A DNA stretch of 38,595 nucleotides from Nitrospirota bacterium (GTDB lineage Bacteria; Nitrospirota; UBA9217), in assembly GCA_021783455.1 (NCBI GenBank), contig JAJXTW010000004.1, positions 1 through 38,595 of the forward strand, in the 5' to 3' direction. The translations under genes were made by a program, and so were the position numbers. Positions 1 through 38,595 of this stretch are shown piece after piece. The notes below the pieces were generated by a model. The model searched no databases, was not told the DNA's origin, and worked only from the letters and a program-made list of their open reading frames with translations. The stretch's first letter is position 1; every line of letters starts with the position of its first letter.

Positions 1-195
1 GATACCGGTTCCGGCATAAAGCAGGAGCATTTGGAGGACATTTTTACCCCGTTCTTTACGACCAAAGATCGGGGTGTGGGGCTCGGGCTTGCGCTGTCCT
101 ACCAGATTGTACAGGAACACCTGGGGACGATCCGGGTGGAGAGCCAGGAGAACGAAGGCACGACGTTCAGCGTGTATTTGCCGCTGGCGGGGTGA
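1..195 (+). CDS. Sensor histidine kinase, C-terminal end (partial)
   Basis: The window opens inside this gene, in frame 1, and 64 residues remain before the TGA at 193-195. They form the end of a GHKL ATPase domain: a G1 box (DTGSGI), the F box (TPFFTTK), a G2 box (GVGLGLAL) and a closing stretch ending FSVYLPLAG. This is the ATP-binding half of a two-component kinase; the sensor and phospho-acceptor parts lie outside. The NtrC-type regulator follows 70 bp downstream on the same strand, so the two probably form a cognate pair. The 5' boundary is the window edge. Confidence 0.9.
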   Translation, partial: DTGSGIKQEHLEDIFTPFFTTKDRGVGLGLALSYQIVQEHLGTIRVESQENEGTTFSVYLPLAG

Positions 196-246
196 GAGAG
201 CAGAGAGCAGAGAGCAGAGAGCAACACCATACCCTATGCTCTCTGC
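195..246. repeat. Heptad tandem repeat with a dyad between kinase and regulator
   Basis: Four perfect tandem copies of AGAGAGC occupy 195-222, the first overlapping the kinase stop codon. The arm GCAGAGAGCA at 214-223 is the exact reverse complement of 237-246, with a 13-nt loop, so the transcript could fold a 10-bp hairpin between the two cistrons. It fills most of the gap ahead of the regulator. It resembles other 7-bp-unit elements in this window. Confidence 0.8.
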
Positions 247-265
247 GCCATGCGGGTTTAATCTT

Positions 266-1726
266 ATGGCTAAAGAAAAAATACTCATAGTCGACGACGA
301 CGAAAGCGTCCGGTGGGTGCTCAAAAAGTCGCTCGAAAAAGAGGGCATGGAAACGGAGCTTGCAAAGGACGGGTCCGAGGCGCTCGACCGGCTCAAAGAG
401 GGCGACATCGCGATCGTGCTCATGGATATCCGCATGCCCGGGATGGGCGGGTTCGAGGTGCTTGACAAAATTCAGTCCGCCGAAGGGCGCGGCACTTCGG
501 TCATCATCATGACCGCCCAGGCCACCATGCAGAACGCCATTGAGGCCATGCGTCGCGGCGCCTTCGATTATATCACCAAACCCTTCGATCTCGACGAAGT
601 GAACATCCTCGTCAGGAAGGCCATCGACATCAGGCGGCTTTCGCAGGAAGTGAGCGCGCTGCGCGCCGAAGTGCGCGAAAAGTACGAAGGCGGGCTTGTG
701 GGCAACACGGTCGCCATGCAGGAGATCTACAAGACCATCGGCCGCGTTGCGGAAAGCGATGCCACGGTCCTGATTCACGGCGAAAGCGGCACAGGTAAAG
801 AACTGGTTGCCCGCGCGATCCACTATCACAGCAAACGCGCGGGACGGCCTTTTGTAGCGGTCAACTCCGCGGCCATTCCCGCGGAACTCCTAGAGAGCGA
901 GCTCTTCGGGCACGAGAAGGGCTCGTTTACCGGCGCGATCGGCAGAAAGATCGGAAAGTTCGAGGCTGCCGCGGGCGGGACGCTGTTTCTGGACGAGATC
1001 GGCGATATGGATCTGCCGCTCCAGGGAAAGCTTCTGCGCGTGCTGCAGGAAAAAGAGTTCGAGCGCGTGGGCGGCACCGAATCGATCAAGACCGATGTCC
1101 GCGTGCTTGCCGCGACCCATCACAACCTCGATAAGATGGTGCGCGAGAAGCGCTTCCGCGAAGACTTGTTCTACCGCTTGAATGTCATCCAGATAAATAT
1201 TCCTTCGCTCAGAAAACGCAAGGACGACATCATCCCACTTGCCGAATTTTTCATGCAGAAATACCAGGGCAAGGATTCGAAGAAAAAGATCCTGACGCCG
1301 GAGACGCTCAAGATCCTCCGCGCCTATGACTGGCCCGGGAATGTGCGGGAGCTCGAGAATGCGGTCCAGCGCGCCATCACGCTGTCCCAGGGCGATAAGA
1401 TCTTCCCCGACGCATTGCCGCCGCAAATCTTCAAGCCGGGCCAGGGCGCTCACCTGTCGTTCGAAAACTTCCTCGAAGAGAAGCTGGCTGATCTGGTAGA
1501 GCGCATGGGAGGGCTCGAGCGGGGAGACATCTATACCATGGTGCTCCACCGAGTGGAGAAGCCGCTCCTCGCGCTTGTTCTGAAAAAGACCGAAGGCAAT
1601 CAGGTTCGCGCCGCCCAACTCCTCGGGATCAACCGTAATACGCTCAGGAAGAAGATCAAGGAATTGGGCATTAAGGGCCCCTTTACCGATGGAGGGGAAG
1701 AAGGAGGAGGAGAAGAGGAAGAGTGA
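266..1726 (+). CDS. NtrC-family sigma-54-dependent response regulator
   Basis: This 486-residue protein has three domains. The receiver (about 4-120) shows acidic residues D10-D12, phospho-acceptor D54 (VLMDIRMPG) and K105. The AAA+ sigma-54 activator domain (about 145-370) has Walker A GESGTGKE at 172-179, the sigma-54-contacting loop GSFTGA at 219-224 (usually GAFTGA) and Walker B GGTLFLDEI near 238. The C-terminus carries a Fis-type helix-turn-helix (AAQLLGINRNTLRKKIKEL) and an acidic EEGGGEEEE tail. The ATG at 266 is chosen because the receiver begins there; upstream in-frame codons lie in the kinase gene. No clear ribosome-binding site precedes it. It should activate sigma-54 promoters; targets are not visible. 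Confidence 0.93.
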   Translation: MAKEKILIVDDDESVRWVLKKSLEKEGMETELAKDGSEALDRLKEGDIAIVLMDIRMPGMGGFEVLDKIQSAEGRGTSVIIMTAQATMQNAIEAMRRGAFDYITKPFDLDEVNILVRKAIDIRRLSQEVSALRAEVREKYEGGLVGNTVAMQEIYKTIGRVAESDATVLIHGESGTGKELVARAIHYHSKRAGRPFVAVNSAAIPAELLESELFGHEKGSFTGAIGRKIGKFEAAAGGTLFLDEIGDMDLPLQGKLLRVLQEKEFERVGGTESIKTDVRVLAATHHNLDKMVREKRFREDLFYRLNVIQINIPSLRKRKDDIIPLAEFFMQKYQGKDSKKKILTPETLKILRAYDWPGNVRELENAVQRAITLSQGDKIFPDALPPQIFKPGQGAHLSFENFLEEKLADLVERMGGLERGDIYTMVLHRVEKPLLALVLKKTEGNQVRAAQLLGINRNTLRKKIKELGIKGPFTDGGEEGGGEEEE

Positions 1727-1866
1727 TGCAGCGTTCCGTTGCTCTTGAGAACAAGCAGCTTTTGGTTCAGCGTATCGACCCCGGGAACGATTTCTCTTCC
1801 CGCTTTTTTATTGCCGCATTGTCTCCTTCAGAGCATCGCCGGTACAACTGCTTTCCGGTGCTCTTC

Positions 1867-2136
1867 CTAGGGCAGATGATTTCCCAGCTCTATTCTCCGC
1901 AGGGCGTCCTGAATAGGCTGCGGGTCGTATTTTCTCATTAAGGCGCCAATATGCTGCATCTGCCTATCAAGCGCGCCGTGCTTTTTGAGCGTTTTTGCCA
2001 ATATAACAGCTTGGTACAGTGTGGCGGGCAGATCAATGCCCTTGATCTGATGTGCGGACAAGTGCACCAGACGCTCGCCCAAGGCCTGCAGAGATAAAGC
2101 GTCCTTTTTCTTTTGTGTTTTGCTTAACGGATCCAT
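1867..2136 (-). CDS. YjgA/DUF615-like protein, C-terminally short
   Basis: An 89-residue protein beginning MDPLSKTQKKKDALSLQ and continuing through LGERLV, a charged helix, the block KHGALDRQMQHIGALMR and YDPQPIQDAL. This matches the N-terminal half of the YjgA/DUF615 family, which in E. coli associates with 50S ribosomal particles and is about 180 residues. The second half is missing: translation ends at TAG 1867-1869. Downstream on the same strand, one frame reads EEHRKAVVPAML and, after a shift, SEGDNAAIKK, loosely like the family's C-terminal region. The gene may therefore be frameshifted or naturally short. A GAGG sits 8 nt before the start. It converges with the response regulator. Confidence 0.6.
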   Translation of the reverse strand: MDPLSKTQKKKDALSLQALGERLVHLSAHQIKGIDLPATLYQAVILAKTLKKHGALDRQMQHIGALMRKYDPQPIQDALRRIELGNHLP

Positions 2137-2418
2137 GCGCCAAACCTCGACAGTATGTGATGGGCAAATATTCGATATTCATCTGCCAACTCATCACTGT
2201 ACAACTTCTCACGTCATTATGATAGTGGAAAGGCGCCGCTGGTCGGGGCTCGTTATTGAGGTACGTCGAGGAAACGACTCTTTGTCAGTCTGGAGAAGAA
2301 TCAAAAAGAGGGTTTTAAGACGGTCTGCTGTCGTTGGAGATATGGACAGGGCGATTTCAGATTGGTATCCCTGGGGAGAAGTACCGAATAGGGCACATAC
2401 ACCATCTCGAAAACGATA

Positions 2419-2853
2419 TTACTTCTGCACCCTCGACGCAAAGGTGTAATCGACATAGCCGAGGATCTGTGTTTTCCCCTCTTCGGAAACCTGGCGGTAT
2501 TTTCTCATCAATTGTATTTCTTCGGAGGACAATATCCTCTCCAGGTAGTCGCACTGTTCCTGGGAGAGGGGGTACACCCGTTTCCCCTGCCTGAATTTTG
2601 ATTCAGTAGGAGAAAGAAAATAACCTTTTACTTCGATAGGAACTTTCTCCCGATGCGCCGCCAGGATCAGGGTCGATTTGTCAAGGCCCAGTTTGCCTGC
2701 TATGGTTCTCAGGGTTCTGTCTTTAGGAACATGCCCTTTATTTAAAATGACCCGTGTGAGTTCAGGACTTATCCCGAGGGCTTTTGAGGCGTCCTTCAGG
2801 TTCAGATACCCCTTTTTTTCGAGTGCCTGCTTGATGATATCGGATACGTTCAT
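2419..2853 (-). CDS. XRE-type helix-turn-helix regulator
   Basis: A 144-residue protein. Residues about 1-65 form a Cro/C1-type helix-turn-helix domain (KDASKALGISPELTRVILNKG, then DRTLRTIAGKLGLDKSTL). The rest is charged and helical, with no recognised ligand domain. The ATG at 2853 is preferred over an upstream GTG (2865) because AGGTGA lies 8 nt before it on the minus strand. The shortened yjgA-like gene lies 282 bp downstream in the same orientation. It probably binds DNA locally; no operator is evident. Confidence 0.75.
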   Translation of the reverse strand: MNVSDIIKQALEKKGYLNLKDASKALGISPELTRVILNKGHVPKDRTLRTIAGKLGLDKSTLILAAHREKVPIEVKGYFLSPTESKFRQGKRVYPLSQEQCDYLERILSSEEIQLMRKYRQVSEEGKTQILGYVDYTFASRVQK

Positions 2854-2950
2854 AGTTTTGCTCACCTCATGTTGTGAATGAGATCCGTGCTTGTGCAGCG
2901 CATTTCTCCGCGCAGGAGAACTATTGCCTATCGCCTACAGTGTAACTGCA

Positions 2951-2979
2951 ATCATAGCATAGAAACGGATCGTTGAAAA
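2951..2979 (-). promoter_or_regulatory. Candidate promoter of the XRE gene
   Basis: On the minus strand TTTTCA (2974-2979) and TATGAT (2951-2956) are separated by 17 bp, and TGC directly precedes the -10, giving an extended -10. The start would lie about 90 nt upstream of the XRE ATG. The same TGC-TAT core occurs before rpiB, the 34-residue ORF and pal. Confidence 0.45.
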
Positions 2980-3238
2980 GCAAAAGTCTCATCTGTTTTT
3001 TGCCCATTGGCAGGATCAAATTTTTGAGCAGATTCCCCCCTACGCTTATTTTCATTTGTTCATCTATCTCAAAAATGCGGCAATCCGCAGCTTCAGATTT
3101 TCGAGTCAAACAGACCGACAAACGGCCCATACGGCCGACCAGACCGCTGCCAAAGCCCCGGCACGATCGACCCTTGATCTTGTTCAGCTGACCTGCAATT
3201 TTTTAAGTGCGTACCTTGCCAAATGCTGCGCAGCAACC
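2980..3238. other. Gap between XRE gene and methyltransferase gene
   Basis: Together with the promoter and leader above, this completes a gene-poor stretch of about 385 bp between two minus-strand genes. It is relatively AT-rich at its left end and holds no repeat, tRNA or clear terminator. A 69-codon minus-strand frame (2921-3130) crosses it but has no ribosome-binding site and is not called. Confidence 0.5.
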
Positions 3239-3862
3239 CTACAATTCTATCTCGTTGTATGTCGTATAGACAAAGAGCGTAAAGTCGTTCGGAAGCCGGT
3301 CGTGCCGGAGGACCACGGAAGGAGAAAGGTTCTCGATGGAGAACTTGATCATGTCCTCGGGAGAGGTGAAGTGGAGTTCGTGGTCTTTGACGGGTGTGTG
3401 TGTGGACAGGGCGCTTAAGGCCATGCCTTTATTGCAGTGTTTAAACAGCGTGACGAGCGCGTTCTTCAGGTCGTTGTCGACTCCCGGGACCTGGAGGTTG
3501 AAAACGCCGCAGATGAAAATGTAGTCGTAGAATCCTTCGAGCGAATCCTCGTCAACATTCATTACGCGGAAAGTGCATTCGGGAAATTTTTTTTTCGCTA
3601 CGTTAATGAAGTTCTCATTGATATCCACTCCGGTGTAGTTGACCTTGATACCCCGCCGCTTTAAAAATTTATAAAAATCCGCCATTCCACAGCCGTAATC
3701 GAGAATTTTCTGGTTGTTCAGGTCAGGCGCAATGTCGAGGAACGTATGATACCGCTTGAGCTGGCCCTGCGGCGTCCACCGGAGCGCCTCGGGACGTTCG
3801 CCGAATTTCCGGTAATGCATATTGTAGAACGACAACAGTTGTTTTTTTGAATACGGGTCCAT
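3239..3862 (-). CDS. Class I SAM-dependent methyltransferase
   Basis: A 207-residue protein with the class I Rossmann methyltransferase pattern: motif I ILDYGCGMADF at about 53-63, an acidic end of strand 2 (VNYTGVDINENFI), motif II near FRVMNVDEDS, and YDYIFICGVFNL as the post-motif strand. The N-terminus (YNMHYRKFGERPEALRW) resembles that of stand-alone methyltransferases acting on small molecules. The substrate cannot be inferred. The ATG at 3862 is chosen because GGAGG lies 6 nt upstream on the minus strand; the longer reading frame to 3913 lacks such a site. It is transcribed divergently from nuoA across a 227-bp intergenic region. Confidence 0.8.
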   Translation of the reverse strand: MDPYSKKQLLSFYNMHYRKFGERPEALRWTPQGQLKRYHTFLDIAPDLNNQKILDYGCGMADFYKFLKRRGIKVNYTGVDINENFINVAKKKFPECTFRVMNVDEDSLEGFYDYIFICGVFNLQVPGVDNDLKNALVTLFKHCNKGMALSALSTHTPVKDHELHFTSPEDMIKFSIENLSPSVVLRHDRLPNDFTLFVYTTYNEIEL

Positions 3863-3974
3863 GGATTCCTCCGCTCGTGCCGCCATTGTACTGCATTGAA
3901 CGGGGGAAAACAAGGGTGCTCGGCCGATTTGCAGTCTTGCGGTGTGCGAAAAGTTTGTTTCGGCAAGGGCCGGA

Positions 3975-4022
3975 TGGCAACGTTATAATGTTATAATTTT
4001 TTTTTATTGACAAACGTTGCCA
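3975..4022. promoter_or_regulatory. 10-bp inverted repeat, candidate operator in the divergent region
   Basis: TGGCAACGTT (3975-3984) and AACGTTGCCA (4013-4022) are perfect reverse complements separated by 28 bp. The centre holds two TATAAT hexamers (3984-3989, 3992-3997), a T/A run and the TTGACA at 4007-4012. Arms flanking and overlapping promoter elements are typical of a two-site operator or a DNA-looping regulator. Confidence 0.5.
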
Positions 4023-4035
4023 GTTATCATAATAT
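4007..4035 (+). promoter_or_regulatory. Candidate sigma-70 promoter of the complex I operon
   Basis: A perfect -35 TTGACA (4007-4012) is followed by TAATAT at 4030-4035 (17-bp spacing), or CATAAT at 4028-4033 (15 bp). It would give a leader of about 50 nt before nuoA. The right arm of the inverted repeat (4013-4022) lies between -35 and -10. Confidence 0.6.
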
Positions 4036-4089
4036 GCACCGGCTTTAGAAGTTGTGCTAATTTAAAATTTAATACGTTGGGAGTAGTGT

Positions 4090-4464
4090 ATGACACCAAG
4101 TACCTACCTTCCGGAGCACTTTCTGCCCGTAGTAGTTTTTCTGCTGCTGGGCACTGCTGTCGGCGTCGGCATGCTGGTCTTCAGCTGGATTCTCCGGCCT
4201 CGGAACCCCTATCCCGAGAAGCTGCTGACCTACGAATCAGGCATCACCCCCTTCATGGACGCACATCAGAAGTTTTCTATCCGGTACTACATCATCGCAA
4301 TGCTGTTCCTCATTTTCGACATCGAAGCCGTGTTCATGTATCCCTGGGCCGTGGCCTTTAACCGCATCGGCATGTACGGGTTTATGGAGATGGTGATTTT
4401 TATCGCCATCCTCGTCGTGGGGTATTTCTACGCGTGGAAGAAGGGGGCCCTTGAATGGGAGTAA
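4090..4464 (+). CDS. nuoA: NADH-quinone oxidoreductase subunit A
   Basis: A 124-residue membrane subunit of complex I with three hydrophobic helices (about 11-34, 65-86, 93-115). The conserved family segment is clear: [16 protein letters not shown], then [23 protein letters not shown] with the acidic FDIE motif. Length is normal for the family. It sits beside NuoH and the quinone site in the enzyme. It opens the operon, 55 bp after a candidate promoter, and overlaps nuoB by 10 bp. Confidence 0.97.
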
Positions 4465-4934
4465 TCCAGAATTTATTCGAAGAAGGGTACATTACGACGA
4501 CCATCGATGGGTTCCTGAACTACTGCCGGTCCAGTTCACTCTGGCCGATGACCTTCGGACTTGCGTGTTGTTCTATCGAAATGATCCAATACTATACCGC
4601 TCCTCAGCATGACTTCGACCGCTTCGGCACCGTGCCGCGACCCTCACCCAGACAATCCGACCTCCTGTTAGTCGCCGGCACGCTTACGAAAAAGATGGCC
4701 CCGGTTGTGCGCCGCGTATACGATCAAATGCCCGAACCGCGTTACGTTATTGCCATGGGCAGCTGCGCAGGCTCCGGGGGCATCTTTAATACCTACAGCG
4801 TTGTACAGGGTGTGGACAACATCGTTCCCGTTGATGTCTACATCCCGGGCTGTCCTCCGAGGCCCGAAGCATTGATGAACGGCATCATAAAGCTTCAGGA
4901 AAAGATCCGAACAGAACACTACATCCGGAAGTAA
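4455..4934 (+). CDS. nuoB: NADH-quinone oxidoreductase subunit B (N2 cluster)
   Basis: A 159-residue peripheral subunit that carries the terminal cluster N2, the electron donor to quinone. The ligands are visible: adjacent C38 and C39 (GLACCSIEM), C104 (MGSCAGSGG) and C133 (IPGCPPRPE). The RPSPRQSD block is also typical. It starts inside the end of nuoA, suggesting coupled translation. It is followed by an 83-bp gap before nuoC. Confidence 0.97.
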
Positions 4935-5017
4935 CAAGTCAAAAAATTGTTCCTACTTCTAAAGCGAGAACCGCGCACCACGAGTGTGTCGTCGGTGCGT
5001 CCAAGAACGAGGTTGTA

Positions 5018-5488
5018 ATGGAACCCTTACAGATCGCCAAGACGATAGAAGAAAAATTTGCCGGCGAGGTACTTGGCACAACGAGTCATGCCGGCCAGGT
5101 CGGCGTTATGCTCAAGAAGGAGAGGATCAAAGACATCTGCCTGTTTCTGCGCGACGAGCCCTCCCTCAAGATGGACCACCTTGCCGACCTCACGGCTGTA
5201 GATTATTCCCAATATCCCGGAGACACCGGGCCCCGCTTCGAAGTCGTCTATAATATGATCTCGACCGTGCACCGCCACCGCATTCGTTTGAAGGTCAGGG
5301 TTCCCGAAGAAGATCCGCGGATAGACACGGTTTCCTCGATCTGGAACACTGCGAACTGGCATGAACGGGAGACCTATGACCTCATGGGGATCAAGTTTGA
5401 AGGCCACCCGGATCTTCGCAGGATCCTGATGCCCGAGGATTGGGAAGGACACCCGCTCAGGAAGGAATATCCGCTGAAAGGCTATTGA
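5018..5488 (+). CDS. nuoC: NADH-quinone oxidoreductase subunit C
   Basis: A 156-residue homologue of the 30-kDa complex I subunit, separate from NuoD rather than fused. The signature is [20 protein letters not shown] at about 111-130, followed by [21 protein letters not shown]. It is a structural subunit without cofactors in the peripheral arm. A GAGG lies about 6 nt before the ATG. A heptad-repeat tract begins 5 bp after its stop codon. Confidence 0.95.
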
Positions 5489-5492
5489 TCGT

Positions 5493-5527
5493 GAGTACAA
5501 AGTTCAAAGTTCGGAGTACAAACTCAA
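5493..5527. repeat. Degenerate heptad repeat between nuoC and nuoD
   Basis: Five consecutive 7-bp units, GAGTACA, AAGTTCA, AAGTTCG, GAGTACA, AACTCAA, begin 4 bp after the nuoC stop. A related sequence, ACATTTGAAATTC, lies at 5552-5564 just before the nuoD ribosome-binding site. The units match those after nuoL and cusB. Confidence 0.7.
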
Positions 5528-5575
5528 TTTTGATCCGGACGTTGGATTTTGACATTTGAAATTCAGGTGAATCAT

Positions 5576-6775
5576 ATGTCCTCGACAGAAACGGCACAAA
5601 AAGAGATCGTCCAAAAAGAAATTACCCTGAACATGGGCCCGCAGCACCCGGCCACCCACGGCGTGCTGCGCCTGGTGCTCGACCTGCAGGGCGAGACCGT
5701 GGTCGGCGTCGATCCCCGTCCCGGCTACCTTCACCGGGGGATCGAGAAGTGGATGGAAAGCCGGACGTACCATCAGATCATCCCCATGACCGACCGGCTG
5801 GAATACATCTCTTGTATGAACAACAACCTCGGCTACGTGGTCGCCGTCGAGAAACTGGCCGGGATTACGGTCCCCGACCGCGCGCAATTCATCAGGACGC
5901 TTACTGCAGAACTCAGCCGGCTCAGCGCACACCTCATCTGGCTCGGCAGCAGCGCAGTGGACATCGGCGCCATGACGGTCATCTTTTATGCGCTTCGCGA
6001 GCGGGAACTGATCCTCGACCTCCTCGAAATGCTGAGCGGTGCGAGGCAGACGCTGAGCTACGTGCGCATCGGCGGAGTACGGAATGATGTCCCGCGCGAT
6101 TTCATCGATAAATGCCGCGAGTTCACCGAGCTGTTCCCTAAGCGGCTCGAAGAATACGATACGCTCATCCGCGAGAACCGGATCTGGCTTAAGCGCACGG
6201 TGGGAATCGGCGTGATGACTGCCGAGGACGCCGTCAATTACGGACTGACGGGAGCCACGCTCAGGGGGTCAGGGGTGAATTACGATCTCCGCAAGGTAGA
6301 GCCTTATGCTGCTTACGATAAAGTGGAATTCGACGTCCCGCTCGGCAAGAACGGCGATGTCTATGACCGATATGTCGTGCGCATCAACGAGATGCGTCAG
6401 AGCAACCGCATCATCAAACAGTGCCTCGACATGATGCAGCCCGGTCCGATTACGACCGACGACGCTCGATACGCCATTCCCGAAAAGATAACGGTTATGA
6501 AGAGCATGCAGGCACTGGCGCACCAGTTCGTGCTCATGAGCAAGTGGGTGCCCATGCCGAAGGGCGAGGTGTACATAGCCACGGAAGGCGCGAAGGGCGA
6601 ACTCGGCTTCTATATCGTAAGCGACGGGAGCGGCAGACCGTACCGCATCAAGATCCGCGCCCCATCGTACGTGAACCTGAGCGCCATCCCGAAGATGGCG
6701 ACGGGGCATATGATGGCTGACGTTGTCGCCTGCATCGGCACGATCGACATCGTGCTTGGCGAATGCGACCGGTAG
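5576..6775 (+). CDS. nuoD: NADH-quinone oxidoreductase subunit D
   Basis: A 399-residue 49-kDa-type subunit, which with NuoB forms the quinone-reduction site. It begins the conserved region with LNMGPQHPATHGVLRLVLDL and contains GYLHRGIEKWME, an LRGSGVNYDLRK segment and the C-terminal SAIPKMATGHMMADVVACIGTIDIVLGE. Like other complex I NuoD proteins it is evolutionarily related to the NiFe-hydrogenase large subunit but lacks the metal-binding cysteines. The ATG at 5576 is chosen because AGGTGA lies 5 nt upstream; an in-frame TTG at 5549 sits in repeat sequence. The signalling cassette follows after 24 bp. Confidence 0.96.
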   Translation: MSSTETAQKEIVQKEITLNMGPQHPATHGVLRLVLDLQGETVVGVDPRPGYLHRGIEKWMESRTYHQIIPMTDRLEYISCMNNNLGYVVAVEKLAGITVPDRAQFIRTLTAELSRLSAHLIWLGSSAVDIGAMTVIFYALRERELILDLLEMLSGARQTLSYVRIGGVRNDVPRDFIDKCREFTELFPKRLEEYDTLIRENRIWLKRTVGIGVMTAEDAVNYGLTGATLRGSGVNYDLRKVEPYAAYDKVEFDVPLGKNGDVYDRYVVRINEMRQSNRIIKQCLDMMQPGPITTDDARYAIPEKITVMKSMQALAHQFVLMSKWVPMPKGEVYIATEGAKGELGFYIVSDGSGRPYRIKIRAPSYVNLSAIPKMATGHMMADVVACIGTIDIVLGECDR

Positions 6776-6799
6776 AAGAGCAGACCTCTGATTGAAACG

Positions 6800-7156
6800 A
6801 TGAAACTGAGAGAGATCATCAACCTGCTTCAAGCCCGGGTTCTTGTCGGTGACGGACTGCTCGACGAGATCGAGGTGGATCGGTGCTTCAGCGCCGACCT
6901 CATGAGCGATGTGCTCGGCCGTACTCACGCAAACGGCATTCTGATTACGGGGCTCACGAACCCTCAGGCGGTAAGGACGGCGGACATTGCCGATATCAAG
7001 GCGGTCTGCGTGGTGCGCGGGAAAGTGCCGGAAACGGACACGGTGGCCTTGGCGAAACAAAAGGACATCCCGCTGTTCACAACCAAACTGACCATGTTTG
7101 AGGCCTGCGGCATTCTTTACCAGAATGGGCTCAAAGGGGTAGCCGAGCGGCAATAG
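6800..7156 (+). CDS. DRTGG-domain protein 1
   Basis: A 118-residue protein made of a single DRTGG-type domain, the module also found N-terminal to HPr kinase and in phosphotransacetylase-like proteins. Visible blocks are FSADLMSDVLGRTHANGILITGL, AVCVVRGKVPETDTVALAKQKDIPLF and a C-terminal MFEACGILYQNGL. There is no kinase domain or P-loop, so it is more likely a ligand- or partner-binding protein than an enzyme. Similar single-domain proteins occur, to my knowledge, beside NAD-linked [FeFe] hydrogenase genes. It opens the five-gene insert between nuoD and nuoE; a paralogue is at 8125. The next gene starts 4 bp after its stop. Confidence 0.85.
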   Translation: MKLREIINLLQARVLVGDGLLDEIEVDRCFSADLMSDVLGRTHANGILITGLTNPQAVRTADIADIKAVCVVRGKVPETDTVALAKQKDIPLFTTKLTMFEACGILYQNGLKGVAERQ

Positions 7157-7160
7157 ACTG

Positions 7161-8114
7161 ATGGCACAGCCGGGCAAAGAGCAGGAGAGGCTGGACCGGG
7201 TGACCAAGACCCAGGAGATGGTCTATGAGATCACCGTGGGTGAGGTCATGGCTACCAAGATGGTCACCGTCGGGCCTGAACAGACCATGTCGGAGCTTCG
7301 GGTTCTCTTGCGGGACAACCGCATCTCGGGTACGCCGGTGGTCGAGAACGGGAAGCTCGTGGGCATGGTCAGCATCGAAGATTTGATCAATGCCCTTTAC
7401 GATAACGCGATCAACGCCCCCATCCGGGAGCGGATGAAAACGAAGGTCGAGTGCCTGTACACCGATGAACTGCTGGTCCATTGCATTGCCAAGTTTTCCA
7501 AACTGGGTTACCGGCGGTACCCGGTATTGGACCGGAACGATGAACTGGTCGGGATCATTACCAAGGGAAGCATCGTCGAAGGCCTGCTGAAGAAGCTCGA
7601 GGTCGAGTACGAACAATCGGAGACGAATGCTGCTTTGGCGCGTCATCGTCCGGAGATGAGGAAGTTCTTTGAAGATGTGTCCGCCGACGAGATCAGCTTT
7701 ACCTTTAAGTACAATGTCGCTGGCCAGACATTGAAAGATGCGGGCAAGGCCGCGAGCGAACTCAAGAACGCGCTCAAAAAACTGGGTGTTTGCCCGCCGC
7801 TCCTCAGAAAGATAGGGGTTGCCACCTATGAAGCCGAGATTAACCTTGCTTCCTATACGAAAGGCGGCGAGATCCGGGCACAGGTAGAGAAGTGGGGGAT
7901 CACCGTGGAAGCCATCGACAGCGGCCCCGGCATCCCCGATATCGAGCGCGCCCTGCAGCCGGGATATTCCACGGCGCCCGACTGGGTCCGCGAATTGGGA
8001 TTCGGCGCAGGCATGGGGCTGGTGAATATAAAAAAGTGCTCCGACGAGATGGACTTGAAATCATCGGTACCCGACGGGACACACCTGACGATGCAGTTCT
8101 ATTACACGAGCTGA
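7161..8114 (+). CDS. CBS-pair plus HATPase signalling protein
   Basis: A 317-residue fusion. Residues about 24-145 form two CBS domains (VGEVMATKMVTVGPEQTMSELR, SGTPVVENGKLVGMVS, then RRYPVLDRNDELVGIITK), which usually bind adenine nucleotides. Residues about 175-315 form a GHKL ATPase of the RsbW/RsbT anti-sigma kind: an N-box-like YEAEINLASY, G1 DSGPGIPD (253-260) and G2 FGAGMGLVNI. No phospho-acceptor histidine domain is present. A plausible role is a serine kinase or switch that reads ATP/AMP or NAD status. Its substrate may be one of the neighbouring proteins; this is inference. Confidence 0.85.
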   Translation: MAQPGKEQERLDRVTKTQEMVYEITVGEVMATKMVTVGPEQTMSELRVLLRDNRISGTPVVENGKLVGMVSIEDLINALYDNAINAPIRERMKTKVECLYTDELLVHCIAKFSKLGYRRYPVLDRNDELVGIITKGSIVEGLLKKLEVEYEQSETNAALARHRPEMRKFFEDVSADEISFTFKYNVAGQTLKDAGKAASELKNALKKLGVCPPLLRKIGVATYEAEINLASYTKGGEIRAQVEKWGITVEAIDSGPGIPDIERALQPGYSTAPDWVRELGFGAGMGLVNIKKCSDEMDLKSSVPDGTHLTMQFYYTS

Positions 8115-8124
8115 CCGGGGGCCA

Positions 8125-8475
8125 ATGAAACTGAAGGACATTGTAAAGGAGTTCAGTCTGGAAGTGAAAGCCGGTTCCGGCAACCTTGATACGGATGTGG
8201 CCGGCGGTTACGTGAGCGACCTTCTGTCCGATGTCCTGGCCCATGCAGAGGACGGGGTGCTTTGGGTCACGCTCCACATCCACCAGAACATCGTAGCCGT
8301 GGCTTCCCACAAGGGACTCTCAGGGATCGTGCTGGTGCAGGGCAGGCAGCCGGAAAAGGACACCATCGCCAAGGCCGAGGAAGAGCACATTCCGATTCTG
8401 GTGTCTGATCTTTCGGCGTACGAACTCGTGGGCAGACTCTATAAGGCAGGTATCCGTGGCGCTGAGGCGCATTAA
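8125..8475 (+). CDS. DRTGG-domain protein 2
   Basis: A 116-residue second single-domain DRTGG protein, paralogous to that at 6800. It shares the blocks YVSDLLSDVLAHAEDG, GIVLVQGRQPEKDTIAKAEE and the ending YELVGRLYKAGIRG. The two copies are divergent, suggesting separate ligands or a heteromeric pair. It starts 10 bp after the CBS-HATPase gene and overlaps the PHP gene by 20 bp, so the genes are tightly coupled in translation. Confidence 0.85.
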   Translation: MKLKDIVKEFSLEVKAGSGNLDTDVAGGYVSDLLSDVLAHAEDGVLWVTLHIHQNIVAVASHKGLSGIVLVQGRQPEKDTIAKAEEEHIPILVSDLSAYELVGRLYKAGIRGAEAH

Positions 8476-9202
8476 GGCTGATCTGCACGTGCACACGTGT
8501 TTGTCCCCCTGCTCCAGTTTGGACATGTCGCCCCGGGAAGTCGTGAGTGCGGCCCTCCGGAAAGGCCTTGATCTGATCGGGGTGTGCGACCATAACTCGG
8601 CAGAAAACGTTCTGGCTGTGAAGAAGGCCGGCAGACGAAACGGGTTGATGGTGCTGGGCGGAATGGAAGTTTCCTCTTCCGAAGAAGCGCATATTCTGAC
8701 GTTCTTTGATGATGACGACGACCTCCTGGATTTTCAGGATTTTATTTACCGGCACCTTGCAGGCAGCAACGATGAACATTCTTTCGGCCTGCAGGTGATT
8801 GCAGACGATGAAGACGGAGTAAGCGGTTTTTGCAACCGGCTTTTGATCGGTGCCACGTCGCTCCCTGCGGAAACAATCGCTGCCAGGGCCCGGCAGGCAA
8901 AAGGCGAAAGCCTCGTGATTGCCGCCCATGTGGACCGGGAATCCTTCAGCATCATCGGACAGCTTGGGTTCATTCCTCCCACGCTGGTTTTGGATGCCGT
9001 GGAAGTATCGGCGCACATGAGCGCAGCCGGGCTGAAGGAGCGGTTCCCTGATTGCAGGAAGTACCCCGTCATAACCGGCTCTGATGCGCACGGCCCCGAG
9101 GATATCGGCAAACGCTTTACCTGGTTCACGTCGGAAGACGGAAGTATAGCTGAGATCAAAAAGGCCCTGAGCGGCAGCGATAACAGGAAGGCGGAGTGTT
9201 GA
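8456..9202 (+). CDS. PHP-domain metal-dependent phosphoesterase
   Basis: A 248-residue protein with a complete PHP metal-site pattern: H11 and H13 (DLHVHTCLSPC), D45-H46 (VCDHNS), E71 (GGMEVSS), H79, H158 (AHVD), and D210 and H212 (GSDAHGP). PHP proteins hydrolyse phosphate esters with two or three metals. It starts with GTG at 8456 inside the preceding DRTGG gene, with AAGG 9 nt upstream. In this cassette it could remove phosphates placed by the two HATPase proteins or degrade a nucleotide signal; neither is shown by the sequence. Confidence 0.88.
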   Translation: MALRRIKADLHVHTCLSPCSSLDMSPREVVSAALRKGLDLIGVCDHNSAENVLAVKKAGRRNGLMVLGGMEVSSSEEAHILTFFDDDDDLLDFQDFIYRHLAGSNDEHSFGLQVIADDEDGVSGFCNRLLIGATSLPAETIAARARQAKGESLVIAAHVDRESFSIIGQLGFIPPTLVLDAVEVSAHMSAAGLKERFPDCRKYPVITGSDAHGPEDIGKRFTWFTSEDGSIAEIKKALSGSDNRKAEC

Positions 9203-9205
9203 GGA

Positions 9206-9742
9206 GTGGAAGATATTTCTCTCCATATCCTCGACATTGCCGAGAACTCGATCCGCGCTGACGCTAAAACGATAGAGATCATCATCGCCAGGGATTTCGA
9301 ACAAGGTCTTCTCCGCATTGAGGTGATTGACGATGGACGGGGAATGGATGCCGCGACGCTGGCCAGGGTCCGGGACCCGTTCTTCACGACGAAACACAAG
9401 AAGACGGGCTTGGGAATCCCGTTCCTCTCTCAGGCGGCAGAATTGACCGGCGGACAGGTAACGGTGGATTCGGGCCCGGGAAAAGGAACACGGGTGACAG
9501 CCACCTTCCATTGGGCTCACGTGGACCGGCCGCCGATCGGGAGCATGGCAGAAACGATCCTCACGCTCATTGCCGGCCACCCGGACAGGGAATATATATA
9601 CGAAGAACGGGCAGGCGACAGGGTCTTCCGGCTCGATACGCGGGAAATAAAAAACGATATCGAGAATGTTCCGATCAACACTCCGGAGGTTCTCGCTGCG
9701 ATCCGAAACATGCTGAAGGAACAGATGAAATTTGAAATGTAA
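9206..9742 (+). CDS. Stand-alone GHKL ATPase (histidine-kinase-like, no DHp)
   Basis: A 178-residue ATPase: N-box DIAENSIRADA (N14), G1 IDDGRGMD (41-47), F box DPFFTTK and G2 TGLGIPFL (67-73). There is no dimerisation/phospho-acceptor domain and no sensor region; a 75-residue tail follows. It therefore resembles an isolated kinase catalytic domain acting on a partner in trans. GTG at 9206 is the likely start, since GGAG lies 9 nt upstream and only 3 bp separate it from the PHP stop. The last codons (MKFEM) lie within a 10-bp inverted repeat, so the tail end is repeat-derived. Confidence 0.85.
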   Translation: MEDISLHILDIAENSIRADAKTIEIIIARDFEQGLLRIEVIDDGRGMDAATLARVRDPFFTTKHKKTGLGIPFLSQAAELTGGQVTVDSGPGKGTRVTATFHWAHVDRPPIGSMAETILTLIAGHPDREYIYEERAGDRVFRLDTREIKNDIENVPINTPEVLAAIRNMLKEQMKFEM

Positions 9743-9752
9743 ATTTCAAATT
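9729..9752. repeat. Inverted repeat spanning the HATPase stop codon
   Basis: AATTTGAAAT (9729-9738) and ATTTCAAATT (9743-9752) are perfect reverse complements with a 4-nt loop containing part of the stop codon. It belongs to the same TTTGAA/TTCAAA sequence class as the heptad tracts. The hairpin would form just before the nuoE ribosome-binding site. Confidence 0.7.
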
Positions 9753-9768
9753 CGTGAAGAGGTAACCC

Positions 9769-10278
9769 ATGAGTAACGAAGCGGTTGCACAACAGACTGC
9801 AACAGACAATGAGGTCATCGGCCCCGAGATGTACCGGAAGATCGATGCAATCATCGAGAAATACAAGGACAAACCCGGGTCGCTCATTCCGGTGCTTCAG
9901 CAGGCGCAGGACGTCTGCGGCTATCTGCCGCACATCGTGCAGCGCTATGTCGCGAAAGGGATGAAGATGTCGCCGAGCGTCGTGTTCGGCGTGGCAACCT
10001 TCTATTCCTTCTTTACTCTCGTGCCGCGCGGCAAGCACGTGATCCGCGTTTGCCTCGGCACGGCCTGCTACGTGAAGCGGAGCGAAGAAATCCTCGAGAA
10101 GATCAAGGATGAACTGGACCTCGAAGTCGGAGAAATCACGCGGGACAAGAAGTATTCCTTGGAAGCCGTGCGGTGCCTGGGCGCCTGCGGTCTGGCGCCG
10201 GTTGTCGTGATCGGGCAGGACACCTACGGCGATGTGGCGGCAACCAAGGTGATGGACATCATTAAGAAATATGAATAG
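9769..10278 (+). CDS. nuoE: NADH-quinone oxidoreductase subunit E / HndA-type 2Fe-2S protein
   Basis: A 169-residue 24-kDa-type thioredoxin-fold subunit. It ligates a [2Fe-2S] cluster (N1a type) with C95 and C100 (RVCLGTAC), and C136 and C140 (RCLGACG). The N-terminal helical part contains the family segment LIPVLQQAQDVCGYLP. It works with NuoF in NADH oxidation. An AGAGG precedes the ATG. It ends at TAG 10276-10278, after which the same frame stays open for 48 codons (see findings). Confidence 0.95.
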   Translation: MSNEAVAQQTATDNEVIGPEMYRKIDAIIEKYKDKPGSLIPVLQQAQDVCGYLPHIVQRYVAKGMKMSPSVVFGVATFYSFFTLVPRGKHVIRVCLGTACYVKRSEEILEKIKDELDLEVGEITRDKKYSLEAVRCLGACGLAPVVVIGQDTYGDVAATKVMDIIKKYE

Positions 10279-10299
10279 CTCCGCAATGCGGTTTCGGAA

Positions 10300-10341
10300 C
10301 CTGCACCCAGCGCTTACGAGCCTGTGCCCAGTGGTTATGAG
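10300..10341 (+). repeat. Imperfect 21-bp tandem duplication after nuoE
   Basis: Two adjacent 21-bp copies (10300-10320 and 10321-10341) share 16 of 21 positions. The unit is a multiple of three and, in the nuoE frame, encodes PAPSAYE and PVPSGYE. It lies in the 139-bp gap between nuoE and the hndB-like gene. Confidence 0.7.
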
Positions 10342-10417
10342 TGCTACGGTGCGTTATACAGGGCATGCTCAGGCGCGAGCGCGGGGTGTGCGGATTTCGG
10401 ATTAAAGGACGGGGATC

Positions 10418-10801
10418 ATGGCTAAGCTGACGATAGCAGATTTGAAGAAGATCAAAGAGGAATACCATGCGAACCAGGCGTTGCGCGAGGGAGGGTTCCG
10501 CGTCAAGATCACGGTGCACATGGGCACCTGCGGCATTGCGGCAGGCGCACGCACGATCATGAACACTGTCATGGAAGAACTGGCCAAGTCCGATAAAAAA
10601 GATATCGCGATCACGACATCAGGCTGCGCAGGCCTTTGCAGCCAGGAGCCCATGGCCACCATTGAGCTTGCTGGCGAGCCGCCGGTGAAATATATCGCCC
10701 TCACCGAAGAAAAGATGCGCAGGATTTTCACCGAACACGTGATGAGCGGGAAACCGGTCAAGGAATTTGCACTCGTCCAGGGGCACGAGACGACATATTG
10801 A
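10418..10801 (+). CDS. hndB: HndB-like thioredoxin-fold protein of the NADH module
   Basis: A 127-residue protein matching the HndB family of NADP-reducing [FeFe] hydrogenases: VHMGTCGIAAGARTIMN, then SGCAGLCSQEPMATIEL. Three cysteines are conserved (C38, C70, C74), one fewer than the canonical four-Cys thioredoxin-like ferredoxin, so whether it holds a [2Fe-2S] cluster is uncertain. Ordinary complex I operons do not carry this gene. It sits between nuoE and nuoF exactly as hndB sits between hndA and hndC. That strongly suggests the NADH module came from a hydrogenase-type diaphorase. Confidence 0.85.
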   Translation: MAKLTIADLKKIKEEYHANQALREGGFRVKITVHMGTCGIAAGARTIMNTVMEELAKSDKKDIAITTSGCAGLCSQEPMATIELAGEPPVKYIALTEEKMRRIFTEHVMSGKPVKEFALVQGHETTY

Positions 10802-10855
10802 CATTGCGACGGTTTGAATTGTTAAAGCCGTCTAAACTGTCTTAAAGAGGTTAAC

Positions 10856-12646
10856 GTGGAGACGACATACCGCTCAAACATAATGATCTGCGCAGGAACA
10901 GGCTGCGTGGCAAACGGATCGCTGAAGGTGAAGGACGCTCTGGAGACCGAGCTCATCAAGCGTAACCTGCAGAAAGAGGTCAAGATCGTTCTGACCGGGT
11001 GCAACGGGTTCTGCGCAAAAGGCCCGGTCATGGTGGTCTATCCCGAGGACATCTTCTATCAGCTGGTGAAGCCCGAAGACGTGCCTCATCTCGTTGAAGA
11101 GCACTTTATCAAGGGCCGCCCGGTCCAGAAGTTCCTGTATACGCCCCCGGCGCAGAAGGATGCGATCCCGGTGATGAACGAGATTCCGTTCTTCAAGCAC
11201 CAGGTGCTCAGGGCGCTCAGGAACCGGAGCCTTATCGACGCCGAAAAGATCGAAGAGTACATTGCCCGTGATGGCTATATGGCCGCTGCCAAGGCGCTCA
11301 CGGAGATGACACCCGAGCAGATCGTGAGCGAAATGAAAAAATCCGGTCTGCGCGGCCGCGGCGGCGCCGGCTTTCTTACCGGTCTCAAGTGGGAACTCTG
11401 CGCCCGCGTTCCGGGCGACATCAAATACATCCTGTGCAACGGCGACGAGGGCGACCCGGGCGCGTTCATGGACCGGAGCGTTATGGAGGCCGATCCCCAC
11501 TCCGTGCTCGAGGGCATGATCATAGCCGCCAAGGCGATTAATGCTCATTACGGATACATTTACGTCCGGGCGGAATACCCCCTCGCGGTGCACCGCCTGC
11601 AACTTGCGATCGAACAGGCCAAGGACCGGGGCCTTTTGGGCAAGGACATCCTCGGCACGGGCTTCGATCTCGATATCGAGATCTATCAAGGCGCGGGGGC
11701 GTTCGTGTGCGGCGAGGAAACGGCGCTTATGGCGTCCATCGAAGGCAAGCGCGGCATGCCGCGGGCCAAGCCGCCGTTCCCGGCAGTCAAGGGTTTGTGG
11801 ATGCGTCCCTCGGTCTTGAACAACGTCGAAACCTTCGCCAACGTCCCGCCGGTCATCCTGCATGGCGCTGATTGGTTCGCGAGCCTCGGCACGGAAAAGA
11901 GCAAGGGTACGAAAGTCTTCGCGCTCTCCGGCGCCCTGAACAACATCGGTTTGGTCGAAGTGCCCATGGGCATCCCGCTCAAGACCATCATCTATGACAT
12001 CGGCGGCGGGGTCAAGAACAACCGGAAGTTCAAGGCGGTACAGATGGGCGGCCCTTCCGGAGGCTGCATCCCGGCTTCGCTCATCGACACGCCGGTCGAC
12101 TACGAGAACATCAACAAGACCGGTGCGATCATGGGCTCGGGCGGCATGGTGGTGATGGACGAGACTACCTGCATGCCGGCCATGGCCAAGTTCTTCCTCG
12201 AATTCACCGAGGATGAGTCGTGCGGCAAGTGTGTTCCCTGCCGCGTCGGAAACAAGACTCTCCTGACCATCCTGCAACGCATCACCAGCGGGGAAGGGCG
12301 GGAGGGAGACATCGAGCTTCTGCTCAATCTTTCACAACAGATCAAGGACACGTCGCTGTGCGGCCTGGGCCAGACGTCGCCCAACCCGGTGCTTACGACG
12401 ATCAAGTATTTCCGGGACGAGTACGAGGCGCATATCAAGGAGCATCGGTGCCCGGCGCGGGTCTGCACGCCCCTTGTCAAATTTGTGGTGGACAAGGACA
12501 AATGCAAGAAATGCGGCCAGTGTTTCAGGGCCTGCCCGACGGGGGCGCTTAAATGGGAAAAAGGACAGGTTGCCTATATCGATCCCGAGAAGTGCACGAA
12601 ATGCAAATCCTGTATCAAGGCATGCCGGTTCTGGTCCATTGATTAA
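10856..12646 (+). CDS. nuoF: NADH-binding subunit F, HydB/HndC type with extra Fe-S domains
   Basis: A 596-residue protein, far longer than standard NuoF (about 430-450). Domains in order: an N-terminal thioredoxin-like [2Fe-2S] domain (C12, C17, C49, C53); the FMN/NADH domain (GRGGAGFLTGLKW at about 167-179, NGDEGDPGAF at 195-204); the N3 [4Fe-4S] site (C456, C459, C462, C502); and a C-terminal two-[4Fe-4S] ferredoxin domain (C550, C553, C556, C560; C580, C583, C586, C590). C532 and C537 could bind another metal. This is the architecture of bifurcating-hydrogenase HydB/HndC. It starts with GTG (10856) after AGAGG. The usual GFPTG is GFLTG here. Confidence 0.95.
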   Translation: METTYRSNIMICAGTGCVANGSLKVKDALETELIKRNLQKEVKIVLTGCNGFCAKGPVMVVYPEDIFYQLVKPEDVPHLVEEHFIKGRPVQKFLYTPPAQKDAIPVMNEIPFFKHQVLRALRNRSLIDAEKIEEYIARDGYMAAAKALTEMTPEQIVSEMKKSGLRGRGGAGFLTGLKWELCARVPGDIKYILCNGDEGDPGAFMDRSVMEADPHSVLEGMIIAAKAINAHYGYIYVRAEYPLAVHRLQLAIEQAKDRGLLGKDILGTGFDLDIEIYQGAGAFVCGEETALMASIEGKRGMPRAKPPFPAVKGLWMRPSVLNNVETFANVPPVILHGADWFASLGTEKSKGTKVFALSGALNNIGLVEVPMGIPLKTIIYDIGGGVKNNRKFKAVQMGGPSGGCIPASLIDTPVDYENINKTGAIMGSGGMVVMDETTCMPAMAKFFLEFTEDESCGKCVPCRVGNKTLLTILQRITSGEGREGDIELLLNLSQQIKDTSLCGLGQTSPNPVLTTIKYFRDEYEAHIKEHRCPARVCTPLVKFVVDKDKCKKCGQCFRACPTGALKWEKGQVAYIDPEKCTKCKSCIKACRFWSID

Positions 12647-12655
12647 AATAAATTT

Positions 12656-12704
12656 GCCACAGGGGCATTGAAGTTTGAAAAGAACTTTTTCATGACTTTG
12701 TGGT
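12656..12704 (+). other. Candidate hairpin in the nuoF-nuoG gap
   Basis: Outer arms CCACA (12657-12661) and TGTGG (12699-12703) enclose an imperfect inner pairing of CATTGAAGTT (12666-12675) with AACTTTTTCATG (12683-12694). The fold would precede the nuoG start by about 20 nt. It could tune nuoG expression or mRNA stability; evidence is the pairing alone. Confidence 0.3.
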
Positions 12705-12726
12705 AACCAGGTTAAGGTAAATAACT

Positions 12727-14901
12727 ATGCCTAATATGACGGTAACAGTAGACGGTAAAAAGATCGAAGTCCCTCTAGGCTCGACCATTCTCGAAGCCTG
12801 CACAGCCGCCGGGTCCCGCGTTCCGACCTTGTGCCACGACAACAAGCTCCATCCTTTCGGCGCATGCAGGATCTGTCTGGTCGAAGTGGAAGGGACCCCG
12901 CGCAAGTTCACGCCTTCCTGCACAACGCCGGCCACGGACAACATGGTGGTGAAGACCACGTCGCCGGGGCTCATCGAGGCGCGGAGGATGGTGCTTGAGC
13001 TCCTCTTGATTAAGCATCCCCTCGACTGCCCGGTATGCGACAAAGCCGGAGAGTGCTCCCTCCAGGACCTCGTGCACGAGTATGGACTCGGCCCGAGCAG
13101 GTTCGACGCTGAAAAAGGGTACTTGCCCCCGGACTATGAGAGCGCGATCATCGAGCGGAATATCAGCCGCTGCATCCTCTGCGGCAAGTGCGTCAGGATC
13201 TGCGACGAGCAGAATGCCGTGGGCGAGTGGGCCTTTACGAGACGCGGAACACGGGCCAGGATCAGCACCGATTTCGACCGGCCCTTGGACTGCGAGTTCT
13301 GCGGCGAATGCGTCGAGATCTGCCCCGTGGGCGCCCTTACCACGCGTCAATTCAAATACAAAGCCCGGTCGTGGAACCTCGAAGGGACCGCGTCGGTCTG
13401 CAACTACTGCGGCTGCGGCTGCGGCGTATCGTACGAAACGCGCGAGGGCAGGATCATGCGCGTCGGCCCTGCGCGCAGCAATTACCTTTGCACCAAGGGA
13501 CGGTTCGGCTGGGACGCCGTCCACCATGCGGAGCGACTCACGACCCCCAAGATGCGTGTGAACGGCGAATTGGTGGATTGCACCTGGGACGAGGCGCTGT
13601 CAATCATTGCGACGAACCTCAAGGTGATCAAGAGCAGGCACGGGGCCGAGAAGATCGGCGGGCTCGGATCGGTCCGGACAACGAACGAAGACAGCTACGT
13701 GTTCCAGAAGTTTTTGCGCACCGTCGTCGAGACCAACAATATCGACACGCTCGCTCGGCTCAAGACGCCCAAGGGCCTGAACACGACCTTCTTTTCCGGA
13801 GAGCTGAATAAGATGGCCTCTCACGAGGTCATCCTCGTTCTCGACAAGAACGTGGGCGAGATCAACCCGCTTACGGGCATCGAGATCGTGCGCGCCGTCA
13901 ACAAGAAAGACCGGAAACTGATCCTCGTAAACGAGGAGTTCAACAAGTTCAACAAGATCGCAACCGTGGTGCTGCCGACAAGCACGGTCAATGCCCTCGA
14001 AGACCTGGTGAAAGCCCTTTCCTCCGGAGCGGGAAGCGAAGAGGCGAAACGTGCGGCGGCAATGCTCAAGGCTGCCAAAAACGTGGCGATCATCGTTCCT
14101 GCACAGCTTTCGAACAATGAGTTTCCCCTGATCAGGGATCTGGCGGGAAAACTCACGGAGGTCACCTACTATCCGCTTGTCCGAAGAAGCAACTTCCAGG
14201 GCTCCCTGGACATGGGAGTGATGCCTTCCTACTATCCCGGTTACCGGAAGATCGATGAGGCGTCGACGGCCGATTTTGCAGGCCTGTGGAATGCGGTCCT
14301 GCCGGAAACAACGGGAATGAACGCCGTGGAAATGATCAAGGCGATCACGCCGGGCAAGCTCGCGGCTCTCTACATCATGGGAGACGATCCTGCGGGGAGT
14401 GATCCCGGCCTGAAAGGGATACTCCAAAAACTCGAATTCCTCGTGGTGCAGGACATTTTCTTGACCGAGACGGCAAAGCTCGCGCACGTTGTGCTCCCGG
14501 CCGCCAGTTCCACGGAAAAGAGCGGGACCTTCACGAACCTCGAACGCAGGCTCCAGCAGGTGAACAAAGCCGAGGAGCCCATCGGGGAATCGCGTCCCGA
14601 CTGGGAGATCATCCAGGACATTGCGAGAAAAATGGGCGGGTCCATGAAGTACGGGTCAACAAGGGACATTCTGGCGGAGATCCGGTCCGTTGTTCCTGCG
14701 TACAAAGATCTCGCCCTTGGCGCCTGCTGGTCGCGGGAAAAGTCTCCGCTTGCGGGTATGGCTGACGATCTGTCGCTCACGTCAGATTCGATCATGAAAC
14801 AGGAAGTGATTACCGCCGAACGGCTGCTTTTCTCGTCAGGGATGACGATTACGCGTTCTCATGAAATCAGAACCATCAGACATTACAAGATCGAAGTGTA
14901 G
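12727..14901 (+). CDS. nuoG: NADH-quinone oxidoreductase subunit G
   Basis: A 724-residue 75-kDa-type subunit. N-terminal [2Fe-2S] ligands are C36, C47, C50 and C65. The His-Cys cluster uses H97, C101, C104 and C110. Two [4Fe-4S] sites are C149-C159 and C189-C199. The bacterial N7-type site is C225, C228, C232 and C255. A molybdopterin-oxidoreductase-like domain follows to the end, but I see no Cys/Sec at the expected metal position, so it is probably structural. The extra ferredoxin pair and N7 resemble formate-dehydrogenase alpha subunits and are usual in NuoG of anaerobes. It carries electrons from NuoF toward NuoI. Confidence 0.95.
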   Translation: MPNMTVTVDGKKIEVPLGSTILEACTAAGSRVPTLCHDNKLHPFGACRICLVEVEGTPRKFTPSCTTPATDNMVVKTTSPGLIEARRMVLELLLIKHPLDCPVCDKAGECSLQDLVHEYGLGPSRFDAEKGYLPPDYESAIIERNISRCILCGKCVRICDEQNAVGEWAFTRRGTRARISTDFDRPLDCEFCGECVEICPVGALTTRQFKYKARSWNLEGTASVCNYCGCGCGVSYETREGRIMRVGPARSNYLCTKGRFGWDAVHHAERLTTPKMRVNGELVDCTWDEALSIIATNLKVIKSRHGAEKIGGLGSVRTTNEDSYVFQKFLRTVVETNNIDTLARLKTPKGLNTTFFSGELNKMASHEVILVLDKNVGEINPLTGIEIVRAVNKKDRKLILVNEEFNKFNKIATVVLPTSTVNALEDLVKALSSGAGSEEAKRAAAMLKAAKNVAIIVPAQLSNNEFPLIRDLAGKLTEVTYYPLVRRSNFQGSLDMGVMPSYYPGYRKIDEASTADFAGLWNAVLPETTGMNAVEMIKAITPGKLAALYIMGDDPAGSDPGLKGILQKLEFLVVQDIFLTETAKLAHVVLPAASSTEKSGTFTNLERRLQQVNKAEEPIGESRPDWEIIQDIARKMGGSMKYGSTRDILAEIRSVVPAYKDLALGACWSREKSPLAGMADDLSLTSDSIMKQEVITAERLLFSSGMTITRSHEIRTIRHYKIEV

Positions 14902-14910
14902 GAGCAGAAC

Positions 14911-15996
14911 ATGCTTGACATGAACCAACTACTTCATTATGTCTTTACGCTCGGCATACCCGTTGCCGTACTGCTGGCCTTCATCCTGGCCAACGCCGTA
15001 TACTTGCAGCTCATGGAGCGCAAGGTGCTGGCCCACATGCAGGGACGGCTGGGGCCGATGCGGACCGGGTGGCATGGGCTTCTTCAGCCCATCGCGGATT
15101 CAGTCAAGTTCCTGATGAAAGAAGACATCATCCCGGCAAAGGCCGATAAATGGGTGTTCAGTCTTGCGCCCTTCATCCTGCTCGTGATGGCCTTCGGCTC
15201 CATGGTCATTATTCCCTACGGCCCGCCCACGGACTTCTTCGGTCTTTTGCCGAAAAAAGTTCCCCTCTGGGTGTCGAACCTCAATGTCGGCATCCTGTTC
15301 GTCCTCGCGTTCTCGAGCGTGGGGACCTACGGCGTGATCATGGCGGGCTGGGCCTCGAACAACAAGTACTCCCTCATGGGCGGTTTCCGCTCCGCTGCCC
15401 AGATGATCAGCTATGAAATCCCGATGGCTTTTTCCATCATTACGGTGGTGTTGATGTCGGGGTCGCTCAATCTGTCCGATATCGTGAACGCCCAGACGGA
15501 CCGGTGGTTTGTCGTGGCGCTGCCGGTCGGACCGGTTGCATTCTTTCTTTACCTCATGTCCGGCATCGCCGAAACGAACCGCGTGCCCTTCGACCTTCCG
15601 GAAGCCGAGAGCGAACTCGTCGCCGGTTACTTTACGGAGTACAGCGGCATCCGCTTTGGCATGTTCTATATGGCGGAGTACATGAACATGATCGTCGTGT
15701 CGTTGCTGGCGAGCATCATGTTTTTGGGCGGCTGGCTGCCGGTGCAGATCCTGCCCCATACGCTCGGCCACATCGCGCCGATCGCGTTCATCAATAAACT
15801 GCTTGCAGCAATTCCGCCGACGATCTGGCTGCTCGGAAAATTGTATTTCTTTATCTTTTTCTACATGTGGCTCCGGGCTACCCTCCCGCGGTACCGGTAT
15901 GACCAGCTCATGTCCATTTCCTGGAAGATTTTGCTGCCCCTGTCGCTCGGGACTTTGCTGGTCGCAGCGGGCATGAAGCAGATGGGATGGCTGTAA
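14911..15996 (+). CDS. nuoH: NADH-quinone oxidoreductase subunit H
   Basis: A 361-residue membrane subunit with about eight to nine helices, bridging the peripheral arm and the proton-pumping arm and forming part of the quinone cavity. Signatures: ERKVLAHMQGRLGPMRTGWHG, the loop AETNRVPFDLPEAESELVAGY with conserved acidic residues, and WLRATLPRYRYDQLM near the end. The ribosome-binding site TAGGAG overlaps the nuoG stop codon, so the two genes are translationally linked. Confidence 0.97.
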   Translation: MLDMNQLLHYVFTLGIPVAVLLAFILANAVYLQLMERKVLAHMQGRLGPMRTGWHGLLQPIADSVKFLMKEDIIPAKADKWVFSLAPFILLVMAFGSMVIIPYGPPTDFFGLLPKKVPLWVSNLNVGILFVLAFSSVGTYGVIMAGWASNNKYSLMGGFRSAAQMISYEIPMAFSIITVVLMSGSLNLSDIVNAQTDRWFVVALPVGPVAFFLYLMSGIAETNRVPFDLPEAESELVAGYFTEYSGIRFGMFYMAEYMNMIVVSLLASIMFLGGWLPVQILPHTLGHIAPIAFINKLLAAIPPTIWLLGKLYFFIFFYMWLRATLPRYRYDQLMSISWKILLPLSLGTLLVAAGMKQMGWL

Positions 15997-16009
15997 AGAG
16001 AGGTTTTCA

Positions 16010-16477
16010 ATGAATAAAGTAAAAAAATTCTTCAAAACGGTATTCCTGATCGAAATTGCACAGGGCATGGCCTTGACGCTCAAGACCATGCTGACACCGG
16101 CGGTTACGCGGCAGTACCCCACGTTCAAGCGTAAACCGATCCCCGGGTCGCGCGGGCTCCACGCCATGCGGCGCGATGAAACGGGAAATGCAGCCTGTAT
16201 CGGGTGCGGATTGTGCGAGGCGGTCTGCCCGTCAAAAGCCATTACCGTGGTAACCTCGGAAGGTCCCGAGCACGAAAAAGTCGTGAACTCCTACGAGCTC
16301 GATCTGCTCCGGTGCGTGTTTTGCGGGTTCTGCATCGACGCCTGCCCCGTATCGGCAATCCTGATGACGCCCGAGTTTGAGCTGGCCTGTTATTCGAGAA
16401 AGGACGCGTTCTATACCAGGAACCGTCTCGTCGAAGTGGGCGATAACTACATGGGCGGGAAGGCGGTAAAAAAATAA
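16010..16477 (+). CDS. nuoI: NADH-quinone oxidoreductase subunit I
   Basis: A 155-residue ferredoxin-like subunit with two [4Fe-4S] clusters (N6a, N6b): C63, C66, C69, C73 (CIGCGLCEAVCP) and C102, C105, C108, C112 (CVFCGFCIDACP). An amphipathic N-terminal region anchors it to the membrane arm. It passes electrons to NuoB. Its TAA overlaps the nuoJ ATG by one base (TAATG). Confidence 0.97.
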   Translation: MNKVKKFFKTVFLIEIAQGMALTLKTMLTPAVTRQYPTFKRKPIPGSRGLHAMRRDETGNAACIGCGLCEAVCPSKAITVVTSEGPEHEKVVNSYELDLLRCVFCGFCIDACPVSAILMTPEFELACYSRKDAFYTRNRLVEVGDNYMGGKAVKK

Positions 16478-16986
16478 TGGTGAACCAGGTCATATTCTTT
16501 TACTTCGCCGTTGTCATTCTGGCGTCGGCAATACTCACGATAACCCAAAAGAACCCCATCCACAGCGTGATGTTCATGCTGCTGCTGTTCTTCCATATCG
16601 CCGGCGTTTTCGTGCTCCTGAACGCGGAATTCCTCGCAGCAGTGCAGCTCATCGTGTACGCGGGCGCGATCCTTATCCTGTATCTCTTCGTGGTCATGCT
16701 TCTGAACGTGGACCGGGAAAGCACCGCGGCGCGCGCCAATCGCTTCTGGCCCTGGATGGCGGGCTTCGGTGCGTTGATCGCGGCCGAGGTGATCCTCCTG
16801 ATTGCGCGCGGGACTTTTCCGTCGGAGGCAGGACAGCAGCCCATGCGGCTTGCCGGAAGCGGCGTCAAAGAGCTGGGAGAACTGCTCTATCAGAAGTATC
16901 TGGTTCCCTTTGAGGTGGCGTCCATCATTCTGCTGGTGGGATTGGTGGGAGCGGTGATGCTGGCGAAGAAGAGGGCAAGCGATTAA
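16477..16986 (+). CDS. nuoJ: NADH-quinone oxidoreductase subunit J
   Basis: A 169-residue hydrophobic subunit with five membrane helices. The recognisable segment is NPIHSVMFMLLLFFHIAGVFVLLNAEFLAAVQLIVYAGAI, with the conserved helix that twists during coupling (VQLIVYAGAILILYLFVVMLLN). The ATG overlaps the nuoI stop. A 69-bp gap before nuoK carries no clear signal apart from the nuoK ribosome-binding site. Confidence 0.95.
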   Translation: MVNQVIFFYFAVVILASAILTITQKNPIHSVMFMLLLFFHIAGVFVLLNAEFLAAVQLIVYAGAILILYLFVVMLLNVDRESTAARANRFWPWMAGFGALIAAEVILLIARGTFPSEAGQQPMRLAGSGVKELGELLYQKYLVPFEVASIILLVGLVGAVMLAKKRASD

Positions 16987-17055
16987 AGTATGCTGTTTCT
17001 CGCTTAGAATTCGGAGTTCACGGCAGCGATTCGTAATATTCGGAATGGAGGTTGT

Positions 17056-17358
17056 ATGATTCCCTTGTCCTGGTATATCATCCTGAGCGCAGCTCTGTTC
17101 ACGATCGGCATCGTTGGTGTGCTTTCACGACGCAACATCTTCATTATCCTGATGTCCATGGAGCTCATGCTGAACGCGGCGAACATCAACCTTGTCGCTT
17201 TTTCTCATTACTCGCAGACGCTTACCGGCCAGATCTTCGTGATGTTCGTTATCACGGTGGCTGCTGCCGAGGCGGCGGTGGCGCTCGCGATTATTATCCT
17301 CCTTTCGCGAAACCGCGGAAGCATCTATGTGGATGAGTTCAATATCATGAAGGGCTGA
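17056..17358 (+). CDS. nuoK: NADH-quinone oxidoreductase subunit K
   Basis: A 100-residue three-helix subunit. The two membrane glutamates of the proton path are present, E36 (LMSMELMLNAANINLVAF) and E72 (VAAAEAAVALAI). This matches E. coli NuoK numbering, so the protein is intact. GGAGG precedes the ATG. It belongs to the antiporter-like part of the membrane arm. Confidence 0.97.
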   Translation: MIPLSWYIILSAALFTIGIVGVLSRRNIFIILMSMELMLNAANINLVAFSHYSQTLTGQIFVMFVITVAAAEAAVALAIIILLSRNRGSIYVDEFNIMKG

Positions 17359-17416
17359 AGCCCGGCTTGATCCTTTTTTTGAAGAATTTTTATTATTGGA
17401 GACCGAGGTGCACGAC

Positions 17417-19345
17417 ATGCTCACATACGCACTTATACCGCTTTTGCCGTTTATCGCCTTTCTGATCGCGGGACTGCTCGGGAAATTCCTGAAGGAAAAG
17501 GCGGCCTACGTTTCCATTGCCGGCGTGGTCGGGGCATTTGTCCTTTCCGTCATGGCCTTTTTCGACGTGCTCGACGGCGCCAAGCTGAACGAGAATTTTT
17601 ACTCCTGGATCTCGGTCGGCACCTTCTCCGTAAACGTCGGCTTCCAGATTGACCAGCTCACCGTGGTCATGCTCCTTGTCGTGACGACGCTCAGTTCGCT
17701 CATTCATATCTATTCCGTGGGCTACATGCACGGCGACAAGGGATACCCCCGGTTTTTTTCGTACCTGTCACTCTTCACCTTCTTCATGCTTGTTTTGGTG
17801 ATGGCGAATAACTTCCTGGTCATGTTCGTGGGATGGGAAGGCGTGGGCCTGTGCTCCTACCTCTTGATCGGGTTCTGGTATGAAAAGAAATCCGCAGCCG
17901 ACGCGGGGGTCAAAGCCTTCGTCGTGAACCGTGTGGGCGACTTCGGGTTCGTACTCGGTGTGCTGCTCATTTTCCTCACCTGCGGCACCCTTGACTTTTC
18001 CGAAGTTTTTGCAACGATGGGCACGTCGGTCACGGACGTGACCTATCATCTCTTTGGCGGCGACATCAGCGTGGTTACGCTGATCTCACTCCTCTTGTTC
18101 CTGGGCGCAACCGGCAAGTCCGCACAGCTTCCGCTCTATGTCTGGCTGCCCGACGCCATGGAAGGCCCGACGCCGGTCAGCGCGTTGATCCACGCGGCGA
18201 CCATGGTGACTGCGGGCGTGTTCATGGTGGCGCGCTGCGCACCGATCTTCTCGCTCTCCGAGACCGCGATGAACACCGTGGCGATCGTCGGCGGCCTGAC
18301 GGCGGTCTTTGCCGCGACCATCGGCCTCGTCCAGAACGACATCAAGCGCGTGATAGCCTACTCCACCATCAGCCAACTGGGGTACATGTTCCTTGCTCTC
18401 GGCGTGGGAGCGTTCTCCGCAGGCATCTTCCATCTTATGACGCATGCATTTTTCAAGGGGCTCCTGTTCCTCGCCTCGGGCAGCGTGATTCATGCCCTCT
18501 CGGGAGAACAGGACATGCGCAAAATGGGAGCTCTCAAACCCAAGATAAAGACTACCTGGGCGGTATTTTTTATCGGAGCCCTGGCATTGTCTGGGATCCC
18601 GCCATTCGCCGGGTTTTTCAGCAAGGATGAAATTCTGTGGAATGTGTATAACGCACAGGGTGTCGGTCTTTTTCTTTGGTTCCTCGGCATCCTGGGTGCC
18701 TTCATGACGGCATTTTATTCATTCCGCTTGATCTACCTCACTTTCTACGGCAAGTCGCATCTTGATCCTAAGGTCGAACATCATGTCCATGAGTCACCAA
18801 AGATCATGACGATACCACTCATGATACTGGCTTTTTTCGCAATTACTATTGGATTTATCGGTATGCCCATTGTGAAAGGTGGCAATCTCTTTGCGGAATT
18901 TTTAGCACCGATTTTTCCGCACGTCGAATCCGTTGCGGAATCAGGAAGCCACACACCCGAAATTTTGCTGATGATATTATCGGTGCTTGTTGCCGCCGCT
19001 GGTTGGCGGCTGGCGAATGGCTGGTACAAGAATGCTACGGCCTGGCCGGACAAATTTGCCGATAAATTTAAGGGTATCTATAACCTGCTTTTGAATAAGT
19101 ACAAGGTTGACGAGATTTATAATTATATCTTTGTCGACGGTCTGGTCCACAAACTCGCTAAGGTTCTGTACACCATCGGGGATGTGAAGATCGTGGACGG
19201 CGCGGTGAACGGGATCGCCCAACTTATCGGCGGAGCGAGCCAAAGCGGGAAAAAGATGCAATCCGGGTATGTGCAGCAGTATGCCTTTACTATGGGGCTC
19301 GGCCTCGTGGTTCTGGTGGGGCTGTATTATATAATGATAAATTAA
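17417..19345 (+). CDS. nuoL: NADH-quinone oxidoreductase subunit L
   Basis: A 642-residue antiporter-like proton-pumping subunit with many membrane helices and the long lateral helix at its C-terminal end. Key motifs are E141 in GWEGVGLCSYLL, the lysine-containing GKSAQLPLYVWLPDAMEGPTPVSALIHAATMV, and YSTISQLGYMFLALG. Length is normal. The ATG at 17417 is chosen because GAGGTG lies 6 nt upstream; an earlier TTG is in frame but lacks such a site. A heptad tract begins at the last base after the stop. Confidence 0.96.
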   Translation: MLTYALIPLLPFIAFLIAGLLGKFLKEKAAYVSIAGVVGAFVLSVMAFFDVLDGAKLNENFYSWISVGTFSVNVGFQIDQLTVVMLLVVTTLSSLIHIYSVGYMHGDKGYPRFFSYLSLFTFFMLVLVMANNFLVMFVGWEGVGLCSYLLIGFWYEKKSAADAGVKAFVVNRVGDFGFVLGVLLIFLTCGTLDFSEVFATMGTSVTDVTYHLFGGDISVVTLISLLLFLGATGKSAQLPLYVWLPDAMEGPTPVSALIHAATMVTAGVFMVARCAPIFSLSETAMNTVAIVGGLTAVFAATIGLVQNDIKRVIAYSTISQLGYMFLALGVGAFSAGIFHLMTHAFFKGLLFLASGSVIHALSGEQDMRKMGALKPKIKTTWAVFFIGALALSGIPPFAGFFSKDEILWNVYNAQGVGLFLWFLGILGAFMTAFYSFRLIYLTFYGKSHLDPKVEHHVHESPKIMTIPLMILAFFAITIGFIGMPIVKGGNLFAEFLAPIFPHVESVAESGSHTPEILLMILSVLVAAAGWRLANGWYKNATAWPDKFADKFKGIYNLLLNKYKVDEIYNYIFVDGLVHKLAKVLYTIGDVKIVDGAVNGIAQLIGGASQSGKKMQSGYVQQYAFTMGLGLVVLVGLYYIMIN

Positions 19346-19385
19346 AAGTTCAAAGCTCAGAACTCTGTTCCCTGAACTCTGAACC
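19346..19385. repeat. Heptad repeat tract between nuoL and nuoM
   Basis: In strict 7-bp register: AAGTTCA, AAGCTCA, GAACTCT, GTTCCCT, GAACTCT, then GAACC. The first units are approximate reverse complements of the last, so a hairpin is possible. It begins immediately after the nuoL TAA and ends just before the nuoM ribosome-binding site. Confidence 0.75.
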
Positions 19386-19402
19386 AACGAGGAGCCTTAT
19401 CC

Positions 19403-20941
19403 ATGCTCGAATTAAAACTCAATCAGCTCGATTTCCCGCTGCTGAGCCTTTTCATCTTCCTCCCCGTGCTCGGAGCGTTCCTGCTCCTGTTCATCAAGAA
19501 CGCAATGGCCGCGCGCTGGGTGGCGCTCGTTGTTTCGATCATCGAGCTCGGCCTGTGCGTGCCTCTCCTGCTGAACTTCGACAGCTCAATGGCCCATATG
19601 CAGTTCGGCGAGAGCATACCCTGGATCGCCGCCTGGAACATCAATTACCGCCTCGGGGTCGACGGGATCAGCATCTTGTTCGTTGTTCTGGCCGCGCTCC
19701 TTACGGTCATTTCCATTATGGTGTCCTGGACTGCCATCCAGGACAGGGTCAGGGAGTTCATGATCGCCATGCTGTTCCTCGAAGCGGCAATGATCGGAGT
19801 ATTCGTATCGCTCGACCTTTTTCTCTTCTACATCTTCTGGGAAGCAATGCTCATTCCCATGTACCTTCTGATCGGCATCTGGGGCGGCCCGAACCGGCTG
19901 TATGCGGCCATCAAGTTCTTTCTTTACACCTTGGTTGGCAGCGTGCTTATGCTGATCGCAATCATCGCGGTGTACTTCGCCGCAGGTCATACCTTCGACG
20001 TGCTTGCGCTCATGAACTATAAATTCAGCCACACCTTCCAGATGTGGGCGTTTGCGGCCTTCTTCGTGGCCTTTGCGGTCAAGGTCCCGATGTTCCCGGT
20101 CCACACCTGGCTGCCCGACGCCCACGTGGAGGCGCCGACCGCGGGTAGCATCATCCTGGCCGGGATCCTCATCAAGATGGGCGCCTACGGGTTCCTCAGG
20201 TTCTCGCTGCCCTTTTTCCCGGACGCGGCCCTTGCCTGGACGCCTGCCATCATGGTGCTGTCGGTCATTGCGATTATTTACGGCGCCTATATGGCTTTTG
20301 CCCAGACCGACTTCAAGAAATTGATCGCTTATTCGAGCGTAAGCCACATGGGTTTTGTCACCCTCGGAATATTTGCGCTGAACCTGCAGGGCCTTGAGGG
20401 CGGCATCCTTCAGATGCTGAACCACGGCGTCTCGACGGGCGCGCTGTTCCTTGCCGTAGGCATCATCTACGAGCGGACCCATACAAGGCAGATCGCGGAC
20501 TACGGCGGCATCGCTGCCCGGGTCCCGGTGTACGCTACATTCCTGATGATTGTAACCTTCTCGTCGATCGGCCTGCCGGGGACGAACGGTTTTATCGGCG
20601 AGTTTACGATCCTGCTCGGCGCATTTCTGCACTACAAGCCCTATGCGGTCATCGCGTCGCTCGGCATCATCCTCGGCGCGGGATACATGCTCTGGCTCTA
20701 CCAGCGCGTTGCTTTCGGCAAAATAACCAATGCTCACAACGAGCACCTTGCGGACATGAACGCGCGGGAGGTTGTCGCGGCGCTCCCGCTCGTGATCCTC
20801 GTATTTTTCATCGGTTTGTACCCCAACGCCGCCTTCGGTGTGATACACGCGTCGGTGGAGAACCTGGTTCAGCACGTGAACGCCAAGATGGCGTCGGCGC
20901 CGGCGGTTACCCAGATGCTCAGCACGGTCATAGGGAATTAA
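19403..20941 (+). CDS. nuoM: NADH-quinone oxidoreductase subunit M
   Basis: A 512-residue antiporter-like subunit. E147 lies in FYIFWEAMLIPMYLLIGIWGG, and the channel lysine lies in FAVKVPMFPVHTWLPDAHVEAPTAGS, followed by KMGAYGFLRF and YSSVSHMGFV. Length and motifs are those of a functional proton channel. A GAGGAG precedes the ATG. nuoN starts 15 bp after its stop. Confidence 0.97.
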   Translation: MLELKLNQLDFPLLSLFIFLPVLGAFLLLFIKNAMAARWVALVVSIIELGLCVPLLLNFDSSMAHMQFGESIPWIAAWNINYRLGVDGISILFVVLAALLTVISIMVSWTAIQDRVREFMIAMLFLEAAMIGVFVSLDLFLFYIFWEAMLIPMYLLIGIWGGPNRLYAAIKFFLYTLVGSVLMLIAIIAVYFAAGHTFDVLALMNYKFSHTFQMWAFAAFFVAFAVKVPMFPVHTWLPDAHVEAPTAGSIILAGILIKMGAYGFLRFSLPFFPDAALAWTPAIMVLSVIAIIYGAYMAFAQTDFKKLIAYSSVSHMGFVTLGIFALNLQGLEGGILQMLNHGVSTGALFLAVGIIYERTHTRQIADYGGIAARVPVYATFLMIVTFSSIGLPGTNGFIGEFTILLGAFLHYKPYAVIASLGIILGAGYMLWLYQRVAFGKITNAHNEHLADMNAREVVAALPLVILVFFIGLYPNAAFGVIHASVENLVQHVNAKMASAPAVTQMLSTVIGN

Positions 20942-20956
20942 CAGTAAGGAGAACTC

Positions 20957-22411
20957 ATGCCCACCCTGTATCAACAATTTATGCAATCCATGATGCCGAT
21001 CTTGCCCGAGGCGATCGTGATTATTGTGGCGCTTACGGTGCTGGTTTTTGATTTCTTTATCGAGAAGGAGCGGAAGTCGCTGCTCGGCTGGTACAGTCTG
21101 GCAGGGATCGTCATTGCTGCTTATGCGAGCTATACGCTGATGCCGATGGGCGGTACGTTTTTTGGCGGCACGTTCCACCTCGACCCCTTCGCGACCTTCT
21201 TCAACTTTGTGTTTTATATCGCCTGCGGGCTTGGGATCCTGGTTTCCATCAACTACCTTGAGGTCGAAGACATCCACCGCGGAGAATACTACGCACTGAT
21301 GCTTTTTGCCACGAGCGGCATGATGTTCATGGCGTCGGCAGGAGATCTGATTCTCCTGTACCTCGGCCTGGAACTCATGGCGCTATCCATCTACATTCTT
21401 GCCGGCTTTATGCGGGGCAGTAACCGGTCGAACGAGGCCGCGATCAAGTACCTGATCCTGGGTGCCTTCTCGTCGGGCATCATGCTGTATGGTATGTCGC
21501 TCCTCTACGGTCTTGCCGGCACGACGAACCTATCCGGCATTCTCGCGTTCCTCCGCGTGGCCGATCTTTCGAATCCGATCATTTTCCTCGCTATGATCAT
21601 GCTGACCGTGAGTTTCGGGTTCAAGGTGGCGGCCGCGCCGTTCCATATGTGGGTGCCCGATGTGTATGAGGGCGCCCCGACCTCGGTCACTGCTTTCATG
21701 TCAGCCGGGCCCAAGGTGGCTGGTTTTGCCGTGTTGCTCCGGGTCTTTCTGTATACTTTTGAACCGCTGCGTGAGCATTCGACTGCTATCCTTGCCGGGC
21801 TCGCTGTTCTTACCATGGCAGTCGGCAACGTCATGGCCCTGTCCCAGACCAACATCAAACGGATGCTCGCCTACTCCTCCATCGCCCACGCCGGCTATGC
21901 CCTTGTAGGCCTTGCGGCCGGCGGACCTGACGGCGCCGCGAGCGTCATGCTCTACGTCCTGATCTACGCTTTCATGAACATGGGCGCCTTCGGCGTCGTG
22001 ATTATGCTCCGGAAGGCCGGGGAGCGGGGCGAAGAGATTTCCGACTTTGCAGGACTGGGAAAAACGAACAAGACAGCCGCATTCCTCATGCTGATTTTCA
22101 TGTTCTCGCTCACCGGCATTCCTCCGTTGGCCGGGTTTATCGGCAAGTTCTACATTTTTAAATCCGCTGTAGAAGCCGGGCTTGTGTGGCTCGCGGTCGC
22201 GGGTGTGCTCTTCTCCGCTATCAGCGCCTACTTTTATCTTCGGGTCATCATGGTCATGTACATGCATGAACCAAAAGAGAGTATCGAGCTGTCCAGCGCC
22301 CCGTCCCTTGCGCTGGCACTGGCGATTTCGGTAACCGCCGTGATCGTGATCGGGATATACCCCACGGATCTCCTGAATTATGCGCGCGCCTCGATTGCAG
22401 GGATCATGTAA
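20957..22411 (+). CDS. nuoN: NADH-quinone oxidoreductase subunit N
   Basis: A 484-residue antiporter-like subunit and the last gene of the complex I operon. Family blocks include DLILLYLGLELMALSIYILAGF (membrane glutamate), FKVAAAPFHMWVPDVYEGAPTSVTAFMS and YSSIAHAGYALVGL. Its ribosome-binding site is AAGGAG. The strong terminator at 22464-22499 ends transcription. Confidence 0.97.
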   Translation: MPTLYQQFMQSMMPILPEAIVIIVALTVLVFDFFIEKERKSLLGWYSLAGIVIAAYASYTLMPMGGTFFGGTFHLDPFATFFNFVFYIACGLGILVSINYLEVEDIHRGEYYALMLFATSGMMFMASAGDLILLYLGLELMALSIYILAGFMRGSNRSNEAAIKYLILGAFSSGIMLYGMSLLYGLAGTTNLSGILAFLRVADLSNPIIFLAMIMLTVSFGFKVAAAPFHMWVPDVYEGAPTSVTAFMSAGPKVAGFAVLLRVFLYTFEPLREHSTAILAGLAVLTMAVGNVMALSQTNIKRMLAYSSIAHAGYALVGLAAGGPDGAASVMLYVLIYAFMNMGAFGVVIMLRKAGERGEEISDFAGLGKTNKTAAFLMLIFMFSLTGIPPLAGFIGKFYIFKSAVEAGLVWLAVAGVLFSAISAYFYLRVIMVMYMHEPKESIELSSAPSLALALAISVTAVIVIGIYPTDLLNYARASIAGIM

Positions 22412-22463
22412 TTACTTTTCGCCGCACTCAGCATGGTCAAGAACGGAAAAAGAATTGTTAACT

Positions 22464-22499
22464 AATAGGCCGGGCCAGGTGCTCGGCCTATTCTTTTTT
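22464..22499 (+). terminator. Intrinsic terminator of the complex I operon
   Basis: AATAGGCCG (22464-22472) pairs perfectly with CGGCCTATT (22484-22492); the stem extends inward through G-T, G-C and C-G pairs. It is followed by TTCTTTTTT. It lies 53 bp after nuoN. Confidence 0.9.
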
Positions 22500-22571
22500 G
22501 AAATGCGCTCATGCGGACTTTCTGCGAGTGGGGAATATGATGCCCGTCATAACCCCGCATCTCTTAAGTCA

Positions 22572-22580
22572 TGATATACT
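22572..22580 (+). promoter_or_regulatory. Extended -10 promoter element before the YwiC-like gene
   Basis: TGATATACT is an extended -10 (TG-A-TATACT). No -35 is apparent. Transcription would begin about 6-7 nt later, which falls on the ATG at 22587, and no ribosome-binding site precedes that ATG. A leaderless transcript is therefore possible. Confidence 0.4.
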
Positions 22581-22586
22581 TTGATC

Positions 22587-23288
22587 ATGAGATCCGAAGT
22601 CCGAGGATACATCCTTAAAGAGTACGGTTCCTGGAGCGTTTTGATCATTTCTTACCTGCTCGGGATCGGCGTTTGTCGCGCATTTGCCTGGTCCCTCCTT
22701 CCCCTGTTTTTTGCCCTTGCTTTGCTGATCAATTCCAAACAGTTGTTCATGAAATGGACCAGAAAAACAGACGATCGAAAGTCGTTCCTGATTTTACTGG
22801 CGCAGATCATTGGCGCTGCGGCAATTCTCGCAGTAATTTTCAGGAGTGATGTTCCCCGACTCTTGCCGTTGCTGGTTATTCCTGCGGCTTATCTGCTTTC
22901 GAACAAGCTTGCCGGTGAACATTATCTGGTTACCGAACTTTTGGGATTTGCTCTTATCAGTCTGGCTGCGGTGCTGGCAAAGTTCCTGTTAACGGAAGGG
23001 TTGGATGTCCGGCTCTTTGTGGGTGTGGCGCTCTATTTTATGGCCGGCGTTTTCAAGGTAAAAGTTGTCATCTTTAAAAAAACGAAAGAGAGAATTTTCA
23101 CAGCCCTCTTTGTATTCTTTACCGTTTATGCCTATCGCCGTTTTTATATTCCCGTAATCGTGCTGCTTCCTTTGCTTGATAACCTTCTTGCAGCAACAGT
23201 GCCTTACAAGGTCAAGCTGCGGACCATTGGCTGGATCGAGGTAGCGAAGAGCATCTTGTTTCTCGTACTCTTTGTTTCCTACTACTAA
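22587..23288 (+). CDS. YwiC-like integral membrane protein
   Basis: A 233-residue polytopic membrane protein with about seven or eight hydrophobic helices and basic loops. The N-terminal ILKEYGSWSVLIISYLLGIG matches the start of YwiC-like proteins (KEHGAW-type motif), a family without an assigned biochemical role. Its sequence is more AT-rich than the complex I genes. It stands alone after the nuo terminator and 92 bp before nrdJ. The ATG at 22587 is used because the TTG two codons earlier adds nothing recognisable. Confidence 0.7.
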   Translation: MRSEVRGYILKEYGSWSVLIISYLLGIGVCRAFAWSLLPLFFALALLINSKQLFMKWTRKTDDRKSFLILLAQIIGAAAILAVIFRSDVPRLLPLLVIPAAYLLSNKLAGEHYLVTELLGFALISLAAVLAKFLLTEGLDVRLFVGVALYFMAGVFKVKVVIFKKTKERIFTALFVFFTVYAYRRFYIPVIVLLPLLDNLLAATVPYKVKLRTIGWIEVAKSILFLVLFVSYY

Positions 23289-23350
23289 GGTAGTGACTGC
23301 CCGGGCGTACGATTCCTTCGCAAACGAACGCTCGCGGTTTTCCCAGAGGG

Positions 23351-23359
23351 TGATAAAAT
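23351..23359 (+). promoter_or_regulatory. Extended -10 promoter element before nrdJ
   Basis: TGATAAAAT (TG-A-TAAAAT) lies 21 bp before the nrdJ start, with no convincing -35. A start near 23366 would leave a very short leader containing the AGGGAG ribosome-binding site. Confidence 0.35.
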
Positions 23360-23380
23360 AACTCTAAAGGGAGCTTATCT

Positions 23381-25126
23381 GTGCCGGTAAAGTCCTTCAA
23401 TACGAGCCTCGCTTCCAACGCGCTGACGGTACTCTCCAGGCGCTATTTGAAAAAAGATGATGCCGGGAGGGTCGTAGAATCGCCCGAAGAGATGTTTCGC
23501 AGGGTGGCGAACAACATAGCCCAGGCTGAACTTCTGTATAACGGCAACGCGGATATCCGATCGACGGAGGAAGAATTTTTCAGGGCGCTCTCCAGCCTGG
23601 AGTTCCTGCCCAATTCACCCACGCTCATGAACGCAGGGCGTCCGCTTCAGCAGCTTGCAGCGTGTTTCGTGCTGCCGATCGAGGATTCGCTCGAATCGAT
23701 TTTCGACGGGGTCAAGAACACGGCATTGATCCATCAGAGCGGCGGCGGCACGGGCTTCTCGTTCAGCAGGCTGCGGCCCAAGGACGATGCTGTACGCACC
23801 ACCAGCGGCGCTGCCAGCGGCCCGGTTTCGTTCATGCGCGTCTTCAATATGGCCACGGAAGTGATCAAGCAGGGCGGCACCCGCCGTGGCGCGAACATGG
23901 GCATTCTGCGAGTTGATCATCCGGACATTCTGGAGTTCATCTCAGCCAAGGTCGGCAACAAGGAATTGGCGAACTTCAACATCTCCGTGGCAATGACCGA
24001 GTATTTCATGCGCGCCGTGGAGTCCGACGGCGATCTGCCGCTTGTCAATCCCCGCAGTCATAAGGTGGTAAAAACGCTGAAGGCCCGCCTGGTTTTCGAC
24101 AAGATCGTGGAGATGGCCTGGCGAACGGGAGATCCGGGAGTGGTGTTTCTCGACCGGATCAATCGCGACAACCCTACGCCGCAGCTCGGCAATATGGAAA
24201 GCACCAATCCCTGCGGCGAGCAGCCGCTCCTTCCCTACGAGCCTTGCAACCTGGGTTCCATCAATCTCGGCCTCATGCTCAAGCCTGTGGGCAAGACATT
24301 TGAGATAGACTGGGGCAAGCTGGAGCAAACCATACGAACGGGCGTGAATTTCCTGGACAATGTGATCGACGTGAGCCGCTATCCGCTCGACGAGATCGAC
24401 CGCATGGCCAAGGGCAACCGCAAGATCGGGCTTGGCGTCATGGGTTTTGCAGACATGCTGGTCCGGCTGGGAATCCCCTACGACTCGGAGGAAGCCGTTG
24501 GAACGGGCGAGGAGATCATGAAGTTCGTGCGGGAAAAAGGATGGGCATGTTCCGCGGAGCTCGCGCTGAAACGGGGCGTGTTCCCGAACCACCGGGGAAG
24601 CAGGTACGATTGCCCCGGAGGGCCGAAGCTCAGGAACGCGACGGTGACTACGGTTGCGCCCACGGGAACGCTCTCGATCATCGCCGGTTGCTCAAGCGGC
24701 ATCGAGCCGCTCTTCGCGCTTTCCTTCACTCGCCACGTTCTGGGAGATGTGGATTTGCCGGAGGTCAATGAGTCTTTTGTCGAGACAGCCAGGAAAAGAG
24801 GGTTCTTCAGCGATTCGCTGCTTCTGCAGCTTACGGCGGGAGTGTCAATTCAATCTGTGAATGAGGTCCCGGAAGACGTGAAGCGTCTGTTTCGGACAGC
24901 TTTCAACATAGCACCGGAGTGGCATGTGCGCATGCAGGCGGCATTCCAGCGCCATACGGACAACGCAGTGTCAAAAACCATAAACTTTCCGCAGCAGGCC
25001 ACCCAGGAGGACGTGCGGAAGGCCTTTTTGCTCGCTTTTCGCGAAGGAGTGAAGGGCATTACGATCTTCCGGAGCGGCAGCAAGAACGAACAGGTCCTCA
25101 CCTGCGCTGATCCTCTATACTGCTAA
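23381..25126 (+). CDS. nrdJ: Adenosylcobalamin-dependent (class II) ribonucleotide reductase
   Basis: A 581-residue enzyme reducing ribonucleotides to deoxyribonucleotides without oxygen. The thiyl-radical site is N276-C278-E280 (NPCGE), the redox pair is C95 (LAACFVLP) and C289 ([10 protein letters not shown]), and the substrate loop TVAPTGTLS is present. The phosphate-binding [14 protein letters not shown] is at 119-132. A C-terminal pair, C575 and C581, can re-reduce the active site. It lacks the activity-regulating ATP cone and no intein is visible. The start is GTG (23381) with AGGGAG upstream. It implies a need for vitamin B12; no cobalamin riboswitch is evident nearby. Confidence 0.94.
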
Positions 25127-25344
25127 AACCGTTCTCTTCCACCCCACGTGAATACCCTCCTAATCTGTGGGTAAACCAGGCAATAGTAACCTTTTCGTCA
25201 ATTACATGTCTTCCTTGTAGGAATAAACCTGACATGAAAATCAGAAATCTACTGATACCCATAGATGCGGCCATAGGCTAAAGTAATTACTACCAAAGGT
25301 TGAACAGTTGCAGAATGGCAGGCTCCTTGAAAGGAGGCAATATC
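25127..25344. other. Non-coding stretch after nrdJ
   Basis: No full-length gene is visible. A 15-codon frame at 25234-25281 reads MKIRNLLIPIDAAIG and resembles the first residues of a universal stress protein, but it stops at once. The right end contains a short hairpin (25323-25336) that includes the ribosome-binding site of the following small gene. No tRNA or T-rich terminator is seen. Confidence 0.4.
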
Positions 25345-25548
25345 ATGACATGTCCATTCTTAGCCGGAACAGGGGTGCTCATCTGTACGGTGAACAGCGG
25401 AGTATATGTTCCCAGTATTTTCGAGATCGAGGAATACTGCCAAAGCGAAAAATCCAAAAATTGTCCCTATCCTTCCTTAATTTTGTTCGGCATAGCTCAT
25501 GTTGCCAAAAAAGAAATAAGCCGTGGTCACGAGCGGCGATGTGACTGA
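25345..25548 (+). CDS. Small Cys-containing protein of unknown function
   Basis: A 67-residue protein that starts MTCPFLAGTGVLICTV and contains YVPSIFEIEEYCQSEKSKNCPYP. The four cysteines in the first 50 residues (CPF, IC, YC, NCP) suggest a small metal-binding or redox protein; I do not recognise a characterised family. AAGGAGG lies upstream at 25331-25337. The last dozen residues (KEISRGHERRCD) overlap the receiver-domain remnant in another frame, so the C-terminus may have been altered by a fusion or deletion. There is no operon partner. Confidence 0.55.
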   Translation: MTCPFLAGTGVLICTVNSGVYVPSIFEIEEYCQSEKSKNCPYPSLILFGIAHVAKKEISRGHERRCD

Positions 25549-25684
25549 TCCGGGCATGACCAACTTCAGGGAGTTTGGTTTCAAGGACTCACTGGTCAAA
25601 CCGTTCATTCCGGCTGAACTGTGGAGGTTCTCTCCGCCCTGGCCCCGATCGCTGATTGATGTTCTGTCAAAGCAAATCCGCTAG
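25520..25684 (+). pseudogene. Remnant of a receiver domain (hybrid kinase or regulator)
   Basis: In the frame starting at 25520 the sequence reads AVVTSGDVTDPGMTNFREFG and continues FKDSLVKPFIPAELW before losing similarity and stopping at 25684. This matches the last third of a CheY-like receiver: the switch Ser in VTSG and the conserved Lys-Pro in LVKPF, as in hybrid kinases with a DPVMANFREYGF-type segment. The frame is closed by TAA (25517-25519) just upstream, and the phospho-acceptor half is missing. It is a decayed fragment, not a gene. Confidence 0.6.
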
Positions 25685-25745
25685 CGAAAGTTCCTCCTTT
25701 ACTCTCTCCCGGCGCCTCCCGCAATTCCATCGAAGTATGCGCTTC

Positions 25746-25773
25746 TTGACTTCTCATGTCGCTATGCTATCCT
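25746..25773 (+). promoter_or_regulatory. Candidate promoter of the pentose-phosphate operon
   Basis: TTGACT (25746-25751) and TATCCT (25768-25773) are 16 bp apart, and TGC precedes the -10 (extended -10). The start would be near 25780, leaving a leader of roughly 135 nt before rpiB. Confidence 0.6.
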
Positions 25774-25841
25774 TTAATTAACCCTTCCCTCGCTGTTCCC
25801 ATTTAGAGACCGGAAAACGCATACAACAGTATTCAATACAT

Positions 25842-25885
25842 GTTGCCGCTTGCGGCGTCCGGATTCCGGCAACGGGGGAGTTTTT
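25842..25885 (+). other. Leader hairpins upstream of rpiB
   Basis: GTTGCCG (25842-25848) pairs with CGGCAAC (25867-25873), and a T5 run follows at 25881-25885. An alternative hairpin, GCCGC/GCGGC (25845-25849 and 25852-25856), uses the same left arm. Mutually exclusive folds in the leader hint at attenuation, but a G-rich spacer separates the stem from the T run. Confidence 0.3.
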
Positions 25886-25916
25886 CAGGTTGCACTCTGT
25901 CAGTGAGGTGAGTTGC

Positions 25917-26372
25917 ATGGATATAGCCATCGGAGCGGACCACGGCGGCTTTCAACTAAAAGCAATCCTTCTGGAATACCTTCGGAAGCTCGGCCATGCC
26001 GTGCAGGACCTCGGGGCTTTAGACAGCGAGCCTTCGGACTATCCTGACTATGCGCGAGCGGTGGCCAATGCCCTGATCGATGGAAGGGCGGAGCGTGGAA
26101 TCCTGATCTGCGGAAGCGGCGTGGGCGCCTCCGTGGCGGCGAATAAGTTCCCCGGAATCCGCGCAGCAATCTGTCACGACACCTTCTCCGCACACCAGGG
26201 CGTCGAGGATGACGACATGAATGTCTTGTGCCTCGGAGCGCGCATTGTGGGGCCGGAACTGGCAAAGGACATTGCGAGGACCTACCTGGCAGCCGCCTTT
26301 TCAGGCGCGGAGAGACACAAAAGAAGGCTGGAAAAGGTGAAGAATATTGAAAAAGAGTTTATGAAAGTATGA
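25917..26372 (+). CDS. rpiB: Ribose-5-phosphate isomerase B
   Basis: A 151-residue RpiB/LacAB-family sugar-phosphate isomerase interconverting ribulose 5-phosphate and ribose 5-phosphate. Visible are ADHGGF (D8, H9), the catalytic-type C65 in ILICGSGVGASVAANK and the loop SAHQGVEDDDMNVLCLGAR. In classical RpiB the HND triad supplies a histidine; here that position is D98, while H93 is nearby. GAGGTGAG supports the ATG at 25917 over an earlier in-frame codon. It is the first gene of the pentose-phosphate operon. Confidence 0.9.
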   Translation: MDIAIGADHGGFQLKAILLEYLRKLGHAVQDLGALDSEPSDYPDYARAVANALIDGRAERGILICGSGVGASVAANKFPGIRAAICHDTFSAHQGVEDDDMNVLCLGARIVGPELAKDIARTYLAAAFSGAERHKRRLEKVKNIEKEFMKV

Positions 26373-26499
26373 TTTACGGACACACTTGAAGCATAAATAG
26401 TTGAATCATAAAGTGCCGAGAAGTGGGAAGTAGCGCGGCGTGCCGGGTTGCGATGGACGCAGAAGTTTACGGGAAAGGACTTTGAGAGGAGAGATCAGT

Positions 26500-27453
26500 A
26501 TGAAACTGGGATATATTGGATTGGGGAAGATGGGCTACAACATGGCCGAACTGCTTCTTGAGAAAGGACACCAGCTTGTTGGTTACAACCGGAGTGCGGC
26601 GCCTGTCCAGAAAATAGCGCAGAAAGGGGCGAAGCCGGCAGATTCGATCGGCTCGCTCGTTGCGGCTTTGGAAACGCCGAGGCTGGTCTGGATTATGGTC
26701 CCCCATCAGGCTGTGGATGCAGTTTTGAAGGAGCTCACCTTGCACCTGGCGAAAGGCGACACGATCATAGACGGAGGAAACTCCCCATACAAGGAATCGA
26801 TCCGCAGGGGGCGGGAGCTGGAAGGAAAGGGGATCGATTTTCTCGACGCAGGAGTGAGCGGCGGGCCGCACGGCGCGCGAACGGGCGCCTGCATCATGGT
26901 GGGCGGCAAGCAGGAAGTGTTCAAGAAGTACGAACAGATTTTTCGCGACGCATCGGTTGAACAGGGATACGCCTATTTCGGCAAGACCGGCTCAGGCCAT
27001 TTCGTGAAAATGGTCCATAACGGTATTGAATACGGCATGATGCAGGCGCTTGCCGAAGGGTTTGCGATCCTCAAGGCGTCGGCATTCAACCTGGACCTGG
27101 CGAAGGTCGCAGACCTGTACAACCACCGGAGCGTGATCGAATCGCGGCTGGTAGGCTGGCTGAAAACCGCGTTCGAGCAGCATGGCACGGAGCTTGCGGA
27201 CATCTCGGGGGCCATTGCCCAGAGCGGGGAAGGAATGTGGACTGTAGATGCGGCAAAGGAGTTCGGTATTCCGGCGCCGATCATCAAGGGAGCGCTCGAT
27301 TTTCGTCTTCAGTCCGAGAAGCACCCGAGCTACAGCGGAAAGATCGTTTCGGCCCTCCGAAACCAGTTCGGCGGCCATGCAGTGGAAATAACGTCGAATC
27401 CTCTCAATGTCTCGAGGGAAGCAGGAAAGGCAAAGCAGAGAAAAATAGCATAA
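26500..27453 (+). CDS. gnd: 6-phosphogluconate dehydrogenase, decarboxylating (short form)
   Basis: A 317-residue protein of the short GntZ/Gnd type (the classical enzyme is about 470). The Rossmann start is YIGLGKMGYNMA (5-16), with N30-R31 at the nucleotide-specificity position. GVSGGPHGARTGA (118-130) is the substrate loop, and K170, N174 and E177 (GHFVKMVHNGIEYGMMQ) are the catalytic residues. It converts 6-phosphogluconate to ribulose 5-phosphate and CO2 with NAD(P). The ATG at 26500 with GAGGAG upstream is chosen over a 20-codon longer frame. It lies 127 bp after rpiB. Confidence 0.93.
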   Translation: MKLGYIGLGKMGYNMAELLLEKGHQLVGYNRSAAPVQKIAQKGAKPADSIGSLVAALETPRLVWIMVPHQAVDAVLKELTLHLAKGDTIIDGGNSPYKESIRRGRELEGKGIDFLDAGVSGGPHGARTGACIMVGGKQEVFKKYEQIFRDASVEQGYAYFGKTGSGHFVKMVHNGIEYGMMQALAEGFAILKASAFNLDLAKVADLYNHRSVIESRLVGWLKTAFEQHGTELADISGAIAQSGEGMWTVDAAKEFGIPAPIIKGALDFRLQSEKHPSYSGKIVSALRNQFGGHAVEITSNPLNVSREAGKAKQRKIA

Positions 27454-27513
27454 TCCGCAGAGATTGTTTGAGGATGCGAGCATGTGCAGGAAGAGAGTGA
27501 TGAGGTGATTGGT

Positions 27514-28398
27514 ATGAGACCACAGAATTTGAAAACAAGAGTATTCCTGGACGGCGGAAATCCCGAAGAGACCCGCGAGAGCATCAAGCTCCTCGGATTT
27601 CTTGACGGACAGACAACGAACCCGACGCTGATCTCCAAAAACCCCGAAGCCCGCAAGCGGCTTGAGCGGGGCAAGAAGTTCAGCGTCGATGAAATTTTCG
27701 ATTTTTACCGCGGCGTCGTAACGACCCTGAGCGGCCTGATCCCGAAGGGGTCTATTTCCATAGAGGTGTATTCCGACGCTGCGACCAAGGCGGATGCAAT
27801 GCTCCGGCAGGGCAAGGAGATGTTCACCTGGATCAAGAACGCCCATATAAAATTTCCGACAACGCGGGAAGGGCTCAGAGCAGCTGAACGGGCAGTGCAG
27901 GCCGGTATGCGCGTGAACATGACGCTCTGTTTTTCGCAGGAGCAGGCGGCCGCAGTGTACGCCGCGACCCGGGGCGCAAAAAAAGGGCAAGTCTTTGTTT
28001 CGCCTTTCATCGGGAGGCTGGATGACCGCGGCGAAAACGGAATGGATGTGATCGCGAACATCCTGCGCATGTACGCCCAGGGAGACGGCCATGTGGAAGT
28101 GCTGACCGCCAGCGTACGGAACCTCGACCACTTTCTGTATGCACTCAAGCTGGGTACGGACATCATCACCGCCCCCTATGAGGTTGTGCGGACCTGGGGA
28201 GAAAAGGGCATGCCGATGCCGGAAGATGGATACCGGTACGACGCAAAGTCGCTGCAGCCCATTTCCTATAGGGTGATCGATCTGAACAGACATTGGGAAG
28301 AGTACGATATTCGTCATGATCTGACGGACAAAGGCATGGAGAAGTTCTCTTCCGACTGGAACCAATTGATCACAACTGAACAGCGAAAGATAGCATAG
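27514..28398 (+). CDS. tal: Transaldolase-family protein
   Basis: A 294-residue class I aldolase of the transaldolase family. D13 (FLDGG), T34-T35-N36-P37 (TTNPTL), E84 (SIEVYS), the Schiff-base lysine K113 (HIKFPTT), N135 and T137 (NMTLCFS), and S163 and R168 (SPFIGR) all match the active site. Its length lies between the 220-residue TalC/FSA group and the 317-residue TalB group, and a C-terminal extension (about 240-294) is present. The ATG at 27514 follows GAGGTGA by 5 nt. It transfers the dihydroxyacetone unit in the non-oxidative branch and is 2 bp from zwf. Confidence 0.88.
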   Translation: MRPQNLKTRVFLDGGNPEETRESIKLLGFLDGQTTNPTLISKNPEARKRLERGKKFSVDEIFDFYRGVVTTLSGLIPKGSISIEVYSDAATKADAMLRQGKEMFTWIKNAHIKFPTTREGLRAAERAVQAGMRVNMTLCFSQEQAAAVYAATRGAKKGQVFVSPFIGRLDDRGENGMDVIANILRMYAQGDGHVEVLTASVRNLDHFLYALKLGTDIITAPYEVVRTWGEKGMPMPEDGYRYDAKSLQPISYRVIDLNRHWEEYDIRHDLTDKGMEKFSSDWNQLITTEQRKIA

Positions 28399-28400
28399 CT

Positions 28401-29972
28401 ATGGACGACATCGCTCTTCCGGAGAAAACCACGTGTGCTCCCCAGGAATCGGGCCCCATCCCGGCGTATCACCGTGTGGAGAACTGCGACGTGGAGGTTC
28501 CGCGGCCCGCGGCCCTGATCATCTTTGGCGCGTCCGGGGACCTGGCGTACCGGAAGCTTCTTCCTTCGCTCTACCGTCTCTATAAAAACAGGATGCTCGC
28601 GGAGCAGTTCTTCATCCTGGGCACAAGCCGGGTCGAGATGACCACGGAGCAGTACCGCGCATCATTGTACGACGCGATCAAGGTCGCGTTGCCGCGCGAT
28701 TTCGACCAGGCAATATGGGACAAGTTTGCGCCCCGTATTTATTATTCCACCTTCGACTATGGCAGCCTGGAGTCCTACACCAGAGAACTCGCGGATCTCC
28801 TTCCCAAGCTTGAAAGCAAGCATCAGACCACGGGTAACCGCATCTTTTATCTGGCCATTCCGCCCACCGTGTTCGAAGACGTGATTCACAACCTGGGCGC
28901 CGCGGGACTATCGCGGGAGGACAAGGGCTGCAGCCATCTCGTGATCGAGAAACCTTTTGGCTACGATCTTGCCTCCGCCCGTAAGCTGAACCGTCTCGTG
29001 CATACCCACTACAAGGAAAGCCAGATCTTCCGCATCGACCACTACCTGGCCAAGGAAACGGTGCAGAACGTCCTCATGTTCCGGTTTGCAAACTCTATCT
29101 TTGAACCGCTCTGGAACAGGAGGTATGTGGACCACGTTCAGATCACCGCGTCCGAGACCCTCGGCGTGGAACACCGCGCCGGCTACTATGAGCAGGCGGG
29201 CGTGATGCGCGATATGTTTCAGAACCACATGTTCCAGCTCCTCTGTCTCACCGCAATGGAGCCGCCCCCATTGTTTATCGCAGACCGGGTGCAGGATGAA
29301 AAGGCCAAGGTCCTTCGTTCCCTGAGACGCTTTTCCTCCGGAGAGTTTAATGACCACATCAGCATCGGTCAGTACACAAAGGGGACGATCAACGGCCGGG
29401 AAGTTCCCGCCTACGGGGATGAGCCTGGCGTGGACAAACAGTCGGCGACCCCGACGTTTGCGGCGATGAAGGTGTTCGTCGATAACTGGCGGTGGAACGG
29501 CGTTCCCTTCTATCTGCGCTCGGGAAAACGGCTAGCGAGCAGGCGAACGGAGATTTCCATTCATTTCAAGGATGTGCCGTACTCCATGTTTCCGGATTCG
29601 GTCACCGGTCCTATTGCACCCAATGTCATCCTCCTCAAAATACAGCCTGAGGAAGGCATGAGCCTTTTCCATCAAGCCAAGCAGGCAGGCACCAAGCTCT
29701 GTTTGAACACCGTGGAAATGAAACATGACTATCCGCGGGGCGTGGCGCTCGATGCGTACGAATGGGTCCTGCTCGACTGCATGCTCGGCGATCACATGCT
29801 CTTCATGCGGGAAGACAGCGTGGAGCTCGCGTGGTCGGCGCTCACCCCCGTGCTCGACGCGCTCGAATCGGACAAGGTCGTGCCGCTCGCGCGGTACGCA
29901 GCCGGCACCGACGGCCCTGCTGGGGCGCTGGACCTGCTCCGTAAAGACGGCCGCTCCTGGAGGCCTTTGTGA
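28401..29972 (+). CDS. zwf: Glucose-6-phosphate 1-dehydrogenase
   Basis: A 523-residue enzyme for the first oxidative step of the pathway. It shows the nucleotide-binding GASGDLAYRK (43-52), EKPFGYD (183-189) and the catalytic RIDHYLAKE (211-219), in which the histidine pair acts as the base. The N-terminal 35 residues are an extension before the Rossmann strand. It makes 6-phosphogluconolactone and NAD(P)H. It begins 2 bp after tal and its stop overlaps the pgl start (GTGA), indicating a single transcript. Confidence 0.96.
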   Translation: MDDIALPEKTTCAPQESGPIPAYHRVENCDVEVPRPAALIIFGASGDLAYRKLLPSLYRLYKNRMLAEQFFILGTSRVEMTTEQYRASLYDAIKVALPRDFDQAIWDKFAPRIYYSTFDYGSLESYTRELADLLPKLESKHQTTGNRIFYLAIPPTVFEDVIHNLGAAGLSREDKGCSHLVIEKPFGYDLASARKLNRLVHTHYKESQIFRIDHYLAKETVQNVLMFRFANSIFEPLWNRRYVDHVQITASETLGVEHRAGYYEQAGVMRDMFQNHMFQLLCLTAMEPPPLFIADRVQDEKAKVLRSLRRFSSGEFNDHISIGQYTKGTINGREVPAYGDEPGVDKQSATPTFAAMKVFVDNWRWNGVPFYLRSGKRLASRRTEISIHFKDVPYSMFPDSVTGPIAPNVILLKIQPEEGMSLFHQAKQAGTKLCLNTVEMKHDYPRGVALDAYEWVLLDCMLGDHMLFMREDSVELAWSALTPVLDALESDKVVPLARYAAGTDGPAGALDLLRKDGRSWRPL

Positions 29973-30706
29973 AAACCGATCCGGCCGTCCGGGTCTCGGT
30001 GTTCGATGACCTTGATTCTCTGAGCCGTGCTGCTGCTGACATATTTCTTTCGGTCGCGAGTGATGCCATTGCCCTCAGGGGAAGGTTTAGCGTTGCCCTT
30101 TCCGGCGGCTCCACGCCCCGGCGCCTGTACACGCTCCTTGCTTCCTCTGCATATCAGAACAGAGTCGATTGGTCCCATGTCCACCTGTTCTGGGCCGACG
30201 AACGCTGTGTTCCCCCTGATCATCGTGCGAGTAATTTCAAGCTGCTTTCCGACACGCTGCTGGGGCGCGTTTTTGTGCCGGAAAAAAACATTCACCGGAT
30301 GCACGGAGAAGCGGATGCCGAGGAAGCTGCCCGGGAATACGAGAATCAGCTCTCACATTTTTTCGGATCAAGCTCCCTGCCCGCCTTCGATCTCATCATG
30401 CTCGGCATGGGCGAGGACGGTCATACGGCGTCGCTCTTTCCGGGTTCTCCGGCTGTCCGGGAAAAAAAGCGCATGGTCGTTCCGGTGTATCTCGACAAGC
30501 CGAACATCGACCGGATCACGCTGACGCTTCCCGTTATTAATCATGCCGCCCGCGTGCTTTTCCTGGCCGCAGGAAAGACCAAAGCAGGCGTGATCCATCA
30601 TATCCTGGGCGAGGGCAATTCCCGCGAATATCCGGCAGGGCTGGTTTGTCCCGAGTCAGGCACGATTACCTGGTTTCTCGATCAGGAAGCTGCCGGGAAG
30701 TCATGA
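29969..30706 (+). CDS. pgl: 6-phosphogluconolactonase
   Basis: A 245-residue hydrolase of the NagB/lactonase fold, opening 6-phosphogluconolactone to 6-phosphogluconate. The family blocks are SVALSGGSTPRRLYTLL (phosphate binding), WADERCVPPDHRASNFK and LIMLGMGEDGHTASLFPGS. Its GTG start overlaps the zwf stop by 4 bp, so it is co-translated. It closes the rpiB-gnd-tal-zwf-pgl set. Confidence 0.95.
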   Translation: MKTDPAVRVSVFDDLDSLSRAAADIFLSVASDAIALRGRFSVALSGGSTPRRLYTLLASSAYQNRVDWSHVHLFWADERCVPPDHRASNFKLLSDTLLGRVFVPEKNIHRMHGEADAEEAAREYENQLSHFFGSSSLPAFDLIMLGMGEDGHTASLFPGSPAVREKKRMVVPVYLDKPNIDRITLTLPVINHAARVLFLAAGKTKAGVIHHILGEGNSREYPAGLVCPESGTITWFLDQEAAGKS

Positions 30707-30744
30707 AGCCGGTCAGAGCTCTTAACGGAAAAGTGTTGTGAAGC

Positions 30745-30764
30745 CGCCGGAGGCGTTCTTTTTT
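30745..30764 (+). terminator. Weak terminator after pgl
   Basis: CGCC (30745-30748) and GGCG (30752-30755) flank a GGA loop, followed by TTC and T6. The stem is only four strong base pairs, so termination may be partial. Confidence 0.4.
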
Positions 30765-30765
30765 A

Positions 30766-30774
30766 TGCTATGAT
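30766..30774 (+). promoter_or_regulatory. Extended -10 element before the 34-residue ORF
   Basis: TGC lies directly before TATGAT (30769-30774), an extended -10 with no clear -35. It overlaps the end of the preceding T run. It would drive the 34-residue ORF with a short leader. Confidence 0.4.
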
Positions 30775-30807
30775 TCATCTATACCACGGGAAAGGAGGTG
30801 ATACAGG

Positions 30808-30912
30808 ATGAAGAAGCCTTTAAGCAAGGATGCGCTTGCCAAAGAAGCGGCGTATTGGACGGTGCTGAAACAGCTGGCGAAGCAGAATCCTGGCACCGTA
30901 TGCCGCAAATGA
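30808..30912 (+). CDS. Small ORF (34 residues) with a perfect ribosome-binding site
   Basis: The frame encodes a basic, largely helical peptide starting MKKPLSKDALAKEAAYWTVL and ending TVCRK. AAAGGAGGTGAT (30790-30801) is a full-strength Shine-Dalgarno sequence, which argues for real translation. A second short frame (30909-30968, 19 residues, MKGLKELKLL start) overlaps its stop as ATGA. A terminator-like hairpin follows. No homologue is recognised. It could be a small functional peptide or, given the SPASM gene downstream, a modified-peptide precursor; that link is speculative. Confidence 0.5.
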   Translation: MKKPLSKDALAKEAAYWTVLKQLAKQNPGTVCRK

Positions 30913-30964
30913 AAGGGCTGAAAGAGCTAAAGTTGCTGGTCAGCAACGACGCCAAAGCAGCCGG

Positions 30965-31009
30965 ATAGAGCTGGTGTCCAGCGTTCTGCGGCGCCAGCTC
31001 TATTGCTTT
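30965..31009 (+). terminator. Hairpin, possible terminator or attenuator, before the radical SAM gene
   Basis: ATAGAGCTGG (30965-30974) is the exact reverse complement of CCAGCTCTAT (30994-31003); the stem extends inward with G-C and G-T pairs. The tail TGCTTT is weakly U-rich. The stop of the second short frame lies inside the stem. Confidence 0.55.
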
Positions 31010-31074
31010 ACTGATCATGACGGACGAAAGCCAATGGTACCTGCATCTCAGGCTTTTATTATTTCATCATCTCT

Positions 31075-32118
31075 ATGGCAACCACAAAACCCTTCGAATT
31101 TTTTGTTCAATGGCATCTCACGGAAAGCTGCAACCTCTCGTGCAGGCACTGTTACCAGGGCGAGCGGAGCAGCGAGGAATTGCCGCTCTCCGAGATAGCG
31201 CGCGGCGTCAATGAAGTGTCGGACATGATCAGAGACTGGTCCGAGGCATACGGGGTGGCTTTTTCCTCCAGCATGAACATCACCGGCGGCGAGCCTCTTT
31301 TGAGAAAAGACCTCTTCGAGATCCTGGGTGAGATCAAGGGGCGGGGGTTCAAAGTCTATCTGCTTACGAACGGGACGCTGATAAGCCGGGACCGCGCGCG
31401 GAAGCTTGCCGCTCTGGGGCTGGACGGGGTTCAGGTAAGCGTGGAAGGACCGGAGCATGTCCATGATGCCATCAGGGGCAAGGGAAGTTTCGCGGCGTCA
31501 ACAGACGGCATCGAGCGGCTTGTCGACGCGGGGCTGCCGGTGACGCTAAATGTCACGCTGTCGACCATGAATGCCTCGTCAATGAAAAAAATCATCGCTT
31601 TCGGTTCGCATTCAGGGGCCTGCCGTATCGGGTTTTCGCGGCTTGTTCCCGCCGGGAAAGGCAGGTCCCTGCTCTCACGGATGCTGACGAGAGAACAGGC
31701 GCGGGACCTCTATGAAGAACTCTTCGCGCTCGAGCTCAAAGGAATCGAGATCGTGACCGGCGACCCGGTCGCTTCGCAGATGAGGACGAAAACGAAGGTC
31801 GACGCCGGAAACGTAGCCATAAGCGGCTGCTCGGCAGGCGTGGCCGGTTTGACCATTCTTCCCAATGGAAACGTCACGCCCTGCCGGAGACTGCCCCTTG
31901 CTCTCGGCAATATTATGAAAGATTCACTCAGGGAGATCTGGGCGATGTCGCCGGTCCTCGGAGCGCTCAGGGACCGGAGCAGGTACAAGGGAAAATGCCG
32001 CGTCTGCGGGCATTGGGCGCAGTGCCGGGGGTGCCGGGCGATCGCCTACGCCTACTCACGGTCTCGCGGTGAGGACGATTTTCTTGCCGAGGACCCGCAG
32101 TGTTTTATTGAGCCGTAA
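31075..32118 (+). CDS. Radical SAM / SPASM-domain protein
   Basis: A 347-residue radical SAM enzyme. C19, C23 and C26 (CNLSCRHCY) bind the SAM-cleaving [4Fe-4S] cluster, and ITGGEPLL (69-76) is the GGE motif. The C-terminal SPASM domain holds C252, C270, C308, C311, C317, C320 and C343, enough for auxiliary clusters. The end (CRGCRAIAYAYSRS, then EDDFLAEDPQC) resembles NirJ/AhbC/AhbD haem-pathway and peptide-modifying enzymes, so the substrate is open. No ribosome-binding site is visible before the ATG. It is neither closely followed nor preceded by a metabolic gene. Confidence 0.85.
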   Translation: MATTKPFEFFVQWHLTESCNLSCRHCYQGERSSEELPLSEIARGVNEVSDMIRDWSEAYGVAFSSSMNITGGEPLLRKDLFEILGEIKGRGFKVYLLTNGTLISRDRARKLAALGLDGVQVSVEGPEHVHDAIRGKGSFAASTDGIERLVDAGLPVTLNVTLSTMNASSMKKIIAFGSHSGACRIGFSRLVPAGKGRSLLSRMLTREQARDLYEELFALELKGIEIVTGDPVASQMRTKTKVDAGNVAISGCSAGVAGLTILPNGNVTPCRRLPLALGNIMKDSLREIWAMSPVLGALRDRSRYKGKCRVCGHWAQCRGCRAIAYAYSRSRGEDDFLAEDPQCFIEP

Positions 32119-32238
32119 GATGATAGTTTTAGTACCTCAGAAATTGCAAAAGAGGGCGCGGATAACGACTTATGCCGAGGTGCAGGATTAACGCACGGCT
32201 TGGCTCTCTTGTCTCGCTTGCAGAGAAACCCTTTCCCG

Positions 32239-32267
32239 TTGACAAGGTCATGGTTGTATGCTATCTT
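32239..32267 (+). promoter_or_regulatory. Sigma-70 promoter of pal
   Basis: TTGACA (32239-32244) and TATCTT (32262-32267) are 17 bp apart, with TGC before the -10. It predicts an 80-nt leader for pal and is the clearest promoter in the window. No signal other than this is seen in the 234-bp gap. Confidence 0.7.
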
Positions 32268-32352
32268 TTGACTGTATTTTCGTACGTCGGGTTTTCGGGC
32301 CGCTTGTCTTACCAATATTCATTTTAAAAACAATCGAATAGAGGAGGATTTT

Positions 32353-32925
32353 ATGAAGAGCAGACAGCTTATGTATGTTTTCGTTGTATTACTGATGAGT
32401 ATCTTCGTTCTCTGGGGCTGCCCCAAGAAAGCAGAAGTGACTTCTGCCCCCGAATCACAGAAGGAAGCAGCGGCGGAACCCGCCAAGGAAGGACCAAAGG
32501 TTGAGCAGAAGGCCGAGCCTGCGGCCCAGCCAGAAGCAGCAACGGCGGCAAAGGAAGAGCAGCCCCAGGAGAGTGCCGCAGCAGCATCGACAGGAGTGGA
32601 GCCGATCCACTTTGATTTTGACAAGTCCTTTATTCGCGCCGACGCGAAACCTGTGATGAGGGCGAATGCCGAATGGCTCAAGGCCAACCCCAACGTGAAG
32701 ATCAGGATCGAAGGAAATTGCGACGAGCGGGGAACCAAGGAATACAACCAGGCTCTTGGTCAGCGACGAGCGGCGAGCGCGAAAAAATACTTAACCGATC
32801 TGGGAATTTCCGCCAAACGGATATCGCTTATCAGTTATGGCAAGGAAAAGCCCATCTGCACCGAGCACAACGAAGATTGCTGGCAGAAAAACCGCAGAGA
32901 CGATTTTACCAAGGTGACGGAGTAG
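32353..32925 (+). CDS. pal: Peptidoglycan-associated lipoprotein
   Basis: A 190-residue lipoprotein. The signal sequence ends at lipobox LWGC with acylated C23. A low-complexity Ala/Glu/Pro linker (about 28-80) precedes an OmpA-like domain (82-190) that begins IHFDFDKSFIRADAK and has the peptidoglycan-binding NCDERGTKEYNQALGQRRA. Pal ties the outer membrane to the cell wall. GAGGAGG precedes the ATG. The usual tolQRAB genes are not upstream. Confidence 0.92.
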   Translation: MKSRQLMYVFVVLLMSIFVLWGCPKKAEVTSAPESQKEAAAEPAKEGPKVEQKAEPAAQPEAATAAKEEQPQESAAAASTGVEPIHFDFDKSFIRADAKPVMRANAEWLKANPNVKIRIEGNCDERGTKEYNQALGQRRAASAKKYLTDLGISAKRISLISYGKEKPICTEHNEDCWQKNRRDDFTKVTE

Positions 32926-33065
32926 GACCAAGAAAAATATGAACCGGGGAGGGGGAGAACGCGTGACAGGGTAAGCTTTCCGTCTCGTCTTTCTCCCTCT
33001 CTTTGCTTCCCGCTTCCTCGTTTTATACCCTGTATACAAATAGTTTAGTATCCCTAAAGGAATAA

Positions 33066-33908
33066 ATGACGGTCAAACAATCGCTAACGATCTTCGGCTT
33101 CCTGTTTCTGCTGACTGCCTGTGCTCCTCAGGCTGAACTGGTCAAGACCAGGTCCGACATGACCGATCTGCGCGAAGAGGTGCAAACCGCAATGGTGCGC
33201 GTTCAGGAGTTGCAAAAACGCGTCAATCTTCTCGAGGAGAATGTCAAGGGCACGATGGATGTGCAGAAGGTTATGGCAGACTACGGAGCCAAGTCCGACC
33301 AGCTCACCACCGATATCCAGCTTGTTCAGGGCAAGCTCGAAGAGAACAACTTCCGCATTGCCGAACTTGCGCAAAAGCTGGACGACCGGAGCGTCAGGAT
33401 CGCGGAGCTTTCAGCGCGGATCGACGAACTCGATGCCAAGATGAAGCTGTTGAGCGCCGGCACGGCGACGGTCCTGACCCGGCAGACCCCGACCACGGCG
33501 GCCCGGGCAAAGTCATCCTCCCCCAAGGCCATTGAACCTTCCGAAGCTTATCGCCAGGCGAAAAGCGATTACGACAGGGGGAATTTCGATCTTGCTCTTG
33601 CCGGGTTCCAGAATTATGTTGCGCAGTTTCCCGATACCAGCATGACGGACGCGGCGCAGTACTGGATCGGCGAATGCCTTTATTCCAAGAGAGAGTTCAG
33701 CAAGGCGATTGATGCTTTTCTAAAAGTTATCAAGCACTACCCCAAGAGCGACAAAGTGGCCGGCGCAAAGCTCAAGATCGGGCTGTCCTACCTGAACGAA
33801 AAAAATTTTCCCAAGGCAAAAGAGTACCTTCGCAAAGTCATGAAGGAATATCCCTCTTCCAACGAGGCTGAAATCGCCAGGGACCGGCTTGCAAAAATTG
33901 AGAAATAG
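33066..33908 (+). CDS. cpoB: Tol-Pal-associated protein CpoB/YbgF, lipoprotein variant
   Basis: A 280-residue periplasmic protein. The N-terminus looks like a lipoprotein signal with LTAC and C19, unlike E. coli YbgF, which is soluble. Residues about 25-125 form a coiled coil with leucine heptads (LQKRVNLLEE, then IAELSARIDELDAKM). Three TPR repeats follow (about 155-280: YDRGNFDLALAGFQNYVAQFP and related). CpoB works with Tol-Pal in cell-wall constriction. It is 140 bp after pal, in the usual order. Confidence 0.88.
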   Translation: MTVKQSLTIFGFLFLLTACAPQAELVKTRSDMTDLREEVQTAMVRVQELQKRVNLLEENVKGTMDVQKVMADYGAKSDQLTTDIQLVQGKLEENNFRIAELAQKLDDRSVRIAELSARIDELDAKMKLLSAGTATVLTRQTPTTAARAKSSSPKAIEPSEAYRQAKSDYDRGNFDLALAGFQNYVAQFPDTSMTDAAQYWIGECLYSKREFSKAIDAFLKVIKHYPKSDKVAGAKLKIGLSYLNEKNFPKAKEYLRKVMKEYPSSNEAEIARDRLAKIEK

Positions 33909-34219
33909 CCGGCGTGCTCTGATTTTCCGCCCTTCTCTGGATGTCCGCTCTTTCCGCACAAGCCTTCTTTCCAGGTAAATAAGGTGCATGGTTGCCTTAT
34001 GGGCCGCGCGCGTCTCTGGTACAATAAACATAAAGCGATCCCAGGACTATATGTTTTGTGATTTCTGATATGTATCAAATACTACAACCAACACAGCAGA
34101 CGCTCCAGAAGGGCAGATTTCGTTGTCTTGTCTGTTTCTAACAATTTGATTTATCACAATAAGTGGTTTCCGGTATGATGGTCTGAACCTTGCAAAAGAA
34201 CAGTGCCAGGAGGCAGGCA
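33909..34219 (+). promoter_or_regulatory. Intergenic region with candidate promoter of the efflux operon
   Basis: This 311-bp gap has no gene. TTATCA (34151-34156) and TATGAT (34174-34179) are 17 bp apart and could serve the efflux operon, about 40 bp before the ATG. No metal-sensor operator or sensor gene (such as cusRS or copY type) is seen; the sequence is AT-rich. Confidence 0.45.
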
Positions 34220-35473
34220 ATGCAAATAAGGCATCTCATTTTTTTGATTTTGCTTCTTTCCTTGTTTAGGGTTTCTCATGCCGATGAGTCCCTTGTCACG
34301 CTCAAAGACCTGGAGCAGGAGGCGCTCAAGAACAACCCCGAGATCCTCATGGCGGAGAAAAGAGTGGAGTCTGCTGATGAGAAAAAGTCTCTGGCTTCCG
34401 CCCTGCCGGACCCCATGGTCGGCTATGCGGTCCAGAACGTCGGGTCGCCGGGCGTGTGGAGTGTTGGGAAGGAAGATATGAGCATGCAGGGCGTGGTCTT
34501 TACCCAGGAGATCCCGTTTCCGGGCAAGCTTGGGACAAAAGGCCGAATCGCAGGCAAGGAAGCGGAGCGGACGGAGCAAGGGGCCCGGGAAACGAAGCTC
34601 AGGGTGCTGAACAGCCTCAAGAACGCATATTATGAATATTTCCTCGCTTTCAAATCCGCCGAGATCCTGGACCAGACAAAGGAGCTGCTGAAAAATTCTC
34701 AGCGCATCGCCGAGACGCGGTATGCTACCGGCCAGGGCATGCAACAGGACGTTGTCCGTGCCCAGCTTGAGGTCTCCATGATCCTGGACCGGCTGACCGA
34801 GGAAGAGCAGAAGAAAGAGACGCAGGCGTCACTGATCAACAGCCTCGTGGGCCGCAACCCGCTGGCTCCCCTCGGAAGACCGGAGGAGCTTCCGAGAGCT
34901 ACTCCGACCGTTACCATGGATGAACTGGCAGCCATGGCGCTCGACCATTCCCCCGTCTTGCAGGGAAAAGAGCGCATGGTGGAGCAAAGCAGGGAAGAGC
35001 TTTCCCTGAGCCGCAGGGAATTTCTGCCGGACATGGTCGTCTCCGGCGGCTGGTTCACACGGGGCGACAAATCGGACGTCTGGCAGGCAAGCCTGATGTT
35101 TAAAGTCCCGCTCTATTTCTGGAACAAGTCAACGGGAGTGAAGGCCGCGTCAGCCGACCTCAGCGCCGCACGCTATGAGTACGACGCCGAGAGGCTTGCG
35201 ACGCTGGCACGGGTGCGCGACCTCTATTCCACGATCAAGACAGCCGAGCATCGCATAGAGCTCTACGAGGCCGGGATCATCCCGCAGGCGCGGCTGTCGC
35301 TTCAATCAACGACCTCAAACTACCAGGTGGGGAAGAGCGATTTCACATCGCTCCTGGAAAGCGAAAACACGCTCTTGAAATACCAGCTCATGGAGCAGGA
35401 AGAGCTGGTCAACCTGAACAAGACCATGTCCATGCTGAATGAACTCACCGGAGAGGACCATCATGAGAAATGA
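34220..35473 (+). CDS. cusC: TolC-family outer-membrane channel (CusC-like)
   Basis: A 417-residue outer-membrane efflux protein. A signal peptide ends near VSHADE (about 22). Two homologous helical halves follow, including LEQEALKNNPEILMAEKRV near the start and MALDHSPVLQGKERMVEQSREEL in the second half, with the periplasmic tunnel of the TolC fold. The ATG at 34220 is chosen because AGGAGG lies 6 nt upstream; the longer frame starts with TTG. With the following adaptor and RND pump it forms an envelope-spanning metal exporter. It overlaps cusB by 11 bp. Confidence 0.85.
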   Translation: MQIRHLIFLILLLSLFRVSHADESLVTLKDLEQEALKNNPEILMAEKRVESADEKKSLASALPDPMVGYAVQNVGSPGVWSVGKEDMSMQGVVFTQEIPFPGKLGTKGRIAGKEAERTEQGARETKLRVLNSLKNAYYEYFLAFKSAEILDQTKELLKNSQRIAETRYATGQGMQQDVVRAQLEVSMILDRLTEEEQKKETQASLINSLVGRNPLAPLGRPEELPRATPTVTMDELAAMALDHSPVLQGKERMVEQSREELSLSRREFLPDMVVSGGWFTRGDKSDVWQASLMFKVPLYFWNKSTGVKAASADLSAARYEYDAERLATLARVRDLYSTIKTAEHRIELYEAGIIPQARLSLQSTTSNYQVGKSDFTSLLESENTLLKYQLMEQEELVNLNKTMSMLNELTGEDHHEK

Positions 35474-36698
35474 GAAATGGGTCATGACTTCAGCCGTCGA
35501 GGTACGCGCGGGAAAACCAGCGGAATCAGCGGATACGAGAAAGAGCAATCTGCTTCTGACTTTGGTTTTCTTTTTCGTCCCGATTCTTTTCTCTTCCCAT
35601 GCTTTTGGCCAGGAACATGCGGGCCATGCGGGTCCGATACAGAGCCAGGCGTCCGGGAGCGCGGGACGGAGTGCAGCGACCGTAAAACAGGAGGCTGTGC
35701 CGGTCATTACGATCAGCCCGGACAAGGTGCAGCTCATCGGCGTGCGCACGGCTGTTGCTGACTATCGATCGCTGGACAAACAGATCCGCACCGTGGGCAA
35801 AGTCGAGCCCGATGAGACCCGTCTCGCTTTCGTGAATACCAAGATCGCGGGATGGGTGAAAAAACTCTATGTCGATTATACCGGGCAGCAGGTCGTGAAA
35901 GGCCAGCCGCTCCTGTCGATCTACAGTCCCGACCTGGTGACGGCCCAGGAAGAATATCTTATCGCGCTGCGGTCGGTGAGGTCATCTCTGACAGGGACCG
36001 GCGATATGGCCGAGATCGAGGCTTCGCGCAGCGAACTGCTGCAATCGGCGAAGCGGCGGCTTCAGCTCTGGGACATCACCGATGCGCAGATAGCGGAGCT
36101 TGAAAAAACGGGCAAACCCAGGACGGAGATGACGATCGAGGCGCCGCTGAGCGGCATCGTGCTCGACAAGATGGTGCTTGAAGGAGGCTATATCACGCCG
36201 GGCATGAACCTCTATAAGATTGCCGATCTTTCCTCGATCTGGATCATGGCCGACATCTATGAGTATGAAGTGCCCCTGGTCAGAGTAGGCCAGGCGGCAC
36301 TCGTGACCTTGCCATACTATTCCGGTCAGAGCTATCATGCAATCGTAGATTTTATCGATCCGTCCCTGGACCCGGTGAGCCGGACCGTCAAGGCGCGGCT
36401 TGCCATGAAGAATCCCGGACTCCTGCTGAAGCCCGAGATGTTTGCGAATGTCGAGATCATGGTCTCTTCAGGCTCAAGGCTGGCGATCCCGCGCGAGGCG
36501 GTGATTGATTCGGGCACGCGCCAGATCGTGTACGTCGAGAAAAAGCCGGGAGTGTACGAGATGCGGCGGGTGACTGTCGGCCTGCGAGGGGAGGATTACG
36601 TAGAAGTCCTGAAAGGCATCAAAAGAGGGGAGCGCGTCGTTACGTCCGGCAACTTCTTCATAGATTCGGAGAGCCAGCTGAGGTCAGGGGGCAATTAA
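35463..36698 (+). CDS. cusB: RND efflux adaptor (CusB-like membrane fusion protein)
   Basis: A 411-residue periplasmic adaptor. An N-terminal hydrophobic segment (about 28-45) is a signal or anchor, followed by a His-rich EHAGHAGP, possibly metal-binding. The barrel-sandwich lipoyl halves (VKGQPLLSIYSPDL and TIEAPLSGIVLDKMVLEGGYITPGM), a helical hairpin between them, a beta-barrel and the membrane-proximal domain (AIPREAVIDSGTRQIVYVE) are in order. This fits heavy-metal RND adaptors. The ATG at 35463 has GGAGAGG upstream and overlaps the cusC stop region. A heptad element follows. Confidence 0.85.
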   Translation: MRNEKWVMTSAVEVRAGKPAESADTRKSNLLLTLVFFFVPILFSSHAFGQEHAGHAGPIQSQASGSAGRSAATVKQEAVPVITISPDKVQLIGVRTAVADYRSLDKQIRTVGKVEPDETRLAFVNTKIAGWVKKLYVDYTGQQVVKGQPLLSIYSPDLVTAQEEYLIALRSVRSSLTGTGDMAEIEASRSELLQSAKRRLQLWDITDAQIAELEKTGKPRTEMTIEAPLSGIVLDKMVLEGGYITPGMNLYKIADLSSIWIMADIYEYEVPLVRVGQAALVTLPYYSGQSYHAIVDFIDPSLDPVSRTVKARLAMKNPGLLLKPEMFANVEIMVSSGSRLAIPREAVIDSGTRQIVYVEKKPGVYEMRRVTVGLRGEDYVEVLKGIKRGERVVTSGNFFIDSESQLRSGGN

Positions 36699-36699
36699 T

Positions 36700-36812
36700 A
36701 GTTCAAAGTTCAGAGTTCTGAGTTTAAAGTGATAGATCAGATCACGTTCCTGGTCCTTCTGGGTGTCTGCTTATTGCTGTACACTGTGAACTATGAACTT
36801 TGAACTCTGAAC
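36700..36812. repeat. Inverted pair of heptad tracts between cusB and cusA
   Basis: Four 7-bp units of AGTTCAA-type lie in strict register at 36700-36727 (AGTTCAA, AGTTCAG, AGTTCTG, AGTTTAA) and four complementary units, NNTGAAC, at 36785-36812 (TGTGAAC, TATGAAC, TTTGAAC, TCTGAAC). AGTTCAAAGTTCA (36700-36712) is the exact reverse complement of 36794-36806. The tracts could pair as a long hairpin with a 57-nt centre. It begins 2 bp after the cusB stop and ends 17 bp before cusA. Confidence 0.85.
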
Positions 36813-36829
36813 TTTTCTGAGGTTCAATT

Positions 36830-38595
36830 ATGTTAGCCAAAATCATAGAAATTTCGGCACGAAATAAATTCCTCGTTTTTCTTCTCGTGGGGTTCCTTAC
36901 CCTTTGGGGGATCTGGGCAGTATATCACACGCCGCTCGACGCCATCCCGGACCTTTCTGACGCCCAGGTGATCGTGTATACCGAATGGACGGGCAGGAGC
37001 CCGGACCTGGTCGAGGACCAGATCACCTATCCCATTGTCTCGACGCTCCTCGCTGCGCCCGAGGTGCGCGTGGTGCGCGGCAAATCCTTTCTCGGCACCT
37101 CCTTCGTCTATGTCATCTTCAAAGACGGTACGGACATCTACTGGGCACGGAGCCGGGTGCTCGAATATCTTCAGGGCGTCCAGGGAAAACTTCCTGCGGG
37201 CGTGACTCCGCAGCTCGGCCCTGACGCAACCGGCGTGGGATGGGGGTTCCAGTATGCCCTGGAGGACGAGAGTGGAAAGCACGATCTCTCCCAGCTCCGA
37301 TCGCTCCAGGACTGGACCCTCAAGTATGCCATTGAATCAGTGCCCGGCGTTTCCGAAGTGGCCTCCGTGGGCGGGTTCGTGAAACAGTACCAGATCACTG
37401 TGGACCCGAACCGGCTTGCGGCGTACAAACTTCCGCTTGCAAAGGTCATGGACGCAGTCAGGCGCAGCAACCGCGACGTGGAGGGAAGGGTCGTGGAGTG
37501 GTCGGGCAGAGAGTACATGGTCCGCGGCCGCGGCTACATCCACGACAAGTCGGACATCGAGAAGATCGCCGTGGGCACCAACGAGAAAGGGACGCCCATC
37601 CTGCTTCGCGACATCGGCCAGGTCCAACTCGGTCCGGAGATCAGGCGCGGCGCCTCTGACCTGGACGGAAAAGGCGAGACCGTCGGCGGCATTGTCGTGG
37701 TCCGCTTCGGCGAGAACGTCCTCGAAGTGATTGACCGGGTGAAAGCAAAGATCAAAGAGCTGCAACCGTCCCTGCCCGAAGGGGTCAAGATCGTCACAAC
37801 CTATGACCGGTCCGAACTCATCCACCGCTCTGTTGACACGCTCCGCGAAGAAGTGATCAAACTCGGCATTGCCGTAAGCGTGGTTTGCATCATCTTCCTC
37901 TTTCATCTGCCGAGCGCCCTTGTCGTGATCCTGACCCTGCCCGTGGCGATCCTGATCTCCTTCGTCTGCATGTATTACCTCAAGATCAGCTCGAACATCA
38001 TGAGCCTCTCCGGCATCGCCATCGCCATCGGCGCCATGGTTGACGCCTCCATCATCATGGTCGAAAATGCGCATAAAAAGCTCGAAGAGTGGGAAAAGGG
38101 CGGAATGGTCCACGGTTCGCGCGTGGACGTGATCATCAACGCTGCAAAAGAGGTCGGGCCGTCGCTCTTCTTCTCACTCCTCGTTATCACCGTGGGTTTT
38201 ATGCCGGTTTTTACACTTGAGGAACAGGCAGGCAGAATGTTCAAACCCCTGGCGTATACAAAAACGTTTTCCATGCTCTTTGCGAGCTTTCTCGCGATCA
38301 CGCTGACGCCGGTCCTGATGACCCTTCTCATCAAGGGAAAGATCAGGCATGAGGACAACAATCCCATCAGTCACTTTCTCACAAAAATTTACCACCCTGT
38401 TGCGGACTTTGCACTCCGCTTTCGGAAGTTCGTCATCATCGCGGCAATCGTCATTGTCCTGGTCACGGTTTTTCCCTTTAGCAAACTGGGGTCGGAGTTC
38501 ATGCCGCCATTGTACGAGGGGACGCTCCTGTTCATGCCGTCATCGGTGCCCGGCGCCTCCATTACGACCATGAGCGAGGTGCTCCAGACCGAAGA
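36830..38595 (+). CDS. cusA: Heavy-metal RND pump, CusA/CzcA family (partial, 3' end missing)
   Basis: The frame stays open to the window edge, giving 588 residues of a protein that is usually about 1,040. It begins MLAKIIEISARNKFLVFLL, with membrane helix 1 at about 13-33, then HTPLDAIPDLSDAQVIVYTEWTG, the porter domain, and helices from about 340 on. The fourth transmembrane signature reads GAMVDASIIMVENAHKK, matching the Cu(I)/Ag(I) subgroup (HME4) rather than the zinc CzcA type. With cusC and cusB it should export monovalent copper or silver; the metal-selecting methionines cannot all be checked in the partial sequence. Confidence 0.9.
   Translation, partial: MLAKIIEISARNKFLVFLLVGFLTLWGIWAVYHTPLDAIPDLSDAQVIVYTEWTGRSPDLVEDQITYPIVSTLLAAPEVRVVRGKSFLGTSFVYVIFKDGTDIYWARSRVLEYLQGVQGKLPAGVTPQLGPDATGVGWGFQYALEDESGKHDLSQLRSLQDWTLKYAIESVPGVSEVASVGGFVKQYQITVDPNRLAAYKLPLAKVMDAVRRSNRDVEGRVVEWSGREYMVRGRGYIHDKSDIEKIAVGTNEKGTPILLRDIGQVQLGPEIRRGASDLDGKGETVGGIVVVRFGENVLEVIDRVKAKIKELQPSLPEGVKIVTTYDRSELIHRSVDTLREEVIKLGIAVSVVCIIFLFHLPSALVVILTLPVAILISFVCMYYLKISSNIMSLSGIAIAIGAMVDASIIMVENAHKKLEEWEKGGMVHGSRVDVIINAAKEVGPSLFFSLLVITVGFMPVFTLEEQAGRMFKPLAYTKTFSMLFASFLAITLTPVLMTLLIKGKIRHEDNNPISHFLTKIYHPVADFALRFRKFVIIAAIVIVLVTVFPFSKLGSEFMPPLYEGTLLFMPSSVPGASITTMSEVLQTE

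Follow-up and report, generated by a model that had tools for sequence, protein, structure and literature searches.

The complex I operon of a Nitrospirota metagenome-assembled genome carries, between nuoD and nuoE, a cassette of five genes encoding two DRTGG-like proteins, a CBS-HATPase, a PHP-domain protein and a stand-alone HATPase (positions 6800-9742, plus strand). Across phyla, this cassette goes with ferredoxin/NAD-linked enzymes generally, beyond hydrogenases. We tentatively propose, as a reading that we rate a little below an even chance, that it provides a partner-switch-like control of ferredoxin/NAD-coupled enzymes, which would here be fed by adenylates and act on complex I.

A five-gene insertion in a complete nuo operon

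ORF calling in the window (the whole stretch of 38,595 nucleotides that was analyzed) placed five plus-strand genes exactly where a sequence-only reading of this DNA had seen them. The overlaps and short gaps claimed there are also present, the spacing from nuoD through the five genes to nuoE being 24, 4, 10, -20, 3, and 26 bp. The nuo operon is complete (nuoA-N), with nuoA-D upstream and nuoE to nuoN downstream of the cassette, and all 14 nuo genes lie in one cluster, as in the complexes defined as Nuo-Bfu. The features are as follows:

4090-5488, plus strand: nuoA, nuoB, and nuoC (profile matches)
5549-6775, plus strand: nuoD, complex I 49 kDa subunit, left border of the insertion (TIGR01962, 557.6 bits)
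6800-7156, plus strand: DRTGG1, stand-alone DRTGG-like domain (PF07085, 25.2 bits)
7161-8114, plus strand: CBS-CBS-HATPase (Pfam CBS, 88.4 bits; HATPase_c_2, 36.9 bits)
8125-8475, plus strand: DRTGG2, second stand-alone DRTGG-like domain (PF07085, 24.1 bits, E 3e-5)
8456-9202, plus strand: PHP-domain metal-dependent phosphoesterase (PF02811 and PF13263; PHP 34.6 bits)
9206-9742, plus strand: stand-alone GHKL ATPase, HATPase (PF02518, HATPase_c, 64.6 bits)
9769-10278, plus strand: nuoE of the HydC/HndA/HoxE type, BfuC (HoxE model NF005747, 169.7 bits)
10418-10801, plus strand: HndB/HydD-like 15 kDa protein (profile matches and co-occurrence with the cassette)
10856-12646, plus strand: nuoF of the HydB/HndC type, BfuB (Pfam domains, PDB matches)
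12727-14901, plus strand: nuoG, BfuA-equivalent, first shared complex I subunit after the insertion (TIGR01973, 449.3 bits)
14911-22411, plus strand: nuoH, I, J, K, L, M, and N, membrane arm plus nuoI (profile matches)

The [FeFe]-hydrogenase domain PF02906 had no match in the window, in agreement with the sequence-only reading, nor in the whole assembly (89% complete), while a Thermotoga control was positive. Promoters and terminators inside or around the insertion showed no excess over shuffled sequences, and an Rfam search gave no matches.

A HydB-type NADH-entry module

The NuoE protein is matched best, among NCBIfam models, by that of HoxE from bidirectional hydrogenases, which scores ahead of the NuoE models though below its own cut-off. 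NuoF combines an N-terminal 2Fe-2S domain, an FMN/NADH core and a C-terminal 2x[4Fe-4S] domain (Pfam), and its best PDB match is HydB of a bifurcating NiFe hydrogenase (7t2r, 853 bits, versus 391 bits for the canonical Nqo1, 2fug). The complex thus pairs a BfuB-type NuoF with a BfuC-type NuoE. Between their genes lies one that the sequence-only reading had overlooked, encoding a thioredoxin-like, HndB-like protein with three invariant cysteines; it belongs to the same block as the cassette. HndB is a non-redox subunit.

Complex I with a HydB-type NuoF had itself already been predicted by Schut et al. (2022; PMC9304861) under the name Nuo-Bfu, a predicted confurcating complex I whose BfuB proteins form clade 39, with Planctomycetes and Nitrospirae. 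The operon studied here resembles Nuo-Bfu in its fourteen nuo genes and in the replacement of canonical NuoEF by HydB/HydC-type NuoF and NuoE, and from its sequence we predict that this complex I likewise confurcates, passing electrons from NADH and reduced ferredoxin to quinone. Yet the main text of that study never mentions kinase, DRTGG or PHP, so that the five regulator genes are undiscussed, and its Nuo-Bfu takes in Geobacter. Nitrospirota, too, have complexes that lack both cassette and HndB (L166-L168).

Within the uncultured Nitrospirota family of the window, nine genomes share these five genes, in an unchanged order and within the nuo operon; the random positions in relatives that would have spoken against the sequence-only reading were seen in none of them. 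The cassette is followed by a HydB-type NuoF in all eight readable operons of the family, whereas the cassette-free operons encode an ordinary NuoF (4/4), with canonical nuoE-nuoF at the same spot. One genome (G003) shows both states, cassette plus ordinary nuoEF, and in the remaining cassette-bearing members nuoEF is replaced by the cassette and hydC-hndB-hydB. The expectation that the cassette tracks an HndC-type rather than a standard NuoF therefore holds in the family but fails for the HydB-type complex I of L166-L168, which has no cassette; a NuoF of this type is not sufficient for cassette presence. The cassette and hydB of the window have different ancestries (p-AU 0.0008 and 0.0046), so that the cassette did not just come along with hydB from a single source. 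Comparison of the family operons shows that the cassette with hydC, hndB, and hydB entered the nuo operon, the old nuoE and nuoF then being lost in most members. The outcome is a predicted ferredoxin- and NADH-oxidizing complex I with its own control genes.

The cassette proteins

Both DRTGG proteins are borderline members of PF07085, DRTGG1 standing at the Pfam cut-off and DRTGG2 slightly under it (25.2). Asp33, Ser36, Thr50, Lys75, and Gly104 of DRTGG1 are invariant across 71 homologues, as are Asp32, Ser35, Trp47, Thr49, and Asn55 of DRTGG2 across 75; DRTGG2 had no significant match in the PDB. DRTGG1 is a putative ligand-binding or phospho-accepting partner.

The ATP site of the CBS-HATPase is intact in alignments (E224xxxN228, D253xGPGI, GxGxG, G306-T307). 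Its ATPase part is nearest to SpoIIAB in both NCBIfam and PDB, and AMPK gamma is, with other CBS proteins, the nearest relation of its CBS part; the AF2 model has confident domains but a pTM of only 0.46. The protein thus looks like a fusion of a CBS pair of adenylate-sensor type with a SpoIIAB/RsbW-like ATPase and is a putative kinase. In CBS-DRTGG pyrophosphatases, AMP, ADP, ATP, and diadenosine polyphosphates are ligands of the CBS domains (PMC11172384), and the CBS pair here is a candidate sensor of such adenylates (AMP, ADP, ATP or ApnA).

The PHP protein keeps its metal ligands (H11, H13, D45, H46, E71, H158, D210, H212), the full set being invariant or nearly so across 80 homologues, and is fused to the HATPase in a single ORF in four Planctomycetota loci. 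In the HATPase itself, Pfam matched HATPase_c alone and no DHp/HisKA phospho-acceptor domain; His105 and Asp107 are conserved in its C-terminal domain. Its AF2 model (pLDDT 90, pTM 0.86) resembles histidine-kinase and MutL/GyrB ATPase domains in Foldseek. The two kinases of the sequence-only reading were thus overstated, the pair consisting of one SpoIIAB/RsbW-like serine kinase candidate and one GHKL ATPase that lacks a phospho-acceptor domain. The catalytic residues of the cassette proteins are kept across 76-80 homologues, and all five genes are under purifying selection (dN/dS 0.04-0.25). The cassette is therefore not a chance assembly, given these values and its constant content and order in the nine family genomes.

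Neighbors, sensors and HndB across phyla

We surveyed 60 cassettes in four phyla: hydB, the gene of the bifurcating diaphorase, is no more than 10 kb away in 51, two adjoin Rnf, and two (L133, L156) lack both HydB and Rnf in their vicinity. The partners beside HydBC vary and include [FeFe] HydA, formate dehydrogenase, HdrA-like and NuoG-like proteins, and complex I. The supposed kinship with the neighbors of NAD-linked [FeFe] hydrogenases is borne out by a true group A6 HydA beside the cassette in L045 and L124 and by an operon of Halanaerobium (PMC4237134), but a "hydrogenase-type" label is too narrow for a cassette that also accompanies other HydBC partners and Rnf. Two candidate partners were rejected: HydA in Planctomycetota, where the partner is HdrA-like, and an active formate dehydrogenase for the partner protein of 820-840 aa that other Nitrospirota have; that protein scores below the TIGR01591 cut-off and shows no Cys/Sec at the expected site. 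Many cassettes of other Nitrospirota are bordered by genes for histidine kinases and response regulators, and L122 has a regulator of the sigma-54 type. Literature searches for the cassette as a unit gave annotation-level mentions only.

HndB strictly accompanies the cassette in Nitrospirota, being present in 68/68 genomes with it versus 10/228 others; in Bacillota (HndB E<=1e-30) the counts are 83 of 85 and 27 of 164. On the HydB tree, no more than three changes that are independent of one another can be counted for cassette and HndB, all concordant but too few for significance, and the large Fisher values are therefore not independent evidence. The serine-kinase-like gene has either CBS domains or a sensory-hydrogenase-like (HydS-like) neighbor, never both (n=78: 25 CBS only, 28 HydS-like only, 25 neither).

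A possible switch and its alternatives

We propose that the cassette regulates ferredoxin/NAD-coupled oxidoreductases whose core is the bifurcating HydB-HydC (BfuBC) pair, with Rnf as the target of a few copies instead. The SpoIIAB/RsbW-like ATPase would act as a serine kinase under the control of its CBS domains, which would respond to AMP/ADP/ATP (or ApnA); in hydrogenase clusters this input would come from a sensory [FeFe]-hydrogenase-like protein. The kinase would phosphorylate the small DRTGG proteins, with the invariant Ser36 (DRTGG1) and Ser35 (DRTGG2) as candidate sites, and the PHP protein, possibly complexed with the GHKL ATPase, would remove the phosphate. One DRTGG state may then dock on the NADH/ferredoxin module via HndB and throttle or re-route electron flow. 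The gene anatomy is directly observed, and we infer the signal, the phosphotransfer and the target; the "complete switch" of the sequence-only reading was therefore too strong a term. Several points speak against the proposal: STAS protein, PP2C phosphatase, and sigma factor are all absent among the five; DRTGG as substrate is a guess from the invariant serine, ligand binding being equally possible; HydD and HisK, probable HndB and HATPase homologues, are not part of the A. mobile enzyme as purified (PMC8880783, PMC9304861), which means that stable docking is not general; and the L133 and L156 cassettes have neither candidate target nearby.

That the cassette stays closely linked to hydB and hndB regardless of catalytic partner would also suit a role in maturation or assembly. 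The GHKL ATPase, the PHP protein, and the DRTGG proteins would then assist in assembling or loading the BfuBC-HndB unit, at the level of flavin, Fe-S clusters, or subunit docking, and would not signal. The likeness of the HATPase model to MutL/GyrB ATPases points the same way, and the A. mobile authors assume maturation and/or regulation for HydD, HydP, and HisK (PMC8880783). We nevertheless consider this unlikely, as the cassette is missing beside many BfuBC enzymes, including those of complex I within the same phylum (L166-L185), and such a role leaves unexplained both the interchangeable CBS/HydS-like inputs and the divergent transcription of the cassette in some Clostridia (L045, L128, L135).

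Homology of the kinase to the anti-sigma F factor kinase SpoIIAB raises instead an anti-sigma or similar switch setting operon expression. Control over the expression of hydrogenases has been suggested for HydS-type proteins (PMC10055695, PMC10084766), and the regulator genes flanking cassettes in other Nitrospirota fit such a role. However, Pfam and NCBIfam find neither sigma factor nor DNA-binding domain among the five, and the cassette travels with subunit genes and HndB, a protein subunit, not with a promoter or regulator, which makes transcriptional control rather improbable too. That the five are functionless passengers, left over from a hydrogenase operon and carried along with hydBC, we regard as very improbable: the cassette probably did originate in a different type of operon, and HydB-type complex I of other lineages does without the cassette, judged by gene content, but the intact catalytic residues, the low dN/dS, the retention in all nine genomes and the differing ancestries of cassette and hydB argue against it.

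Relation to known systems and significance

The Halanaerobium operon (Halsa_1862-1871) reads HydA, HydB, ferredoxin-like, histidine kinase, HydC, PHP, iron-sulfur proteins, anti-sigma kinase, and unknown ORF (PMC4237134). Such NAD-linked [FeFe]-hydrogenase operons hold the same gene kinds by annotation, whereas the operon studied here has no hydrogenase and its kinase carries CBS domains in place of the sensory [FeFe]-hydrogenase-like protein. With the SpoIIAB/RsbW partner switch the cassette shares a GHKL serine-kinase-like fold with intact ATP motifs, small single-domain partners and a candidate phosphatase, but the partner is DRTGG instead of STAS (no STAS match in the five proteins), the phosphatase candidate is PHP instead of PP2C, and there is no sigma factor among the five. 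CBS pair and DRTGG also occur together in family II pyrophosphatases, where adenylate sensing is known; here they are separate proteins, the CBS pair being joined to a kinase-like ATPase rather than a pyrophosphatase. The bifurcating NiFe-hydrogenase operon of A. mobile has HydD and HisK as probable HndB-like and HATPase-like neighbors of HydABC, but its enzyme is a hydrogenase and the full five-gene set is not described there (PMC8880783).

Whether these genes represent a signalling system of a new class, namely a partner switch that works by phosphorylation and is dedicated to Bfu complexes of any partner and to Rnf, with exchangeable CBS (adenylate charge) or HydS (H2/redox) sensors and HndB docking, that took over complex I in one Nitrospirota lineage, seems doubtful to us at present. 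Bifurcating enzymes set the ferredoxin/NADH balance in many anaerobes. Their diaphorase core is accompanied by an orphan gene set that earlier descriptions place beside hydrogenases only; this set is tied to HndB and has interchangeable sensors, which leads to directly testable predictions on the control of bifurcating enzymes and the purpose of HndB/HydD. It also presents a case of a respiratory complex I with its own dedicated, putative signalling genes.

A putative regulatory gene block inside a predicted bifurcating-type complex I

The window is a contig (G000:C301) from a Nitrospirota metagenome-assembled genome of 2.8 Mb (89% complete), and three of its features are central here:

4090-22411: complete nuoA-N operon
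6800-9742: five-gene cassette, between nuoD and nuoE
10418-10801: HndB-like gene, in the same block as the cassette

The five genes named in the sequence-only reading (two DRTGG proteins, a CBS-HATPase, a PHP protein and a stand-alone HATPase) lie exactly between nuoD and nuoE, at 6800-9742, with gaps of 24, 4, 10, -20, 3 and 26 bp from nuoD to nuoE; the HndB-like gene of the same block had been omitted. The CBS, HATPase and PHP domains have good Pfam support, and the DRTGG proteins score at or just under the curated cut-off (25.2 and 24.1 bits vs 25.2). No PF02906 hydrogenase domain was found in the 89% complete assembly. Further downstream (23381-25126), the ORF for a ribonucleotide reductase large chain encodes just 581 aa and may be short, split or frame-shifted.

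The window NuoE is closest to HoxE/HydC models, and NuoF has the HydB/HndC layout, with an N-terminal 2Fe-2S domain and a C-terminal 2x[4Fe-4S] domain. Its best solved relative is HydB of a bifurcating NiFe-hydrogenase (7t2r, 853 bits; canonical Nqo1, 391 bits). This complex I matches the prediction of a Nuo-Bfu enzyme made by Schut et al. (2022; PMC9304861), who assigned a Nuo-Bfu clade to Planctomycetes and Nitrospirae. The unusual complex had therefore been predicted before, but that study does not mention the five additional genes.

Distribution and enzyme partners of the cassette

Using a PHP-protein profile (A1), we counted genomes with close relatives per phylum sample, and found them in Nitrospirota (68/296), Planctomycetota (6/246), the Clostridia-containing phylum (85/249) and the WOR-3 phylum (37/147), almost always one per genome. 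Among 60 cassette loci fetched and annotated for neighbours, 51 have a HydB-type gene no more than 10 kb away from PHP, against a chance expectation of about 2% (given ∼4 NuoF-like genes per 3 Mb). In the remaining nine, HydB lies slightly beyond 10 kb (two), the contig ends (three), an Rnf operon is adjacent (two; RnfC 541 and 578 bits), or neither a HydB nor an Rnf partner is found near the cassette (L133, L156). The partner is a true [FeFe] HydA in L045 and L124, formate dehydrogenase in L137, HdrA-like in Planctomycetota and WOR-3, a NuoG-like protein without membrane arm in other Nitrospirota, and in further loci complex I. A CBS-free version occurs in two further nuo operons, between a NuoG-like gene and nuoH (L110) and between nuoD and canonical nuoE (L122).

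Given these differing partners (HydA, formate dehydrogenase, HdrA-like, NuoG-like, complex I, Rnf), the cassette goes with a ferredoxin/NAD diaphorase and not with hydrogenase, and the initial label of a hydrogenase-type cassette was too narrow. The earlier interpretation, a signalling switch for complex I, holds in part, with three corrections: association with such diaphorases generally, inclusion of HndB, and an exchangeable sensor.

Several loci have further peculiarities. In other Nitrospirota (L072, L073, L079, L107-L109 and further loci), soluble HydC-HndB-HydB accompanies an 820-840 aa NuoG-like protein lacking Cys/Sec at the formate-dehydrogenase site, and these genes often run divergently to a complete nuo operon. 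In the WOR-3 phylum, HydBC is partnered by a GltD-like protein, or by a short Fer2 protein with a glutamate-synthase-like protein behind it (L150:10839-13796, L151:15181-18028). The window's genome has a second HydB-type locus (L091, G000:C134, 3622-6306), in which an in-frame TGA interrupts the alpha subunit exactly where the active site of formate dehydrogenase is expected (DHCARY-TGA-HSSTVAGL). This locus probably encodes a formate dehydrogenase that contains selenocysteine and has a core of the bifurcating type; L137 shows the same split.

HndB and the putative sensor

In the converse direction, 20 HydB-type loci selected as not being the cassette copy included three (L166-L168) in complete complex I operons that lack both the cassette and HndB; a HydB-type NuoF therefore does not require the cassette. 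HndB itself does track the cassette and belongs with it. By locus, both are present in 69 cases, the cassette only in 3, HndB only in 4 and neither in 21, the exceptions being second hydB copies, a cassette inserted between hndB and hydB, or a cassette at another site of that genome. Counted by genome, HndB occurs in 68/68 Nitrospirota with the cassette vs 10/228 without, and (at E<=1e-30) in 83/85 Bacillota with vs 27/164 without, where the PHP threshold of 1e-60 may overlook divergent cassettes. None of these counts is corrected for kinship; the HydB tree holds only three independent changes of cassette and HndB, all concordant. In nine of the ten cassette-free Nitrospirota genomes that have HndB, the HndB-like domain lies inside a HydB-length frame of 636-706 aa (G112, G123, G169, G181, G200, G216, G253, G273, G279), a natural HndB-HydB fusion. 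According to published reports, neither HndB (PMC10084766) nor A. woodii HydD (PMC6288185) contains a redox centre; only three Cys are invariant in HndB here.

Across 78 loci, the RsbW-like ATPase carries CBS domains in 25, a sensory [FeFe]-hydrogenase-like gene (HydS-like; Fe_hyd_lg_C + FeS) lies within the cassette in 28, neither is present in 25, and the two never occur together. CBS-type cassettes were found beside complex I, HdrA-like partners and Rnf, but not beside [FeFe] HydA. The cassette's sensor is exchangeable. Rnf-adjacent cassettes of Bacillota (L126, L140) have once a HydS-like gene and once CBS domains.

Arrangement and ancestry in the window's family

Among 14 genomes of the family, four (G004, G007, G008, G011) are cassette-free, with nuoABCD followed by canonical nuoE, nuoF and nuoG; G003 retains canonical nuoE and nuoF, with the cassette and hydC-hndB-hydB inserted before nuoG; in eight (G000, G001, G002, G005, G006, G009, G010, G012) cassette and hyd genes replace nuoEF, the G001 contig stopping within hndB and so showing no HydB; and no nuo operon of this kind was found in G013. 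G010 and G004 differ in state though they belong to the same genus. Placed in order, these states look as if the insertion came first and the old subunits were lost afterwards, a direction that we infer.

In G005 (L081, contig C9), two nuo operons stand in tandem, the first ending with canonical nuoEFG and the second carrying the cassette and HydB-type NuoF. In G003, a stand-alone cyclic-nucleotide-binding-domain protein lies between nuoD and canonical nuoE (L080:14849-15394), preceding canonical nuoEF; G004 and G005 have an unassigned ORF of similar length at that position, and proteins similar to the cyclic-nucleotide-binding one adjoin formate-dehydrogenase-type HydB loci (L177-L179, L181). 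The cyclic-nucleotide-binding proteins could represent another sensor at the NADH module.

The family's HydB sequences and those of other Nitrospirota are sister groups (SH-aLRT 99). In a tree of the five concatenated regulators, with the CBS region left out, the family instead joins the WOR-3 and Planctomycetota cassettes of the CBS type (support 98). Grouping the family's HydB with the CBS-cassette loci was rejected (dlnL 94, p-AU 0.0046), as was grouping its regulators with other Nitrospirota (dlnL 74.5, p-AU 0.0008), with p values somewhat optimistic because groups were chosen after the trees were seen and searches were short. The cassette and hydB block appears to be a mosaic.

Putative function

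Catalytic residues of the PHP protein, the RsbW-like ATPase and the GHKL ATPase are conserved in 76-80 homologues, and an Asp-x-x-Ser and one Thr are invariant in both DRTGG families. dN/dS of the cassette genes (0.04-0.25) overlaps the range of the nuo genes. SpoIIAB is nearest to the RsbW-like part of the CBS-HATPase. PHP and HATPase form a single ORF in four Planctomycetota loci, which suggests that the two act together. The model of the stand-alone HATPase (pLDDT 90) resembles histidine-kinase and MutL/GyrB ATPases alike, and the protein has no phospho-acceptor domain. Right behind the ATPase domain of this protein (9206-9742), residues 105-107 form a His-x-Asp found in 97-100% of 76 homologues, possibly a phospho-acceptor or metal site.

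The cassette might instead serve maturation of the enzyme, or act in transcriptional control, and we regard both as real rivals. Based on the conserved catalytic residues, the likeness to SpoIIAB, the PHP-HATPase ORF and the HATPase model, we infer partner-switch-like control.
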